64,000 nt of DNA from assembly GCF_004698125.1 (NCBI RefSeq), contig NZ_SRHV01000006.1, forward strand, positions 186,001-250,000. The letters run 5' to 3'. The stretch's first letter is position 1, and every line of letters starts with the position of its first letter. This document shows, in pieces, positions 1 through 64,000 of this stretch. The position numbers and the translations under genes were made by a program. The stretch comes from Halosimplex halophilum. Its GTDB lineage: Archaea; Halobacteriota; Halobacteria; Halobacteriales; Haloarculaceae. A model generated the notes under the pieces. The model had not been told where the DNA came from, made no database searches, and saw only the letters and a program-made list of their open reading frames with translations.

Positions 1-78
1 GTGTCGCCGCGGGAGCGCGGCTTCTCCACTCCCCGCCGGATCGAGGGATTGAACCGCTCCGGGCCCGTGGAACCGGCA

Positions 79-781
<703 letters not shown>

Positions 782-814
782 GGCCGACGCCGACATCCAG
801 CTCCTCGTCTAATC

Positions 815-1039
815 ACCGATGAACGAACTCGAAGGCCGGTTCCCCACGTCGTCGATGCCGTCGCGGAGGCAGAGGGCGTCGAGCCAGCGACACTCGACCC
901 GCCGCTAGCAGAGATCGTTGACCCGGACGCGCTCGAAACGTTGATCGAGGATTCCACGGCGTCTGACCTCGAGGTTCGGTCCGCGTATCGTGGTCACGAC
1001 ATCGTCGTCGACGACAGCGGTCGCGTACAGGTCGACTGA
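815..1039 (+). pseudogene. HalOD1 output domain without a start codon
   Basis: The translation has the hallmarks of the haloarchaeal output domain HalOD1: a helix (VVDAVAEAEGVEPATLDPP), the signature IVDPDALETLIED, and a C-terminal beta hairpin ending GHDIVVDDSGRVQVD. HalOD1 proteins are small presumed signalling outputs, usually 80-110 residues. The frame lacks an in-frame ATG or GTG just upstream; the ATG at 820 is in another frame. The longer open frame upstream is antisense to the trxB fragment. I read it as a 5'-truncated gene, though a rare start codon cannot be excluded. Confidence 0.6.
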
Positions 1040-1161
1040 AGCGGACGGAACTTCTCTCCGATAGCGGATCCACCGACGGCCACTCCAGCAGCGCCGTCCG
1101 ATTTCAACGAGTCGTCTCCGAGAAACTATCGTAGCAGGGGCAGCGGAGAACGGTGGTCGCG

Positions 1162-2280
1162 TCAGGACCACTCCGATTCGAGGGCGTCCAGTAGCTTCTC
1201 GATCTCGGCGTGCGTGTTGACCGCGTGGACAGACGCGCGGACGGCATCGGGCGTCGGCAAGGCACGAACGACGATTCCCTCCGACGCGAGTCGGTCGACC
1301 GTCGCTTCGGGGTCGTCCACGTCGATTGTCACGAGTCCTGACTCGGGATCCGAGGGACTGAGAAGGCGGTCCTCGGGGACGCCATCGGCCAGCTGGCCGG
1401 CCAATTGCTGGCTCCGGTCGGCGATACGGTCGACGCCGACCTCGTTGATCGCGTCGATGGCCTCGCCCAGAGCGACGTGCGGAGCCGGGTTCGACGACCC
1501 GACCTCGAATCGACGGGCCCCGGCCGCGAACTCGTAGGGGTCCGCAGTCGGCGTTTCGACGCTCCGGTAGCCGACTGTGGCGGGCCGGAGCGCTTCAGCA
1601 GCGTTGCGGTCGACGTAGAGGAAGCCGCCGCCCCACAGCCCCAGCAGCCACTTGTGTCCGGCCGCCGCGACTGCGTCCGCGCCCCACTCGCCGACATCCA
1701 TCGGGAGCTGTCCCGGCACCTGCACGGCGTCGACGAGGGCGAACGCGCCGGCCTGGTGAGCGATGTCGACGAGGTCGCCGACGGGCAACCGGGTACCGTG
1801 CGTCCAGGTCACGGCGCTGAAACACGCCAGCTTCGCGCCGTCGACGGCCTCGGCGAAGGCGTCGCGGTCGACGCGGCCGCGCTCGGTTTCGACGACGCGA
1901 ACGTCGACGCCCTCCTGTTCCAGGCGTTGCCACGGGAGCGTTCCGGCCGGGTGTTCGAGGTCGGTTCGAACGACGGTATCGCCGGGCTCCCAGTCGATGG
2001 CGTTCGCGACGGCGTTGATGCCCGCGGTCGTGCTCTCCGTGAGCGCGATCTCGTCGTCGTCCCCACCGACAAAGGTGGCGACGCGCTCCCGTACTCGGTC
2101 GTACGCGTCGAACGCCACCTCGTAGGGGTCGTTTCGCGTGCTCGTTTCGTACTCGTGTGACCGCACGAACTCGTCGGCGGCCTCGACGACGTACTGCGGA
2201 CTCGGCCCGTGAGCGCCGAAATTCATGTAGACGTCCTCGTGCAGGGCGGGCGTGTCGGCGCGGAGCTCTCTGGGGTTCAT
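1162..2280 (-). CDS. Class-V aminotransferase-fold PLP enzyme
   Basis: The 372-residue length fits the class-V (NifS/isopenicillin epimerase-like) family. The PLP-binding lysine lies in AAAGHKWLLG near residue 210. A preceding Asp (LVDAVQVPG) and His (TWTHGTRLP) are also in the expected places. The only cysteine is in KLACFSAV, not in the C-terminal loop where cysteine desulfurases carry theirs. It is therefore more likely a C-S lyase, epimerase or related enzyme than a classical desulfurase. It starts 15 bases after a thioredoxin-like gene on the same strand and sits next to TusA and SQR-like genes, so a role in sulfur chemistry is plausible but inferred. Confidence 0.85.
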   Translation of the reverse strand: MNPRELRADTPALHEDVYMNFGAHGPSPQYVVEAADEFVRSHEYETSTRNDPYEVAFDAYDRVRERVATFVGGDDDEIALTESTTAGINAVANAIDWEPGDTVVRTDLEHPAGTLPWQRLEQEGVDVRVVETERGRVDRDAFAEAVDGAKLACFSAVTWTHGTRLPVGDLVDIAHQAGAFALVDAVQVPGQLPMDVGEWGADAVAAAGHKWLLGLWGGGFLYVDRNAAEALRPATVGYRSVETPTADPYEFAAGARRFEVGSSNPAPHVALGEAIDAINEVGVDRIADRSQQLAGQLADGVPEDRLLSPSDPESGLVTIDVDDPEATVDRLASEGIVVRALPTPDAVRASVHAVNTHAEIEKLLDALESEWS

Positions 2281-2295
2281 CTCGTTCTCCGAGAA

Positions 2296-2634
2296 TTAGT
2301 CGCTGTACCGGGCGATCAGGTCTCGAAGCGACTGTTCGGTCTGGCCGCCGCGGAGTCGTTTCACCGGCTCGCCGTCCACAAACAGGACGAACGTGGGCGT
2401 GCTCTGGGCACCGAACTCGATCGCGGTTTCGAGATTGGATTCGATGTCGACCGTCAGGACCGTCGCGTCCGTGTCGACGGCGATCGTCTCGAGAACCGGC
2501 TCCATCCGTTTGCAGGTGCCACACCACTCCGTGTAGAACTCCACGAGCGCGACGCTGCTGTCTTCGACGATCGTTTCGATGTCGGAATCACCGAGCGAAA
2601 CCACGCTGTCCGTCTCTACTGTCTGTGTTGCCAT
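2296..2634 (-). CDS. Thioredoxin family protein
   Basis: A 112-residue thioredoxin fold with active site WCGTCK at about residues 37-42 and the cis-proline motif STPTFVLF. It should act as a cytosolic dithiol reductant or disulfide exchanger. The second active-site neighbour is Thr rather than Pro (WCGTC, not WCGPC), which usually shifts the redox potential. It leads a two-gene unit with the PLP enzyme at 1162-2280. Upstream on the minus strand is a TATTAAA box about 25 bases before the ATG, so the transcript is probably leaderless or nearly so, and a CAATAGTATTG palindrome lies 48-58 bases upstream. Confidence 0.92.
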   Translation of the reverse strand: MATQTVETDSVVSLGDSDIETIVEDSSVALVEFYTEWCGTCKRMEPVLETIAVDTDATVLTVDIESNLETAIEFGAQSTPTFVLFVDGEPVKRLRGGQTEQSLRDLIARYSD

Positions 2635-2681
2635 TACCGGACTCTACGCACCGGATGTTTAATAGTCTTGGGCTAACCACA

Positions 2682-2692
2682 CAATAGTATTG
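2682..2692. promoter_or_regulatory. CAATAGTATTG palindrome in thioredoxin promoter
   Basis: A perfect 11-base palindrome (CAATA-G-TATTG) sits upstream of the TATTAAA box of the thioredoxin gene. Related CAATACTA/CAATAGTA cores occur before tusA, the DUF2892 gene and the distant trxA gene. Its position upstream of the BRE/TATA suits an activator site. Confidence 0.5.
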
Positions 2693-2750
2693 GGGCGGTC
2701 GATCCTCGTCTGCATCGAGTGGGAGAGTGACCCGGATCGGGGAGTACCCG

Positions 2751-3377
2751 TTAGCGTGACTCCTCGGTGGATTGCGCACGGCCGAGCGCACCTGCAAGTG
2801 CCAGCAGATAGCCCAGCCCGTACTGGACGTCCGGATCACGTAATCCGCGAAGCAGGCCAACGGCCCCAACCTGCTCGGGGGAGTTCCGCTCCGCTTCACC
2901 GACGCTCTCCAGCAGCCGTTCGATGCCGTCGCGGGTGTCGTCGTCGGACGCCGTCTGCGCGACCTCACTGAGCGCGGCACCGGTGCCGGCTAGCGACGTG
3001 ACCATCTCGTCGTCGAGCGCCGCGGTCGCCAGCGACCCGACCTCGGCGAGTTCGGCCAGCTCGTCGAGCGTGCCGCTGCGCTGGAGCGCGAGCAACGTAT
3101 CGAGTGCGTCCCGCAGTTCGTCGCCGTTCTCTCCGACCGTCTCGGCGAGCGCCACGGTCTCGTCGGTCGCCAGCCCGTCGGCCGACTCCGCCAGCGTCGA
3201 TCCCGTGGCCGAGAGCTCCCGGACCATCTCGTCGTCGAGTGCGCTCTCGCCCAGCGAGAGCACGTTCAGGAGCTCGTTGACCGCGTCGAGGTGGTCCACA
3301 AACTCGGCGACCGCCTCGGGGTTCTGTTCGATCGCCGCCTCCAGCTCGGACCGCTCGGGACTCTGCTGGTCGGACAT
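2751..3377 (-). CDS. DUF1641 domain protein
   Basis: The 208-residue product is highly acidic and nearly all helical, with the repeated pattern ALDDEMV...LAGTG typical of DUF1641 proteins. It ends in a conserved glycine-rich helix (VGAVGLLRGLRDPDVQ). DUF1641 proteins in archaea and bacteria are usually encoded beside SQR-like or type-II NADH dehydrogenase-like flavoproteins, and here it follows one by 2 bases. I infer a membrane-associated accessory or docking subunit for the flavoprotein. The start at MSDQQ gives this tight spacing; the longer open frame upstream only overlaps the neighbour in another frame. Confidence 0.85.
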   Translation of the reverse strand: MSDQQSPERSELEAAIEQNPEAVAEFVDHLDAVNELLNVLSLGESALDDEMVRELSATGSTLAESADGLATDETVALAETVGENGDELRDALDTLLALQRSGTLDELAELAEVGSLATAALDDEMVTSLAGTGAALSEVAQTASDDDTRDGIERLLESVGEAERNSPEQVGAVGLLRGLRDPDVQYGLGYLLALAGALGRAQSTEESR

Positions 3378-3379
3378 GG

Positions 3380-4525
3380 TCAGAGCAGTCCCCGTGCAGT
3401 CAGCCAGTAGGACTCGTTGTACGCCAGCTTCGACCAGTGGAGTTTCTCCGAGGGCGGCGCCGGCGACGGCGGAGTCTCGTAGTCGAACTCGACGAACGAC
3501 GCCGCGTCCATTCCGGTCTCGATGAAACACAGCGTCTTCCCGTCGTAGGTCGCCGTCGCCGGGAGGCCGCGGATCTCGCTGGCGAGCCGCTGGCCGACGA
3601 CGCCGGCCTGGTAGTGGGCGACGCTCCCGGCGTTCGGGACGCCGGTATCGGCGGTGTCCCCGAGCGCGTAGACGTTCTCGGCGGCCTCGGCTTCCAGCGT
3701 GTGTTTGTCGACGTCGACCCAGCCATCGTCGCCAAGGCCGGCTTCCTCGATCAGGTCGACGCCGCCGTGGGGTGGAATGGTTACGAGGAGGTCGTAGTCG
3801 AGTTCGGTCCCCTCCATCGACGTGATCGTTTCCGCCTCGGGGTCGACCGACTCGGCGTTGAAGAACGTCTCCACCTGGATGTCCCGTTCCTCCATGATGG
3901 GCTGGGCCCACTCGGCAATGTGGGGGTTGCCATGGACGCGCTGTATCGGGTACGTGTAGGTGATGTCGACGTCCTCACGGAGGCCGCGCTTGCGGAACCA
4001 GTCGTCAGCCATGAAGACGAACTCCAGCGGCGCAGCCGGGCACATATGGGGGGTTCCGATAACACTCAACACGAGCTCGCCCTCCGTGAACTCCAGTAGT
4101 TCCTCGCGCAGGTCGGTCGCGCCCGACTCGCTGTAGTAGTTGTGACCGCCCTCCGCGAGGCCGGGGATCTGGTCGGGCTCCAGCGTCGACCCGGTCGCCA
4201 GCACGAGGTAGTCGTACTCGATCGGCGAGGTGGCCCCGCGGAATCGGAGTCGCTGGCCGTCGGTGTCGATGTCGGTCACGCGGTCGATCCGGAGGTCGAC
4301 GGCGTCGTCGACGAGTTCGCCGAGGCGGCGCCGACCGTCTGTCGGTTCGCGCTTGTCGAACGGCACGTACAGCCAGACCGGTTTGTAGACGTGGTCGGGG
4401 TCGTCGTTGACCAGCGTAACGCGAACGTCGCCGGCGTCGAGTTCCGAGTCGAGCCGGTCGGCGAGGTCGTTCGCGAGGACGGTCCCGCCGGTCCCGCCGC
4501 CGACGATGACGACGTGCTCGGTCAT
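3380..4525 (-). CDS. SQR-like NAD(P)/FAD-dependent oxidoreductase
   Basis: The 381-residue protein has the two-dinucleotide-binding flavoprotein layout: an N-terminal FAD loop GGGTGGTVLAND, the LATGS hinge, and the second FAD motif NVYALGDTAD near residue 300. Cys occurs in HMCPAAPLEF, where sulfide:quinone oxidoreductases carry one redox cysteine, and again in KTLCFIETG near the C-terminus, which could be the partner. It likely oxidises sulfide or a persulfide and passes electrons to the quinone pool at the membrane. The start overlaps the tusA stop by ATGA, and DUF1641 follows. Alternatives are other type-II quinone reductases of this superfamily. Confidence 0.85.
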   Translation of the reverse strand: MTEHVVIVGGGTGGTVLANDLADRLDSELDAGDVRVTLVNDDPDHVYKPVWLYVPFDKREPTDGRRRLGELVDDAVDLRIDRVTDIDTDGQRLRFRGATSPIEYDYLVLATGSTLEPDQIPGLAEGGHNYYSESGATDLREELLEFTEGELVLSVIGTPHMCPAAPLEFVFMADDWFRKRGLREDVDITYTYPIQRVHGNPHIAEWAQPIMEERDIQVETFFNAESVDPEAETITSMEGTELDYDLLVTIPPHGGVDLIEEAGLGDDGWVDVDKHTLEAEAAENVYALGDTADTGVPNAGSVAHYQAGVVGQRLASEIRGLPATATYDGKTLCFIETGMDAASFVEFDYETPPSPAPPSEKLHWSKLAYNESYWLTARGLL

Positions 4526-4758
4526 GCTTTCTCCACGTAGAACGCGTTGTGGTCGTCGCGTTCCTCGACCGTGAGCAGTTCGTTGCCGGCTTCCTCGACC
4601 CACTCGGGCACGTCGGTGAGCGACTGGTCGTTGTCGCTCAGGAGTCGGATCACGTCCCCCGACTCGGCGCTCCGGATCGTTCCGATGAGGTCCATCAGCG
4701 GACCGGGGCAGGCTGCGCCTCTGGCGTCGACCGTATCGTCAGGCTCGATGTCGGTCAC
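4522..4758 (-). CDS. TusA-family sulfur carrier protein
   Basis: A 78-residue SirA/TusA fold with the signature DARGAACPGPLMDL, whose Cys is the persulfide-carrying residue and is followed by the CPxP-type proline. TusA proteins ferry sulfane sulfur between rhodaneses, desulfurases and acceptors. Here it is first in an operon with an SQR-like enzyme and DUF1641, which points to sulfide oxidation or sulfur trafficking. The start codon is GTG. A promoter with an AT-rich box and a CAGTATTAGTATTG element lies 30-45 bases upstream. Confidence 0.93.
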   Translation of the reverse strand: MTDIEPDDTVDARGAACPGPLMDLIGTIRSAESGDVIRLLSDNDQSLTDVPEWVEEAGNELLTVEERDDHNAFYVEKA

Positions 4759-4789
4759 GGATATCTCACAGGAAGCAGTTGGGAACGGG

Positions 4790-4803
4790 CAGTATTAGTA
4801 TTG
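4790..4803. promoter_or_regulatory. CAGTATTAGTATTG element upstream of tusA
   Basis: This imperfect palindrome contains TAGTATTG, the same half-site as in the thioredoxin promoter at 2682-2692 and in the trxA promoter at 56062-56069. It overlaps the AT-rich region expected to hold the TATA box, so it could be either the core promoter or an operator on top of it. Confidence 0.45.
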
Positions 4804-4888
4804 TATTTGTGTTCCAAGATTCTGAAAATCCGTGGGTGGGGGTGGGTTATCGGATGGCGATCGGAGAACCGAAGGGCGGGTTGCGCGA

Positions 4889-5482
4889 CTACCGCTCGAA
4901 CACGAGCGCGTAGTGGTACGGCGGCAGCTCGACCTGTCGGTCACGCTCGAAGGGGGCCGCCGAGAGTACGGCATCTTCGGTTTCGCCGGGCGTCATCCGA
5001 AGCTCCGTCGGGGGCCCCCGGGGTTCACCGCCGACGGTCGTCGTCTCCCGCGGGCGTTCGTGCCAGTTGATGACGATCAGGCGCCCGTCGGACTCGATGG
5101 CTTCGAACGCTTGCTCGACCAATCCCGACTGGTCGTCGACGCCGTGGAACGTGTTCGCCACGACGAGCGTGGTAACTGGTTCGGGGAGGACTTCGGTCAG
5201 GTTCCGGGCGTCACCGTGAATCAGAACGACGTTCTCGATGTCCTGCTGTTCGGCGAGCTCGGCGAGCTCGGCGAGCAGTGACGCGTCCAAGTCGATCGCA
5301 AAGACAGACTCAGGTTCGACGATCCGGGCGGCTGGAAGCGCGAAGTAGCCGCTCCCACAGCCGACCTCGGCGACCGACTCGCCGGACGCGAGGCCGAGTT
5401 TCCGGAGCGTCGCGCCGGGCGTGGGCCAGAGTCTGCTCCACCAGTCCCAGTCGGGCTGGCCGGTGTTCTGGAACCGGTCCAT
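4889..5482 (-). CDS. SAM-dependent methyltransferase
   Basis: The 197-residue protein is a class I Rossmann methyltransferase. Motif I is VAEVGCGSGYFALPAA near residue 40. An acidic residue ending the second strand (FAIDLDASLL) binds the SAM ribose, and motif IV-like HGDAR and ANTFHG follow. The C-terminal strands are short. Its substrate cannot be told from sequence. The downstream side faces tusA; the upstream side is a DUF2892 membrane gene only 2 bases away, so both are probably co-transcribed. Proteins like this recur near sulfide-handling genes, but a thiol or sulfide methyltransferase role is only a guess. Confidence 0.85.
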   Translation of the reverse strand: MDRFQNTGQPDWDWWSRLWPTPGATLRKLGLASGESVAEVGCGSGYFALPAARIVEPESVFAIDLDASLLAELAELAEQQDIENVVLIHGDARNLTEVLPEPVTTLVVANTFHGVDDQSGLVEQAFEAIESDGRLIVINWHERPRETTTVGGEPRGPPTELRMTPGETEDAVLSAAPFERDRQVELPPYHYALVFER

Positions 5483-5484
5483 CC

Positions 5485-5703
5485 CTAGCGGGACCCCGAC
5501 GTGTCCACTCCCAGCAGACGGTACAGGAGACAGACCCGGACGAGCCCGGTCCCAGCGAGCACGAGACCCAGTAGCGTCAGGGCTACGCCGACCGTCAGGC
5601 CGAAGCCGAGCAGGTCGCCGAGCGACGCGAGTCCCACGGCCGCGAGTGCGATGCCGACGGCGATCCGGACCACTCTGTCTGTGGCACCGATATTGTTCTT
5701 CAT
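5485..5703 (-). CDS. DUF2892 (YgaP-like) small membrane protein
   Basis: A 72-residue protein starting MKNNIGATDRVVRI, the conserved opening of the DUF2892 family, followed by two hydrophobic helices (about 14-32 and 36-56) and the short CLLYRLLGV tail. The family forms the membrane part of YgaP rhodanese and is often found with sulfur-trafficking genes, in line with its place here beside TusA and SQR. The function is not established. It is the first gene of a unit with the methyltransferase. The bases just upstream of the ATG include CAATAGTA, related to the motif found at the other sulfur promoters. Confidence 0.88.
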   Translation of the reverse strand: MKNNIGATDRVVRIAVGIALAAVGLASLGDLLGFGLTVGVALTLLGLVLAGTGLVRVCLLYRLLGVDTSGSR

Positions 5704-5795
5704 ACCCAATAGTACACAACACAGAAACCTAAGTCTTGCCCGGAGCGGGCCGCCCGCGATCCGCTCGCTCCGCCCGGCGGTCGTCCGGCGGGCCG

Positions 5796-7046
5796 CTACC
5801 GTTCGGTCGCCGACGCCCACGCCGCCGGCAGACGCGCGTAGACGACGGCGTTGTCCACGAGCGCGTCGACGGTCGTGTACTCGTCGACGGCGTGGACGGT
5901 GTCGGTGCCGAACGCGAACTCCACGGTCGGGATATCGGCGTTACGGAGCGTCTTGGCGTCGCCGCCGCCGGTGGCGCTCCGTCGGAAGACGCGCTCGCCG
6001 CTTACCGATTCCGCGGTCGACGCCACCGCGTCGACGAGCGGGCTGTCTATCGGTTCGGCCGTCCCCACGCTCCAGGACACGTCCGTGATGGAGACGCCCT
6101 CGCAGTCGGCCGCACAGGACCTGATGTCGGCGAGCACCGACGACGTCTCCACGCCCGCCGCGAGACGGACGTCGATCTCGGCACGGGCGGACTGCGGGAC
6201 GCTGTTGATCGCCTCCCCGCCCTCCAGCGTCCCCAGGTTGATCGACGGGTACGCGAAGAGATCGCGCGCGACCGCTCGGCCCATCGACGGCGCGTAGTAC
6301 TCGACGGACTCCTCGACGACTGGTGCCACCGTCTCCGGGATCTCCAGCCGGCGCTCCCCGAACCGATCGCGGAGGGTCTCGACGGCCCCGTAGAGCCGGT
6401 CGATCGCGTTCTCGCCGAGAATTGGCCGCGAACCGTGGGCGGCGTCTCCAGTGGCCTCGAGCGTCAGCCAGATGCTCCCGCGGTCGGCGACGGTCACGGA
6501 GTGGCGACCCTCCTCGCAGGTCGGCTCGCCGATCACGCACGCGTCCGCATCGAGCTTCCCGGCCTCCAGCAGCGCCGGGAGACCCGCGTCGCCGCCGACT
6601 TCCTCGTCGCTCACGAACGCGAACAGGAGGTCGACTGGCGGGTCGGTGTCGGTGGCTGCGAAGGCCTGAATTGCGATGAGCATCGACGCCACGGCCCCTT
6701 TCATGTCGGTCGCACCGCGACCGTAGACGCGGTCGTCGGTGCGCTCGCCGAGCGGATCGCGGGTCCACGCGTCGGCGTCGAACGGCACCGTGTCGAGGTG
6801 TCCGTTGAACAGCAGCGTGCGGTCGGACTCGCCGGGGAGTCGAACGAGGAGGTTCGGCTTCGCCGGATCGACCACGAAACGCTCGACGTCGACCGAAAGC
6901 GGTTCGAGGAACCGCTCGATTTCGGCGACGATCTCGCGCGTGTCGCCGGGCGGGTTCGACGTGTCGATCGCGAGGAGATCGAGGGTCAGCGAGAGCAGTT
7001 CCTCGCGGTGGGCTCGCACGTACTCGGGGGGAGTCGTGTCGCTCAT
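5796..7046 (-). CDS. M20-family metallopeptidase (ArgE/DapE type)
   Basis: The 416-residue length is normal for M20 dizinc deacylases. Visible motifs are FNGHLDTVPFD (first zinc His and activating Asp), GRGATDMKGA (bridging Asp), SDEEVGGDAG (catalytic Glu) and VIGEPT. A dimerisation lid follows (SRPILGENAIDRL). The family hydrolyses N-acyl amino acids or dipeptides in the cytosol; acetylornithine deacetylase or succinyl-diaminopimelate desuccinylase are the usual automatic labels but specificity is not readable here. Its start overlaps the upstream flavoprotein stop by ATGA, so the two are one operon. Confidence 0.9.
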   Translation of the reverse strand: MSDTTPPEYVRAHREELLSLTLDLLAIDTSNPPGDTREIVAEIERFLEPLSVDVERFVVDPAKPNLLVRLPGESDRTLLFNGHLDTVPFDADAWTRDPLGERTDDRVYGRGATDMKGAVASMLIAIQAFAATDTDPPVDLLFAFVSDEEVGGDAGLPALLEAGKLDADACVIGEPTCEEGRHSVTVADRGSIWLTLEATGDAAHGSRPILGENAIDRLYGAVETLRDRFGERRLEIPETVAPVVEESVEYYAPSMGRAVARDLFAYPSINLGTLEGGEAINSVPQSARAEIDVRLAAGVETSSVLADIRSCAADCEGVSITDVSWSVGTAEPIDSPLVDAVASTAESVSGERVFRRSATGGGDAKTLRNADIPTVEFAFGTDTVHAVDEYTTVDALVDNAVVYARLPAAWASATER

Positions 7047-8395
7047 TCGCTCTCTAACTCCCCCTCGAGAACCTTCGCCGCCGTGAGAATTGGGTCCCAG
7101 ACGGGGCTGAACGGCGGCGCGTACGCCAGGTCGGCGTTCCGGAGCTCGGTCACCGTCAGGCCCGCCCTGAGCGCCGTCGCGACCGTGTCGATGCGCTTCG
7201 CGCCTTCCCGGCCGACGACGCTCCCGCCCAGCAGCCGACCGGAGTCCCGGTCGGCCAGCAGCGTGACGGTGAGTTCGGCACCGCCTGGGTAGTAGTGGGC
7301 TCGCGTCGGCGCCGATATCGTGACCGAAACGGGGTGGAAGCCGGCGTCCCGGGCCCGCTCCTCGTCGAGGAGTCCAGTTCGGGCGGCTCCGAGGTCGAAC
7401 GCCTTGACGATCGCCGTCCCGGCGATCTCGCCGACTGACTCCGGATCGCCGGCGACTGTCTGGCCGATTGCCCGACCGGCGCGGTTGGCTGTCAGCGCCA
7501 GTGGCACGTGGTCCGGCTCGCCGGTCACGACGTGGCGCGCCTCGGCGCAGTCACCCGCGGCGTAGACGTTCTCGTAGTTCGTCCGGCCGTACTCGTCAGT
7601 CGTGATCGCCCCGGTCTCCCCCAGCTCGATGCCGGCGTCCGCCGCGAGGTCGGCGTTCGGTTCGACACCGACGCCGACGATTGCGACCTCGGCAGGGTGG
7701 GACTCGTCGTCGAGCGTGACGCGCTCGACACGCTCGGCACCCTCGAAGCCCGAGACAGCGGTGTCGAGGTGCAGCTGGACCCCCTTCTCTCGGAGATGGT
7801 CCTCGACGACTTCGGCCACCGCGTCACCGAACGGCTGGAGGACGTGCGGCAGCATCTCGTAGAGATGGACATCGACGCCGTGTGCCGACAATGCCTCGGC
7901 CATCTCAATGCCGACGTATCCACCACCGACAATAGCTGCGGAGTCGGGCGAGTGTTCGGTGACGTAGGTCTCGATGGCGTCGGCCTCGTCCATGTCGTGG
8001 ATGGTGAACACGCCGTCGAGGTCGAGGCCGTCGAGCGGCGGTTCGATGGCGCTCGCCCCCGTCGCGACGAGGAGACGGTCGTAGGGCCGGTCGAACATCT
8101 CGCCGTCACCCTCGACGGTGACGGTTTTGACCTCGGGGTCGATGCCGACGACCTCGTGTCCGGTCCGGAGGTCGATATCCCGCTCGTCGCGGAACTCCTC
8201 GGGCGTCACGGCGACCAGGTCGTCCAGGTCCTCAACCTCGCCCTTGACGTAGTAGGGCATCCCGCAGGCGGCGTAGGAGACCCACTCGCCTTTCTCGAAG
8301 ACGACGACGTCCAGCTCCGGGGCTTCACGCTTGGCCTTGCTCGCGGCACTCATCCCCGCGGCGTCACCGCCGACGACCACGAGCGTCTCGCTCAT
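7043..8395 (-). CDS. CoA-disulfide reductase / NADH oxidase family flavoprotein
   Basis: A 450-residue pyridine-nucleotide disulfide oxidoreductase. FAD binds at VVGGDAAGMSAA. The single redox cysteine is in YAACGMPYYVKG at about residue 43, the signature of the CoADR/NOX/Npx group. NAD(P)H binds at IVGGGYVGIE. The second FAD motif is NVYAAGDCAE. The C-terminal dimerisation domain contains the usual TRAHYYPG and DLAYAPPF segments. Likely reactions are reduction of CoA disulfide, polysulfide or CoA-persulfide, or oxygen reduction. Given the sulfur genes nearby, per- or polysulfide reduction is plausible. Confidence 0.9.
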   Translation of the reverse strand: MSETLVVVGGDAAGMSAASKAKREAPELDVVVFEKGEWVSYAACGMPYYVKGEVEDLDDLVAVTPEEFRDERDIDLRTGHEVVGIDPEVKTVTVEGDGEMFDRPYDRLLVATGASAIEPPLDGLDLDGVFTIHDMDEADAIETYVTEHSPDSAAIVGGGYVGIEMAEALSAHGVDVHLYEMLPHVLQPFGDAVAEVVEDHLREKGVQLHLDTAVSGFEGAERVERVTLDDESHPAEVAIVGVGVEPNADLAADAGIELGETGAITTDEYGRTNYENVYAAGDCAEARHVVTGEPDHVPLALTANRAGRAIGQTVAGDPESVGEIAGTAIVKAFDLGAARTGLLDEERARDAGFHPVSVTISAPTRAHYYPGGAELTVTLLADRDSGRLLGGSVVGREGAKRIDTVATALRAGLTVTELRNADLAYAPPFSPVWDPILTAAKVLEGELESE

Positions 8396-8513
8396 AGCCG
8401 TAGGTTCGACTGGCTCGAACTAAAGTATTTCTCGGATCCCACAATATCGAGGGCGAGCGCTCGACCGCCAGTCTCAGGTATCGAGGCGATCCCGCCCGGG
8501 GTATCGTCGAAGC

Positions 8514-8690
8514 TCACAGACCAGCCGGTTCGGCGACTGCGTCGTCCGCACGGTCGAACAGCGCCGCGAACAGCTTTCGCTCCGCGGCGCGGAGGTGCTG
8601 GGTGAACGTCGACTGGTTGATGTACTTGCCATCTTCGTAGGAAGCCAGACCGACCAACGCTTCACCGAGGGCATCCCTCAGTGTCGATTC
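8514..8690 (-). pseudogene. Fragment of a Bat-type HTH (HTH_10) regulator
   Basis: The minus-strand translation has the end of a bacterio-opsin-activator HTH: a degraded recognition region (SYEDGKYINQSTF) followed by the well-kept last helix QHLRAAERKLFAALFD. Full members have an additional 150 or more residues of sensor domain and a better conserved helix-turn-helix. Here the upstream sequence turns directly into an opposite-strand fragment of another gene. No credible start is present. I read it as the 3' scrap of a regulator gene. Confidence 0.6.
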
Positions 8691-8694
8691 GAGA

Positions 8695-8901
8695 GGGGCA
8701 ACGCCATCTGCAAGTGAGCTATTCGCGCTCAACCACCTCCAGGCAGTCCCGATCGATACGTGGACGCGGCGTCTCATCGAGCAGTACTTCCCGGACGTTG
8801 CCGCGGAATCCTACGATGCGACCGCAACAGCGTTCCGAGAGCGATTCGGGAAGTACGCTGGCTACGCGCAAACCTGCCTCTATCACTGTGAACGGTCCTG
8901 A
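8695..8901 (+). pseudogene. 3' fragment of a HhH-GPD DNA glycosylase
   Basis: The frame ending with the TGA at 8899 reads LFALNHLQAVPIDTWTRR, then YFPD, FRERFGKYAGYAQTCLYH. This is the C-terminal part of an 8-oxoguanine/3-methyladenine glycosylase of the HhH-GPD superfamily, whose catalytic Asp lies in the PxDTW motif. The helix-hairpin-helix and the whole N-terminal half are absent and there is no start codon. It abuts the opposite-strand regulator fragment, so two unrelated truncated genes meet near 8690. Confidence 0.65.
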
Positions 8902-8959
8902 TGGTGGATTATCCTTCAACGACCGAGCTACGAGGCCGCAGTAGAGAAAGACCGGTCGC

Positions 8960-9469
8960 CTAGCTCGAAGATGTGCCTGCCTCTGTCGCCTTCGACTGCT
9001 GGGGGTGTTCGTGATGCGTTACAGCACCCTCGATGGTCGTCGCCCCGTGAGAGCGGAGGAGCGACGTTGCCTCACCAGTTCGATGGTCTGGGACAACCAC
9101 GGCAACGCGAGACAGTTCTTCTTCTGGGAGCTGACGGACAGTCCCGATAGCACCGCCGATAAACCCACCGACCGCGGCTCCGAGACCGAATCCGAGGGCG
9201 ACGAGTTCGTACCGGCCAGCGGTCATAATCGGACTCAGGCGAGGTATCCAGAACACGTTCTCGTTCCAGGCGAACAGGAGAATAGCACCGATCACGCCAC
9301 CGATGAGACCGCCCCACAGGAGTCCGCGGCTCTCGGGCATCTTCGTCGCCGGATCGAAGAACGGGTTGTCGATGTCCGGTTCCTTCGGTTTTAGATCGTC
9401 ATCACGGAGCGCCTGCTTGGCCTCCGCGGCGTCGTCGGCATTCTCGAAGGCTGCGACGATGCGTTTCAT
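8960..9469 (-). CDS. Glycine-rich two-helix membrane protein
   Basis: A 169-residue protein. Residues 1-45 resemble a small alpha/beta domain (MKRIVAAFENADDAAEAKQ, as in general-stress-17M or DUF1269-like proteins). Two hydrophobic segments follow (GLLWGGLIGGVIGAILLFAW and ELVALGFGLGAAVGGFIGGA) with GxxxG/glycine-zipper spacing, then a soluble C-terminal strand-helix unit (RVAVVVPD...EATSLLRSHGA). It overlaps the cell-wall-binding gene by ATGA and so belongs to its operon. The function is unknown; glycine zippers suggest oligomerisation in the membrane. Confidence 0.78.
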   Translation of the reverse strand: MKRIVAAFENADDAAEAKQALRDDDLKPKEPDIDNPFFDPATKMPESRGLLWGGLIGGVIGAILLFAWNENVFWIPRLSPIMTAGRYELVALGFGLGAAVGGFIGGAIGTVRQLPEEELSRVAVVVPDHRTGEATSLLRSHGATTIEGAVTHHEHPQQSKATEAGTSSS

Positions 9470-10701
9470 TGTCCACCGGTTGGTTCTTGGAGCATTGCGT
9501 GAAGCTGTGCCTGGACGCGCTGACTGATCTGGTCTGTATCTCCGACGATCCAGCCGTGGTTGTACTTCCGGTCGTAGGGTGCGGCCTCGTGTGGCCGGAT
9601 GAGATTGGTTAGATAGTTCTCGACAGTACTCGGCACGGAGTCCTGTTCGACGTGGAGCATCGGGCCGTGTTTCCCGCGGTGGCTCTCGACGCTCGCCGGG
9701 AGCGCCGTCTGCCAGTTTTCGGGATTCGCGAAGATGAAGTTGTGCCCGCTCTCGGCGATCCCCCAGCCGATGTTCCGGGGCCACTCGCCGACGACGAACC
9801 CCTGATTACGGCCGACGTCTTTGTAGCCGGCAAAGCCGACGCTCAGCCTGTACGGATTCGATCCCTGTGGAATCCGCTGGACGTGGCCGAACCGTGCTAG
9901 TTCGCGGGCGACCTGTGTGCTGATCCGGCTCTCGTCGCCAAGGAGGTACATGTATGCCTCGTCGAAGCGAGCCTCAAGCTGTCGCTGCGTGACCTCTGGG
10001 ATGCGATCACCGTCGACGTAGAGGAAGCCGTCACCGCCGTGGGCGTTCCAGGACTGCGCCGGAATTCCGAGCCGGGGGTCGCCGATGTCCGCGATGAAGG
10101 CCGTGTCACGGTGATTCGCGTGGATCGTACTAAGGTACTGGTCGACGTTCGCCGCGACTTCCGCGGGTGTGTCTCCTTCGGTCCGCCTCGTCTTCAGCCC
10201 CATCTGTTCGACCGTCTCCTCGACATCGCGGCTGATGTATCGCTCACCGCCCACGATATACACCTGAACGTCGCCGTCGACGTGGACACCTTCGGGGTGG
10301 AGCCGTTCGATTTCCTCGCGCGTCGCGTCCGGGAGAGAGTCCTGCGCTGTCAGGAGGACGGCACCGTCGATTGGATGATGGATGAGGGGAACACCCGGGA
10401 GCGCTGCGGCGAGATCACTGTCGTTGATGAGGATCGCTGCCCCCGGGCGGGTGTGATCGTTGATGGCCTGGTAGACGTTCTGCGTGAACGCCGTCGCCGT
10501 CTCGTAGTCGTTCGCACCGGCGAGTCGGGTCGTCATGGTCGTGACGGTCCCGGCGTCGAAGTCAGCGGATTCTGGCCCACCCTGTCCTTCTTGTCCGGAC
10601 GAGCGGACCTCTCGGTAGGTCAGCGCGGCACCGCCCAGGGTCGCCCCGGCCGGGAGTGCGGCGAGGTCGCGCAGAAACTTCCGACGACTGCGGTCGCTCA
10701 T
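9466..10701 (-). CDS. Tat-exported cell-wall-binding-repeat-2 protein
   Basis: The 411-residue product begins SDRSRRKFLRDLAALPAGA, a twin-arginine signal. The body follows the cell wall binding repeat 2 pattern: AAILINDSDLAAALPGVPL, ILLTAQDSLP-like segment, then VYIVGGERYISRDVEETVEQ. That unit repeats in modified form later. There is no obvious anchor at the C-terminus, so the protein should be extracytoplasmic and attach through its own domain or through the neighbouring membrane protein, whose ectodomain has the same fold pattern. The role is unknown. The three ATGA-linked genes at 8960-12485 look like one functional unit. Confidence 0.82.
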   Translation of the reverse strand: MSDRSRRKFLRDLAALPAGATLGGAALTYREVRSSGQEGQGGPESADFDAGTVTTMTTRLAGANDYETATAFTQNVYQAINDHTRPGAAILINDSDLAAALPGVPLIHHPIDGAVLLTAQDSLPDATREEIERLHPEGVHVDGDVQVYIVGGERYISRDVEETVEQMGLKTRRTEGDTPAEVAANVDQYLSTIHANHRDTAFIADIGDPRLGIPAQSWNAHGGDGFLYVDGDRIPEVTQRQLEARFDEAYMYLLGDESRISTQVARELARFGHVQRIPQGSNPYRLSVGFAGYKDVGRNQGFVVGEWPRNIGWGIAESGHNFIFANPENWQTALPASVESHRGKHGPMLHVEQDSVPSTVENYLTNLIRPHEAAPYDRKYNHGWIVGDTDQISQRVQAQLHAMLQEPTGGQ

Positions 10702-12485
10702 AGCGCACCACCCGGTTTGAGGTTCTTCCGGACGAGCAGTCCGTTCACCGGCCACGCGATGACGAATCCGACGAGGGTGGCGAACGTCATCACGCCGAAC
10801 CAGAGGATGTTGTGGTCGCCCGGCATCATCGGCAGCTCGAGCATCATCAACACCCACATGCCGCCCATCATGCCGATGGAGACGCTTGTCATGCTAACCG
10901 CGACGATCTTCGCGCCTTTCTTCGCTGCCGCACTCGTGTCGAGGTCCTGTGAATCCGTGAGCATGGGTATGTGGAAGACGAGCCACGAGACGAGGAATGC
11001 GACGACGTACACGACGGCGATGAGGACGGTCATCGCGTTCCCGAGCCAGAACAGCGGGCCGTCGAGGACGAACATCGGGATCCCGAAGTAGGTGAGCAGG
11101 AACGCCGTCGCGATCATCGTACTCGCCGCGAATCCGACTCCCATCGCGGTCGCCGTCGCCGCTCTGAGCCAGTACGGCCGTAGGACGCGTGGCCCTTGTT
11201 CCGTGTCGATGATCTGCCGTCCCCGGTAAGAGAGCCAATACAGTGCGAGCCCGAACGGACCCAGTATCAGGGTCAACAGCGGCCAGACCATCGTCGTCCA
11301 GTCGTTCATCTCCGGGAGCCGCTGGCGGGCGTGTGCGAAGACGAACGACGCACCGAGGAGACTGAACGCAGCCCAGATGGCCGCAAAGACCTCGAGTGGG
11401 CTCAGTCCGGCGCCCTGGTGGCGATACTGGGTGATCTCGACCGCATAGTCCAGACGGCCCTGCGAAACCCAAGACACGTCGTCGGTCGTCCCCATCGCAA
11501 AGAGGTGGTTGAACGGTCCTTCTGCCGGCGTCATGAACCACGCTGGCTGCGTCTGCCAGGCGTAGTTCTCCGTGATCGCTGGGAGGCTGCCGTCCTCGTG
11601 GACGAGCAGGAGCGGCCCTGCTTTCCCCCACTGGAGGTTCGTCGTCGCGACTGCATCCTGGGGCTGGCCCGGATTGACGAGCATGAAGTTGTAGTACCCG
11701 ACCTTGTCGCGCTCGTGAATCCCCCAGCCGAAGTCGCGCGACTCGTCACGATACTCGGCGATCTCGACCGCGTGGACTTGCGGCGTATCTCCCGACACGC
11801 GCGTCCACTCGATGTTGAGGTCCGACAGTGCACCGTCGCCCACGAGATCGGGCGGGGCGAGGACGTACGCGTGGGAAGCGTTGAGTTCAGCGATCGCTTG
11901 CTGCGAGGCATCCGGAATGCCGTCCTCGTTCGCATAGAGAATTGGATCGCCCGAGTATGCACTCCACGCGGCGGCCGGAAGCGCCCATTGTGGTTCCTCC
12001 GAACTCACGATGATAACGTTGTTCGGACTCATCTCGTCGGAGCCGTTCTGGCGGGTTGCGATGGACGCTGCCGTCTCGACGGGATCCCCGCCGGAGATAT
12101 TCACGGTCGAAACGTTGCCAGGGGCCGTCGTATTCGAGCTGTTCGGGCGGCTGGCGTTTCCGAACAGTAACACTGCATCCTCACGCTCCCGGAGCGACGA
12201 CGCTGCGAGTGCCGCCTGCCAGTCGTTCTCGGGTACCCGAACGACAGTCGAGTAGTTCAGGCCGGACTGCGGCGGTCGTGCTGCTCGCGCCGTGAGTTCG
12301 CTCTGGCGGGCTGGATCGTCGGCCGGGATGCGGCTGACGTCTTTCGTCTGCATCGTTGAGTACGACTGACTTGGGACGTCACCGTAGTCGAATATCGTGA
12401 GCCCGAGGACGTAGACTGGTTGCATCGCGACTATGATGGCCACGATGGCGGCGACACCGATCGCGAGACCCTTCCAGACGTCCAT
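10698..12485 (-). CDS. Membrane protein with cell-wall-binding-like ectodomain and DUF4396-like helices
   Basis: The 595-residue protein has one N-terminal helix (residues 5-30), an exported domain of about 330 residues with the same pattern as the downstream Tat protein (DAVLLFGN, ILYANEDGIPDASQQAI, VLAPPDLVG), and six C-terminal hydrophobic helices. The last two carry a Met-rich stretch, GMMGGMWVLMMLELPMMPGD, and match the DUF4396 pattern as I remember it. The Met cluster suggests soft-metal contact. It is first in the three-gene operon. I infer a surface complex, possibly for copper or another metal, because a copper-storage-like protein and CopB remnant lie upstream. This inference is untested. 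Confidence 0.8.
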   Translation of the reverse strand: MDVWKGLAIGVAAIVAIIVAMQPVYVLGLTIFDYGDVPSQSYSTMQTKDVSRIPADDPARQSELTARAARPPQSGLNYSTVVRVPENDWQAALAASSLREREDAVLLFGNASRPNSSNTTAPGNVSTVNISGGDPVETAASIATRQNGSDEMSPNNVIIVSSEEPQWALPAAAWSAYSGDPILYANEDGIPDASQQAIAELNASHAYVLAPPDLVGDGALSDLNIEWTRVSGDTPQVHAVEIAEYRDESRDFGWGIHERDKVGYYNFMLVNPGQPQDAVATTNLQWGKAGPLLLVHEDGSLPAITENYAWQTQPAWFMTPAEGPFNHLFAMGTTDDVSWVSQGRLDYAVEITQYRHQGAGLSPLEVFAAIWAAFSLLGASFVFAHARQRLPEMNDWTTMVWPLLTLILGPFGLALYWLSYRGRQIIDTEQGPRVLRPYWLRAATATAMGVGFAASTMIATAFLLTYFGIPMFVLDGPLFWLGNAMTVLIAVVYVVAFLVSWLVFHIPMLTDSQDLDTSAAAKKGAKIVAVSMTSVSIGMMGGMWVLMMLELPMMPGDHNILWFGVMTFATLVGFVIAWPVNGLLVRKNLKPGGAL

Positions 12486-12528
12486 ACTGCTATCGCCTCC
12501 ATGACTGTCGCCCAGTACAATCGAACAC

Positions 12529-12543
12529 CGGGGGACTCCCCCG
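12529..12543 (-). terminator. Possible hairpin terminator
   Basis: CGGGGG-ACT-CCCCCG forms a 6-bp stem just beyond the stop of the SPW-repeat gene and before the promoter of the next operon. There is no clear T run, and archaeal termination does not need hairpins, so the assignment is weak. Confidence 0.3.
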
Positions 12544-12579
12544 CTGAACTTTCCTATTACACGGTTTCATTGTTGAGTG

Positions 12580-12957
12580 TCAGGTTTCGTCCAGTGCGGT
12601 GTGGCTACTCGGACGATTGAGGAACTGTGCGGCGTACACGTTATATCCGGCAAACGCCGACACTAACACGCCGACTGCGACGTCGTTCCATCGGAGGAGC
12701 CCGGTGACGCCGACGAGAAACGGGGCAAAAAACTGCCAGACTCCAAGTGCAACGAGGACACTTGCAATCCACTGACTCGGTTTGCCCTGTCTCCGTTCGT
12801 ACGAGTGGTTGTGACCGGCGAGGAGCGAAAGTGCACCACCGACGATCACGTCGTTCCAGGAATCGATCGACGGGGCTCCGAGTACGAACGGAGCTGCCAT
12901 GAGCCAGATACCGAGCCCTCCGATTGCGAGCGTGATCCAACGGGTTGGAGAGTTCAT
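12580..12957 (-). CDS. SPW-repeat membrane protein
   Basis: A 125-residue protein with four hydrophobic helices arranged as two SPW units. Each unit has a helix ending in APFVLG or APFLVG followed by a short polar turn with a tryptophan (DSWNDVIVGG and LRWNDVAVGV). This is the SPW repeat family, a haloarchaeal and bacterial membrane family with no settled function. It sits 27 bases after the copper-storage-like gene on the same strand and is likely co-transcribed with it. Confidence 0.88.
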   Translation of the reverse strand: MNSPTRWITLAIGGLGIWLMAAPFVLGAPSIDSWNDVIVGGALSLLAGHNHSYERRQGKPSQWIASVLVALGVWQFFAPFLVGVTGLLRWNDVAVGVLVSAFAGYNVYAAQFLNRPSSHTALDET

Positions 12958-12984
12958 TTGATTAAGCGTACTCCGAGATGGCGC

Positions 12985-13332
12985 TCAAGACGCCATTTCG
13001 CGGCAGGTCTCGGCACAATCACGAAGTACCTCGGCACAGACCTGGCAGTGGTCGGCATCGTGGCGCTCGCACTCCTCGGCGCACTCCTCACACGCGCCGG
13101 CACAGGCCTGGGCGAGTTGGGGACTGTAGTTCGAGTTGCGGGCCATGAACCGGGCGTGCATCGCCGTCAAGTCGGCGACATCCCGGCAGAGCCGCGCGCA
13201 CTGCTCCATCTCCGGGTCGCCCAGACACTCGTCGGCACACCACTCGCAAGCTTGAACGGCTGCGAAGCAGTTGTCGATGCATTCGGCCATCAGATCGTTC
13301 TCGCTCACGTGGTCGATCTGGGTCAGAGCCAT
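12985..13332 (-). CDS. Four-helix-bundle copper-storage-like protein (Csp/DUF326)
   Basis: The 115-residue protein carries some fifteen cysteines in helical spacing: CIDNC, CEWCADEC, CARLC, CAGACEECAEEC, CQVC, CAETC, plus several His and Met residues. This is the Csp (DUF326) four-helix bundle, which in bacteria packs many Cu(I) ions along its core. No signal peptide is visible, so it should be cytosolic. I used the Met at 13332 (MALTQIDHV) as the start; a Met seven codons further upstream is possible. Copper ATPase remnants are nearby at 14604-15115. Confidence 0.88.
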   Translation of the reverse strand: MALTQIDHVSENDLMAECIDNCFAAVQACEWCADECLGDPEMEQCARLCRDVADLTAMHARFMARNSNYSPQLAQACAGACEECAEECERHDADHCQVCAEVLRDCAETCREMAS

Positions 13333-13624
13333 CGATTCTGACCACGAGAGCATCGGTCTTTGTTATCCACTCGTCAGTTAGAACTGGAAACTAGTGAGAT
13401 GGCTCAATCACGGAGCTGTCTTGTAACTCTAATCCGTGAGACAGGGTATAACGTTGGATTTCGGCAGAATGGAACTACCGATATCACCGGGGTCGGAAGC
13501 AATGTAGTCAGTCTAGCGTGTAATCTCATCTTAGATACGACATTCCCAAGATCACTGGGTGCTCACCCGGGCTACGGGCTTACTTGGTAACCGGACTAAA
13601 GGATGTCAAGGCCCTATCTTGGGT
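13333..13624. other. Intergenic region before a divergent gene pair
   Basis: About 290 bases with no protein-like frame. It must hold the promoters for the Csp-like gene (leftward) and the small membrane gene (rightward). I saw no clear repeats or hairpins beyond short AT-rich patches. Confidence 0.5.
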
Positions 13625-13927
13625 ATGGTCGATACGACCGTCCACACCCTGAGTACACTCTTTGCGGTCATCACTGCAACAGGAGCAGGGGTTCTTTCTA
13701 TCCTCTACTGGCAGACGCTCCGTGAATCGCCGTTTGGGACGGTTATCGCCCTGCTCACGCTCACGATGTCGGCGATGATCGTGTACCATGTCGTGGTTTT
13801 TCTCGTCGAACCGGACACCGTGCTGCTCGAGACGCTCCGGAGTGCACTCTATACTGTCGTGGCGATCTTCCTCTGGCTGGTGGTCGTTACCCACCGACAG
13901 ATCGACAACAGCGCCGGAGCGGGGTGA
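13625..13927 (+). CDS. Three-helix haloarchaeal membrane protein
   Basis: A 100-residue hydrophobic protein with three predicted helices (roughly 8-28, 35-60, 70-90) and a short polar tail. It resembles the small membrane partner commonly found directly before membrane-anchored wHTH proteins in haloarchaea. It lies only a few bases ahead of the next gene, so the two are almost certainly translated together. No enzymatic motif is present. It may be a sensor or stabiliser for the regulator. Confidence 0.78.
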   Translation: MVDTTVHTLSTLFAVITATGAGVLSILYWQTLRESPFGTVIALLTLTMSAMIVYHVVVFLVEPDTVLLETLRSALYTVVAIFLWLVVVTHRQIDNSAGAG

Positions 13928-13933
13928 GTGGTG

Positions 13934-14536
13934 ATGCTTGACGCATCTCTCTTTGTCTATTACAACCTCACAATCGGGCTCGTGACCGGGATCGGCATCT
14001 ACTATTTCCTCTTTTTCAAGCAGTCGGTCGTAGACTACCAGCGGTATCTACTGCTCACCGTCGCTGGTCTGGTATTGTTTCTCGTTGGTGGGCCGGCCAC
14101 AGAGTTATTCCTCCCGGCTCTCGTTCACTGGATCCACGGTCTTGCCGCCCTTCTGGTCATTATCGGACTCTACGACCCCCTTGAAAACGATCTCCGTCGT
14201 GACGCGTGGGCGGACGTCCTCCTGGAGCACCCCAGCCAGGTGAGAGAGCGAGCAGACTGGATGTCGCCGATCGACGACGCGATCCTCGAACTCTTTCACT
14301 CGAAAGAATTGGTCCTGACTCCGACGATCATCGCCTACAATATCGATTACAGCCGTGAAGAGGTCAACCGGCGCTTGGGTGTCCTGGAGTGCCACGACCT
14401 CGTTACGAAGGTCGAGCGGGGGAAATACCGTATTACGACGCTCGGGAGACAATACGTTACTGGCGTCGTATCCCGGGGAGTGCTCGCTCAAGTACGGCGT
14501 TTCTGGAGAGAGTACCGGGGGTATGAACCCCCCTAG
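13934..14536 (+). CDS. Membrane-anchored winged-helix protein
   Basis: The 200-residue protein starts with three to four hydrophobic helices (residues 1-90). A soluble winged-helix domain follows: DDAILELFHSKELVLTPTII, the recognition helix SREEVNRRLGVLECHDLV, and wing VERGKYRITTLGRQYV. Such proteins are thought to couple a membrane signal to gene regulation. The ATG at 13934 was preferred over two adjacent GTG codons. The target is unknown; the adjacent Csp-like and CopB-fragment genes make a metal-stress role possible. Confidence 0.8.
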   Translation: MLDASLFVYYNLTIGLVTGIGIYYFLFFKQSVVDYQRYLLLTVAGLVLFLVGGPATELFLPALVHWIHGLAALLVIIGLYDPLENDLRRDAWADVLLEHPSQVRERADWMSPIDDAILELFHSKELVLTPTIIAYNIDYSREEVNRRLGVLECHDLVTKVERGKYRITTLGRQYVTGVVSRGVLAQVRRFWREYRGYEPP

Positions 14537-14603
14537 AAGTGTTCGAAGGGATGATGGCTTCCCGGGTGGATTCGCGAACTGTTCCCTGAGATTAGCCGTT
14601 GTT

Positions 14604-15115
14604 CTAGTCCGCTGGCTGTGCCTGTCCAGACGGTGAGACACCCGGTAGATCCGTTACCGAGAGATCGACCCGTCGGAGGAGTTGCGCGTTGATCGCCACG
14701 ATGACTGTACTGAGAGACATCAGCAGAGCACCGACGGCCGGCGAGAGAAGGATCCCGATGGGCGCGAGCACTCCGGCAGCCAGCGGGATGGCGAAGACGT
14801 TGTAGCCCGCTGCCCAGACGATGTTCTCCTGTATCTTCCGGTAGCTCGCCTTGCTCAATTTCACGAGTCGCACGACGTCCATCGGATTGTTCTGGACGAG
14901 GATGACATCCGCCGACTGAACGGCGACGTCCGTGCCACTTCCGATTGCGATCCCGACGTCAGCACGGGTGAGGGCGGGCGCGTCATTCACGCCGTCACCG
15001 ACCATCCCGACGAGTTTGCCCTGGTCCTGTAGCTCCTGAACTTTCTTATCCTTGTCTTCGGGGAGTACCTCGGCAAACACCGTATCGATCCCCAGTTCAT
15101 CTGCGACAGCGTTTG
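14604..15115 (-). pseudogene. 3' third of a CopB-type copper ATPase
   Basis: The translation matches the C-terminal part of the intact CopB ATPase at 35922-38141 almost residue for residue, from [15 protein letters not shown] through the hinge motif [13 protein letters not shown] to the last two helices and [11 protein letters not shown]. The actuator, the CPH membrane core and the phosphorylation motif are missing. Homology begins near 15115 on the minus strand, where the sequence switches abruptly to an unrelated fragment. Substitutions are mostly conservative, so it looks like a paralog truncated not very long ago. A Met inside the frame could allow translation of a 158-residue product but that would be inactive. 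Confidence 0.85.
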
Positions 15116-15418
15116 CGGATCGAGTTTCATCTCGCCGGCGTCGCGCTCGGCGTAGGTGATGCCATCGTGGACGGTAGTCTCGTCTATGCTACCACGAACG
15201 GGGTGAACGAACGATATGGGACCACTGACTGGACGAATCGAGATAGGATGCGTTACCGACTACTGAATCCATGAATAGCCGAGCTTCGTCGGAGATACGT
15301 GCGTGCAGGACGGTGAGTTGCATGACACCGGGCCAGAAGAACCGATCTCGTACGGGAGAAGACCGTGTTTCAATCTCGACCAGCGTTCACCACCGCGAAA
15401 CCTCGATTTGGATGGCAG
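15116..15418 (-). other. Degenerate sequence, possible hydrolase N-terminal scrap
   Basis: No complete gene. On the minus strand directly upstream of the CopB fragment, a short frame reads [18 protein letters not shown], which resembles the first strands of alpha/beta-hydrolase-fold esterases. It is not preceded by a usable start and is fused out of context to the ATPase remnant. The remaining 200 or so bases show no recognisable coding pattern. Confidence 0.3.
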
Positions 15419-16855
15419 CTATTGTTGGGTGACTAGTCGCTCCTGAGGGTCGATATTGACGTTCCGGCTGAACACGTTGTCCGGGTCGTATTCGGCCTTG
15501 ATCTCGGAGAGACGGTCGTAGTTCTCGCCGTACACCTGCTCGGTCCAGTCCTCCCAGTCGCGTTCCTCGACGCCGGTGAAGCCCGCGTAGGCGCCCTCAC
15601 CACCTGCTTCGCGGATCATTCGTTCGGTTTCGGCGGCCCAGTCGAGGGTCGGTTCGTTCTGGAACGCTTCCCAGTTGCCCTCGATGGTAATCATGTACTG
15701 CTTGTCGTCCCAGGGGAACGCGTAGTCGCCGCCGTGACCGATGTTCCCGCCGAGCGGCCAGATACCGACGGCGGACATCGGCGTCGGCGCCACCTCCGTC
15801 TGCTCGACGACGGTCTCGTGGATGTCCTCGGAGAGGTCGTCGACGAACACCGACCGATGGGTGTACTTGCGGCCCCACGGGTACATCTGCGTCCCGAGGT
15901 CGTGGAGCATCTCGTAGGGCATCACGTCGCTCATGTCGATAAGTGGCTCGCCGATCTCGCGAAGCGGTTCGATGACTTCCGCACCTGACTCAGGGTCGCC
16001 CGCGTAGCAGCCGAGCATCGCGACGGCGTCCGTGCCCGCGAGTTCGTCGGGCATCGGCGGGAGGTTCGGGACGTGCCCGGAGAGGAGGATGGTGGTCAGT
16101 TCCTCGGGCGCGTCCGCCATCACCTGGTGGTGGGTCTCCATGACCTCCTCGGAGAGATCGAAGGGGTAGAAGATACCCAGGCCCTGCACCATCGGGCCGA
16201 CCTCGTACAGGTCGAACTCGAAGCTCGTGACGACGCCGAAGTTGCCGCCGCCACCGCGTAGCGCCCAGAACAGGTCCTCGTTCTGGTCGGCTGAAGCCTT
16301 CAGGAGTTCGCCCTCGGCAGTGACGAGTTCGACGCTCCGGAGGGCGTCGATCCCGAGACCGTTCTTGCGCCGCATCCACCCGATGCCACCCCCGAGCGTC
16401 GAGCCGGGGATACCGACGTCGCCTGCGCTGCCGGTGGGGAACGCGAGGCCGTGCTGTTGGGTCTCGGCGAGTACGTCCTCGGCGCGGGTGCCCGGTTCGA
16501 CTCGGGCGATCTTCGCCTCGGGGTCGACGTGGACGCCGTCCATGTCCGCGAGGTCGACGACGAGACCGTTCTCGACGATAGCGCTACCCGCCTGATGGTG
16601 CGCACCGCCCCGGACGGCGATCTCGAGGTCGTGCTCGCGGGCGAACTGGATGGCCGTCGCCACGTCGGTCGCGCCCTTCACACGAGCGATGACGGCTGGA
16701 TACTGGTTGATCAGGCCGTTCCACACGTTGCGGGCATCCTCGTAGCCCTCGCTGTCGGGGAGGACGAGGTCGCCACGCAGGCCTTCATCGAGCCCCGCGA
16801 TAGCCTCATCACCGAGTTCCGCGACAGTACCGAGGGGATGCTTGTGGTCGGACAT
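15419..16855 (-). CDS. FAD-binding (BBE-type) oxidoreductase
   Basis: The 478-residue protein has the PCMH/VAO flavin fold. AVRGGAHHQAG near residue 80 provides the His that commonly links covalently to FAD 8-alpha. GSTLGGGIGWMRRKNG and LRGGGGNFGVVTSFEF line the flavin site. The C-terminal berberine-bridge segment (YDRLSEIKAEYDPDNVFSRN) is intact. Family members oxidise sugars, alcohols or secondary metabolites with oxygen or another acceptor. The substrate is not inferable. It stands alone, with a small unknown gene upstream on the same strand 69 bases away. Confidence 0.9.
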   Translation of the reverse strand: MSDHKHPLGTVAELGDEAIAGLDEGLRGDLVLPDSEGYEDARNVWNGLINQYPAVIARVKGATDVATAIQFAREHDLEIAVRGGAHHQAGSAIVENGLVVDLADMDGVHVDPEAKIARVEPGTRAEDVLAETQQHGLAFPTGSAGDVGIPGSTLGGGIGWMRRKNGLGIDALRSVELVTAEGELLKASADQNEDLFWALRGGGGNFGVVTSFEFDLYEVGPMVQGLGIFYPFDLSEEVMETHHQVMADAPEELTTILLSGHVPNLPPMPDELAGTDAVAMLGCYAGDPESGAEVIEPLREIGEPLIDMSDVMPYEMLHDLGTQMYPWGRKYTHRSVFVDDLSEDIHETVVEQTEVAPTPMSAVGIWPLGGNIGHGGDYAFPWDDKQYMITIEGNWEAFQNEPTLDWAAETERMIREAGGEGAYAGFTGVEERDWEDWTEQVYGENYDRLSEIKAEYDPDNVFSRNVNIDPQERLVTQQ

Positions 16856-16924
16856 TCGGGCGAGAAAAGACGCACTACCACCAGATACTCACCGGGTGAG
16901 ACGCTGGCCCACCACCTGAAACAG

Positions 16925-17332
16925 TCAGTCGAACGTCCCGAGTCGTGCCTGTGCGTTCTGGACCGCACTGGCGACCGTTCCCGAGAAACGCAGCCAGCCA
17001 CTGCTCGATGCGTCGACGCTCTTCTCGCCACGATAAGCGGAGATCCGGACCTTGTACGGTGGGAAGGCCAGCCGCCGCTTCTGGATGTCGAACTCGTCTT
17101 CCTTGAGGGCGATCGCCGTCTTCCGGTGGTCGACGTTCAGGATCTGAAATCCGACATCGAACTCCTCGGCGTTCCGCTCGGCGTCCGCGATCGCCTTGTC
17201 AGTCGCCCGGCCCCGCGTCAGGTACGACGCCCCGAGCCCTTCGACGCGACGGCCGTCGTCGGTCTGTCCAATCGCTCGAACGATGAAGGGGCGGCTGTTG
17301 TGCAGGTAGTCGGTGTTTGTGATCTCCGTCAT
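16925..17332 (-). CDS. Unrecognised basic alpha/beta protein divergent from the NTPase-TPR gene
   Basis: A 135-residue product, IQKRRLAFPPYKVRIS in its centre, with alternating strands and helices and a basic middle. I recognise no domain. The start at MTEITN leaves about 96 bases of promoter space before the divergent large gene. A second Met at 17425 (MKSAEAAELL) would extend it by 31 residues and leave only 3 bases between the divergent starts, so I prefer the shorter form. The divergent arrangement suggests shared control with the large regulator-NTPase protein. Confidence 0.65.
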   Translation of the reverse strand: MTEITNTDYLHNSRPFIVRAIGQTDDGRRVEGLGASYLTRGRATDKAIADAERNAEEFDVGFQILNVDHRKTAIALKEDEFDIQKRRLAFPPYKVRISAYRGEKSVDASSSGWLRFSGTVASAVQNAQARLGTFD

Positions 17333-17428
17333 GGGAAGTTCCCGGTGGGACTGTTCGCCGGAGACATCGTATTTGCAGTCCCCGACACACTGTCTCAGGA
17401 GTTCGGCCGCTTCCGCCGATTTCATAGT

Positions 17429-20400
17429 ATGGGAATTACGAAACAGGAGGCAATGGCGGATGGTGCAGCTGATCTCGACGACGTTCTCGACCGCGTCGCC
17501 CAGCGGATCGAGTTTCTCGAGTTGCTTTCGGACGGCGAGTGGATGACCAACGAGATCGTCGACCAGCTCCCGCATTCGCGGTCGACGGTCTCGCGAGCGC
17601 TTCGGCAGTTGCAGGAGACCGACCTGATAGAGAAACGGGCGGACGGCTATACGGTCACGCCACACGGGGCGCTCCTGGCCGAGCAGTACCGGGACTACAG
17701 ATCCGAGGCCCGGTCGATATTCGGGGCCCGACAGCTACTCGCGTCGCTCCCGGACGACGAACAGGTCGCCCGCGAATTCGTTGCGAACGCCACAACGATC
17801 GGGTTGACGGAGTCTCCGCCGTTTCGACCACTCGAGGTCATCTCGGAGCAGATCGCTACCGGTCGACGCGTCCACGTCTATCTGCCAACACTCTCCGGCC
17901 CGCATCTCCTCCGTGTCTTCCGCCGGCTCGTCGTCGAGGAAGCGGGGTCACTGAAACTGGTCGTCTCGACCGACCTCGGTGAATCGCTATTGTCGTACTA
18001 TCCCGGGATCCTCGGCGAGCTTGCCGACGAGGGCGACTTCGAGATACAGTTCGTGAACGACGGCCCGTCGTACGGTGCTGTCGTCTCCGAATCTCCCGAA
18101 CAGCGTGAAGCCACCGTCACCGTGTACTCCGAGGACGGTGCGATGCAAGGCGGGCTGGCAACGGAAGACGATACGGCCGTCGAGTGGGCACTCGACCGGG
18201 TCCGTGAGCTCGAAGCCGCTGCTACCGATCGAACCGAAGACTTCGAAGCGATCTCAACGGGGGCGGAGTCACGGCTGTCGCCGGTGGTCGGCGAGTCCTC
18301 TCACACGACTGTAGAATCCGGCGCCGTCCCGCTCGACCTTCGCGAGGAAGGCTTCGAGGTGCTCGCCGAGACCGACTTCGAATCGGAGGGGCTACCCCCG
18401 GACACGGCACTACGCGTCGGCCTCTCCTTCGCAGAGATAGACGACGGGCTGGCCATCGATCGGACGGTCGAATCGGACGGTGAAGCGGAGCGGTCCCTGA
18501 CGAGCGAACTCGTCGACCGATTGCTCGACGGAACGGACACCGTCCTCCTCGGGCCGCCGGGGTCGGGGAAGAGCACCGTCTGCAAGATGGTCGCCCGCGA
18601 GTGGTACGCTCGTGACCGTGGCCCGGTGGTGTATCGGGAAACCGACCACGGGCGTTCATTCGAGTCGGTCGCTACGCTCGAAGCCTTTCTCCAGCGTTCC
18701 GAGGGTCACGCGCTGGTGGTCGTCGAGGACGCTCTCCGGCTGGAATCCCGTCGGATCCTCTCCGTGGTCGAGACGTTCAGAGACGACGAGGACGTGACGT
18801 TCCTGCTCGACTCCCGACAGCGCGAGTGGGACGATCCGACGGAACCGCTCAAAGACGCCCGACTGGACTCCGTTCGCCGGCAGGTACTCTCACAGGTGTC
18901 GATGCCGGAACTCACCGAGAGCGAGGCACAGAGTCTCGTCGAGACGGCTACCCGGGCGACGGACGGCGAGATGGACCTGGACGGCGGAACGGTCCTCCAG
19001 CGCATTCACGACACCAACCGACCGGACGACGAGGTGACGCCGGGGGAGATGTTTCTGGCGCAGCAGCTCCTGCTAACCAGACTCGATTCGATGGCGTCGT
19101 ACGAGACGTCGACGGCGACGACGTTCGAAGAAGATGTCCGCTACTGGTACGATCGGTTCGTCGACAGCGAGGCGGACTCGCTGGGCGATCTCGCGCTGCT
19201 CGTCAACGTCTTCAACGCGGCAGGGCTCCCTATCGCTCCGGAGTTGCTCTCTAGTTTGTCGAGCCGGTACGAAACATCGACCGTCTCACAGGCGCTCGAA
19301 CGGCTGGAGGGGACTCTTCTGTTCGAATCGACGAACCGGGAGTTCGGGCGCGAGTACCGGACGAACAGCGAACTCTGGTCCGTCCGCTTTCTCGAACAGT
19401 TCGTCCGCTCGTCTCCCGACCCGGCCGCTCGGTTCGAGCGATGCATCCAGCCCGTGCTCTCGCTCGTCGACGACCCGGAGCACCGAGACCGTATCTTGGA
19501 GGAACTCGAACACACCACCCCGTACCTCAGCCAGATCGAACACCATCCCACGACCTGGAGCGAGGAGTTCGTCACTCGCCTCTTCCAGGTCGGACTAACC
19601 TACTACCGACTGGCGCCGATGTTCGGTACCAGCTCGGAGACGAGCCTGGAGTTGCCGTCCGAGTGCCCCGACGTAGTGGCCGCTCGCATCACGGGCTGGC
19701 GGGGGCGGATGTATCGGGTCCACGGGATGCACGACGAGGCGCTCGCGGAGTACGAGTCGCTCGAGCGGCGGCTTGAGTCGACGACTGAACTGCCGTCAAC
19801 CGAAGTCACACGACTGCGGGTCGACTGTTTGACGGGGAAAGTATCGATCCTGAGTGACCGGGGGCAGTTGGACGAAGCTGCGGAACTCGCCGAAGAGGCC
19901 ATCCGCGTCGCAAAGCGAGGAGACATCAACGACCGGGAGCCGTCAGCTCGACTGGATTACGCCCACATCGCGTACAAGCGGGCCGACTTCGACGAGGCAC
20001 TGGAGCGCTACGAGGGCTGTATCGAGGCGGCACGACGCACTGGGGACGAAAAAACACGCGCCCGCGCCCTGACTGCATCGGGGGCGATCTTCTCGGAACG
20101 AGGGGAGTACGACCGGGCGATCGAGCGGTACGGTCAGGCCCTGGAACTCTCCCGCGAGATCAACGACCGCCGAAACGAGGCCAACACACTGGGAAACATG
20201 GGCGTGCTCGCCCGGGACAGGAACGAACTCGAACGGGCGCTCGACCGGTTCAGGGAGAAGCTGCGGCTGGCCAGGGAGTTGGGCGAGCGACACACCGAAG
20301 CCAACGCGCTGTGGAACATCGCGAGCGTCGAGTCCGAGCGCGGCAACCTCGATACGGCGGTCGACCACGCGACGAAAGCGCTCGAACTGAGTCAAGCTGT

Positions 20401-20956
20401 AGAGGTTCGCCGTGTCGTCGCCGAATCACTCCACTTGCTCGGCGAGATCGAGCGCCAGCGTGGGAACCTGACGAAGAGCCGCCAGTACGCCGAGGACAGC
20501 CTGGACGCGTTCGAAGAGAGCGGGTACAGGTACGGCGTAGCGGCCGCCTATCGAAACCTCGCCCGTATCGAACTTGCGGCGGAGCAGTACCACTCCGCAC
20601 GGGAGTACCTCGAAGAAGCACGGACGCTCGCCGAAGAGATGGAGACGCAGGCCAGCCTCGCTGCCTGTGACGAGATCGCCTCGCGAATCGCGTATCGAGC
20701 GGGACGACTGTCCGAGGCGGAAGAACGGGCACAGGCCGGGCTGGATACCTATCGTTCGACCGATCGGACGAAAGGCGCCGCCGAGACGCTTCACGTCCTG
20801 GCGCTCGTCGCGTTCGACCGGGGTAACACCGAGCGGGGGCGCTCGTACCTCGACGAAGCGAGAGACCTTGCTCACGAGGCCGGAGTCCAGCGAACGATCG
20901 ACCGAGTCGAACAGACCAGTCCCCACGACCGTACTGCGAAAACAGAGCAGGTGTAG
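17429..20956 (+). CDS. wHTH - FilR1-like - P-loop NTPase - TPR protein (STAND-like)
   Basis: The 1,175-residue protein has four parts. Residues 30-90 form a winged helix (WMTNEIVDQLPHSRSTVSRA). Residues 95-270 resemble the FilR1-type ligand domain of haloarchaeal regulators (RVHVYLPTLSGP, LKLVVSTDLGESLL, VTVYSEDGAMQGG). Residues 360-650 are an NTPase with Walker A GPPGSGKST near 375 and Walker B ALVVVEDALRLE near 430, then a sensor-like FLLDSRQREW. From about 753 to 1165 there are roughly ten TPR-like helical pairs (ALERYEGCIEAARRTGD, AIERYGQALELSREIND). This order, effector/NTPase/repeat sensor, is that of STAND ATPases, but with a DNA-binding and a ligand domain as effector. The start was set at the ATG just before the wHTH; the open frame upstream is the antisense of the neighbouring genes. 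Confidence 0.88.
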   Translation: MGITKQEAMADGAADLDDVLDRVAQRIEFLELLSDGEWMTNEIVDQLPHSRSTVSRALRQLQETDLIEKRADGYTVTPHGALLAEQYRDYRSEARSIFGARQLLASLPDDEQVAREFVANATTIGLTESPPFRPLEVISEQIATGRRVHVYLPTLSGPHLLRVFRRLVVEEAGSLKLVVSTDLGESLLSYYPGILGELADEGDFEIQFVNDGPSYGAVVSESPEQREATVTVYSEDGAMQGGLATEDDTAVEWALDRVRELEAAATDRTEDFEAISTGAESRLSPVVGESSHTTVESGAVPLDLREEGFEVLAETDFESEGLPPDTALRVGLSFAEIDDGLAIDRTVESDGEAERSLTSELVDRLLDGTDTVLLGPPGSGKSTVCKMVAREWYARDRGPVVYRETDHGRSFESVATLEAFLQRSEGHALVVVEDALRLESRRILSVVETFRDDEDVTFLLDSRQREWDDPTEPLKDARLDSVRRQVLSQVSMPELTESEAQSLVETATRATDGEMDLDGGTVLQRIHDTNRPDDEVTPGEMFLAQQLLLTRLDSMASYETSTATTFEEDVRYWYDRFVDSEADSLGDLALLVNVFNAAGLPIAPELLSSLSSRYETSTVSQALERLEGTLLFESTNREFGREYRTNSELWSVRFLEQFVRSSPDPAARFERCIQPVLSLVDDPEHRDRILEELEHTTPYLSQIEHHPTTWSEEFVTRLFQVGLTYYRLAPMFGTSSETSLELPSECPDVVAARITGWRGRMYRVHGMHDEALAEYESLERRLESTTELPSTEVTRLRVDCLTGKVSILSDRGQLDEAAELAEEAIRVAKRGDINDREPSARLDYAHIAYKRADFDEALERYEGCIEAARRTGDEKTRARALTASGAIFSERGEYDRAIERYGQALELSREINDRRNEANTLGNMGVLARDRNELERALDRFREKLRLARELGERHTEANALWNIASVESERGNLDTAVDHATKALELSQAVEVRRVVAESLHLLGEIERQRGNLTKSRQYAEDSLDAFEESGYRYGVAAAYRNLARIELAAEQYHSAREYLEEARTLAEEMETQASLAACDEIASRIAYRAGRLSEAEERAQAGLDTYRSTDRTKGAAETLHVLALVAFDRGNTERGRSYLDEARDLAHEAGVQRTIDRVEQTSPHDRTAKTEQV

Positions 20957-21516
20957 CACGGTACCTCGCAGAGCCCCCCGGAACGGAGGCACTCGTGTTG
21001 AGCTCGGCGAGATAGAGGGGGCCGCCGCGGGTAGTGGTCGAGGTGACACGGTAGACTCGAAGTGTGCTCGGGCGTCGCCTTCACTCACGAGAGATCGGTC
21101 GCTATCAGTGTCCGTCATCGTCGCTCCTGTCGGTCCAAAACTCAAAACTGAGAGCCGACGCGTCACTGACGATGAACAGATCAGCGGGAAGGGGTGCCCG
21201 AGTTTTCGGGCACTGAGCGCATCCCGCAGCGAAGTTGGGTGGGTGTGTGGGTGGTCGGGCTTCGGTGCCCGTAACGAAGTGGATGGCTTCGTTGCCCGTG
21301 TGTGCGGGCATGCTCATTTAAGAGCGGATTGGTATCAGCTTTTGGCCAATTTGTTTAGGTACTCCTGGCCCTTAACTCTCAATCCCCTACCTGTAATTAA
21401 TTTATATAGGAATACGCGAGATCGTCAGTCGAGTACTTGACCTTCTCACACCGGCCATTAATAGCTCCTCAACTGATAATATAATCTCTATTGGTGGACA
21501 GTGTCGGGTGACACTG
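20957..21516. other. 560-base intergenic region with three hairpins and an AT-rich end
   Basis: No convincing gene. The first half is GC-rich and holds a cluster of inverted repeats at 21194-21310. The second half (21340-21500) is unusually AT-rich for this genome, with TATA-like TTAATTTATATAGG near 21396. The 70-codon frame on the minus strand at 21105-21317 overlaps the hairpins and I do not trust it. Confidence 0.5.
21194..21310. repeat. Cluster of three hairpins
   Basis: Three perfect inverted repeats lie in line: GTGCCCGA-GTTT-TCGGGCAC (21194-21213), AACGAAG-7-CTTCGTT (21273-21293) and TGCCCG-6-CGGGCA (21293-21310). The close packing and GC-rich stems suggest a structured RNA or the end of a mobile element. 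No family is recognised. Confidence 0.5.
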
Positions 21517-22080
21517 TTATTCGACGACGAGTCGGGTCTGCAGCGGGACCTCGTTCGCGATTATGTCTACGAGCGGGGAGGTTGATTCAACGCGCTCGTG
21601 TAGCTCTGCGAGTTCGTCCTCGGGCGCGTCGGCGTCGACGTACACCGTGCACGTGACCGACTCGTAGCCGGGTCTGACGTCTTCTGAGATGCCGAGGAAT
21701 CCACGGAGATCGACGTCGCCTTCCATCTCGAACCGGAGGTTGTCGAGTTCGATCCCCATGTGTGCAGCGTTGGCCGCGTAGCCGACGCTCAGACACGAAC
21801 CGAGTGCGCCAAGTACGAGTTCGACGGCGTTCGGACCCGTCCGCTCGCCGAGGATCTGTTCGGGTTCGTCGCCCTCGAGCGCGAACTCGCGACTGTGGAT
21901 GGTCTCGCCCGCCTGATCGAACTCGTCGATCGTCGTCACGGATTTGAGTGCGTCTTTCCATTCGGTTTCGGCCCGGAACGTGAACGAACCGACATCGGGA
22001 TCGTCAGTAATCCCTTCGACCGCTCCTTCAAGCGCCGAGATGTCGACACCGTTTACGACCGACCGTTCTGAGGCTGCCAT
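21517..22080 (-). CDS. OsmC family protein
   Basis: The 187-residue protein carries the OsmC/YhfA fold: GERTGPNAVELVLGALGSCLSVGYAANAAH holds the conserved first cysteine and its helix, followed by strands VDLRGFLGI and SVTCTVYVDADAPE with the second cysteine and the C-terminal helix ELAELHERVES. OsmC proteins reduce organic hydroperoxides or bind thiol-type ligands; many YhfA-like members near sulfur genes have unknown substrates. A 90-residue N-terminal extension (residues 1-80) is longer than in short OsmC proteins. It stands alone. Confidence 0.88.
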   Translation of the reverse strand: MAASERSVVNGVDISALEGAVEGITDDPDVGSFTFRAETEWKDALKSVTTIDEFDQAGETIHSREFALEGDEPEQILGERTGPNAVELVLGALGSCLSVGYAANAAHMGIELDNLRFEMEGDVDLRGFLGISEDVRPGYESVTCTVYVDADAPEDELAELHERVESTSPLVDIIANEVPLQTRLVVE

Positions 22081-22252
22081 TTGGATTCACCACCATCGCT
22101 ACGTCGGGAGACCTGATAACACCGTATTGACGTATGATAGTCGATTACACGCATTTCCGGGGCTGATAGACGCTCGATGTTCAGCAACAGCCAACTGCGA
22201 CCAGATCAAGCTATTCGACATATCGACCTCTACAGGCGGGGCAGGCCGAGTG

Positions 22253-22273
22253 CCTCGGGGCTTGACCCCGGGG
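22253..22273. repeat. Hairpin CCTCGGGG-CTTGA-CCCCGGGG, repeated at 42409-42444
   Basis: An 8-bp stem (one G-T pair) with the loop CTTGA is followed by CGGTTCAC. The reverse complement shares GTGAACCGC and GGGTCAAGCCCC with the element at 42409-42444. This is likely an end relic of an IS200/IS605-type element, though no transposase remains beside it. Confidence 0.5.
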
Positions 22274-22334
22274 CGGTTCACGGAGGAGCCAAAGGCAACG
22301 GTTTACCAGCGTGCGGAGAGTACACCGATCGGAA

Positions 22335-22857
22335 ATGAGTCAGGCAGAGATCTCCGAAAGCCGACATCGAATTCTCACGGCTCTCGTGAATCGCTACCAG
22401 CAGACCGACGGGCCTGTCACAGCCAAGCGCGTCGCCGAGACGATCGACCGCGATCCCGGTTCGATCCGCAACCAGATCAGGGCCTGAAAACGCTGAATCT
22501 CGTCGCGGGAATTCCGGGGCCGAGTGGCGGCTACGAACCGACAGAGCACGCCTTCACCGTTCTCGACCGAGACCGGATCGACGACCACGAGACCGTCACG
22601 CTCTCTGGCAACTGCGACCGGATCGATGTCACTGTCGACGAAATCGACTTCACCAACGTCCACCACCCCGAGGAATGCACCGCCCACGTCGCTCTCCAGC
22701 AGGCGGCCAGCGGGATCGAGGCCGGTGACCCGGTTGCTATCGGCCCCACACCGCTGTCGAATCTCGTCATCGCCGGGAAGTAGAGGGCATCAACGATACC
22801 GACGACGCACTCGTCGTTGACGTCGCCATCACCGAGGCCCCACTCACCGAACCGTGA
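22335..22857 (+). pseudogene. Frameshifted winged-helix regulator
   Basis: From the ATG at 22335 the frame reads MSQAEISESRHRILTALVNR and continues into a winged helix (VTAKRVAETIDRDPGSIRNQ), then stops. The next frame continues the same protein (LKTLNLVAGIPGPSGGYEPT, then ALQQAASGIEAGDP and PTPLSNLVIAG) and stops at 22783. A third frame carries the last 25 residues (VEGINDTDDALVVDVAITEA) to 22857. So two single-base indels break an otherwise complete regulator of about 170 residues with a C-terminal ligand-like domain. Both breaks lie in simple contexts and could in principle be assembly errors. Confidence 0.8.
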
Positions 22858-23076
22858 CCTCAGGGCTGTCTTACCGAGACACCGTTCGAAGAATCTGAAC
22901 GCCAGTTACCGCGAGTAGATGATACTCGAGCGCAACTGGGCCCCAGTCATCCTCGTCGAGTGTCACGGACCAGAGTCTGTAGGCCGAACACTCACCGGGC
23001 TACCGGACGAGTATACAGATGAAGCGAGTCGGTCGCCCCATTCCGGATTCGGTCACTTTCAGCACGGTGAGAGGCC

Positions 23077-23283
23077 ATGAACGAGACAAACCACGAGAGC
23101 GCCTCAGACAGGTTCAGGTCCGAACGTGTCCCATCCGATGAGCGGCCGGGTCACGAACAGGTAGACGGCGACGACCCCACCATAGCGACGCACATCGAAG
23201 ACCCCGAGGGAACCGAGTGGTTCATCGTTGGGAACGACACCGGCGTGGTCTGTACCTCTAACCCCGTACCGATCGAGCGCTAA
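23077..23283 (+). CDS. Small acidic hypothetical protein
   Basis: A 68-residue acidic protein with a polar first half and a compact C-terminal strand pair (EGTEWFIVGNDTGVVCTS). No domain is recognised. The codon use and acidic composition fit a real haloarchaeal gene, and it has room for a promoter upstream. It stands between two regulator-like genes; function unknown. Confidence 0.55.
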   Translation: MNETNHESASDRFRSERVPSDERPGHEQVDGDDPTIATHIEDPEGTEWFIVGNDTGVVCTSNPVPIER

Positions 23284-23516
23284 CCGAGCGACGACGGGCC
23301 GTTCCTAGAAAGCTCTGCTACTGGCGAAGCAAGTGGACACTTGGATCCGAGAAGAGCGAGCGTAGGAGCTAGTTTGGTCGGCGCACCTTATCTGGTTCAC
23401 CTGGTAAACCGAACACCCCTACAAGACAGCTCTCGGCTCCCATCTCGATTTGGCTATGCGTCTGTCTGTACCAATTGATGTGGGTCAGTGGCGGCAACAG
23501 TCGGCAGTGCCGTCGT

Positions 23517-23756
23517 TCATCTCTGATCGAGGCCGCGGATTCGGCTATACGCCTCCTTGAGCTGGTCGTTGCCATGGTACCGTATCGTCTCGCTTCCGAT
23601 GTCGTACTCGATAATCCCCGCACTGGCTAATTTCGGCAGGTGGTGATGTTGAAGGGCTACTTCGATATCTTCCGTATTCGGTTGTTCCTCTCGGTGAACG
23701 GCGACCTGGCGAGCGATCCGTTTGACGGCCCGTCCTCGTCTGGCATTATACTTCAT
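23517..23756 (-). CDS. Small winged-helix protein, possibly N-terminally shortened
   Basis: The 79-residue product has the second half of the haloarchaeal wHTH domain often called DUF7344: EVALQHHHLPKLASAGIIEYDI, with the characteristic HHLPKLxxAGxxEYD motif and a final wing. The usual first helix and its strand are missing or reduced to the first 20 residues (NARRGRAVKRIARQV). It could therefore be a truncated gene or a divergent short member. A short AT-rich promoter-like sequence lies upstream at 23757-23775. The target is unknown. Confidence 0.65.
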   Translation of the reverse strand: MKYNARRGRAVKRIARQVAVHREEQPNTEDIEVALQHHHLPKLASAGIIEYDIGSETIRYHGNDQLKEAYSRIRGLDQR

Positions 23757-24123
23757 GATAGTATATTATAGTTCGGCCCGGTAGAGTTTTGGGCCAGAGC
23801 GGTTCGTACGAAGTCTGAGGCCGGTGAGACCACTGGTTCCACCGAAAAACTGGAATAGCGTGGTGAAGATAGTTTCCGCTACAGTTCTGCTAGGTCGGTA
23901 GTTATGGAGACCTCACTATCGCCGATGGAGATTATCAACCAACCAAGTAACGATTGAATCAACCGTTGGTTAAGAACTCAGATGTCGTTTTCGAGGACCC
24001 GAACCCGGTGTTTGATGTACTTTCAAACTCCTCAGATCGCGTGTCGGTCTGTCGAGGAGTCCGACGAGTTACTGGTTGGACCCATACCGGTGTCCAAATC
24101 GAATCCGCTGTGATTGGGCCAGT
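23757..24123. other. Intergenic region with nothing recognised
   Basis: Roughly 370 bases, more AT-rich than its surroundings. The open frame on the plus strand starting at 23954 runs antisense through the SWIM gene and has no protein-like features. No repeats were seen. Confidence 0.5.
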
Positions 24124-24648
24124 TCAGAACGCTGTGCCCTTTCTGTGGCACAGAACCAACTCACACAGTGTTTGGGAGTTCTCGCTTGCCGGTTCGAACG
24201 CACTCCCAGCAGGGAAAGTCGTCGATACAGTCGGGACAGCCCCCTCATCCGTCGCTGGCTTCTCCTCGTTACTATTCGGATCGACGTCAGTGTTCGATTC
24301 GTTCTGTGGCGCTGGTGGTTCGAACTGTCCACCGTCCGCAGCTATCGGTTGGGGTTTCTGGTTCGCCGAGACCGCTTCGAGGAGGGGCCGGCGAATCGCG
24401 ACAGCGACGCGATGCTTGCACGCGCCCTCGTAGTGCGTATCAGCCGGACACTCGCACGTAGCGGGGATGCCGTCCTCGACAGTTACGAGATACTCGTGGT
24501 CGCTCGGATTCGCATGACTCCCATTCCGGACAAGAATCTCCGTAGAGAGGAGTTCGAACTCGAAGGCTTCGTACTGGGCACGCTTGGCGATGCGACTGTT
24601 GAACGAGAGTGCTTGTAACGGATGCATGGGTTCATCGGAGCGCCCCAT
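24124..24648 (-). CDS. SWIM zinc-finger protein
   Basis: The protein has the haloarchaeal SWIM pattern: KRAQYEAFEFELL, VRNGSHANPSDHEYLVTVED, and the zinc motif CECPADTHYEGACKH (CxC...CxH). A variable Asp/Pro-rich linker follows and the end keeps a degenerate second knuckle (CELVLCHRKG instead of the usual PCWxC). SWIM domains bind DNA or proteins; these small proteins often sit on plasmids and near replication or repair genes. Start choice between 24648 and the Met at 24627 is uncertain; the family usually starts close to the second. Confidence 0.8.
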   Translation of the reverse strand: MGRSDEPMHPLQALSFNSRIAKRAQYEAFEFELLSTEILVRNGSHANPSDHEYLVTVEDGIPATCECPADTHYEGACKHRVAVAIRRPLLEAVSANQKPQPIAADGGQFEPPAPQNESNTDVDPNSNEEKPATDEGAVPTVSTTFPAGSAFEPASENSQTLCELVLCHRKGTAF

Positions 24649-24796
24649 TGTGAGCGCCCCGCCCCTAGTGGCGCACACAAACCAACCCGAGCGCTCACCT
24701 GATTCCAATGACTCACGCACTTCGGGGCAGCGGACTGAAACAGGCAATTCTCGGCCAGAGGTGTCTCCCGTGGGAGGCCTCTCGTTGATTCGATCG

Positions 24797-24845
24797 GTCT
24801 TATGTAACATTCCACGAGTCTCGAAGAGCAGTTGTTACATAAGAC
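24797..24845. repeat. Perfect 13-bp inverted repeat with 23-base spacer
   Basis: GTCTTATGTAACA (24797-24809) is followed by its exact reverse complement TGTTACATAAGAC (24833-24845). The repeat is AT-richer than its surroundings. It lies between the SWIM gene and the Orc1/Cdc6 gene, about 65 bases before the TTTCCGGAAA repeats. It could be part of an origin, an integration scar or a regulator site. Confidence 0.75.
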
Positions 24846-24910
24846 GGGAATCGGCCCAATTCACCGGCCCCCGGTCGACCCAATGCTGACCCCGCCGATC
24901 CCCAGGGCAG

Positions 24911-25004
24911 TTTCCGGAAAGCGACGACCGGACCGACTCAGACCACCGGAAAGCGGCCCTGATCATCCGATTCGCCGTCCTCACACGACCCTTTCCGGAA
25001 ACGG
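24911..25004. other. Candidate origin boxes (TTTCCGGAAA repeats) before orc1/cdc6
   Basis: Three related elements occur in 94 bases: TTTCCGGAAAGCG (24911), ACCGGAAAGCG (24945) and TTTCCGGAAACGG (24992). Two contain the perfect palindrome TTTCCGGAAA. Archaeal origin recognition boxes are short repeats directly upstream of their own orc1/cdc6 gene, and the third copy overlaps the likely promoter, which would allow autoregulation. The sequence differs from the textbook ORB, so the assignment rests on position and repetition. Confidence 0.55.
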
Positions 25005-25051
25005 CCCGCATACGTTTTAGTAGTCCAAGTCGGATCACTTCCGTACCAGAC

Positions 25052-26080
25052 ATGATCCGCGATGCTCGCGTGTTGCGCGCCGGGTTCGTCCCGCGGGAGA
25101 TCGAGCATCGCGACGCGGAAGTCAACCACCTTTCCAGCGTCCTCGACCCGATCACCGAGGGCGAACCCGCCGACACCGCCCTCGTGACCGGCCCGAGCGG
25201 CGCGGGCAAGACCTGCCTCGCGAAGTTCGTCACCGAACGGCTGCGTGAAGAGGTGCTGGACATCGAGACGGTCTACGTCAACTGCTGGCGCAACTACACG
25301 CGCTTCCGGACGCTCTACCAGATCCTGGATACGCTCGGCAAGACTATCGACATCCACCGCCAGTCGACGCCCCACGACGAACTTGTCGAACGCCTCCAGC
25401 AGTACGACGGGCCCCGCACCGTCGTCATCCTCGACGAGGCCGACCAGCTGGAGAACCCCGACGTGCTCTACGACCTGCACAGCCTCCCGCAGTTCGGGCT
25501 GATCTGCATCGCGAATAGCGAGGAGGACCTCATCGCCCGCGTCGACGACCGGCTGGTCAGTCGCCTCCGGTCGAGCGAGCACGTCCGGATGGACAAGTAC
25601 CACGTCGACCAGCTGCAGGACATCCTCGCCGCCCGCGTCCGGCGCGGGCTCGACCCCGACGCGATCACTGACGCCCAGCTCCGCCGGATCGCCGACGCCG
25701 CGGCCGGCGACGCCCGCCTCGCCATCGGCATCCTCCGGACCGCCGCGAGTGCGGCCGACCGCCGCGGCACCGACCGCATCACCGACGAGCTGCTGCTCGA
25801 CGCCGCGAGCGACGCCCGCGACTCGATCCGACAGACCAACCTCGACTCGTTGACGCCCCACCAGCGGGTCGTCTACGACATCGTTCGCGAGCACGGCCCG
25901 CTGGGGCCCGGCGAGATCCACGACCACTACACGGACGAAGTCGAGGACCCGCGCACGAAGCGGACCGTCCGGAACTACCTCTCGAAGATGACTCAGTACA
26001 ATCTCCTCACCGCAGAAGGGACGAGCCGCGACCGCGAATACGCGCTCGTCGATCCGGCGACAACATCGCCGACGCAGTGA
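25052..26080 (+). CDS. orc1/cdc6: Orc1/Cdc6 family replication initiator
   Basis: The 342-residue AAA+ protein has Walker A GPSGAGKT near residue 48, Walker B VVILDEADQL near 125, and sensor motif ICIANSEEDL; a C-terminal winged helix (LTPHQRVVYDIVREHGP...RTVRNYLSKMTQYNLL) follows. Orc1/Cdc6 proteins bind origin boxes and load the MCM helicase. Haloarchaeal genomes carry many paralogs, often one per replicon or integrated element. Here it lies immediately downstream of repeated TTTCCGGAAA boxes. It has a typical length for the short paralogs. The following genes are unrelated metabolic genes on the other strand. Confidence 0.92.
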   Translation: MIRDARVLRAGFVPREIEHRDAEVNHLSSVLDPITEGEPADTALVTGPSGAGKTCLAKFVTERLREEVLDIETVYVNCWRNYTRFRTLYQILDTLGKTIDIHRQSTPHDELVERLQQYDGPRTVVILDEADQLENPDVLYDLHSLPQFGLICIANSEEDLIARVDDRLVSRLRSSEHVRMDKYHVDQLQDILAARVRRGLDPDAITDAQLRRIADAAAGDARLAIGILRTAASAADRRGTDRITDELLLDAASDARDSIRQTNLDSLTPHQRVVYDIVREHGPLGPGEIHDHYTDEVEDPRTKRTVRNYLSKMTQYNLLTAEGTSRDREYALVDPATTSPTQ

Positions 26081-26134
26081 GTGGGGGGCAGTGGCTTCTG
26101 TGCAGTATAGGGAACCGCCTGTTCACTGGGCATA

Positions 26135-26464
26135 TCAGTGTATGATCGGATCGGACGAGCGGTCTTTCAGCATACTGAACGTTGCAGCGAAGAGCACTAC
26201 GACAACGGGAACAATGTATACCCAGAGGACGGCTTGCCAGAAGCCGACTACTAGCAACCCACCGGCCCCGCTAACAGCAACCCGTTCGCGCTGGAAGATG
26301 ACTCCCGCCGCCCCCAGCACCGCCAGCCCGCCGAGAACGATGAAAAACACCAGTCGAGTCTGCGAGTATCCCGGTTGAACGAGATAGTATCCGAGCACAC
26401 CGAGAAAAGCCGCGACAACTACGGCTGTCGACCCGATCGCGATGGACTCTCTCGTGGCAGTCAT
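26135..26464 (-). CDS. Three- to four-helix membrane protein
   Basis: The 109-residue protein has hydrophobic helices at about 10-30, 38-58 and 66-98 with short polar loops (QPGYSQTR, QRERVAVS). It is translationally coupled to the acyl-CoA dehydrogenase gene (ATGA overlap) and lies last in a four-gene leftward operon. No family is recognised beyond haloarchaeal small membrane proteins. A role together with the two other membrane proteins of the operon is likely. Confidence 0.75.
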   Translation of the reverse strand: MTATRESIAIGSTAVVVAAFLGVLGYYLVQPGYSQTRLVFFIVLGGLAVLGAAGVIFQRERVAVSGAGGLLVVGFWQAVLWVYIVPVVVVLFAATFSMLKDRSSDPIIH

Positions 26465-27609
26465 TGCACTCCCGTCCGATCTCTCGAGAAAACCGCGTCT
26501 GCTAGTGTGTCCCTGTGGCCCTCGTTCGGGCCGCCAGCGATGGTGAGCAGTCGGGCATCCCGAAGGTACCGTTCGACGTGTCGCTCGGTCGTATAGCCGA
26601 TTCCACCGTGGAGTTGAACTGCGTCGTTGGCGTTCTCGACCGCTGCCTCTGTCGCGTGGATCTTCGCCATACTCAGTTCTCGATTCACGTCCAGACCGCT
26701 GTCCGCCCGGGCCGCAGCCCGGAGGGTCAGGAGCCGGGCCGTATCGACGCGCTCGGCCATCTTCCCGACCCGCCACCTGACGCCCTGAAAGTCGCTGATA
26801 GTCCGGGAGTGCTGTTCTCTCTGTCTCGTGAACTCGACGGTATCATCGAGGGCAGCCCGGGCGATCCCCACGGCTCGTGCTGGGACGTTCACACCGGTCG
26901 AGACGGACCGCCGATCGACGTACCCCTCGCCCTCCTCGCCGACCAACTGCTCGTCCGTCACACGGACGTTCGAGAGGGAGACTTTGACCGCCTTCGCGCT
27001 CTTCGCGCCGAGCGTTTCCCACACGTTCTCGACCTCGAATGCGTCGGTCGGTACGAGGAAGGCGCTAATATTTCGCGGTGCGTCCTCGTCCGGCCCGGTC
27101 TTCGCGTACGTCAATACGACGTCGGCGTCCCGGTAGTTCGTCACCCATTGCTTGTGGCCGTTCAGTACCCACTCGTCGCCATCACGCTGGGCCGTCGTTT
27201 CCATCGCGAGTTTGTCGCTCCCGGCGTTCGCTTCGCTCAATCCGAGGACGCCGACCATGTCGTAGGAGGCCATCTCGGGGAGATACCGCTCACGCTGCGG
27301 CTCACTCCCGTGCTCAGCGATGATCGATGCGACGCCGAGGTGAAGTGCAACTGTGCTCGCAACCGACATCAGCGCCGCCGCGAGTTCCTCGGTCATCACC
27401 ACCAACTCGACCAGACCTTCCCCTCGCCCCCCGTACTCTTCCGGGAGCGTCAGACCCGTGAGCCGGCGCTCACCGAGTTCAGCGAGGATGTCCGCCGGGT
27501 AGGCCTCGCGACGGTCCAGGTCGATCGCCTGTGGCCTGATCTCCTCCTGTGCGATCGTCCGGACCTCGTCCCGAAGGTCACGCTGTGTGTCCGTCAATTC
27601 GAAATTCAT
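26461..27609 (-). CDS. Acyl-CoA dehydrogenase family flavoprotein, unusual active-site loop
   Basis: The 382-residue length and motifs fit the family: VLGLSEANAGSDKLAMETTA (FAD/acyl site), the beta domain with KQWVTNYRDADVVLTYAKTG, REQHSRTISDFQGVRW, and AVQLHGGIGYTTERHVERYLRDARL near the C-terminus. The catalytic base normally lies in an EGT-type loop right after this; here the loop reads TIAGGPNEGHRD, with Gly in place of the expected Glu. The alternative Glu used by isovaleryl-CoA-type enzymes is not evident either. The enzyme may use another residue or a different substrate chemistry. It is flanked by membrane proteins, with a Bat-type regulator divergent from the operon. Confidence 0.85.
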   Translation of the reverse strand: MNFELTDTQRDLRDEVRTIAQEEIRPQAIDLDRREAYPADILAELGERRLTGLTLPEEYGGRGEGLVELVVMTEELAAALMSVASTVALHLGVASIIAEHGSEPQRERYLPEMASYDMVGVLGLSEANAGSDKLAMETTAQRDGDEWVLNGHKQWVTNYRDADVVLTYAKTGPDEDAPRNISAFLVPTDAFEVENVWETLGAKSAKAVKVSLSNVRVTDEQLVGEEGEGYVDRRSVSTGVNVPARAVGIARAALDDTVEFTRQREQHSRTISDFQGVRWRVGKMAERVDTARLLTLRAAARADSGLDVNRELSMAKIHATEAAVENANDAVQLHGGIGYTTERHVERYLRDARLLTIAGGPNEGHRDTLADAVFSRDRTGVQ

Positions 27610-27648
27610 CGTAGCCACCTCTGCGGCGTGTGATCGTATCGTGGCATG

Positions 27649-28281
27649 TCAGTGATTACTTCGAGCCGCGGAGAGCGTCCTGGTGATGCGCATCTGCTGC
27701 CAGAGGAGCCAACCGCCGATGGCAACTGCGGAGAGTCCGACTACGGTGAGGCCGATCGCGTCCCAGTGTGCCATCGCCAGAGCGCAGGACAGGGATTCAG
27801 TCGCACAGGCGCCGAACAGTTCCTGTCTGAACGCACCAGTGTACACGAACCCGATTCCAGCGACCGTGACGACCCCACCAATTAGCGTCCGCACGACCCG
27901 ATTCTGTCTCGTCGGTGGATCGGCGATGATCGCGTCTCGAACGCCCGAACGAGAGCCACCCAGATGACTGGAGATGGCAGCGCCGATCATCAGGAGCGCC
28001 CCTGGGGCGATGAGGAACCCGATCGACAGCAGGCCGAGTATCGCGAGCCCGGTCAAGAGGGCCGCAGCGAGCCAGACGAGCGGCGTTCGGTTCGTCCAAG
28101 CACCCAGGACTCCGATCGCGGCGAAGAGAACACTACTGAGGACGATGCCGCTGAAGAACACGTCACTAAGCGGCGACGGAATCAAGAGGATACCGCTCGC
28201 GACAACAGTGGCGCCGAGAGCGAGGCTGCTCAGACCCCGGCTGACAGTGAGCCACTGGGTGCGCTGGTCTGACGCGCTCAT
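27649..28281 (-). CDS. Multi-helix haloarchaeal membrane protein
   Basis: A 210-residue protein with about six hydrophobic helices, beginning after residue 15 (LSSLALGATVVASGILLIP) and ending before the polar tail at 195. A short extracytoplasmic loop holds two cysteines (ELFGACATESLSCAL) that could form a disulfide. No family is recognised. It is in the middle of the operon running from 28646 to 26135, 39 bases ahead of the acyl-CoA dehydrogenase. Confidence 0.75.
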   Translation of the reverse strand: MSASDQRTQWLTVSRGLSSLALGATVVASGILLIPSPLSDVFFSGIVLSSVLFAAIGVLGAWTNRTPLVWLAAALLTGLAILGLLSIGFLIAPGALLMIGAAISSHLGGSRSGVRDAIIADPPTRQNRVVRTLIGGVVTVAGIGFVYTGAFRQELFGACATESLSCALAMAHWDAIGLTVVGLSAVAIGGWLLWQQMRITRTLSAARSNH

Positions 28282-28388
28282 CGGTGGTTTGGACGGGCAC
28301 TGGTTCTCGCACCGGTTCGAGATGTTCGATCGCTCAATCGGGGCCTACGACCGTCAGTATTGCGGCGAGGGGGAGGTGCTCTCATCGC

Positions 28389-28646
28389 TCAATCGAGGGC
28401 AGCTACCAGCAATCCGGCTCCGCCCATCGCGAACCCCGGGAGCATGGCGAGCAATCCGATAGTGAGCTGTTCGTAGCCGGTCTCGGGCGGCCCGAGTACG
28501 AGGAAGTAGTACGTCAATCCAGCGGGGATCACGAGCAGCGAAATAAACACGGCGCTGAGTACCCCCGCCCGCCAACTCGGCCGTACGGCGTCGCGCTCTG
28601 GCGAGGTCGGTTCGGTGGTCTGGACGTCGGTACCGGTTCGTGACAT
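28389..28646 (-). CDS. Small two-helix membrane protein
   Basis: The 85-residue product has a polar start (MSRTGTDVQTTEPTSPERD) and two hydrophobic helices (WRAGVLSAVFISLLVIPAGL and LTIGLLAMLPGFAMGGAGLL) around a tyrosine-rich loop. It is the first gene of the leftward operon with the acyl-CoA dehydrogenase and faces the divergent regulator at 28782 across a 135-base promoter region. Function unknown. Confidence 0.72.
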   Translation of the reverse strand: MSRTGTDVQTTEPTSPERDAVRPSWRAGVLSAVFISLLVIPAGLTYYFLVLGPPETGYEQLTIGLLAMLPGFAMGGAGLLVAALD

Positions 28647-28781
28647 AGGTATTGACAGGCGGCATGGCGGCAAGCCGGTTCTGCCCCACATTTCCCTCCC
28701 ATTTATACCAGACCTGGACGACGGATCTACCGTGTGTAGTCCGTTGACAGGCCCCACTTCCGCTGCCAGGCAGCCCTCATA

Positions 28782-29438
28782 ATGAAGCGGACCCGGATTA
28801 CGATCCATCCCGAGGAATCCGAGCTACCGCAGACGTTCGACGACGTGACGGAAGCCGATGACCAACCTGTCCAGGTCGAGGTGATCAACTGGAACGTAAC
28901 GACAACGCCGGTGGCGTTCTTGCTCCGTCTCTCCGGCGACGTCGACCGGTTCGAAACCGCACTCGAAAACGACGACGCCATCACAGAATACGAACTGCTC
29001 CGAGAATCTGAGCGCGAGAGCTATTGCTTCGTGTCCGGTATTGGGACCTCCGATGCCCGTGCTCTCTGGGAAAACTTCAAGCGCGGGAGTCTGATGACGG
29101 TACCCCCGGCGACGTGGAACGCCGACGGGAGCTATACGTTCACGCTCGTGGGTCGTGAGTCCGATATCCAGACGGCTATCGAACGCGTCCCGCCAACGGT
29201 TCGGGTCGAGATCGAGTCGGTCGGCGGCACGCAGGTCAGCGCCGAACAAATTCGCCATCGTCTGACCGAGCGGCAACGCACTGCGGTGCAGGCTGGCCTC
29301 GAACTCGGGTATTACAGCACGCCCCGCGAGGCGACAACTGAGGACATTGCAGACGTGTTAGACTGTGGAGTATCGACCGCAGCTGAGCACCTCCGAAAGG
29401 CCGAATCGAAACTCGTTCAGGGTCTATTCAGGGACTGA
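28782..29438 (+). CDS. Bat-type HTH_10 transcription regulator
   Basis: The 218-residue protein has a sensor-like N-terminal domain of about 150 residues and the bacterio-opsin-activator HTH at the end: LTERQRTAVQAGLELGYYST, PREATTEDIADVLDCGVSTA, AEHLRKAESKLVQGLF. Members regulate adjacent genes in haloarchaea in response to redox, light or metabolites. Its position, divergent from the acyl-CoA dehydrogenase/membrane operon, makes that operon the likely target. The sensor domain here has no recognisable PAS or GAF motif. Confidence 0.88.
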   Translation: MKRTRITIHPEESELPQTFDDVTEADDQPVQVEVINWNVTTTPVAFLLRLSGDVDRFETALENDDAITEYELLRESERESYCFVSGIGTSDARALWENFKRGSLMTVPPATWNADGSYTFTLVGRESDIQTAIERVPPTVRVEIESVGGTQVSAEQIRHRLTERQRTAVQAGLELGYYSTPREATTEDIADVLDCGVSTAAEHLRKAESKLVQGLFRD

Positions 29439-29823
29439 GATGAATGTCAGGAACCGTATCGATGGCCCGAGGCGTTCTTTCGGTAGTGTTGCCTATTCGT
29501 TTGAACGACAGCCGGCGATGACCGACGTTACCCTCGCTGCGGTGACTAGACCACCATCGAGTCATACGCAGGTCACCGTACCACCGAATTCAGCTAGTCT
29601 TCTGGTGAAACAACCACCGAGTGAATAGCCCCACGACACCCGCAGAAATGGCAGCGCGGTCCGAATTGGACAGCCACCAGACGCGTTCAGGAAATGGATC
29701 CGGAAGCCAGAAGCACGCCGCCGATCCGACGGTTCCGGCCGCAAGCCCCCGACGCTAACCGTTCTCCAGAACTCCGGAAGCGACACGCGAGCCCTTACCG
29801 AGTGGTCCCGGCAACGATCGGGT
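29439..29823. other. Intergenic region before the polymerase operon
   Basis: About 385 bases without a credible gene. It contains CCGGAAGC (near 29703 and 29775) and, at the start of the next gene, ACCGGAAACGACG (about 29835). These echo the CCGGAAAGCGACG-type boxes upstream of the orc1/cdc6 gene at 24911. They may be diverged copies, but the match is short. Confidence 0.4.
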
Positions 29824-30762
29824 ATGCCAGAGACCACCGGAAACGACGCGCCACGGCGCCGGTCAAAAACCCCGACGCGACCGGCCCAGCACAATCAGTC
29901 GACCGTCGCCGGCGCGCCCGACCAGCGTGTCGACGGCCTGCTCCCCGCGCTCGATCCCGGCCTGACGCTCCTTGATATCGAGGCCGACCGCAACGTCCCG
30001 GTCGTCCACGCGCTGGTCTGTGACCACCTGCTCGACGCAGACGGTCCCGCCTTCTGGGTCGACGCGCAGGGCTACGCGACGACGGCGACGTTAACCCAGA
30101 TCGCGCCGAGTCGATGCCTCCTCGACCGCATCCACGTCGCCCGCGGCTTCACCGCCTACCAGCATTTCAGCGCGCTCGCGGACCTGCCCGCCGCAGTCAA
30201 CGCCCACGTCAAAGCGACGGCGACTACCGATGCGTTCCGCCAAGACGACGCGACCACCGACGGCACGGACGCCCAGCCGACGCCCGGGCTCGTTGTCGCC
30301 CCCGCCGTCGATGCGCTCTACCGGGCCGACGACACGCTGTGTGACGCCCAGACACGCCGACTACTCGCCCGAAGCCTCGCCCGCCTCCGCCAGTACGCCG
30401 ACGCCTACGACGTGCCCGTCCTCTGCACTCGAACGAAGCAGGACGGCCTGACCGACCCGGTCGAGGCGGCCGCGACCCACCGCTACACGTGCGAGGCGAC
30501 GCGGATGGGCCCACGAATTACCGGCGAGGACTTCGAACCCCAGTGGTACCCCGTCGCCGGTGGCGACGCCTATCAGACGACGCTGGCCTACTGGGCGGAC
30601 CTGCTGGCCGCCCGCGCCGAGGGGGCCGGGTGCCAGCCCGCCACCCCGACGGGCCCGTCGCTGGACGCCGACACGGACGACGGGGTTACGACTGCACCAA
30701 CCCGCCAACCGGGCGCCCCGCTGCTGGACACGTGGGCCGGCCAGCCCGGCCGGGGGTACTGA
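29824..30762 (+). CDS. RecA-like protein without a P-loop, polymerase-linked
   Basis: The 312-residue protein has a core with RecA/RadA-like strand spacing (AFWVDAQGYATTATLTQI, then LVVAPAVDALYRADDTL, then DVPVLCTRTKQDGL) but no GxxxxGKT motif, so it should not hydrolyse ATP in the usual way. I recognise it as the companion that precedes plasmid-type family-B polymerases in haloarchaea; the exact family name escapes me. It starts a three-gene operon with a 97-residue protein and PolB (spacings 2 and 5 bases). A DNA-binding or recombination-accessory role is inferred. Confidence 0.7.
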   Translation: MPETTGNDAPRRRSKTPTRPAQHNQSTVAGAPDQRVDGLLPALDPGLTLLDIEADRNVPVVHALVCDHLLDADGPAFWVDAQGYATTATLTQIAPSRCLLDRIHVARGFTAYQHFSALADLPAAVNAHVKATATTDAFRQDDATTDGTDAQPTPGLVVAPAVDALYRADDTLCDAQTRRLLARSLARLRQYADAYDVPVLCTRTKQDGLTDPVEAAATHRYTCEATRMGPRITGEDFEPQWYPVAGGDAYQTTLAYWADLLAARAEGAGCQPATPTGPSLDADTDDGVTTAPTRQPGAPLLDTWAGQPGRGY

Positions 30763-30764
30763 GG

Positions 30765-31058
30765 ATGGGTCGCACCAACCCGACCTTCCGCGACACGCTC
30801 ACCGCGCTCGAAACCCGCTGGGACGACTACCGCCGTGCCCTGCGCCGGGGCGACCAGCCGTACTTCGACCAGCTGTTCACCCACGCTCGCGAGCACGCCG
30901 ACGCAAGCGGCCTGTTGAACCACCGGGAGCCGATGTATCCCGTGCTCGTGAGCATCGCGCTCGAACAGCAACGAGCGATCAATACCCTCCGATCGCGGGT
31001 CGAGACGCTCGAAGCACGCGTCGAATCAGTCCCCGACGACCCCGAAGAGGCTCACTGA
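30765..31058 (+). CDS. Small helical protein of the polymerase operon
   Basis: A 97-residue, charge-rich helical protein; the middle holds FRDTLTALETRWDDYRRAL and the C-terminus is a likely coiled coil (LEQQRAINTLRSRVETLEAR). It lies between the RecA-like gene (2-base gap) and PolB (5-base gap). The family is conserved next to such polymerases in haloarchaeal plasmids and provirus-like regions. A role as a polymerase or clamp accessory is inferred only from place. Confidence 0.72.
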   Translation: MGRTNPTFRDTLTALETRWDDYRRALRRGDQPYFDQLFTHAREHADASGLLNHREPMYPVLVSIALEQQRAINTLRSRVETLEARVESVPDDPEEAH

Positions 31059-31063
31059 CTGCA

Positions 31064-32722
31064 ATGCCGTTCACGATCGACTTCCTCGACGACGGGCGCG
31101 TCCTCGAATGGACGGTCACCGACGACGGCGCCGAACCCACGGTCGTCGACCACTACACGCCCCGCTTTTTCGTCGGGCCTCGCGATCCCGAGGCCGATAT
31201 CGACCTCGCACGCCTCCGCCAGTGCTACGAGCGCCACCCGGCCGTGGCTGGCGTCGAAGTCGTCGAGCGACGCCCCGGCTTCCGGCGCGACCCCGAACGC
31301 CTGCTCGCCGTCGACGCCACCCACATCGACCGCGTGGCGTCGCTCGCCCGGCAAGCCCGCCGGCTCGACGCCTACCCCGTGGGCGAACTGGCCTGCTACA
31401 ACGTCGATTTCACCCGCGAGTTCCGCTACTGTCTCGAACGCGGGGTCGACCCGACGCCCACCGGGGACCTGACGACGCTCTCGCTGTCGGTTCCGTTCAC
31501 GGAGACGGCCGGCGACACGTACGAGACGCTGACCGTCGCCGGCGACACCGTCACCGGCAGCCCGGCGACGATCCTCGACGCTGTGGCGACCGCCGTCGAA
31601 GCACGAGACCCCGATGTACTCGTCTGCTCAACCGCCGATATCGTGCCGACGCTCTACGGCATGGCTGCCCGGGCCGACATCGAGGAGTTCACGCTGAGCC
31701 GCTGGCCAGATGTGGACTCCCAGCAACTCGCCGGGCAGTCGACCTACACGAGTTACGGCCGGGTGGGCCACTCGCCGGCGCGGTACAACGTCCCCGGGCG
31801 AGCGATCATCGACGAGTCGGCCACGTTCCTGTACGACGAGACCAACCTCGCCGGCGTCGTCGACCTGGTCGAGCGCTCGCACAAGCCCGTCCAGGAACTC
31901 GCCTGGGCGTCGATCGGCACCGTCCTCACCGCGATCCAGGTACGCGAGGCGACCGCCCGCGGTGTGCTCGTCCCGTGGAACTCCTGGCGCCACGAGCTGT
32001 TCAAGCCGATGGACACGCTGCACGACGCCGACCGCGGCGGGTTCATCTTCGCCCCCGATACGGGGGTCCACGAGGATGTCCACGAACTGGACTTCTCCAG
32101 TCTCTATCCGAACATCATCTGCACGCGGAATGTCTCGCCGGACGTGATCCGGTGTGACTGCCATCGTGACCGCGCGGACGTGCCCGGCCTCGACTACGCG
32201 ATCTGTGACGAGCGGGGGTATCTCGTCGACGTCCTCGAACCGATCATCGAGGACCGCGACGCGATCAAGGCGGCCATCCGCGAGGAGCGTGCAGCCGACG
32301 ACCCCGACGAGGACCGATTGGCCGCCCTCGAAGGTCGCTCGGACGCGCTGAAGTGGATCTTGGTCGCCTGTTTCGGCTACCAGGGCTTCGCGAACGCCAA
32401 GTTCGGCCGGATCGAGTGCCACGAGGCGATCAACGCCTTCGCCCGGGAGATCCTGCTGGACGCCAAACAGCGACTGGAGGCCGGAGGCTGCGAGGTCGTC
32501 CACGGCATCGTCGATTCGATCTGGGTGACGCCGGCACCCGATGTCCCACTCGGCGACCAGACCGACCTCGACACGCTTGCGGCCGACATCACCATCGAGT
32601 GCGCCCAGTGTGGAAAGCCGATCACCGGGGACGGGATCTCGGTGACGGTCGAGGAGCGACGATACTATCCCTGCTGTTCGTCGTGCGAGTCGATGTTCAA
32701 AGAAGAGTACGAGACATTATAG
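31064..32722 (+). CDS. Family-B DNA polymerase truncated after motif C, with TRASH-like zinc tail
   Basis: Residues 1-510 are a haloarchaeal plasmid-type family-B polymerase: motif A ELDFSSLYPNII near 340, motif B ILVACFGYQGFANAKFG near 430, and motif C HGIVDSIWV near 480. Relatives run on for about 200 further residues forming the thumb. Here the homology ends at TLAADITIE and the last 42 residues read CAQCGKPITGDGISV then YYPCCSSCESMFKEEY, the TRASH/YHS-like treble-clef pattern of metal-sensing proteins. So the gene looks like a fusion made by recombination. Without a thumb, processive synthesis is unlikely, though the reading frame is clean. Confidence 0.85.
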   Translation: MPFTIDFLDDGRVLEWTVTDDGAEPTVVDHYTPRFFVGPRDPEADIDLARLRQCYERHPAVAGVEVVERRPGFRRDPERLLAVDATHIDRVASLARQARRLDAYPVGELACYNVDFTREFRYCLERGVDPTPTGDLTTLSLSVPFTETAGDTYETLTVAGDTVTGSPATILDAVATAVEARDPDVLVCSTADIVPTLYGMAARADIEEFTLSRWPDVDSQQLAGQSTYTSYGRVGHSPARYNVPGRAIIDESATFLYDETNLAGVVDLVERSHKPVQELAWASIGTVLTAIQVREATARGVLVPWNSWRHELFKPMDTLHDADRGGFIFAPDTGVHEDVHELDFSSLYPNIICTRNVSPDVIRCDCHRDRADVPGLDYAICDERGYLVDVLEPIIEDRDAIKAAIREERAADDPDEDRLAALEGRSDALKWILVACFGYQGFANAKFGRIECHEAINAFAREILLDAKQRLEAGGCEVVHGIVDSIWVTPAPDVPLGDQTDLDTLAADITIECAQCGKPITGDGISVTVEERRYYPCCSSCESMFKEEYETL

Positions 32723-32758
32723 GCGGTAGCTGGCGAAGCCTGAATTACGTGGGCAAGC

Positions 32759-33070
32759 TCACTCGATTTCGGTGACATCTGTCGTTTCCATGGCATCGTC
32801 ATGTTGCTCGCGAGTCACCCGGAGGCGGATTCCCTCGTCTCTGTCCGAGGCTTCGACGACGTTCACGACTTCTGGGGTGGCTTCGGGATCGAGTATCGTC
32901 ACACGGTCGTCCTCAGTGACGATTCCGTATCCACTCTCGATACAGTGACCCATGAGTGCACAGTCGCGGGTGTGGACCCTCGCGTTCTCCAATAGCTCGT
33001 CTCGCGCGTTCTTTCGGATGCAGCCAACGTCCATGACGTAGCCCTCGACCGTCTCTGTGTCGGTACTCAT
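32759..33070 (-). CDS. Small Cys/His protein (MDxxC...HxxxCALMGHC type)
   Basis: The 103-residue protein has a conserved-looking core: GYVMDVGCIRK, then VHTRDCALMGHCIESGYGIV, then DRVTILDPEATPEVVNVV. The pattern of one Cys, then His-Cys-His-Cys, then a Gly-x-Gly-hydrophobic strand is seen in small bacterial secreted or periplasmic proteins of unknown role that open with a D-x-x-C motif. No signal peptide is visible here. Metal binding is plausible. It lies alone between the truncated polymerase and the TnpB element. Confidence 0.65.
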   Translation of the reverse strand: MSTDTETVEGYVMDVGCIRKNARDELLENARVHTRDCALMGHCIESGYGIVTEDDRVTILDPEATPEVVNVVEASDRDEGIRLRVTREQHDDAMETTDVTEIE

Positions 33071-33161
33071 AGCAAGCGTAGTACGAGTCTGACACGGAAG
33101 TGGCTTGGCGCAATCCTGTTGCGTTTAGTTTCCACAAACTATCTGCTACCAGCGAGAGAAT

Positions 33162-33179
33162 CCCGGCCTGCAGGCCGGG
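33162..33179. repeat. 18-base perfect palindrome at TnpB left end
   Basis: CCCGGCCTG meets CAGGCCGGG with no spacer, flanked by GAAT on the left and CGTGAATC on the right. Subterminal palindromes of this kind mark IS200/IS605 element ends. Confidence 0.7.
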
Positions 33180-33296
33180 CGTGAATCGCGTACGCTCTGA
33201 TACAACGGACCCGGGTGACAGCCAGGTCGGATATTCTCCGTTCACTTTCACTCTGGTAGGCGATAACTTATCAGCCTCACCTCCAATAGACTCTGT

Positions 33297-34550
33297 ATGG
33301 CGAATCGGGTCACTCGCACCTACGTTGCGTCCATTCGCAACCACCGGCAGGTGCGTAACGATCTCGATTTGCTCGGGTTCGCAGCCTCGAAACTCTGGAA
33401 TATCGCCCGGTGGACGTGTGACCGCATCTGGCACGAAACCGGGACGATACCAGACCACGGTGTTCTCAAAGCGTACCTCAAGAGTCACGAACGCTACGCG
33501 GATTTGAACGCACAATCCAGTCAGGCAATTCTCGAAGAATTGGCTGAGGCGTTCGACTCGTGGTACGCACTCCGTGGAAACGGTGACGAAAACGCGAACC
33601 CGCCCGGCTACCGCAAGCACGGCGACGACCACCCGCGCTCGACAGTCACGTTCAAAGAGGACGGGTTCAAGCACGACTCCGACCACAACCGGATTCGACT
33701 CTCGAAGGGTCGAAACCTGAAAGATGGACGGCGAGACTTCATCCTCTGTGAGTACGCCGCTGACCCGGATGTGACCGTCCAGAACGTCCAGCAGGTCCGG
33801 GCGGTCTGGACCGGCACCGAATGGGAGCTGCACATCGTCTGCAATGTCGAGGTTGACAACCCGGACCCACCCGGTGACCGAGTAGCAGGTATCGACCTCG
33901 GCATCTGCAACTTCGCCGCCGTTGCAGTTGGCGACGACGCGTTACTGTATCCCGGTGGCGCGCTCAAAGAGGATGAGTACTACTTCCAGAAGGAGCGAGC
34001 GAAGTGCGACGACAGTTCCTCCCGACGAGCACACCGACTGGACCGGAAGCGCGACGAGCGCCGGACACACTTCTTTCACGCTGTCTCGAAGGACATCGTA
34101 ACTGAGTGTGCCGCCCGAAACGTCGGGACGATCGCCGTGGGCGACCTGACTGGTATCCGTGAGGGCGCCGATTGGGGCGATCACGGCAACCTTGACCTGC
34201 ATGGATGGGCGTTCGACAGGTTCACGGAGATGTTGGAATACAAAGCCGCTGAACGCGGTATCAGCGTTGAGCGTGTAGATGAGCGTGAGACGTCCAAATC
34301 CTGTGGGTCGTGTGGGACCACCGACGACAGCCAGCGCGTCGAGCGCGGACTGTACGTCTGTGAGGCGTGTGGACTGGTCGCCAACGCCGACGTGAACGGA
34401 GCCGAGAACATCCGGCAGAAGGTACTCCCGACTCTCGCCTGTGACGGGGGAGATAGGGATACCGGCTGGATGGCACAGCCAGCGGTGCGCCTGTTCGACA
34501 AATCCACGGGGCGAGTAGCCCCACAAGAACAGGTGACCCGCGAACCATAA
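33297..34550 (+). CDS. tnpB: TnpB (IS605 OrfB family RNA-guided nuclease), RuvC-II Glu replaced
   Basis: The 417-residue protein has the OrfB layout: N-terminal helical wedge, RuvC-I Asp in VAGIDLGICNF near residue 201, the RuvC-II region TIAVGDLTGIREG near 280, a four-cysteine zinc ribbon CGSCG...CEACG near 340-365, and RuvC-III Asp in ANADVNGAENI near 365. In typical TnpB the RuvC-II site is an E-D/N-L triad; here it is GDL, so the glutamate is missing at the standard place. Some lineages carry a rearranged Glu, so activity is not excluded. Upstream SWIM and polymerase genes are unrelated to it. Confidence 0.92.
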   Translation: MANRVTRTYVASIRNHRQVRNDLDLLGFAASKLWNIARWTCDRIWHETGTIPDHGVLKAYLKSHERYADLNAQSSQAILEELAEAFDSWYALRGNGDENANPPGYRKHGDDHPRSTVTFKEDGFKHDSDHNRIRLSKGRNLKDGRRDFILCEYAADPDVTVQNVQQVRAVWTGTEWELHIVCNVEVDNPDPPGDRVAGIDLGICNFAAVAVGDDALLYPGGALKEDEYYFQKERAKCDDSSSRRAHRLDRKRDERRTHFFHAVSKDIVTECAARNVGTIAVGDLTGIREGADWGDHGNLDLHGWAFDRFTEMLEYKAAERGISVERVDERETSKSCGSCGTTDDSQRVERGLYVCEACGLVANADVNGAENIRQKVLPTLACDGGDRDTGWMAQPAVRLFDKSTGRVAPQEQVTREP

Positions 34551-34855
34551 TATCCCAACGCTTGGGAAACCGCGCCGTTCACGTGCGGAGGATGTCATCC
34601 GGAGTCCTCAAGAGAATCACCTACTCCAGACTCGTCCAGCCCTCCGGTGCGTTTTCCCAGCCATCGAAGCACGTAGTAGGGGAGGATCAACTGTAACTGG
34701 AGCGCAATGTGGGTGACTTTCCGTCTCGAGAGCGAAATAGCGGTGATGGTTGGGCTGTTCGAGTATTTAAACGTCCTCGACACAATCCGTCGGGTCGGCG
34801 TTTCAGACGCGCCGTGGTATCGATATTACGAGTGCGATTCTAGTGTATTCGGGTG

Positions 34856-35857
34856 ATGAATCTCGCTTACCTCTTTCTCGGCACGTCGTTTCTCGTTCTG
34901 GTCGTCATCGATCTACTGTGGACGACGCTCTGGGTCGAAGGTGGGGCCGGTCCGCTTACGACTCGACTGATGAGCTGGACGTGGCGGTTGCTTCGAAGGG
35001 TAGCAGGTCACCGACCCCGAGTGCTTTCGCTCGCCGGACCAATAGTTCTCGTACTCAGTCTCACTGTCTGGATCTGTCTTCTGTGGTTCGGCTGGACGTT
35101 CCTCTTCGCCGGCGGAGAGAGCACGCTGATGGATACTCGTGATCCGGGCCCCATCGCTTGGACGGAGCGGTTCTACTTCGTGGGCTATTCGGTCTTCACG
35201 ATGGGGAACGGCGATTTCACCCCGCGGGACGGCCTCTGGCAGATCGTCACCGGCCTCACGACCGCCAGCGGGATGCTCTTCGTGACGCTGAGCGTGACGT
35301 ACGTGCTCAACGTCCTCGGTGCGGTCACGCAGAAACGGTCGCTCGCCAGTAGCATCCACGGCCTTGGCGGGGGGAGTACCGAAATTCTTGAGCGAAGCTG
35401 GGACGGTGACTCGTTCCAGGGACTGGAAGTACCGCTCAACTCGATTTCCGGCCAGCTCGATACCCTCACGTCGAACCACAAGGCGTACCCGATCCTTCAC
35501 TACTTCTACACGCCGCAGACAGAACAGGCACCGGTGACGAATATTGCCGTGCTCGATGAGGGGCTGACTCTTCTAGAATTCGGGGTCTCGGAACAGGATC
35601 GTCCAAGTGAAATCGCCATCGGCCAGGCCCGATCGAGTGTTCAGGACTACCTGAACACGCTCGACACAGCATTTGTCGAACCGGCCCAACGGACGCCTCC
35701 GGCTCCAGCGCTCGGCGTCCTTCGAGACAGCGGGATCCCGACGGTATCGGACCAGCAGTTCGACGAGTCGCTCGATTCGATCGACGATCGCCGGCGGACA
35801 CTACTGGGACTCATCGAAGCCGACGAACGGCGCTGGCCCCTCTCAGATCGTCAGTGA
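34856..35857 (+). CDS. Two-helix potassium-channel-like membrane protein
   Basis: The 333-residue protein has three N-terminal helices (about 5-20, 60-85, and 130-155) with a pore-loop between the last two: [19 protein letters not shown]. The FTMGNGDF sequence matches the ion-channel selectivity filter pattern (TVGYGD) with Asn in the Tyr position. The remaining 170 residues are soluble, with no RCK/TrkA domain recognised. It likely conducts monovalent cations. An ATG following a GTG was chosen as start; a TATTTAAA box lies about 90 bases upstream. CopB follows 64 bases later. Confidence 0.82.
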
Positions 35858-35921
35858 GGACGCCAGAACAAACCACAAATCCATCACCCCTGGTGCCGTA
35901 CTTCTGCCCACTGAGAGACCA

Positions 35922-38141
35922 ATGGACGACCACTCCCACCACGATACGGAGAACGGAGAGGAAAGCGGAGATTCAGCCGACTCGCGGACGGAACAGTCGA
36001 TGATCGAGGAGGAGGCCGACGACACCGCCGAGGTTGAATCGGCGATCGAGGAGAAACACGACCACCACACGGGACACGAAGCAGGTGGTCACGACCACGG
36101 CGAGGGTCACGGTGACCACGGTGGGATGCACGCCGGCCACGAACAGATGTTCCGACGGCGCTTTTTTGTCTCGACGCTACTCTCGATCCCCGTCCTCCTC
36201 TACAGCGAGTTCCTCCAGACCCAACTCGGCTTCACAGTGCCGGTATTTCCGGGCAGCGAGTGGATCAATCCCGTCTTCGCGGTCGTCGTCTTTGCCTACG
36301 GTGGGGTCCCGTTCCTCCGGATGGCAGTGCCGGAACTGAAAGACCGGGCGCCGGGGATGATGACGCTCATCTCGATGGCGATCACCGTCGCGTTCGTCTA
36401 CAGCCTCGCAAGCGTCGTCTTCCCCACCCAGTCGGCGTTCTTCTGGGAACTGGTGACCCTGATCGACATCATGTTGCTAGGCCACTGGATCGAGATGCGG
36501 TCCGTCCGGCGTGCGTCGAGCGCCCTCGACGAACTGGCGAAGCTCATGCCGGACACCGCCGAGCGGCTCACCGAGTCCGGAGGCACCGAGGAAGTACCAG
36601 TCAGCGACCTCTCGGAGGGCGACCTCGTCTTAGTGCGGCCCGGCGCGAGCGTCCCCGCTGACGGCGTCGTCGAAGAAGGCGATTCAGACGTGAACGAGGC
36701 CATGATAACCGGGGAGTCGAAACCAGTCTCGAAGGAACCCGGCGACGAGGTCATCGGCGGGACGGTCAACGGCGACGGGAGTCTCCGGGTGCGGATCGAC
36801 GCCACGGGTGACGAGACGACGCTGGCGGGGATCATGCGCCTCGTCGAGGAGGCACAGGAGAGCGAATCGAAGACGCAGGCCCTCGCAGACCGAGCCGCCG
36901 GGTGGCTGTTCTACGTCGCCCTCGGCGCCGCCGTCGTCACGGGAATCGCCTGGACGATCGCGACCACGTTCGACGCGGCTGTCATCGAACGAGTCGTCAC
37001 CGTCCTCGTCATCGCGTGCCCGCACGCACTCGGCCTCGCGATCCCGCTCGTGGTCGCAATCAACACGTCGCTCGCCGCCCGCAATGGGATGCTCATTCGC
37101 GACCGGATCGCGATGGAGGACGCGCGAAACCTCGACGCGATCATCTTCGACAAGACGGGAACGCTCACGCAAGGCGAACACGGTGTTGTCGGGACGGCCA
37201 CTGTCGACGGCGTGGACGAAGACGAAGCGCTCGAACTCGCCGCCGCAGTCGAAGGCGACTCCGAGCACATGATCGCCCGTGCCATCAGGGAGGCCGCCGC
37301 TGAGCGAGGAATCGATGCCCCTGACGCTGTCGACTTCGAGGCGATGAAGGGCCGAGGGGTTCGCGCCATCGTCGATGGTCGGGAGGTCTACGTCGGCGGC
37401 CCGAACCTCCTCGACCATCTCGACAGCGACGTTCCCGACGAGTTGCGGACCTTTGCCGACGAGGCCGGCGAAAATGCCCAGACTGTGGTCTATCTAGTCA
37501 GGGATGGAGAACTGCTCGCGGCGTTCGCGATGGCCGACGTTATCCGCGAAGAGAGTTACGCGGTCGTCGACGCGCTCCACGACTTAGACATCGAGGTGGC
37601 CATGCTGACGGGTGACTCTCGGGACGTGGCCGAGGCCGTCGCCGACGAATTGGGGATCGACACAGTCTTCGCCGAGGTACTGCCCGACGACAAGGACAAG
37701 AAAGTACAGGAGCTTCAGGACCAGGGCAAACTCGTCGGGATGGTCGGCGACGGCGTCAACGACGCGCCCGCGTTGACGCGAGCCGATGTGGGCATCGCCA
37801 TCGGCAGCGGGACGGATGTTGCCGTGCAGTCGGCCGACGTCATCCTCGTCCAGAACAACCCGATGGATGTCGTCCGCCTCGTGAAGCTGAGCAACGCAAG
37901 CTACCGGAAGATGCAGGAGAACATCGTCTGGGCCGCCGGCTATAACGTCATCGCCATTCCGCTGGCCGCGGGCGTCCTCGCGCCGATCGGCGTCCTCCTG
38001 TCGCCCGCCATCGGCGCTCTCCTGATGTCATTGAGCACGGTCATCGTCGCGATCAACGCCCAGCTCCTCCGCCGTGTCGACCTCTCGGTCCCGAGTCTGT
38101 CGGGCATCTCGGCGGGCGAGCAGGCTCGTCCGGCGAACTAG
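35922..38141 (+). CDS. copB: CopB-type copper-translocating P-type ATPase
   Basis: The 739-residue P1B ATPase has a His/Asp/Glu-rich N-terminus (for example [20 protein letters not shown]) in place of CxxC domains. It then has the actuator TGES motif, the membrane motif [14 protein letters not shown] (CPH, the P1B-3 signature), phosphorylation site FDKTGTLT, the SEHMIA region (HP-like), and hinge [11 protein letters not shown] plus a His-rich N-terminus is the CopB subgroup, exporting Cu(I)/Cu(II) or other metals from the cytosol. It heads the metal-resistance region 35.9-42.2 kb. The truncated paralog at 14604-15115 shares its last 160 residues. Confidence 0.94.
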
Positions 38142-38151
38142 CGTCTCTCGA

Positions 38152-38646
38152 TCAATACTCCGCGTAGACACCATTCGCCCGGCCGTCATCGAACTCGTGG
38201 ACAGTAAACGGTCCTTGCTTCGACCCGCCCATCCCAGGCGACCCTGCGGGCATCCCTGGCAATGCCACGCCGTCTATCGCGGGTTCCTCATCTAGGAGTG
38301 TTGCAATGACGGCTGTGGGGACGTGCCCTTCGACGACGTAGTCCTCGACCACGAGCGTGTGGCAACTCCGCAGTTCGTCAGGGACGCCGTGTCGCCGTTT
38401 GACCGCCGAGACATCGTCAGGTGTGGTTTCAGTAAGCGTCCCGTCTATCTGCTCTCCGAGGAACGTCGCGTACTCCGAACAACAGGTACAGCCGGGGGCA
38501 CTGTACTGGTGGACCTCACCGACTTCGAGGGAAACATCGTCGCCTGATGTAGCCGTTCGACCGCCGCCCAGACAGCCCCCCAGTCCGATAGCGAGGGCCG
38601 TCACGCCTGCCCCGAGAACTTGCCGGCGCGTCCGTTGGGAACTCAT
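38152..38646 (-). CDS. DUF411 metal-binding lipoprotein
   Basis: The 164-residue protein starts with a Tat-type leader (SSQRTRRQVLGAGVTALAIG) ending in a lipobox LGGC. The DUF411 core follows: YSAPGCTCCSEY with a CxCC copper-binding motif, then RSCHTLVVEDYVVEGHVP, with Cys-His, and a C-terminal Met-rich PGMPAGSPGMGG loop. DUF411 proteins bind copper or silver in the periplasm and hand it over to exporters. Here it faces copB tail-to-tail, 10 bases apart. Confidence 0.9.
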   Translation of the reverse strand: MSSQRTRRQVLGAGVTALAIGLGGCLGGGRTATSGDDVSLEVGEVHQYSAPGCTCCSEYATFLGEQIDGTLTETTPDDVSAVKRRHGVPDELRSCHTLVVEDYVVEGHVPTAVIATLLDEEPAIDGVALPGMPAGSPGMGGSKQGPFTVHEFDDGRANGVYAEY

Positions 38647-38810
38647 TCGGTCTATCGTTCGTCCCAAGACGACTACTGTCCCGCGGGAATTCCAGAATCC
38701 TGAGAACGGGCGCGAACACTCGGACGTCGGCCTTGAGACCCTTCGCGAATGCGGTAGAAACTGGAACGGGCGCTCGCCGGTGGACGACCGGAGCGAGCAG
38801 ACACTGTTCC

Positions 38811-39227
38811 TCAGGTGTCCGACGAGCCCCCGCTTCCGTCGCCGACACTCTCTAAGACGCGCTCGAATCGCTCCCGGACGTCGGTCGCAATGGGACCAAG
38901 CGCGTCGTTGTCCGCTATGCCCACGAGTTGCGCTGGGTTGACGGCACTCACCGCGATCTCGCCGTCGTCGGTTTCGTAGACGATGACGTTACACGGGAGG
39001 AGTGCGCCGAGTTCGATTTCCTCGTTGAGCCCCGCCAGCGCTAGCGAGGGATTACACGCACCGAGAATCCGATACTGCCGGAACTCCTCGTCGAGTTTCT
39101 CTTCGAGCGTCGCTTGCACGTCGATGTCACAGAGCACCCCGAATCCCTCGCTTTCGAGTGCGTCGATCGTCGCGTCAACCAGACGGTCGAAGTCTCCAGT
39201 CGACGTCGTCTGAATTGTATATGCCAT
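38811..39227 (-). CDS. DUF302 domain protein
   Basis: The 138-residue protein has the DUF302 pattern: LESEGFGVLCDIDVQATLEE, then RQYRILGACNPSLALAGLNE and LLPCNVIVYETDDG, with cysteines in the conserved places. The fold binds small ligands or soft metals; the family is common in metal-resistance and sulfur-oxidation islands but its reaction is not settled. A decayed paralog lies at 52850-53010. The gene stands alone between DUF411 and the His/Met secreted gene. Confidence 0.9.
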   Translation of the reverse strand: MAYTIQTTSTGDFDRLVDATIDALESEGFGVLCDIDVQATLEEKLDEEFRQYRILGACNPSLALAGLNEEIELGALLPCNVIVYETDDGEIAVSAVNPAQLVGIADNDALGPIATDVRERFERVLESVGDGSGGSSDT

Positions 39228-39291
39228 ACAGAAGGTAGTCCTGGGACCGTCTTAACCGTGCGCCGAATCGGGAGTATCTGGCCAAGAACGT

Positions 39292-39591
39292 CTAGCAACC
39301 GCGTCTCTGGCCGTACATCCCATCGCCGTTGTCACCGTGGGCTACGTCCTGAGCTATCCCGTCGACGGTCACACCCATGTGCGATTCCGTCCATTCGACA
39401 GCACCCGGACTCAGGTGGTCAATCATGTGCCCTTCCATCCAAGTGGGCCACTCAGCTACAGTTCCGTTGGCCTTGGGTGCGTCAGCTGCGGTCGTTTCGT
39501 CGCCGTGCGCGCTGACGATGGGAGTAACCAGGGTGAGGCCGACGATTGCGAGCGCTACGAGCAGCCAGCGGCCGATGTTGAAGTTGGTCAT
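39292..39591 (-). CDS. Small secreted His/Met protein
   Basis: A 99-residue protein with a clear Sec signal (RWLLVALAIVGLTLVTPIVSAHG). The mature part carries WPTWMEGHMIDHL, TESHMGVTVDG and DGMYG, with several His and Met residues suited to copper binding. Family members are typical of haloarchaeal copper islands. It stands in the metal region between DUF302 and the YHS permease. Role as an extracellular copper-binding protein is inferred. Confidence 0.78.
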   Translation of the reverse strand: MTNFNIGRWLLVALAIVGLTLVTPIVSAHGDETTAADAPKANGTVAEWPTWMEGHMIDHLSPGAVEWTESHMGVTVDGIAQDVAHGDNGDGMYGQRRGC

Positions 39592-40021
39592 TGTCCCTCT
39601 CTTTGGTTACTCGTAGGATGGCTCGAGGGTTATCCGCAAGGGTGCGAATCGACACAGGAGACGGTTCGAAAAGGTGTATCGAGTGAGCTAACCGTTTCTA
39701 TTGAATCAGACTGTTTGTCCCCACGAAATTTGGGAAGGTCACCCCCCATAACAGCAACCTAGTTTTCCAAAACAGGAGGGACTGAGCGTGCGAGCGACCG
39801 GTACCGCGAGAACCGTCGCGTTCCGGACAAACAGTTGAATGCAGGTGCGGAAAGATTCGCTCAGTCACTGTCGGCCGCTGTCCAGCCGGGAAGGCGCACG
39901 AAAGCAGTTCGTTCTGTAAAGGATCACTCACTCATTGATTTGAACAACAAGACACGTCCGCCGTAGAGATACTGGTTCTCTAGTCACAATCCCGTTAGGA
40001 ACGGAACCCCATCTAGTCGAT
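39592..40021. other. 430-base intergenic region with an orphan open frame
   Basis: The only protein-like stretch is a plus-strand frame at 39763-39969 (DRYRENRRVPDKQLNAG, then VRSVKDHSLIDLNNKTRPP) without a start codon. It may be the tail of a lost gene or random. The remaining part holds the promoters of the flanking genes. No repeats found. Confidence 0.4.
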
Positions 40022-41353
40022 ATGGAGCGGACGGAATACGCGATCCTCGCGGTCATCGCGCTAGCGACCGTCGGAATCGGCGTATTCACCACTTCTGAGC
40101 CACTCTCGACGTTCTTCGTCGAGAGCACCCAGGAATTCCTGACTACTACAGCGGCAATGGCGTGGATCACGTGGTGGGCGCTCGTCATCGGGTTTGCAAT
40201 CGCTGGCGGCGTTGAGGCGTGGACCTCAAACGAGGAGGTGTCGGAGCTGCTGGAGGGACACGGCCCTCGCGAAATCGGCTATGGGTCACTGTTCGGGTTC
40301 GTTTCGTCGTCGTGTTCCTACAGTGCCATTGCCACGGCGAAGAACCTCTTCAAGAAGGGCGGCTCCGCGGCGGCGACACTCGGGGCGTTCATGTTCGCCT
40401 CGACCAACCTCGTCATCGAGATCGGCGCGGTCATCTGGATCCTGCTCGGCTGGCAGTTCCTCCTCGCGGACATCGTTGGCGGAATTACGCTCATCGGCCT
40501 GATGGCAGTGGGATTCGTTTACGTGGTTCCCGACGAGGTCGTCGAACAGGCTAGACAGAACGTCCGCGATGAGGGCACAGAGGACGTTCAGGATCCCGTT
40601 TGCGGGATGGAGGTCGACCCCGACGAGACCGATCACTCAATCGAACACGACGGGCGAACCTACTACTTCTGTTCACAGTCCTGTAAGGAGAGCTTCGACC
40701 CCGAAGCAGCCAACACAACCGTCCGTGAGAAGGCAACGTCGCTGTCGGGATGGAAAGCACTCGCGGATAAACAGTGGAAGGAGTGGGGAATGCTTTGGGA
40801 CGAGATTGCTATCGGGTTCATCTTCGCTGGCCTCATCGCCGGGTTCATCCCCGACCAGGTCTGGACGTCAGTGTTCTCTGGCGCGACGTTCGGCTTGCCG
40901 GTGTACGTCTTCTGGACGGCGATCCTTGGGGCCGTTATCGGCGTCGCGACGTTCGTCTGCTCGGTCGGGAACGTGCCATTCGGCGCGGTCCTTTTCAGTA
41001 ACGGCCTCCCCTTCGGGTCAGTCCTCTCGTACATTTACGCCGACCTCATCGTCCCACCAATCATGGATGCCTACCGGGAGTACTACGGGACGAAGTTCGC
41101 AGCGATCCTCTCGGGGCTAATCTTCGTGTCCGCTGTCTTCACCGGTGTCCTCATGCATTTCCTATTCCTCAGCGCGGGTCTGATCCCGGACCCTTCCAGC
41201 GTGCAGCTCGCCGAGGTATCGATCGAAATGAACTACAAGATGGTACTGAATGTCCTCGCCACCGTACTCTTCCTGTTCCTCTATTGGCTACACCGACAAG
41301 ATTCAGTCGGTGAGGCGGGCAAACACGGCGAACACGTTCACACTGCTGACTGA
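40022..41353 (+). CDS. Permease with embedded YHS domain (ArsP/DUF318-like)
   Basis: The 443-residue protein has two halves of about four helices each, as in the DUF318/ArsP/UPF0718 permease family (GFVSSSCSYSAIATAKNLFK and GVATFVCSVGNVPFGAVLF motifs, each with a Cys pair-like element). Between the halves, at about residues 196-225, sits a YHS metal-binding module: DPVCGMEVDPDE, then TYYFCSQSCKESF. Two conserved helices each carry buried Cys. It likely exports a soft metal or metalloid. It is transcribed alone and overlaps the 3' end of the opposite gene by 51 bases. Confidence 0.88.
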   Translation: MERTEYAILAVIALATVGIGVFTTSEPLSTFFVESTQEFLTTTAAMAWITWWALVIGFAIAGGVEAWTSNEEVSELLEGHGPREIGYGSLFGFVSSSCSYSAIATAKNLFKKGGSAAATLGAFMFASTNLVIEIGAVIWILLGWQFLLADIVGGITLIGLMAVGFVYVVPDEVVEQARQNVRDEGTEDVQDPVCGMEVDPDETDHSIEHDGRTYYFCSQSCKESFDPEAANTTVREKATSLSGWKALADKQWKEWGMLWDEIAIGFIFAGLIAGFIPDQVWTSVFSGATFGLPVYVFWTAILGAVIGVATFVCSVGNVPFGAVLFSNGLPFGSVLSYIYADLIVPPIMDAYREYYGTKFAAILSGLIFVSAVFTGVLMHFLFLSAGLIPDPSSVQLAEVSIEMNYKMVLNVLATVLFLFLYWLHRQDSVGEAGKHGEHVHTAD

Positions 41354-41719
41354 GGGCCTGTTCTCTCCCGTTTTCAATTCGTCACTCGGGTAGATGCGGT
41401 ATGTCCGACCTTGACGCTCGCGATACAGTGAGCTAATCACCGGTTCGAGGACACGACGCTCGTCTTCTGGCAGGCTGTCGAGGACCCGAGTGCATGATTG
41501 TACCGGTGGGTCAACCTCGTCGTTTGGCGATGAAGTGCCGTACGACATTTCATTTCTCTCTCCGGAAACCACCCCAGCCGTATCTGGGTGAGACAGAGTG
41601 CTTGGCCCAGATGCCAGAAGGTTGTCTGTGACGACTAGATATCCACCACCGACGAGGACGGAGACGACGACAATCCCGAGGACGAACCAGAGTGGATTTG
41701 TCCAGTGAACGGACCCCAT
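41303..41719 (-). CDS. Membrane protein with decayed winged-helix tail
   Basis: The 138-residue frame begins MGSVHWTNPLWFVLG with one helix to about residue 37, then a linker and RVLDSLPEDERRVLEPVISS followed directly by LYRERQGRTYRIYPSDEL. In intact haloarchaeal relatives a recognition helix of about 35 residues separates those two segments. Here it is deleted. The frame also appears to be continuous, by a frameshift, with a helix and DGMMGRQW segment upstream (41720-41940). So it is probably the broken remnant of a membrane-bound wHTH regulator. It overlaps the permease gene. Confidence 0.5.
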   Translation of the reverse strand: MGSVHWTNPLWFVLGIVVVSVLVGGGYLVVTDNLLASGPSTLSHPDTAGVVSGERNEMSYGTSSPNDEVDPPVQSCTRVLDSLPEDERRVLEPVISSLYRERQGRTYRIYPSDELKTGENRPSVSSVNVFAVFARLTD

Positions 41720-41990
41720 TGACGCCCCATCATCCCGTCGAAAGCGTGCTGTCGCTGGGAGGCCTGCCAGTTGAGCAGGCTTCCGACGACGAGGACTATC
41801 CCGACGACGAGACCAACGGCAGCGTCGGCTCGGTGGCGGTTGATCCTGATCGCCCGGGCCGAATTGGGTGGCTGGTCATAGATATCGGTTTGGAAGGCGG
41901 CCTCGGACTCGTTTTGATTATTTGGTGTATCCCCGGGGAGTCAATTCAGCGTGACACCTCAACCCCGAGTGACGCGCGCCGAAACCTCTG
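41720..41990 (-). pseudogene. Upstream part of the decayed membrane regulator
   Basis: Minus-strand frame without a start: RINRHRADAAVGLVVG, then IVLVVGSLLNWQASQ, then HAFDGMMGRQWG. It has one hydrophobic helix and the short Met-rich motif often placed before the second helix of such regulators. It runs out of frame into the gene at 41303-41719. Together they would make one protein. Confidence 0.4.
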
Positions 41991-42041
41991 CAATCAGAGG
42001 TAGCAGTGTGAGACGCCCAAACGGTGTGGTCTCCGTTCCGA

Positions 42042-42239
42042 TTATGCTGAGGCGTCGTAGCCGGCCTTGTCGACTGCACTGACGAGAGCGTCGGTGTCCG
42101 CGTCGCCCTCCACGGTCGCCGATTCGGCCTCGCGATCGGCCTTCGCGCTCGAGACGCCGTCGACATCTTCGAGCGCTTCTTCGACGGTCCGCTCGCAGTG
42201 CTCGCAGGTCATCCCCTCGACGGAGATTGTTTCGCTCAT
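42042..42239 (-). CDS. copZ: HMA-type copper chaperone
   Basis: The 65-residue protein is a single heavy-metal-associated domain: VEGMTCEHCERTVEEAL with the Cu-binding GMTCxxC motif, then the ferredoxin-like beta-alpha-beta-beta-alpha-beta core (VSSAKADREAESATVEG) and ALVSAVDKAGYDAS. It should carry Cu(I) in the cytosol to the exporter and sensor proteins in this island. Gene symbol given by domain type; the paralogous naming of haloarchaeal chaperones varies. Confidence 0.92.
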   Translation of the reverse strand: MSETISVEGMTCEHCERTVEEALEDVDGVSSAKADREAESATVEGDADTDALVSAVDKAGYDASA

Positions 42240-42363
42240 ACAGGTAGAGATACGAGTGCCTATTCTTTGTCGCTTTCTACTTTGATTCCAAATTCATAGC
42301 CCACCTGAACATTGTAGACCCAAGTACAATCCGTTGAATTGGAGGGCGTGCGAGGCGAAAATT

Positions 42364-42444
42364 CACGGCTTTAGCCGTGGATAGCTCAATGGCAGTAGAG
42401 AGAGAGACGTGAACCGCTCGGGGTCAAGCCCCAAGACGGTTCAC
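42364..42444. repeat. IS200/IS605-type end hairpins without transposase
   Basis: CACGGCTTTAGCCGTG (42364-42379) is a perfect hairpin with GATAGCTCA after it, like TnpB right ends in haloarchaea. A second nested hairpin at 42409-42444 has outer arms GTGAACCG/CGGTTCAC and inner arms GGGG/CCCC around TCAAG. Its reverse complement resembles the hairpin at 22253-22273. These look like relic ends of lost IS elements. They lie between copZ and the small zinc gene. Confidence 0.55.
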
Positions 42445-42509
42445 AATCGGCACTCACCGGAGGCGGCCGGCGACGAAACTATTTCCTGAATCGTCTCCGT
42501 AGTATCGGT

Positions 42510-42716
42510 GTGTCCACGACTGTTTCGACGCCCGATGCGGACGAGGGCTGTACGTACTGCGGGGCCCGGATCTTCGACCACGACCCGATCTGCGTCAGGG
42601 ACTGCACCGACGATTGTGGTTCGCCGACCTACTTCTGCAACTACGCGTGCCTCTCGGCACACATCGACGAAAGTGACCTCACGACTGGCAATGCCTGCGA
42701 GTGGTCTCCCGAGTGA
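42510..42716 (+). CDS. Small zinc-finger protein
   Basis: The 68-residue protein has CTYCGARIFDHDP, DCTDDCGS, and FCNYACLSAH, giving CxxC...CxxxC...CxxxC plus His, so two metal sites are possible. It resembles haloarchaeal small zinc-finger proteins of unknown function. It starts with GTG at 42510. It lies at the end of the metal region, convergent with the ABC transporter operon. Confidence 0.7.
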   Translation: MSTTVSTPDADEGCTYCGARIFDHDPICVRDCTDDCGSPTYFCNYACLSAHIDESDLTTGNACEWSPE

Positions 42717-42727
42717 GTGAGCGACGG

Positions 42728-43462
42728 TCACTCGACATCCGTCGCCCGATAGAACACCAGTATGCCGATAGCGAGGAGGACGACGGCGTACGCGACGGCG
42801 CCGCCGAAATCCAACGCGTCGACGCTGGACGTGAACGCCGCGTCGAAGAGCGCGTTCGTCGCATAGTGGCTCGGTAGGAACCTCGTCCATTCGGGCGCGT
42901 CGGTCGCGAGCGGGTTCTGGAACATGAGAACGTCCACCATCGGCGCGAACAGCATCACGTAGACGCCGCTGAGTCGGCCGAGGACGAGGCCGACGACGAC
43001 GCCGAGGATGCCGTAGGTGAGGCCGACGAGCAGCGTCGCGGCGACGAACGGGGCGATCGACTCGGGCGTGAACGCCAGCACGGCGACGAGCACTGACGCG
43101 GCCGTCACGACGACGGTCCCGAGTCCGAGCGTACTGACCCGCGATACGACGAGGTCTGTCGCGCTGTAGCCGGCGAGTCGAAGCCTGTCGTCGGCCGCCT
43201 GCGACGCCTGGACGAGGAACAGCCCCACGATGCCCGAGAGGATGGCGACGGTCACGGGCGTCATAAACGCCGCCGCGAAGTTTGCCATGGGAACGGTGAC
43301 GGTCGTCCCGTCGATCATCGCCGGAACGTTCACGTCCGGGACCAGCAGGACGAACGCACCGATGATGTACGCCGGGAGGAATGCAAGGAGTGCCAGCAGG
43401 ACCGGGGTCCGACGGAACTCCCGGATCCCCATCGTCACGGCGGTCGCGACGCGCCGGTTCAT
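42728..43462 (-). CDS. ABC-2-type permease 2
   Basis: The 244-residue protein has six hydrophobic helices (near 20-45, 60-85, 105-130, 135-165, 170-195, 225-242) with an extracytoplasmic loop PDVNVPAMIDGTTV after the first helix. This is the ABC-2 transporter layout. It overlaps the neighbouring permease by TGATG. The two permeases and the ATPase at 44205-45026 form one three-gene exporter operon. The substrate is unknown. Confidence 0.85.
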   Translation of the reverse strand: MNRRVATAVTMGIREFRRTPVLLALLAFLPAYIIGAFVLLVPDVNVPAMIDGTTVTVPMANFAAAFMTPVTVAILSGIVGLFLVQASQAADDRLRLAGYSATDLVVSRVSTLGLGTVVVTAASVLVAVLAFTPESIAPFVAATLLVGLTYGILGVVVGLVLGRLSGVYVMLFAPMVDVLMFQNPLATDAPEWTRFLPSHYATNALFDAAFTSSVDALDFGGAVAYAVVLLAIGILVFYRATDVE

Positions 43463-44208
43463 CAGGCGTCACCTCCGGACTCGACCTGGTAGGTGTAGGC
43501 GGCGACGCTCAGGAGCGCGAACAGCGAGAGGTGGCCGAGGGCCGGGACCAAGTGGTCGGTCGCTAGCGAGCCATCGACGACGGCCTGGGTCACGATGGCG
43601 TGGGGATGCGCGAGCGGCGCGAACTTCGTGATGCTGTCCTCGATGCCGAACAGGCCGCTCGCGAAGACGTTGTCCACGTCGGCCAAGATGACCAGTAGGA
43701 GTGACCCCTCCAGTTCCCTGGGGAGTACGCTCCCGACGACGATGCCCAGCAGGCCATAGATGGCACCGGCCAGTGCGAGCCCGGCGAACGCCGCGGCCGG
43801 TGCTCCGACCGGATCGTCGACGAGGACCACCAGCGAAAGTGTGGCGACGACCCCGACGACGGCGCTCGCCACGGCGACGGTCGCAAATCGCGCGACGACC
43901 AGCTCGACGCCGCGGAAGCCACAGATCGCAAGCCGGCGGTCGGCGTGGCGGGCGCTGATCATCTGGAAGAGCCCCAGGACGCCCGCGAGCGCGCCGGTGG
44001 CGAACACCGCGCCGGTGACCCGGCCGACCGTCGCGACCGATCCGGTCACCGCGAAGATCCCCACGTCGGGGAACTGCCCCATGCCGACGCCATAGATCTG
44101 GATCGACAGCGCCGGCAGGACGACCAACATGACGACGGTGAACGGTTCCCGGACGAACGAGCGCGTGCTCGCCCGGATGCCCGCGACGGTCCGGGTGACA
44201 CCGTTCAT
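43462..44208 (-). CDS. ABC-2-type permease 1
   Basis: The 248-residue protein has the same six-helix layout as its partner (for example EPFTVVMLVVLPALSIQIYG and LFALLSVAAYTYQ near the end). It overlaps the ATPase gene by ATGA and the second permease by TGATG. Both permeases would make a heterodimer. No conserved motif identifies the substrate. Confidence 0.85.
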   Translation of the reverse strand: MNGVTRTVAGIRASTRSFVREPFTVVMLVVLPALSIQIYGVGMGQFPDVGIFAVTGSVATVGRVTGAVFATGALAGVLGLFQMISARHADRRLAICGFRGVELVVARFATVAVASAVVGVVATLSLVVLVDDPVGAPAAAFAGLALAGAIYGLLGIVVGSVLPRELEGSLLLVILADVDNVFASGLFGIEDSITKFAPLAHPHAIVTQAVVDGSLATDHLVPALGHLSLFALLSVAAYTYQVESGGDA

Positions 44209-45026
44209 TCGCCCTCCTCCTGCCCGGCGGTCGCTCGCTGCCCACCTCCAGCGTCGGCTCCGTCGACGAACGAGGCGGTCCGCTCACAGGCGACTGCGTC
44301 GTCGGTCGGTTCCGGGTCCAGGCTGTCGTCGTTGCCGATCTCCTGTCTGTGGAGGTGGCCATCGTGGAGCTCGTAAACGACGTCGAACCGATCGCGCTCG
44401 TTGATGATGTGGGAGATGATAGCGACGCCGACGCCACGGGCCCGCAGTTCCTCGGTGAGGTCCCAGAACGCAAGGAACGTCTCCCAGTCGAATCCGGTGT
44501 ACGGTTCGTCCAGCAGGAGGAGATCGGGCTCGTGCATCAGCGCGACCGAGAGGTTAACTTTCTGTCGGTTGCCGCCGCTGAGGTGACGAATCTGCCGGTC
44601 GCGGAATCGGTCGAAGTCCAGCACGTCGGTCAACCACTCGCGCGCCTCGACGATCTCGTCGTCGGTCATCCCGTAGGCCGTCCCGAACAGCTCGAAGGTC
44701 TCGTCGACGGTCAGCCGGTCGTACAGCCGCGGTTCCTGCGGACACCAGCCGACGGAGCCGGCTCGTTCGACCTCGCCGGCGTCGTGGTCGAGGACGCCGG
44801 CGAGGATCCCCATGAGCGTCGACTTGCCGCTCCCATTCTCACCCATGATCCCGACGACCTGGCCATGCTCGACATGGAGCGTCGCCCCGTCGAGCACCTC
44901 GACTGACCGGGCGAACGGCAGCCGCGAGTCGTAGGTCTTCTCGACGCCGGTCGCTCGAACGACCGCGTCTCGCGATCCGTCTTCGGCCGTGGTGGCGCGC
45001 GCGCCGCCGGTTCGGTCCGTGGTCAT
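44205..45026 (-). CDS. ABC transporter ATP-binding protein
   Basis: The 273-residue protein has Walker A GENGSGKST near residue 70, the Q-loop in VGWCPQEPRLYDR, signature LSGGNRQKVNLSVAL, Walker B LLLLDEPYTGFD and the H-loop in VGVAIISHIIN. It energises the two downstream permeases. The acidic tail after residue 240 is not part of the core fold. The start at MTTDRT was chosen; upstream is a region with promoter-like AT sequence near 45035-45060. Confidence 0.92.
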   Translation of the reverse strand: MTTDRTGGARATTAEDGSRDAVVRATGVEKTYDSRLPFARSVEVLDGATLHVEHGQVVGIMGENGSGKSTLMGILAGVLDHDAGEVERAGSVGWCPQEPRLYDRLTVDETFELFGTAYGMTDDEIVEAREWLTDVLDFDRFRDRQIRHLSGGNRQKVNLSVALMHEPDLLLLDEPYTGFDWETFLAFWDLTEELRARGVGVAIISHIINERDRFDVVYELHDGHLHRQEIGNDDSLDPEPTDDAVACERTASFVDGADAGGGQRATAGQEEGE

Positions 45027-45384
45027 CACACATCTAACAACGAAACCATATTTCAACCGAATTTCCCTTGTCGAAGCGGCCCTGAACGCTGCCAAAAATT
45101 TCGATACGAAACTCCTGGTCCGTTGTGCCCCGACCGGGCGGCCACACGAGGCGGTCACATCTTCCGGAGAGGCACCGCTCCAGTGACGGCTGCCTGGCCG
45201 AGAACCCGTGCCAATCCCTCATACGCAGCAGTTTAGCCCGTCGATCGGAATGTAAGGGAGCGGGCAGTCAGGGTTTCGATATAAAATATACGATGCCGAT
45301 CTGCTATGTATTCCGAACGGCAATCGCATTGAATGGTGCCGTCGTAGGATAGGTCAGGCTCCACTGATGTGGACCAGTGATTCC
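45027..45384. other. Intergenic region between divergent genes
   Basis: About 360 bases. Both flanking genes point away from it. AT-rich patches at 45050-45110 and 45275-45330 (GATATAAAATATACG) are probable promoters. No gene recognised; no inverted repeats noted. Confidence 0.5.
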
Positions 45385-45780
45385 ATGGCTACCGACAACA
45401 CCGACCGACGCGTCGTCTGGATAGCGCTCGCCGTCGTCGCCGCTCTCGTCGTGATTCCCTCTCTCGGGATGGGATTCGGGGTGATGGGCTTCGGCCCGAT
45501 GATGGGCGGCCACGGGATGTGGGGGGAAACCGGAATGGCGCCGGGCTGGTTGCTCCTCGTCGGGCTCCTGATGCAGTTGCTCTTCCTCGCCGCGCTCATC
45601 AGTGGCGTCTACCTTGTCTACCGCGTGGTCGTCGGCCGCGACGGAGATGGGACCGACCCGGCGCTCGAAGAACTCCGCCTCGCCTACGCTCGCGGCGATT
45701 TGAGCGAGGAGGAGTACGAGCGGCGACGTGACCGCCTTGAATCCAGTGCAGACCCTCCTCAGAGCGATGATCATCACTGA
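45385..45780 (+). CDS. SHOCT-domain membrane protein
   Basis: The 131-residue protein has two helices (RRVVWIALAVVAALVVIP and WLLLVGLLMQLLFLAALISG) separated by a Gly/Met-rich extracytoplasmic loop (GFGVMGFGPMMGGHGMWG), then a SHOCT tail DPALEELRLAYARGDLSEEE. SHOCT domains sit at the C-terminus of small membrane proteins and may mediate oligomerisation. The Met-rich loop suggests a metal link, fitting the copper region. Start at MATDN chosen over the longer frame at 45367. Confidence 0.82.
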   Translation: MATDNTDRRVVWIALAVVAALVVIPSLGMGFGVMGFGPMMGGHGMWGETGMAPGWLLLVGLLMQLLFLAALISGVYLVYRVVVGRDGDGTDPALEELRLAYARGDLSEEEYERRRDRLESSADPPQSDDHH

Positions 45781-45908
45781 AATAGATATGTCGAGTTCCG
45801 GGGTCGGTGGCTTTCCACACGTCGGCCCACAGCAGATATCCCCTCCGAAACGGTCGGACACTGCGAGGCAGATGCTCCGAAGTTCCCTCGAACCGGAGGT
45901 GACGACCC

Positions 45909-47375
45909 ATGGCCGTTGAGACTGTGATCCACGACGCGCTCGTGCTCACGGTTGACGACCGCAACCGACTGTACGAGCGCGGAACGGTCCTCGTCGACGG
46001 CGGTCAGATCACCGAAGTTCGAAAATCACGAGATGGCGACGCGGACATCACAGCCCAACACGTCGTCGACGGCGACGGGAAACTGGTGATGCCGGGACTG
46101 ATCAACGCCCACACGCATCTCGAACTGACGCCGCTGATCGGCGCGTTCAGCGACCTCGGCCTGCTGGAGATGATGGGGAGCATGACGGCCCTCTACGGAC
46201 GCCTCGGCGAGGGTGAGTTCGACTACCTCGCGGAAACGGGGTACGAACTCGCCGCTCTGAACTTCCTCATCGGTGGCGTGACGACGGTCAACTCCATGGA
46301 CGTACGGCCCGAGGCGGGCGCGGAGACGTTCGGCGAGGCCGGCCTCCGCGGGTTCTTCGGCCAGGCGATCACGGACCTCTTCTGGGACGTTCCCGTCGAC
46401 GAGCAGTTCGCCCGTGCCCGCGCATTTATCGACGAGTATCACGACGCGTACGACGGACGCATCCGGGCGACGGTCTGTCCTCACGACGACTGGTCGTGTA
46501 CCCGCAAACTGTGGGAGCAAACCGCGGATCTCGCGGCCGAGTACCCCGACCTGCTCGTCCACACGCACCTGCTCGAACTAGAGGAGAGCAACACGATGGC
46601 CAGATCAAACGGCGCCGAGGATTCGCTGGCACTCCTCGACGATGTTGGTCTCCTTGACGACCGTCTGGTCGCCGCTCACTTCCGCGTCGCCGATGACGAA
46701 GACATCGCACGCACCGCCGAGGCGGAGGCGTCCGTCGCACACTGCCCGTCGGTGTTCGCCTATTGGAACCCTGACGCCGAGATGCAATGGACACCCGTTC
46801 CCGAACTTCGGGCCGCGGGCGTCGACGTCGGGCTAGGCATCGACGACCACTACTGGCACGACTCCTACAGCATGTTCGGTGAAGCGCGGCAGGCCCGCCT
46901 CGCGGCCAACGTCAAGCGGACGACTGGCCAGTACTCGTCGATGGAACTGGTCCGAATGCTCACGATCGAGGGTGCCCGCACCCTCGGCATCGGCGACGAA
47001 ATCGGAAGTATCGAACCGGACAAGCGAGCGGACCTCCTCGTCCTCGATGTCGATAAGCCGAAGTTCACCCCATTGACGAACGTGCCCGCTCACGTAGTGA
47101 ACAACGCCGCACCGGCCGACGTGGAGACGGTTCTCGTCGACGGCGACGTCGTGATGCGGGGTGGGGAACCGATCACGATGGACGTCGACGCAGTCCAGGA
47201 GCGAGCGGAACGAGCGGTCGAGCGCTTCGCCGACGAGACTGGCTGGGAGCTCCACCTCGGTGGTGCCGAGCCCCCAGACACGGTCGAAACGCTCCGTGAC
47301 CTCCCGAAACGCGGGCCTTCGCGGCTGGTGTCTCGGCTCGCCGTCCAGTCGGCTCGCGACAAATTCCCCTTCTAA
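45909..47375 (+). CDS. Amidohydrolase family protein (SAH/MTA deaminase-like)
   Basis: The 488-residue protein belongs to the metal-dependent amidohydrolase superfamily: GLINAHTHLELTPLIG supplies the HxH motif near residue 65; HTHLLELEES near 220 gives the second His pair; AHFRVADDEDIAR and GIDDHYWHDS follow where the catalytic Glu/Asp are expected. The usual HxxE helper reads as HTHLLE with GIDDH at the end. Close relatives deaminate S-adenosylhomocysteine or methylthioadenosine or act on chlorinated s-triazines. Substrate unknown. It is followed 6 bases later by an alpha/beta hydrolase. Confidence 0.85.
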   Translation: MAVETVIHDALVLTVDDRNRLYERGTVLVDGGQITEVRKSRDGDADITAQHVVDGDGKLVMPGLINAHTHLELTPLIGAFSDLGLLEMMGSMTALYGRLGEGEFDYLAETGYELAALNFLIGGVTTVNSMDVRPEAGAETFGEAGLRGFFGQAITDLFWDVPVDEQFARARAFIDEYHDAYDGRIRATVCPHDDWSCTRKLWEQTADLAAEYPDLLVHTHLLELEESNTMARSNGAEDSLALLDDVGLLDDRLVAAHFRVADDEDIARTAEAEASVAHCPSVFAYWNPDAEMQWTPVPELRAAGVDVGLGIDDHYWHDSYSMFGEARQARLAANVKRTTGQYSSMELVRMLTIEGARTLGIGDEIGSIEPDKRADLLVLDVDKPKFTPLTNVPAHVVNNAAPADVETVLVDGDVVMRGGEPITMDVDAVQERAERAVERFADETGWELHLGGAEPPDTVETLRDLPKRGPSRLVSRLAVQSARDKFPF

Positions 47376-47381
47376 ACACCC

Positions 47382-48293
47382 GTGACGACCGCACAGTTCC
47401 CACCTGGGTACGTTCCGTTCGAGGATGTCCGTCAATCGCTCCCGATACCACGACAGGTTCAGGTGTCCGATTCGGTCGAGTTAGAGACGTTGCATCTGTC
47501 CGGTCCAGATCCGGCTATCGTGTTTGTCCACGGTGGCCTTGGCTCGCTCTGGAACCCGTATCCCCAACTGGCTGCCTTCGAAGGGGAACACGAATTGGTA
47601 ACCTATTCCCTCGCGGGGAACGGAAACTCGACGGCCAGACCGACGCAATCCCTTGCTGGCCACGTCTCTGACCTTCGGCAATTGCTCGACGAACTTCAGA
47701 TTGATCAGCCGATCGTTCACGGCCACAGTTACGGTACCGCCGTCGCCATCGAATACGCCAAGCGCCACCCGATAGCGGGCGTCGTTCTCCACGCCGGTGG
47801 CGATCACGACCTCACGCCGGCGTGGGAAAAGCCACTGCTACGTCTGTTTCTCGCACTTCGCCTCTATCGAATACCCGTTAACGACGCGCTCATCCGGCAA
47901 CTGGCCTACACTGTGGGATTCCACGAGGAAACATCGCCGGCTGTGGTCGAGGACTTCCTGCAATCGAACCCGTTACCGCATCGGCGATCGGCATGGACGA
48001 CCGTTACTGAGGGGTTCTGGGGGTATGACGGTCGAAGCACTATGGACCAAATCGATGTGCCGACGCTCGTCATCCACGGGCCTGCAGACGGGATCGTCCC
48101 AGTGGAAGTAGGACGTGACACGGCGATCCGAATTCCCAAGGGTGTGTTCTGTCGGGTTGAGCGAACCGGGCACGTGGCAATGATCGAACGGCCTGATGCG
48201 TACAACACGCTGATTCGAGCACTCGTCACTGCGATACGCGAAACCCTCAACCTTGATGCGGCACTCTCAAGCCACCTTGAATGCGAGGAGTGA
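47382..48293 (+). CDS. Alpha/beta hydrolase
   Basis: The 303-residue protein has a canonical fold: oxyanion/HG motif VFVHGGLGSLW, nucleophile elbow GHSYGT near residue 128, catalytic Asp in IHGPADGIVP, and catalytic His in TGHVAMIE near the end. It should hydrolyse an ester, lactone or epoxide in the cytosol. The GTG start gives a 6-base gap to the amidohydrolase, so the two are coupled, possibly working on the same compound. Downstream is a P450 gene on the other strand. Confidence 0.88.
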   Translation: MTTAQFPPGYVPFEDVRQSLPIPRQVQVSDSVELETLHLSGPDPAIVFVHGGLGSLWNPYPQLAAFEGEHELVTYSLAGNGNSTARPTQSLAGHVSDLRQLLDELQIDQPIVHGHSYGTAVAIEYAKRHPIAGVVLHAGGDHDLTPAWEKPLLRLFLALRLYRIPVNDALIRQLAYTVGFHEETSPAVVEDFLQSNPLPHRRSAWTTVTEGFWGYDGRSTMDQIDVPTLVIHGPADGIVPVEVGRDTAIRIPKGVFCRVERTGHVAMIERPDAYNTLIRALVTAIRETLNLDAALSSHLECEE

Positions 48294-48522
48294 TTCGCCA
48301 TGACGGTCGATCGTTTCGAGACTCATTCGTGACCCCACCGGTTCGAGAGGTCACCCGTTCGGGCCCGGAAAAAACACGCTACGGAAGCGTTCCACCGACA
48401 GCCTCCGACACTGATGACTCGTGGTCACCGGACGAGTGGGGAATACGGTGAGAACTGTCTGAGGCGCGCCGACGCTGGAAGTCGTCTCTGAGAGCGTGCC
48501 TGTCCGAGCTACCGGCAGCCAG

Positions 48523-49860
48523 CTACCGTCGAGTGACAATCGCTTCGATCGCCGGTTCGGGCCGTAGTTGTAGCGAGGGGGTAAACGTCAGCGGGCCGTC
48601 GACCGAGACGGCCAACTCGACAGTGGCGAGGATCGTCGCCACGACGAGCGCCAGTTCCTGCTTGGCGAAGTGCATCCCGACGCAGTTGCGCGGGCCACCG
48701 CTGAACGGGAAGTAGGCGTACTCGGGCCGGTTGGTGGCCCGCTCCCAGCGAGTCGGGTCGAACGTCGTCGGGTCGTCCCAGAACCGGTCGTCGCGATGGA
48801 CCGGCCACTGCGGGAGCAGGAACTGTGCCCCCGCCGGAAGGTCGTAGCCGCCGAGGGTCACCGGTTCGGTCGCCTGCCGCATGACGCCCAGCGTCGGTGG
48901 ATACAGGCGCAGTGTCTCGGCCACGACGTGTCGGGTGTGTTCGAGCCCCGGGAGCAGTTCGCTGGCTGGCTGCTCGTTCCCGACGACAGTTTGAGCCTCC
49001 TCGGTCAGCATCGCCCGGTGGTCCGGATGCTCGTCGAGCACCCGCCAGACGTGGGTCAGCGCGACCGAGGGGGAGTCGTGGCCCGCGAGCAACATCGCGA
49101 CCACGTTCTCCCGGACTTCCGCCAGCGACAGGTCGCCCGCATCGTGGGCGTCCAGCAGGACCGAACAGAGGTCCTTACCCCGGTCCGTCCCCCGACGCTC
49201 GGTGATGATGTCATCGACGAACGCGTCGAGTTCGGTCACCGTTCGCTCGAAGCGCCGGTCCGTCGGCGTCGGCACCCAGTCGGGAAGCAGCTGGCCGGGT
49301 CTGCGGAAGTTCGCCCGGTCGACGAGCGCGTCCGCTGCAGCCATGACGACCGCTTCGCGGCCACGAATATCCACGTCGAGGAGCGCGTCGGCGAGGACGG
49401 TCACGGTGAGCCGCCGCATCTCCTCGTAGAGGTCGATCTGCTCGCCGTCGTCCCACGCTTCGATGCAGGCCGCCGTCGTTTCGACCGTCCGGTCGGCGTA
49501 GCGGCCCATCGCGTCGCGGGTGAACGCGGGGTGCAATGCCCGCCGGAGGCGCTCCCATCGCTCGCCGGTCGTCGTGGTGACTGCGTGGTCCTCGACCCCG
49601 CTGAACGTCTCGCGCTGGGCGGGACTGATCGTGAACGACTCGTGGTCGTCGACGAGAATCTGTTCGATCAGGGCCGGGCCCGTCACGAGATACATCTCCT
49701 GGCCGGGGATGTCGAGGCGAACGATGTCGCCGAGTGTCGCCCACCGCTCCATGGCGTCGACCGGGTTCCGAGCGAACGCGAGGCCGTTACCGAACAGTGG
49801 AACACCGTCCGGTGTCGGCGGCGAGGCCGTCGTGTCGGCAGCCATCCGTTGGGCAGTCAT
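48523..49860 (-). CDS. Cytochrome P450
   Basis: The 445-residue protein carries all P450 landmarks: I-helix AGHDSPSVAL near residue 255 (usual AGxDTT, here Ser-Pro), the ExxR motif ETLRLYPP, and heme-binding FPFSGGPRNCVGMHF near 388. The length fits soluble archaeal/bacterial P450s. It should oxidise a lipid, terpenoid or xenobiotic using a ferredoxin partner not seen here. A Bat-type regulator diverges from it, so it is likely regulated together with a carotenoid or lipid pathway. The Thr pair replaced by Ser-Pro may alter oxygen activation. Confidence 0.93.
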   Translation of the reverse strand: MTAQRMAADTTASPPTPDGVPLFGNGLAFARNPVDAMERWATLGDIVRLDIPGQEMYLVTGPALIEQILVDDHESFTISPAQRETFSGVEDHAVTTTTGERWERLRRALHPAFTRDAMGRYADRTVETTAACIEAWDDGEQIDLYEEMRRLTVTVLADALLDVDIRGREAVVMAAADALVDRANFRRPGQLLPDWVPTPTDRRFERTVTELDAFVDDIITERRGTDRGKDLCSVLLDAHDAGDLSLAEVRENVVAMLLAGHDSPSVALTHVWRVLDEHPDHRAMLTEEAQTVVGNEQPASELLPGLEHTRHVVAETLRLYPPTLGVMRQATEPVTLGGYDLPAGAQFLLPQWPVHRDDRFWDDPTTFDPTRWERATNRPEYAYFPFSGGPRNCVGMHFAKQELALVVATILATVELAVSVDGPLTFTPSLQLRPEPAIEAIVTRR

Positions 49861-49944
49861 GAATAACCAATCGACCGCCAAACTGTTCGATACTGTGGCG
49901 AAGTGCCTAGCTTCTTTTTACGTAATGGCTGCGACCGCACCGGC

Positions 49945-50658
49945 ATGAAGTACCTCGATGTCCGAATCGATCTGCCGGACCGGATGCTGCATCCGATGCA
50001 GGCGTTCATCCGCCACGAGGAGGCCGTCCAGTACGAGGAGATGCTCGCGTGGCGCGTCCGCCCCGACGCGGACGTCGAGTACGCCCTGTACTACGTCGAG
50101 GCGGACCTGGAGGCGTACCGGGAAGCAGTGCACGATATCGAGACGGTCGTCGAGTGTCAGATCACGCCGGTCGACGACGGGGCCGCGCACGTCTGGGCGT
50201 GCGAGGAGACGCGTCCCGAGACCCGCGCGTGGCGTGACGCCTTCGCCGACCGGCAGTTGATCGTGGTGCCGCCGATCCGGTTCGACAAGAGGGCCACGAT
50301 GGCGCTGACGATCGTCGGTGATGGGGGTGCTATCCACGACACGATCGAGACGATTCCCCCTGCGGTGGACGTGACTATCGACGAGATCGGCACCTACGAC
50401 CGCCGCGGGGGAACGCTGGTCGGTACGCTCACCGACCGGCAGCTCGTCGCTATGGGAACGGCACTCCGACTCGGCTATTACGAGGTGCCCCGTGACGCGA
50501 CGCTTGCGGACATCGCGGACGAACTCAACTGTGCGGAGAGCACTGCATCGGTCCTGCTCCGCCGAGCCGAGCGGGATATTCTCTCCCGGGTGTTCGACCG
50601 CTATGGGGGGACTGCCGATCAGATTTCGGCAGCACACGTGACTGCTCGGGAGGGGTGA
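49945..50658 (+). CDS. Bat-type HTH_10 transcription regulator
   Basis: The 237-residue protein has a sensor-like N-terminal domain with paired strands (VEYALYYVEADLEAY, ITPVDDGAAHVWAC) and the HTH_10 end: LTDRQLVAMGTALRLGYYEV, PRDATLADIADELN, ESTASVLLRRAERDILSRVF. These proteins activate or repress divergent or nearby genes; here the P450 gene 84 bases away is the natural target. A promoter with TTTTTTACG-like AT sequence lies just upstream. Confidence 0.9.
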   Translation: MKYLDVRIDLPDRMLHPMQAFIRHEEAVQYEEMLAWRVRPDADVEYALYYVEADLEAYREAVHDIETVVECQITPVDDGAAHVWACEETRPETRAWRDAFADRQLIVVPPIRFDKRATMALTIVGDGGAIHDTIETIPPAVDVTIDEIGTYDRRGGTLVGTLTDRQLVAMGTALRLGYYEVPRDATLADIADELNCAESTASVLLRRAERDILSRVFDRYGGTADQISAAHVTAREG

Positions 50659-50767
50659 TCGAATCCATGGCTGTCGCTCGGGCCTTACTCAGCGGATCAT
50701 TTGCTGAATTTGACACAGTGACAGAGGTTTCCGAAGATTTATCAATCCAAAATAGAACGATGGGGAC

Positions 50768-52714
50768 ATGAGTGAATCAAATAGGAGTACAACGTTTACT
50801 TGTATTGCGATTTTTTCTCTTATTGGGATTTCATTGTTCGGTGGCGTCGCGGCCGGTGACGACCCGACCTTCGTTGAGGAGCCGATCTCTACTGACGAAA
50901 CATGGACACCCGGGGAAGGCCCCTATCGTGTTACAGACGATATCACGGTTTCTAACGGAACTCAGCTGACAATAGAACCAGGGACGACTGTTGAATTTGT
51001 GGAGGGCGGTTCGCTTATAATCAAAGGAGAACTAGTTGCCGGCCAGAATAATAGCGAGAACGTTCAATTTACAACCTTGTATGATGATGCCAGTGCAGGT
51101 AATTGGGATGGATTGATCATCCAGGGGTCCGCCGAATTGAACGATGTGTCAATCAACAAGCCGACAAATGGTCTTGTTATAAACAATGGCGGTGCCGCTG
51201 AGGCTACTAGCATACAGTTCCATGAGACTCAACATTCCGCCGTCGTACTCGACTCTGGCGGTACCGCAGTTTTAATTGATGCAAAGTTCGGAGAGATCAG
51301 CGATGGGACCACTCCTTCAGACATATCCTTCGAGGGCGCGGGTGGGCTTACGATCCGTTCCTCTGTCGTCCCGCATGGGATCAGCGGCCACTCCGATAGC
51401 GCCGGAGTTACCCATCTCACGGCGATAAATAACGATTTTCGAGGGGAAATATCGTTTTCAGGCAGAACGAATGAGGTAACATTCAAAAATAACCTAATCA
51501 GAGATGAGATAATATTTGAGCGGCGATACGGCGGTGGAAGCGGTTTCGTCTTTACACAGAACACGATCACCTCTGCTGGGAAAGTGTCGATTTCAGTTAT
51601 AGACACTCTCTCTGATGTCACCGTCACGGAAAACAATCTGACTAACGGCCGCTTCCTGATTTCATCCTCAGGTACAACCCAGCACGTCCGGGTTCAATCA
51701 AACACTGGAAAGAACGGTGTCATCAAGATCATCGGGGGGGACAATCTCAATGATGTCACTGTTCGAGGGAACAAGTTCCAAAATACACGGCTTCAGCTCC
51801 GCGGTTCCTCCCTCTCAAACATTCAAGCTAGCGAGAACACGCTTTTCGGGGGCAGTCGAGGAATCGAATTAATTGCTGAACATCAAGTCGAGAAGGCTGA
51901 GTTGACTCAGAACCGAATCTACTGGGCGGAATCGGCGGGAATCTATATTAAAACAAACCACCCCAGCGTAGGGGACGTGACCGGTACCAATATTTCGAAC
52001 AACATGATTGCTCGAAATGGCGGTGCTGGCATTTTTATTAACTCGCCTAGTGCGAACATCTGTTGTGACGACGATGCCAAATCAGTGATCAGTGAGAACC
52101 ATCTTGTGAATAATACGTTAGGTATTGAACTGATCAAAGGGAAACCGACTGTCATAGAACAGAACCACGTCGTTGGAAACAATAAGACGGGGATACGGCT
52201 GGCTGCAGATGGACCGGCTATTGATTCGGCAACTGTTTTCACTGTTAACCAGAGCAATATTTATGATAACGGGGCCGCTCTGACATACGAATCAGGGACT
52301 GATGCAGAGGTTATCGCGGAAAATAACTACTGGGGGGCACCGAGTGGCCCCCATTACCCAGCTATCCTTCCAGAAGGAGAGGGCGGCAACGTTTCGAGTC
52401 AGGGAGAAATTGTAAATATCAATCCTTGGAGAGAGTCCCGTTTTGACGGGCTCGTTCCTGAGAGTGTTCCACCCAAGCAGCCGGAGCAATCGGACTCCGA
52501 ACAATCAGCTACTCCAACGGTAACCGATTCAGAGAGATCTACCGTAGAAGAAAACTCTGCACAGATGCAGACTATATCAGAAACAGAAGAGAACTCAGAG
52601 TTAGACGGTGATCGTGATGATGCCTCGGGGTCCCGAGGACCCGGGTTCGGAATCGTAGCTACACTGCTTGCCGTTTCCGCCGTAGCGATCCTCGCTAATA
52701 GAGGGGGAGAATAA
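50768..52714 (+). CDS. Parallel beta-helix surface protein with PGF-CTERM
   Basis: The 648-residue protein has a Sec signal (TTFTCIAIFSLIGISLFG), a beta-helix domain opening with TQLTIEPGTTVEF and running to about residue 555 with many N-rich ladder turns (NNDFRGEISFSG, ENNLTNGRFLISSS). A Ser/Glu/Asp linker follows and a PGF-CTERM signal (RGPGFGIVATLLAVSAVAIL) ends it. So it should be exported, processed by an archaeosortase and lipid-anchored at the cell surface. Base composition is much more AT-rich than the neighbours, suggesting recent transfer. Ligand unknown; carbohydrate or metal are usual for this fold. Confidence 0.88.
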   Translation: MSESNRSTTFTCIAIFSLIGISLFGGVAAGDDPTFVEEPISTDETWTPGEGPYRVTDDITVSNGTQLTIEPGTTVEFVEGGSLIIKGELVAGQNNSENVQFTTLYDDASAGNWDGLIIQGSAELNDVSINKPTNGLVINNGGAAEATSIQFHETQHSAVVLDSGGTAVLIDAKFGEISDGTTPSDISFEGAGGLTIRSSVVPHGISGHSDSAGVTHLTAINNDFRGEISFSGRTNEVTFKNNLIRDEIIFERRYGGGSGFVFTQNTITSAGKVSISVIDTLSDVTVTENNLTNGRFLISSSGTTQHVRVQSNTGKNGVIKIIGGDNLNDVTVRGNKFQNTRLQLRGSSLSNIQASENTLFGGSRGIELIAEHQVEKAELTQNRIYWAESAGIYIKTNHPSVGDVTGTNISNNMIARNGGAGIFINSPSANICCDDDAKSVISENHLVNNTLGIELIKGKPTVIEQNHVVGNNKTGIRLAADGPAIDSATVFTVNQSNIYDNGAALTYESGTDAEVIAENNYWGAPSGPHYPAILPEGEGGNVSSQGEIVNINPWRESRFDGLVPESVPPKQPEQSDSEQSATPTVTDSERSTVEENSAQMQTISETEENSELDGDRDDASGSRGPGFGIVATLLAVSAVAILANRGGE

Positions 52715-52849
52715 ATAAGAGTCATCAGCAGCCGTTGTCACTGATTGGGTCCCACGACTCATTGACTAGTCGATCTGCTTGAAGACAGAACCCGACTCCG
52801 TGCGAGATCTGCGCCCTATACCACTCAAAAACGTGTCTCGGGATCGTTC

Positions 52850-53010
52850 GGGGGGATCGCCGATATAACCACGAGTGCTCTTAAAGACGAAGGATTCAGT
52901 GTTCTTTGTGATATCAACATACAAGCTGCATTCGCAAAAAGCTCGATAAGGAATTCCGTCGGTATCGAATTCTTGGAGCTTGCATCCGGAGCTTGCGTAT
53001 CAGGGGCTCG
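52850..53010 (+). pseudogene. DUF302 pseudogene with frameshifts
   Basis: Plus-strand frames read LKDEGFSVLCDINIQAAF, then in another frame KKLDKEFRRYRILGAC, then in the third LAYQGLEDEI. Read together they match the central part of the DUF302 protein at 38811-39227 (LESEGFGVLCDIDVQA, EEFRQYRILGACN, LAGLNEE). Two frameshifts break it and both ends are lost. AT-richer than the intact gene, so it derives from a different relative, perhaps imported with the beta-helix gene next to it. Confidence 0.75.
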
Positions 53011-53244
53011 AAGATGAAATCGTCTAGAACTCGTCTCCGTATGCAAATATTGCCCTAATCTAAGACGCCACGCGGAATGAACTGAACGGGGCATTGAGCG
53101 CCCTCATCGGATGATCTCGATATCTTTGCCGATCTGACGGAACCCAAATAGCCGTGGATATCGCCGTGACGGAGACAGGGATACGTGTCGCGATGTTTCT
53201 CTCCAGTAAGTGTTGAATTCGGATCCGCCTGAACGGTGGTACCT

Positions 53245-54168
53245 ATGAGTACTCCAGAGTCACGGATAGATGTCGAACAGTTTGTCTCGAACCTTCTCGA
53301 TTTCCAGTACCGCGAGGTAATGATGGTCTTCGCGACGCTTGCTGTCGTGACAGGATCTATCGTCTTCTTCCCCGGATTCGATAATCTTAGCAAGGGCTTG
53401 CAGGCCGACATTTCGCCTGGCCTGTTGGCGGCGTTCGTTCTGGTTGCAGTCGTCGCTGGCGTCGTCAAGGGGATGGTGGGCTTCGGCTATGCACTCATCA
53501 CGACGCCCATCTTCGCTTCCGTGATCGATCCGACCTTCGCAGTCGTCGTCTTGGCTATTCCGCCGTGGATGATCAATATGTTCCAGATCGGAGAAACCAA
53601 TACTGGTCTATCCTTCATCCGCGAGGAATGGGTTCTCGTCTTTTTAGCTATCGTGGGCTCGGTAATCGGAGTCGCGTTCCTCGCTGAATTTAGCACGGGC
53701 CCGATCGTTCCGTTCCTCATCGGCCTCGTGATCTTTGGCTACGTCGTCTTCCAGGTCGTTCAGGACTTCGTCACCGTCGAAGAGACGCACAATCCGCTCG
53801 GACTCAGCGTCGCGGGGTTCCTCGAGGGATTCCTCCTGGCCGTCGCGAACCTCGGCCCGCTGCTTCCGGCGTACTTCCATACGTTTGAGCGAGACACAGA
53901 GCGGTACATCGGCGGCCTCTCGATGGTCCTCGGCGCCATTTTCACAGTCCGAATCATCCAGATGGCGCTGTTCACGGACCTGTTGACGACCTATCGGCTA
54001 TGGCTCGGATCGGTGATCGCGGTCGTCACTATCGTCGGCCTTCTACTCGGGACGTACCTCCGCCGTCTCGAAGTTGACGAGGAGAAGTTCAACTGGTTCG
54101 TCGTCGCGTTGCTGTTCGTCATCTCACTCAATATCTTCCGGAATACGATTCCCGCGCTCTTCCTGTGA
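53245..54168 (+). CDS. TauE/SafE family anion exporter
   Basis: The 307-residue protein has eight to nine helices in two halves, each with the glycine-rich TauE signature (GVVKGMVGFGYALITTPIF and FLEGFLLAVANLGPLLPAYF). The family exports sulfite, taurine or sulfonates. A long helix-free loop is absent. It stands alone, next to the trxA-trxB block. The start ATG at 53245 follows a weak purine stretch; a GTG three codons earlier is possible. Confidence 0.88.
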   Translation: MSTPESRIDVEQFVSNLLDFQYREVMMVFATLAVVTGSIVFFPGFDNLSKGLQADISPGLLAAFVLVAVVAGVVKGMVGFGYALITTPIFASVIDPTFAVVVLAIPPWMINMFQIGETNTGLSFIREEWVLVFLAIVGSVIGVAFLAEFSTGPIVPFLIGLVIFGYVVFQVVQDFVTVEETHNPLGLSVAGFLEGFLLAVANLGPLLPAYFHTFERDTERYIGGLSMVLGAIFTVRIIQMALFTDLLTTYRLWLGSVIAVVTIVGLLLGTYLRRLEVDEEKFNWFVVALLFVISLNIFRNTIPALFL

Positions 54169-54219
54169 GACAGAAGAGATTTAGAGGACCGATGTTACCG
54201 GTGGCACCGCAATAACCCA

Positions 54220-54612
54220 CTAACGGGCGTCGTTCTCTATCTCTTCGACATCGCCTTCGACGACTGCCTGCCGGGGGATCACTTCGATAGTCGTCTCCGA
54301 TCCGATCGCCGTTCCGCCCTCGACCGCCTCGACGCGGAGGATCACGTCCTCTGGGTTCGCACAGCCGCAGTTGACGAACTCCTCCCACTCGTCGCCGACA
54401 GAGACCGGACCTGCGTGGGCCCACCGGAGGTACCGTCGGTACGTGTGTTCCGTCATGTTCTCCTGGAGCCACTCGCTGTCGGCGGCCCACCAGTCGTCGT
54501 CCTCGTCGGGATCGGTCTCCGGCGACCGGAACGAGACCACGACCCGGTCGGCCTGGTCCTCGACGGTGGCCGGGTCCGTCGTATTGACGTCGCGTCTCTC
54601 TGCGGATCCCAT
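54220..54612 (-). CDS. Conserved acidic hypothetical protein
   Basis: The 130-residue acidic protein reads DRVVVSFRSPETDPDEDDDW, with a tryptophan-rich helix (WWAADSEWLQENMTEH), then VNCGCANPEDVILRVEAVEGG with two cysteines, and a C-terminal strand. No domain is recognised. Its start overlaps the trxB stop by TGATG, so it is made from the trxA-trxB transcript. It may be a redox partner or an unrelated passenger. Confidence 0.72.
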   Translation of the reverse strand: MGSAERRDVNTTDPATVEDQADRVVVSFRSPETDPDEDDDWWAADSEWLQENMTEHTYRRYLRWAHAGPVSVGDEWEEFVNCGCANPEDVILRVEAVEGGTAIGSETTIEVIPRQAVVEGDVEEIENDAR

Positions 54613-55652
54613 CAGTCGTCAGCCCCCGTCGGGATCGGTCCAGTGCTGTCGTTCGCGGCCGCTTCCGCTGATTCGAGCCACTCCTCCGCGTCGAGGGCGG
54701 CCATGCTACCCATACCGGCAGCGGTGACAGCCTGCTGGTACTCGCGGTCCATCACGTCACCGGCCGCGAAGACGCCGTCGGCGGCCGTCGCCGTCGTCGC
54801 CCACGCGTCCCCGGCGGAGGACGTTTGCACGTACCCGCTGTCGTCGAGATCAACGGGCGTCTCCCGCAGGAAGTCGGTGTTGGGCTCGTGGCCGATGGCG
54901 TAGAACACGCCACCGATGTCGACCTCCTCAACCTCGACATCTTCACCGGCTTCGTGCTTCTCGGCAGGGTAGCCGTCTGGGTGGGAGACGAGCGTCGCGC
55001 TAGTCACGCCGTTCTCCTGTGACCCGTCGATCGCCAGGAGTTCCGTGTTCCAGGCGAACTCGACATCGTCGTGGTGGCGGACGCGGTCGGCCATGATCTC
55101 CGAGGCGCGGAGCTCGTCGCGGCGGTGGACGACCGTCACCGAGTCGGCGAACTTCGCGAGGAACAGCGCTTCTTCCATCGCGCTGTCGCCGCCGCCGACG
55201 ACGAGCACGTCGTCGCCGCGGTGGAACGCGCCGTCGCAGGTCGCACACGTCGAGAGCCCGTAGCCCATCAGTTCGTCCTCGCCGTCGGCACCGACCCAGC
55301 GGGCGCTCGCCCCGGTCGCAACGACCAGCGCGCGAGTCCGGAGCGTCTCACCAGTCGAGAGCGACAGCTCCAGCGGCTGTCCGTCGAGGTCGGCGGCTTC
55401 GATGCTGCCGTGCTGGAACTGGGCGCCGAACTGCTCGGCCTGGTCCTTGCCGCGCTGGATCAGCTCCATCCCGCCGACGCCCTCGGGGAACCCGAGGTAG
55501 TTCTCGACATCGGTCGTCAGCGTCAGCTGGCCGCCGGGCTCGTCGCCCTCTAGCACGAGCGGGTCGAGGTCGGCCCGGGCGGCGTAGACGGCCGCCGAGA
55601 GGCCGGCGACCCCGGACCCGGCGATGACGAGGTCCCGTCTCTCCTCGGTCAT
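54612..55652 (-). CDS. trxB: Thioredoxin reductase
   Basis: The 346-residue flavoprotein has FAD loop GSGVAGLSAAVYAARAD, the redox pair [13 protein letters not shown] near residue 150, NADPH loop [15 protein letters not shown], and final FAD motif GVFAAGDVMDREYQQA. It reduces thioredoxin with NADPH. It is 1 base after trxA and followed by a hypothetical, so the three form an operon. A scrap of the same gene lies at 555-781, in near-identical DNA. Confidence 0.95.
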   Translation of the reverse strand: MTEERRDLVIAGSGVAGLSAAVYAARADLDPLVLEGDEPGGQLTLTTDVENYLGFPEGVGGMELIQRGKDQAEQFGAQFQHGSIEAADLDGQPLELSLSTGETLRTRALVVATGASARWVGADGEDELMGYGLSTCATCDGAFHRGDDVLVVGGGDSAMEEALFLAKFADSVTVVHRRDELRASEIMADRVRHHDDVEFAWNTELLAIDGSQENGVTSATLVSHPDGYPAEKHEAGEDVEVEEVDIGGVFYAIGHEPNTDFLRETPVDLDDSGYVQTSSAGDAWATTATAADGVFAAGDVMDREYQQAVTAAGMGSMAALDAEEWLESAEAAANDSTGPIPTGADD

Positions 55653-56012
55653 TTACTCGGTGTACCTCCCGACCAGGGAGCGCAACTGCTCCTCGCCCTG
55701 CAACCCGACGACCTCCTCGACCTGCTCGCCGTCGGCGAACAGGACGAGCGTCGGCACGCCCCGGACGCCGTAGGACTGAGCGAGTTGCTGGTTGGCGTCG
55801 ACGTCGACCTTGGCGACGGTCGCGTCGGTCTCCGCGGCCAGCGTCTCGACGACCGGCTCGAGCATCTGGCAGGGGCCACACCAGTCGGCGTAGAAGTCCA
55901 CGAGGACGACCCCGTTTTCAGCAACGACTTCGTCGAGATGAGCTTCGCCATCAACGTGGAGCGGTTCGTTCGTAGACCCGGTGCCGGCATCGGTCGCAGT
56001 ATCGGTTGCCAT
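55653..56012 (-). CDS. trxA: Thioredoxin
   Basis: The 119-residue thioredoxin has an N-terminal acidic tail of about 25 residues, active site DFYADWCGPCQML near residue 45-50, and cis-proline GVPTLVLF. It reduces protein disulfides with electrons from the adjacent reductase. The start at MATDTA was chosen; an ATG two codons upstream (MVMATD) is possible. A TATA box CTTAATTGG lies about 28 bases upstream, and the CAATACTA motif about 50 bases upstream. Confidence 0.93.
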   Translation of the reverse strand: MATDTATDAGTGSTNEPLHVDGEAHLDEVVAENGVVLVDFYADWCGPCQMLEPVVETLAAETDATVAKVDVDANQQLAQSYGVRGVPTLVLFADGEQVEEVVGLQGEEQLRSLVGRYTE

Positions 56013-56061
56013 CACCATACTGTACGTACCAGTACCAATTAAGAGTTTTGGATGATGCTTA

Positions 56062-56069
56062 CAATACTA
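56062..56069. promoter_or_regulatory. CAATACTA element in trxA promoter
   Basis: CAATACTA is followed by ACCAATAC, about 50 bases before the trxA start and upstream of its TATA box. The core is the reverse complement of TAGTATTG in the tusA and thioredoxin promoters at 4796-4803 and 2685-2692, so a common regulator is possible. Confidence 0.45.
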
Positions 56070-56172
56070 ACCAATACAAACTGAAACCAGGATTCCGAGA
56101 GGGGTACGAACGGCCGGCGCAGATCAGCTCATCGGTGAGCGGACCGGGGATCCACGCAGAGAAACAGCAGCG

Positions 56173-56577
56173 TTAGCTTTCAGCGGGCGGAGCCGAGGGT
56201 TCGGACTGTTCGTACTTGTTTTCGAACTCCTGGATGAGCTGGCCCATCTTCGCGTACCAGTCGTTGAGTAGCCGCTGCATGTCGTCGGCGATCTGTGACG
56301 GGTCCGCCGGCGAGTAGACGTGGTAGTAGCCGCCCTGGTCGTAGTTGACCTGGTCTTTCTCGATGAATCCGGCCTGGAGCAGGCGCTGGACGCCCCGGTA
56401 CGCGGTCGAGCGTTCGCGGTCGACGGCCTCGGCGATCTCGTCGACGGTCAGCGGTTCTTCGGCCTCGACGAGCGCCTGGAAACACTCCTTGTCGAGTTCC
56501 TTGAGCCCGTGGAAACACTCCAGCAGCCCCTCGCACTCCATGTCCCGGCGGAGTTGTTCTGACATCGAATCTGGCAT
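56173..56577 (-). CDS. Cys-containing winged-helix regulator (TrmB/MarR-like)
   Basis: The 134-residue protein begins MECEGLLECFHGLKELDKEC with three cysteines, then a winged helix: PLTVDEIAEAVDRERSTAYR, RGVQRLLQAGFIEKDQ and a wing (YDQGGYYHVYSP), and a helical dimer tail (MQRLLNDWYAKMGQLIQEF). Cysteines in the first helix suit redox or metal sensing. It lies between trxA and TauE/SafE and could control them. An inverted repeat in its own promoter suggests autoregulation. Confidence 0.85.
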   Translation of the reverse strand: MPDSMSEQLRRDMECEGLLECFHGLKELDKECFQALVEAEEPLTVDEIAEAVDRERSTAYRGVQRLLQAGFIEKDQVNYDQGGYYHVYSPADPSQIADDMQRLLNDWYAKMGQLIQEFENKYEQSEPSAPPAES

Positions 56578-56614
56578 CGTTTTCAGGTCGACGTAGGCAC
56601 CACGCCGTTAAAAG

Positions 56615-56637
56615 ATTTGTGTACGGATCGCACAAAT
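56615..56637. promoter_or_regulatory. ATTTGTG-N9-CACAAAT inverted repeat
   Basis: A perfect 7-bp inverted repeat with a 9-base spacer lies upstream of the HTH gene, with a TTTTAAC TATA-like box between it and the start. Symmetry and position fit an operator for a dimeric winged-helix protein, most likely its own product. Confidence 0.55.
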
Positions 56638-56686
56638 GCACGCACGAGTCGTCGGAAACCGGGGCGTGGAGTCGGGAACGCGGTCG

Positions 56687-57721
56687 TCAGTCCGCCGCGC
56701 TGGCCGCGGGCGGCCCTTCCGCGCGGAGCGCCCGGATCGAGCTCACGACGACCGCACCGGCGACGAGCGTCGCGGCACCGAGAATGATGACCAGCGAAAC
56801 GGTCTGCAGCTCTGGGATATCCATGAAATTCCCGACTTTGCGAACTGCGACGGCGAGCGCGCCCAGCAGCAGCATGACGCCGAAGTAGACCTTGATCTCG
56901 TCCTCGTCGACGAGACTCGTCGCGGCCGCGCCGAGTCGTGCGCCGAGCGCGCTCCCGGCGAGCAGCGGGACGACGATCGAGAGGTTCACCGCGCCGTCCA
57001 TCGCGTAGAGGAAGCTTCCGATCCCGCCGGAGAACACGATCTCGAAGAGGTCGGTACCGACCGCGACCGGCACCGGCACGCCGATGAGGTAGAACAGCGC
57101 GGGCATCCGGATGAACCCGCCGCCGACGCCGAGGAACCCCGAGAGGAGGCCCGTCGCGAACGCGACCGCGAGGATCATCCACAGCGAGACGGTGATGCCG
57201 CCCCTGAGACTTATCATCGGGGGCACCCGGTAGGACTGAATCTTCTCCGCAATATCGGGGATGTCCTCCGCATCAGCATCGGCGTCCGCATCGTGGCTGA
57301 CGCCGCCGCCACCGTCGCCCTTCGTAGCTTGGTACGTGATGAACGCGCCGATGCCACCCAGGAGGCCGACGTAGATGACGCTCACGACGGTGTCGGCGAG
57401 CCCCATCGCCTGGAGCGCGTGGAGGCCGAGTTTCCCGACCTCGATGCCGGCCGTGGTGCCGGCGATCATGAGCACGCCGAGTTTGTAGTCGACCTGTCCG
57501 AGGTCGCGGTGTTTGAGCGTCGCGATGACCGAGGTCGCGAACACGAACGCGAGCCCCGAGGCGACGGCGACGTCGGTCTCGTAGCCCATCACCATCAGCG
57601 CGGGCGTGACGAGGAACGACCCCCCCATCCCGAAGAAGCCGAACAGCAGCCCGATGAGGACGCCGAACCCCGCGAACAGCGCGAGAAGCGAGGCGGCGAC
57701 TCCGAACAGCTCCATCGTCAT
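56687..57721 (-). CDS. TauE/SafE family anion exporter
   Basis: The 344-residue protein has two glycine-rich halves, GFFGMGGSFLVTPALMVMG near residue 30 and GFLGVGGGFIRMPALFYLIG near 190, each with about four helices; an acidic soluble loop (HDADADADAEDIPD) splits the halves. It probably exports sulfite, thiosulfate or similar. It is coupled by ATGA to the 49-residue gene upstream. It is not the same subgroup as the 53245-54168 protein. Confidence 0.9.
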   Translation of the reverse strand: MTMELFGVAASLLALFAGFGVLIGLLFGFFGMGGSFLVTPALMVMGYETDVAVASGLAFVFATSVIATLKHRDLGQVDYKLGVLMIAGTTAGIEVGKLGLHALQAMGLADTVVSVIYVGLLGGIGAFITYQATKGDGGGGVSHDADADADAEDIPDIAEKIQSYRVPPMISLRGGITVSLWMILAVAFATGLLSGFLGVGGGFIRMPALFYLIGVPVPVAVGTDLFEIVFSGGIGSFLYAMDGAVNLSIVVPLLAGSALGARLGAAATSLVDEDEIKVYFGVMLLLGALAVAVRKVGNFMDIPELQTVSLVIILGAATLVAGAVVVSSIRALRAEGPPAASAAD

Positions 57722-57867
57722 TTACCACTCACCGCGTCGACGATCGCCGGTCCGAAGACCCGTTCCAGGAGCCCGTAACCGACGTACAGGACGATCGCCT
57801 CGACCAGAACGACACCGACGACGAGCACGGCGCCGTCGATGCCGCTGGCGTTCTCAAGCCCGAACAT
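57718..57867 (-). CDS. 49-residue single-helix membrane protein coupled to TauE/SafE
   Basis: The small gene reads MFGLENASGIDGAVLVVGVV, then VEAIVLYVGYGLLERVFGP and ends VSGK. One hydrophobic helix spans about residues 13-35. Its stop overlaps the next start (ATGA), so it is translated with the exporter. It matches the short haloarchaeal family (DUF7512-like) found beside TauE/SafE genes as I remember it. A subunit or chaperone role for the exporter is inferred. The upstream region has a GTTAAG TATA-like box about 70 bases before the ATG. Confidence 0.75.
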   Translation of the reverse strand: MFGLENASGIDGAVLVVGVVLVEAIVLYVGYGLLERVFGPAIVDAVSGK

Positions 57868-58308
57868 CCGTCAGCACCTCAACTGGTATTGTGTAGTTCA
57901 TGGGTTTCTGCTCAAACCCGCCTAATCCATTACATCACTTAACGGTTTTGGGACTATAGTACAATTCTATTTAGAGCAGTGCGCCGTACGTTATAGCAAA
58001 CACACGGGGAGCGGGCTGTATTCGAAGTCGACAGACTTCCGGAAACAGGGGGATACTCCCACAGAGAGAGTCGCATCATCCGAACGGCTCCCGGAGAGAC
58101 AGTGGGGACCCCTTCCACGATTGGATTCGTGTGGTCCTTGGGTCCGGACTGTGCCCACGACCGAGAACTTCTCAACTCGCCGCAGCGCACGGGTGGGTTG
58201 CGGGCCGGGCCGGGGTCGAACTGGGCCGGTCGGCGGGCAGCTCCCGGTTCCGGGAAGTTGTCCTGTGACAACCCGTATTTTAATCAGCTGAGGAGGACAG
58301 CGTGATTC
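57868..58308. other. 440-base divergent promoter region
   Basis: This region separates the TauE/SafE pair from the oxidase-related cluster. It holds a TATA-like CCAAAACCGTTAAG on the minus strand near 57935-57950, an AT-rich ACTATAGTACAATTC near 57954, and the operator-like palindrome at 58257-58272 on the other side. The open frames in between look non-coding. Confidence 0.5.
58257..58272. promoter_or_regulatory. GTTGTC-N4-GACAAC operator-like palindrome
   Basis: GTTGTCCTGTGACAAC lies two bases upstream of the TATA-like GTATTTTAATC of the 58309 gene. Two close copies stand upstream of the 62673 gene. The repeated position next to BRE/TATA implies a regulator of the oxidase cluster. Confidence 0.65.
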
Positions 58309-58503
58309 ATGGACGCTATTCCGCTATCGTGGCTGCCGCTGGTCGGGCTCCTCGCGGTCCCGTCGGCGCTGGCGTTCGCACTCGGGCTCGAGCCGGTCGC
58401 TGCCCTGGCGATTCTCAACACGGTCCTCATCGTGGTCGCCGTGCGGATCATGTTCGGGTCGACGGACGAGCGGTACCTCCCGGCTCGTCTGACCGGCGAG
58501 TGA
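58309..58503 (+). CDS. Small two-helix membrane protein of the oxidase cluster
   Basis: The 64-residue protein has two hydrophobic segments (WLPLVGLLAVPSALAFALG and VAALAILNTVLIVVAVRIMF) and a polar tail (GSTDERYLPARLTGE). It overlaps the next gene by TGATG. It is first in the cluster after the TTGTC operator. Similar small proteins accompany haloarchaeal ba3-type oxidase and CcoH/TauE genes. Function unknown. Confidence 0.78.
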   Translation: MDAIPLSWLPLVGLLAVPSALAFALGLEPVAALAILNTVLIVVAVRIMFGSTDERYLPARLTGE

Positions 58504-59282
58504 TGGCGCCGCTCCAGGCCGCCGTACCGGTCGGCGGCGCGGAGGCGGGACTCGCCGTCTTCGCGCTCGTCGGCCTGCTCGGTGGCGCCCACTGTCTGGG
58601 GATGTGCGGGCCGCTGGTGACGCTGTACGCCGACCGACTGGGCGGCGAGGGGCCGGTCGGCTTCTCCGAGATCCGCCAGCACCTGCTGTTCAACCTCGGC
58701 CGGACGGTCAGTTACGCGCTCGTCGGGGCTGTGATGGGCGCGCTGGGTACCGTACTGTACGACGCCGCGGGGGTCGCGGCCGTCGCCGACGACGTGCGCG
58801 CGGTCGCCGGCGTGCTGGTGGGCGGGTTCATCGTGCTGACAGGCGCCCGGTACGCGCTCACCGGGTCGACCGCCGGCGCCCTCGGGGGCGGCTGGACTCC
58901 CTCGGCCTTCGAGCGGGTCAGCAGCGTGCTGCTGGCCCGCGTCGACCGCTGGGTCCGCGGCCCGCGCATCGCGGCGCTGGGCGCCGTCCACGGGCTCCTC
59001 CCCTGTCCGCTGCTGTATCCCGCGTTCCTCTACGCCTTCGCCGCCGGGTCGCCGGTCTACGGCGCGCTCTCGCTCGCGACGCTGGGACTGGCGACCGTCC
59101 CGGCGGTGTTCGCCTACGGCGTCGCGTTCCAGTCAGTCTCGCCGCGGGTCCAGGGACCGCTCCATCGCGCGCTCGGCGTCGCCTTTCTCCTCATGGGCTA
59201 CCTCCCGCTCGCCCACGGGCTGATGCTACTGGGTATCCACCTGCCCCACCCGCCGCTGCCCGCCTACCAGCCGCTGGGGTGA
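58503..59282 (+). CDS. SafE-like sulfite exporter/CcoH-type membrane protein
   Basis: The 259-residue protein has about six helices and the diagnostic motif GGAHCLGMCGPLVTLY near residue 30, with CxxxC in the first helix pair, and a second half motif GAVHGLLPCPLLYPAFLYAF. This is the DsbD-transmembrane/cytochrome-biogenesis (UreH_2/SafE-like) family, whose cysteines bind Cu or handle disulfides during cytochrome oxidase assembly. It lies between the small membrane gene and the Cu ATPase (3-base gap), consistent with copper delivery to an oxidase. Confidence 0.88.
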   Translation: MAPLQAAVPVGGAEAGLAVFALVGLLGGAHCLGMCGPLVTLYADRLGGEGPVGFSEIRQHLLFNLGRTVSYALVGAVMGALGTVLYDAAGVAAVADDVRAVAGVLVGGFIVLTGARYALTGSTAGALGGGWTPSAFERVSSVLLARVDRWVRGPRIAALGAVHGLLPCPLLYPAFLYAFAAGSPVYGALSLATLGLATVPAVFAYGVAFQSVSPRVQGPLHRALGVAFLLMGYLPLAHGLMLLGIHLPHPPLPAYQPLG

Positions 59283-59284
59283 CG

Positions 59285-61609
59285 ATGGCCGAGTGTACCC
59301 TCTGCGGGCTCCCGACGCCCGACTCGCCCCACGCCGACGACGACGTGGACGGCGCCTTCTGCTGTCGCGGCTGTCTGGAGGTCGCGCGCACGCTCGACGA
59401 GGCGCCGGCCGAGGCCGACCCCGACGCGATCGACGGCGGCCCCGCGGTCGAGGAGGTCGACGGCGAGCGGGCCTACCTCGACGTGTCCGGGATGCACTGC
59501 GCCACCTGCGAGTCGTTCCTCGAAGCCACAGCGACCGACGCGGCCGGCGTGCGAGCGGCCGAGGCGAGTTACACCTCCGGGATGATGCGCGTCGTCTACG
59601 ACGACGACCTGACGGACGAGGCGGGCGTCGCCGACAGCGTCTCCGACTACGGGTACGAGGCGGCGCCGACCGGGCACGACGCCGGCGACGACGACCAGGG
59701 GACAGTCGGGCGCCTGCTGGTCGGCGGCTTCTTCGGGATGATGGTCATGGCGTGGTACGTCCTCTTCCTCTACCCCGTCTACCTCGGCGTCGCGCCCGAC
59801 TCCCTGCTGGTCGACCTCGACGGACCGGCCGGCGGGTTCCTCTTCGCGAACGTCTGGGCCATGGCGACGGTGGTCGTCGGCTACACCGGCTACCCGCTGC
59901 TCCGCGGCGCCGCGGTGAGCCTGCGGGTCCGCGAGCCGAACATGGACCTGCTGGTCGCCGTCGCCGCGGTCACCGCCTACGCATACAGCACGCTCGCGAT
60001 GGTGCTGGGTCACACGGATCTCTACTTCGACGTGGCCGTCGTCGTCGTGCTGGCGGTGACGGTCGGCGACTACTACCGCGACCGGGTCCGCCGGCGTGCG
60101 ACCGGCCGGCTCTCGGAGGCAGCCGAAGAACGGGCCGACACGGCGCGACGCCGGACCGCCGGCGGGACCGAATCCGTGTCGACCGACGCGGCGGCGGGCG
60201 GCGACGAACTCGTCGTCCGCGAGGGCGAACGCGTCCCCGTCGACGGCACCGTCGTCGAGGGAACCGCAGCCGTCGACGAGTCGCTGGTCACCGGCGAGTC
60301 GCTGCCCGTCTCGAAGGAACCCGGCGACGAGGTGGTCGGCGGCGGCACCGTCACTGACGGCGGGCTCGTGGTCCGCGCCGACGCGGACCCGACGAGCACA
60401 GCCGACCGCCTCGTCGAGACGCTGTGGGCCGTCCAGAGCGGCTCGGCCGGCGCCCAGCGGCTCGTCGACCGGATCGCCGCCGCGTTCGTCCCCCTGGTCT
60501 TCGTCCTCGCGGTCGGGACGACCGCCGTCCACCTCCTGCTCGGGGACGGGCCGACGGCCGCCCTGCTGACCGGGCTGACCGTCCTCGTCGTCTCCTGCCC
60601 GTGCGCGCTCGGGCTGGCGACGCCGATGGCCGTCGCGGCCGGCATCCGCGACGCGCTCGCGGCGGGCGTCGTCATCACCGACAGCTCGGCGCTGGAGACC
60701 GCCCCCGAGGTCGAGACGGTCGCCTTCGACAAGACGGGGACCCTGACCACCGGGTCGATGACCGTCCGCGAGGTGGTCGGCCACGAAGACACGCTCGCGC
60801 TCGCGGCGGCCGTCGAGCAGTTCGCGACTCACCCGGTCGCCGAGGCCGTCGTCGCGGCCGGGACGCTCCCGGACGACGCCGTCACCGACTTCGAGACCCA
60901 CCCCGGACAGGGCGTCGAGGCGACCGTCGGCGACCGGCGCGTCCTCGTCGGGGACGCCGGGCTGTTCGACGAGCGCGGCTGGCCCGTGCCCGACGGGGTC
61001 GCGACCACCTACGAGGACGCGCCGGCCGACGCCGTCCCGAGTTACGTCGGCTGGGACGGCCGCGTCCACGGGGCGGTCGTGGTCGGCGACGAAGTGCGCG
61101 ACGACTGGGCGGCGGTGGTCGACAACCTGACCGCCGACCGGCGCGTAGTCGTGATCACCGGCGACGACCGGTCGGCGGCGAGCCGGTTCGAGTCCCACCC
61201 GGGCGTCGAAGAGGTGTTCGCCGGCGTCCCGCCGGAGGCGAAGGCCGCGGTCGTCGACCGCCTCGCGGCGGAGGGGCCGGTCGCGATGGTCGGCGACGGG
61301 AGCAACGACGCGCCGGCACTGGCCGCCGCCGACCTCGGGATCGCGATGGAACGCGGGACGCGCCTCGCTGTCGACGCCGCCGACGTGGTCGTCACCCGCG
61401 ACTCGCTGGGCCCGCTGCCCGACGTCTTCGCGACGACCGAAGGGACCCGCCGACGCGTCCGCGAGAACCTCGGCTGGGCGTTCCTGTACAACGCGGTCGC
61501 GCTCCCGCTGGCCGTCGCCGGCGTCCTCAATCCCCTCTTCGCCGCCGTCGCGATGGCGACCAGCAGCCTGCTGGTCGTCCTCAACTCGACGCGCCCGGTC
61601 GGCGACTAG
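59285..61609 (+). CDS. CPC-type copper P-type ATPase (CtpA/CcoI-like)
   Basis: The 774-residue ATPase opens with a zinc/copper knuckle (CTLCGLPTP, then FCCRGCLEVA) typical of CcoI/FixI proteins, then an HMA domain with GMHCATCESF. It then has TGES, the membrane CPC motif [24 protein letters not shown] (ATHPVAEAV) and GDGSNDAPAL. The hinge has Ser instead of the common Val. CcoI-type ATPases load copper into cytochrome oxidase. Its end overlaps the rhodanese tail by 4 bases on the opposite strand. It is encoded with SafE-like and upstream of ba3-oxidase genes. Confidence 0.93.
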   Translation: MAECTLCGLPTPDSPHADDDVDGAFCCRGCLEVARTLDEAPAEADPDAIDGGPAVEEVDGERAYLDVSGMHCATCESFLEATATDAAGVRAAEASYTSGMMRVVYDDDLTDEAGVADSVSDYGYEAAPTGHDAGDDDQGTVGRLLVGGFFGMMVMAWYVLFLYPVYLGVAPDSLLVDLDGPAGGFLFANVWAMATVVVGYTGYPLLRGAAVSLRVREPNMDLLVAVAAVTAYAYSTLAMVLGHTDLYFDVAVVVVLAVTVGDYYRDRVRRRATGRLSEAAEERADTARRRTAGGTESVSTDAAAGGDELVVREGERVPVDGTVVEGTAAVDESLVTGESLPVSKEPGDEVVGGGTVTDGGLVVRADADPTSTADRLVETLWAVQSGSAGAQRLVDRIAAAFVPLVFVLAVGTTAVHLLLGDGPTAALLTGLTVLVVSCPCALGLATPMAVAAGIRDALAAGVVITDSSALETAPEVETVAFDKTGTLTTGSMTVREVVGHEDTLALAAAVEQFATHPVAEAVVAAGTLPDDAVTDFETHPGQGVEATVGDRRVLVGDAGLFDERGWPVPDGVATTYEDAPADAVPSYVGWDGRVHGAVVVGDEVRDDWAAVVDNLTADRRVVVITGDDRSAASRFESHPGVEEVFAGVPPEAKAAVVDRLAAEGPVAMVGDGSNDAPALAAADLGIAMERGTRLAVDAADVVVTRDSLGPLPDVFATTEGTRRRVRENLGWAFLYNAVALPLAVAGVLNPLFAAVAMATSSLLVVLNSTRPVGD

Positions 61610-62499
61610 CCGCCACGGTCGTCCGACCCGGGTCCGCCGGTCTCGATTGGAGCGCCGACAAGACTGCCCCATTCGGTCCACGAGCCGTCGTAGTTCCGGA
61701 CCGACGGGTAGCCGAGCAGCTCCGAGAGGACGAACCACGTCAGCGACGAGCGCTCGCCGATGCGGCAGTAGACGACGACGCTCCGGTCGGGGGTGACGCC
61801 GCGGTCGCGGTAGAGCGCGGCGAGGTCGGCTCGCGGCTTGAACCGGCCGTCCGCGTCGACGTTCGCCGACCAGACGACGTTGACCGCACCGGGGACGTGG
61901 CCGCCGCGCTGGGCGAACTCGTCCATCCCGGGCGGCGCGACGACGGTCCCGTCGAACTCCTCGGGCAGCCGCACGTCGACCAGCGCAGTCCGGTCGTCGA
62001 TCGCTCGCCGCACGTCGTCGCGGTACGCGCGGACGTGCTCGAAGGGACCGGCCGGCTCGTACCTGCGGGGCGTGAACGACGGCACCTCCGTCGTCGTCGG
62101 TCGGCCCGATTCGACCCAGTGTTCGCGCCCGCCGTCGAGCAGGTACGCGTCCTGGTGGCCGTAGTAGCGCAACAGCCAGTAGAAGTGCGCGGCGAACCAG
62201 TTGGCGTTGTCGCCGTACGCGACCACCGTCGTCTCCTCGGTGATGCCGTGCGCGCCGAGCAGGTCCGCGAACGCGCGTGCCGACGGCACGTCCCGCCGCC
62301 GGTCGTGTCGCAGGTCCGACCGCCAGTCGAGCCCGACCGCTCCCGGGAGGTGCCCCTCGTCGTAGAACGCGGTGTTCAGGTCCACCTCGACGAGTCGCAA
62401 CGATGGGTCGTCCGACCGGGCCTCGGGCAGCCGCTCGGCGACCCACTCCGGGGGGACGAGCGCGTCTGACCGCTCGGATAGCAGCGTGTTGCCGGTCAT
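61606..62499 (-). CDS. Thiosulfate/3-mercaptopyruvate sulfurtransferase (rhodanese)
   Basis: The 297-residue protein has two rhodanese domains: an inactive N-terminal one (VEVDLNTAFYDEGHLPGAVG) and a catalytic C-terminal one with the loop VVYCRIGERSS, where the Cys carries the persulfide. The CRxGxR pattern fits thiosulfate preference. It probably supplies sulfane sulfur to TusA-like carriers or detoxifies cyanide. Placed between the Cu ATPase and oxidase genes on the opposite strand. Confidence 0.93.
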   Translation of the reverse strand: MTGNTLLSERSDALVPPEWVAERLPEARSDDPSLRLVEVDLNTAFYDEGHLPGAVGLDWRSDLRHDRRRDVPSARAFADLLGAHGITEETTVVAYGDNANWFAAHFYWLLRYYGHQDAYLLDGGREHWVESGRPTTTEVPSFTPRRYEPAGPFEHVRAYRDDVRRAIDDRTALVDVRLPEEFDGTVVAPPGMDEFAQRGGHVPGAVNVVWSANVDADGRFKPRADLAALYRDRGVTPDRSVVVYCRIGERSSLTWFVLSELLGYPSVRNYDGSWTEWGSLVGAPIETGGPGSDDRGG

Positions 62500-62583
62500 G
62501 GGTGTTCGGCGACCGCAGGCCGTTCCGCGCCGGCGGCCGCGAGGTGTCACTCACCGACGGAACTACCGGGAATAAGTACCAGC

Positions 62584-62634
62584 TTGTCCCGCGACAACCC
62601 TCGCGGGGGGCGCTCGCCGGTTGTCCTGCGACAA
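62584..62634. promoter_or_regulatory. Two TTGTC-N4-GACAA palindromes
   Basis: TTGTC-CCGC-GACAA (62584-62597) and GTTGTC-CTGC-GACAAA (62620-62635) stand 37 bases apart. The second abuts the likely promoter of the gene at 62673. They match the site at 58257-58272, so the cluster has at least three operator-like sites. Confidence 0.65.
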
Positions 62635-62672
62635 ACCAGATTACAACCGACTGCACCCGAACGACACCCAAT

Positions 62673-63059
62673 ATGCAGGGTCTTGAAGCCAGTTTCGTGC
62701 TCGCGACCGGGTCGGGGAGCGGGTCGCTCCTGGCCGCGACGGTCGTGAGCGGGCTCGTCACCGTGCTCGCGGCGGGCGCCGTGTACTTCTACGGGTGGCG
62801 AACGCCGCCGGAACCGGCGTTCGAAGGGGTACGACGCGAAGAGAGCGCGGATCCGGCCGCCACGGTCGTCGCCAATCGCGGCGGCCCGATGTACGAGTCG
62901 GAGGTGCCCGAGGCCGAGACGGAGTCGGTGGACCACGACGCGTTCGACCCGGTCGGGGCGGCGGCGCTGCTGGCCGTCTACTTTCTCGTGGTCACGCTGA
63001 CGTGGCTGTTCATGTACTTCGTCGAGTTCCTGGGGAACGGCCCGACGGTGGTGGGCTGA
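62673..63059 (+). CDS. Small membrane subunit preceding ba3-type oxidase
   Basis: The 128-residue protein has one helix near residue 20-38 (LLAATVVSGLVTVLAAGAV), a charged middle (EGVRREESADPAA), and a C-terminal helix (GAAALLAVYFLVVTLTWLFM). It ends one base before the next gene's start. The size and position fit a small accessory subunit found with haloarchaeal ba3-type oxidases. Not an enzyme on its own. Two TTGTC palindromes precede it. Confidence 0.78.
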   Translation: MQGLEASFVLATGSGSGSLLAATVVSGLVTVLAAGAVYFYGWRTPPEPAFEGVRREESADPAATVVANRGGPMYESEVPEAETESVDHDAFDPVGAAALLAVYFLVVTLTWLFMYFVEFLGNGPTVVG

Positions 63060-63060
63060 G

Positions 63061-63582
63061 ATGCACGTCCACAGGTTCGAGCGGATCTGGCTCGTCGCCG
63101 CGCTCGGGATGATCGTCCTGTTCGTCGGGACGGTCACGTACGGCGCCGTCGTCGCCGGGTACGGCATGGTCGACGCCGAGGGCGGACAGGTCGACGCGAC
63201 GGACCCGACGGACGGCGAGAACTTCCGCGAGCCGGGGGTCTACAACGGGAGCGAGCCCGGGCACTACGACGTGTACGTCGAGACGCGCCGGTTCGCGTTC
63301 GTCCCCGGGACGGCCGAGCCCATCCGCGTCCCCGCCGGCAGCACCGTGACGTTCCACGTCGTCAGCGTCGACGTGCTCCACGGCTTCGAGGTCGCCGGCA
63401 CGAACATCAACACGATGGCGATCCCCGGCCAGAAGGCCGTCGTCACCGCCGAGTTCGACGAGGCCCGCGAGTACGGCATCGTCTGTAACGAGTACTGCGG
63501 CGAGGGCCACCACACGATGGCGGGGTCGCTCGAAGTGGTCCCGCCCGGCGAGTTCAACGCGACCGCGGAGGTGAGCGCGTAG
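63061..63582 (+). CDS. Cytochrome c oxidase subunit II, ba3-type
   Basis: The 173-residue protein has one N-terminal helix (LVAALGMIVLFVGTVTYGAV) and a cupredoxin domain with all CuA ligands: VLHGFEV (His) and CNEYCGEGHHTMAG (two Cys, His, Met). The single helix and short length are typical of ba3 (cbaB-type) subunit II. It accepts electrons from halocyanin or a cytochrome and hands them to subunit I. It starts one base after the small subunit and ends just before subunit I. Confidence 0.93.
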   Translation: MHVHRFERIWLVAALGMIVLFVGTVTYGAVVAGYGMVDAEGGQVDATDPTDGENFREPGVYNGSEPGHYDVYVETRRFAFVPGTAEPIRVPAGSTVTFHVVSVDVLHGFEVAGTNINTMAIPGQKAVVTAEFDEAREYGIVCNEYCGEGHHTMAGSLEVVPPGEFNATAEVSA

Positions 63583-64000
63583 ATGGCCCACGCACACGAC
63601 GAGCGGGCGACCGGGACCGCCGAGGGGCGCGAACTGGCCGCCGGCGAGCGCCTCGCGTTCGTCGACCAGTACCCTGCGGCCGCCCGTGTCACCCGTCTCT
63701 GTTTCGGCGTCTCGTTCACCGCACTGCTGATCGGGGCGGTACTGGGCATCGTCCAGGCGCTTCACCGGACGAACGTCTTCCGCGGCGTCATCAGTTCGAG
63801 CGACTACTACTCCGTGCTGACCGGCCACGGCGTCCTGCTCGCGCTGTTTTTCACGATATTCTTCCTCTCGGGGGCGTTCACCTGGGGGACGAGCCGCAGC
63901 CTCGGCCGGGACCTCCCGAACCCGCGGTTCTCGCTGGCCTGGTTCGGTCTCCAGCTCGGCGGCGCCGCCGCCGTCGCGGCGGCCATCTTCGGCGGCTTCG
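63583..64000 (+). CDS. Cytochrome c oxidase subunit I (ba3-type), partial at window end
   Basis: Only the first 139 codons are inside the window. They hold an N-terminal soluble stretch, a first helix (LCFGVSFTALLIGAVLGIV), and LTGHGVLLALFFTIFFLSG, whose His is a low-spin heme ligand. The start follows subunit II by 0 bases (TAG then ATG). The rest, including the binuclear centre, lies past 64000. Together with subunit II and the small subunit it forms the oxidase operon. Confidence 0.93.
   Translation, partial: MAHAHDERATGTAEGRELAAGERLAFVDQYPAAARVTRLCFGVSFTALLIGAVLGIVQALHRTNVFRGVISSSDYYSVLTGHGVLLALFFTIFFLSGAFTWGTSRSLGRDLPNPRFSLAWFGLQLGGAAAVAAAIFGGF

Follow-up and report, generated by a model that had tools for sequence, protein, structure and literature searches.

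Makarova et al. 2014 (PMC4104785) described the operon that encodes iRadA, PPB2 and the B-family polymerase PolB2, which has been modelled as a mutasome (PMC11791011). In this polymerase the first aspartate of the motif C DxD is usually missing, which alone is no sign of inactivation, and a D(K/R) motif is reported to contact the arm of PPB2 through a modelled loop (PMC11791011). Haloarchaea also possess regulators of the Lrp/AsnC-TRASH type, and such a regulator activates the copper-export ATPase gene (yvgX) in Halobacterium (PMC3600143).

The locus analysed here joins a gene of the one kind to a gene of the other. It lies in a window of 64,000 nucleotides, i.e. the whole stretch of DNA under analysis, on the 268-kb contig C4 of the Halosimplex halophilum genome (hereafter G000; seven contigs, 4.47 Mb, rated 99.87% complete). 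As judged from its sequence, it is very probably the scar of an illegitimate recombination that inactivated a PolB2 gene as well as the local copper regulator, with a product that most likely is a non-functional remnant and a gene that would now be drifting.

Two parental genes and their joint

The reading frame in question (31064-32722, plus strand) runs from an ATG over 552 codons to a TAG stop. It is homologous to PolB2 as far as about residue 510 (32593 at the DNA level), and a TRASH domain then follows in frame. The frame and the genes upstream of it are laid out as follows:

29824-30762, plus strand: iRadA (inactivated RadA/RecA-like), 312 aa, open; 83-85% identity to the genes at the iRadA position in two Halosimplex genomes, weak RadB match; operon position as in PMC4104785 and PMC11791011
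30765-31058, plus strand: PPB2 (arCOG07300-like), 97 aa, its translation starting with the conserved MGRT arm (motif as in PMC11791011)
31064-32593, plus strand: 5' part of polB2, codons 1-510, encoding the N-terminal/decayed exonuclease region together with the palm/fingers, where motifs A, B and C lie; positions 1-510 of 717 in NF004418
32581-32593, plus strand: recombination joint, where both parental genes align with short patchy identity
32594-32719, plus strand: TRASH domain, residues 511-552, derived from the C-terminal end of a copper regulator of the Lrp/AsnC-TRASH type; PF24273, 89% aa identity to the H. aquaticum regulator
32720-32722, plus strand: TAG stop where H. aquaticum has CAG, seen by alignment and read-through; original TGA at 32741-32743

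Residues 1-510 correspond to positions 1-510 of the type B polymerase profile NF004418 (717 positions), where the match ends, and the following 42 residues (511-552) match PF24273, the C-terminal TRASH domain of HVO_1752, above the cut-off (E = 3e-14). The preliminary description had likewise seen the polymerase homology stop and a 42-residue tail of metal-sensor type follow without a frameshift. It had also placed motifs A, B and C in order, as they are: DFSSLYP begins at residue 343, KWILVACFGY of the motif B region lies at residue 430, and motif C, HGIVDSIW at residue 480, is without the first aspartate of the DxD (IVD). The D(K/R) motif is kept (DADRGG at 321, with DR at residues 323-324), and amino acid identity of this part to the PolB2 of H. 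carlsbadense is 86%. In residues 1-510, in its IVD motif C and D(K/R) motif and in having iRadA and an MGRT-bearing PPB2 directly upstream, the gene resembles a PolB2/Dpo2 mutasome polymerase (PMC4104785, PMC11791011; NF004418). The earlier assignment to family B holds, and the truncated polymerase is no generic plasmid replicase but the third gene of the iRadA-PPB2-PolB2 operon ('PolB2 mutasome'). A candidate Orc1/Cdc6-like gene, named from its sequence, lies at 25052-26080, and the same arrangement occurs in H. carlsbadense. Also in the window, positions 16451-20956 hold a 1501-codon frame, the C-terminal part of which resembles a P-loop/TPR protein with an HTH and the first ~350 codons of which may be non-coding.

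Over residues 507-552, the fusion matches best (89%) the C-terminal end of an Lrp/AsnC-TRASH protein of 199 aa, the gene of which lies on the minus strand of the H. aquaticum chromosome (L021:10688-11287). All five cysteines of the tail (513, 516, 537, 538 and 541) are intact, with 513, 516, 537 and 541 forming the C-x2-C ... C-x3-C pattern. The tail is the C-terminal TRASH domain of the haloarchaeal regulators (HVO_1752 type; regulator of yvgX in Halobacterium, PMC3600143), in its native place upstream of a 103-aa gene, a K-channel-like gene and CopA. In H. aquaticum these genes follow the Lrp/AsnC-TRASH regulator in just this order, which resumes exactly at the joint with 86% DNA identity, and from 32581 rightward to 42340 the window follows the H. 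aquaticum locus at 78-87% DNA identity, with a TnpB element as the single interruption:

32759-33070, minus strand: 103-aa gene, next after the regulator in intact copper islands; 78-90% aa identity, same place in H. aquaticum, G084 and G083
33144-34620, plus strand: insertion in the copper island, an element with TnpB (ORF 33297-34550); NF040570, synteny gap, not at this place in H. aquaticum
34853-35857, plus strand: candidate K-channel-like gene (likeness read from sequence) of the copper island; 89-90% aa identity to H. aquaticum
35916-38141, plus strand: CopA copper-exporting P-type ATPase; TIGR01511, E = 5e-182, 93% aa identity to H. aquaticum

Metal-resistance genes had been noted nearby, and the tail indeed came from the copper island's own Lrp-TRASH regulator, which means that two genes were broken. 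Elements 84-87% similar to the TnpB element at 33144-34620 occur on several haloarchaeal plasmids. Elsewhere in the window, two short stretches (555-779 and 55105-55556) are 95% identical; they belong to a partial copy close to where the window begins and to a thioredoxin-reductase-like gene at 54612-55652.

At the joint itself, the DNA is similar to polB2 of H. carlsbadense and of another Halosimplex genome as far as 32593, and its similarity to the regulator of H. aquaticum sets in at 32581. Because this parental overlap consists of about a dozen bases of patchy identity, no finer position can be given for the crossover. The G+C content falls across the joint, from 65% in the segment on its left to 56% in the 550 bases to its right, and the reading frame is preserved across it, as would happen by chance in one case out of three. 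A recombination fusion inside the polymerase gene, as suspected at the outset, is thereby resolved at the DNA level in both parents and the joint; to judge from the strong homology of both halves and the precise context of the joint, the fusion of the two parts is not due to chance. The exact junction DNA had no match in viral contigs, and no plasmid record covers the joint. That the joint marks the end of a shared mobile element found no support, the regulator remnant in G114 starting at another codon (~120).

A query of 77 residues spanning the joint was run against 146 family genomes and a 392-genome sample of the order (the two sets overlap), and one of 60 bases against 30 relatives. Both were matched in full in G000 alone. 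The other 145 family and 391 order genomes yielded no match across the joint, save for a weak one (38%) in G258, in a frame of 220 aa that has the size of an ordinary regulator; the polB2 and TRASH parts match separately in other genomes. A breakpoint common to no relative, a test set beforehand, is therefore what was found in these 146 family and 392 order genomes, and the opposite outcome, a zinc tail native to relatives, was not; with no relative carrying the fusion in either set, a tail native to a clade is ruled out.

Lost pieces and changes after the joint

Compared with PolB2/Dpo2 polymerases, of which similarity over the full ~717 positions of the profile is expected, the fusion lacks ~209 C-terminal residues, in line with the ~200 further residues that had been ascribed to its relatives. 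All full-length relatives (~716-725 aa) keep this segment, and it is strongly conserved in 26 relatives. Alignment to the Pyrococcus/Deep Vent polymerase, with the domain boundaries of KOD/Pfu polymerase, indicates that not only the thumb but probably also the last palm strand is missing. The missing polymerase end, which the preliminary description had proposed to look for elsewhere, is absent from the whole G000 genome; the same search was positive in four Halosimplex congeners. A genome search found no further PolB2 copy in G000. Compared with Lrp/AsnC-TRASH regulators, the fusion is without codons 1-146, i.e. the DNA-binding N-terminal winged helix and the Lrp domain. This regulator head is absent from G000, where the only full-length relative is a 40% paralogue on contig C1.

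The tail has also changed since. It ends seven residues early: the H. aquaticum regulator ends in ...YETLQAAAEEA, and reading past the TAG here gives AVAGEA and then the old TGA. Moreover, YYLCC in the five nearest regulators is YYPCC here (Leu-to-Pro). The premature stop is a sign of decay rather than of a new function. Within the polymerase part, eight changes at columns at least 95% conserved are found in G000 only, vs two and five in the two nearest relatives, and changes at fully conserved columns include Trp476Cys (W476C) and Gln100Arg (Q100R). On the G000 branch dN/dS is 0.229 (bootstrap 0.141-0.364) vs 0.147 and 0.126, a borderline excess (bootstrap fraction at or below zero: 0.05), such that the raised ratio is suggestive of decay, not decisive. 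Purifying selection dominates this branch, as expected for a recent event and also for a functional gene.

Loss of PolB2 and regulator genes is ordinary. Other PolB2 genes of the order are often broken by internal stops, frame breaks or truncations, and three of the six closest regulators are broken, namely those here and in G113 and G114. The regulator of G113 (L138 8420-9018) has an in-frame TAG at about codon 51; that of G114 (L139 8234-8467) is without its 5' half and adjoins a TFB-like gene. In another Halosimplex, the iRadA gene (G006:C1:4232938-4233819, within L023) contains a TAA; its PolB2 is full length.

Alternative origins and a possible function

Two real loci misjoined at 32581-32593 during assembly would produce the same picture, and a few bases are indeed common to both parents there. 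This shared stretch of about a dozen patchy bases is, however, far too short to mislead an assembler, and a tail already in decay agrees with a real joint of some age. A misjoin should also have left the 3' end of polB2 and the 5' end of the regulator elsewhere, and the absence of both from a 99.87% complete genome argues against it; we regard an artefact as highly improbable. Among real events, a 19-kb segment with the PolB2 operon might have been inserted in one copper island between a DUF326-like gene (12985-13353) and the regulator, with both edges losing DNA. The genes to the left of the regulator in H. aquaticum and in G084 have homologues at 9466-13353, with orientation and order kept. 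These genes, however, belong to another lineage, as a 595-aa protein shows 68% identity to that of H. aquaticum vs 84% between H. aquaticum and G084, and they are unlike the right flank with its 86-93% identity to H. aquaticum. The unequal divergence of the two flanks weakens a simple insertion into a single island, which we consider rather unlikely, and is the reason for preferring a deletion or replacement joint. A detached CopA 3' fragment at 14604-15116 (minus strand; 91% aa identity to the CopA of 35916-38141 over its residues 572-741) also suggests a second island. The genes at 9466-13353 would be those of this second, more divergent copper island.

A counterpoint to inactivation is that the frame is still open, the five tail cysteines are intact and purifying selection dominates the branch. 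With iRadA and PPB2 open and adjacent, and with the D(K/R) motif of the modelled PPB2-contact loop retained (323-324), the truncated PolB2 might be a functional chimera that still assembles with both partners, and the TRASH tail might make it metal-sensing or give it a regulatory or dominant-negative role. Against this stand the fusion's absence from all relatives searched, the loss of ~209 conserved residues and of the invariant Trp476, and the stop and Leu-to-Pro change in the tail, so that such a function appears very unlikely; AlphaFold models are uninformative, with low-confidence pLDDT values of 49 for the fusion and 51 for the full-length H. carlsbadense protein. More specifically, a translated PolB2-TRASH hybrid that binds iRadA and PPB2 could make the mutasome copper/zinc-responsive or poison it under metal stress, which seems to us very improbable.

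Illegitimate recombination remains our preferred reading: by it, polB2 would have been cut at codon ~507-510 and continued from codon ~147 of the Lrp/AsnC-TRASH regulator heading the CopA island, presumably through a deletion or a replacement that brought a segment with PolB2 up against this island. The 3' end of polB2 (last palm strand and thumb) and the DNA-binding head of the regulator would have been removed, and the frame kept by luck, such that the 552-codon frame survived. We infer that polymerase function and local copper regulation were both lost.

Implications for the PolB2 operon and the copper island

Like chimeric pseudogenes generated by illegitimate recombination, the gene is a single-genome fusion of unrelated genes with the reciprocal halves lost and decay begun. 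In contrast to these, it is still in frame, and an annotator would call it intact. A functional hybrid would be a metal-sensing B-family polymerase, of which no other case is known to us, but the evidence speaks against it, and we most likely deal with a one-off gene wreck rather than a new kind of enzyme. The locus is a clean case of recombination at a copper island's edge that can break both the regulator of the island and a PolB2 operon, and in which the surviving reading frame would be called a polymerase by automatic annotation.
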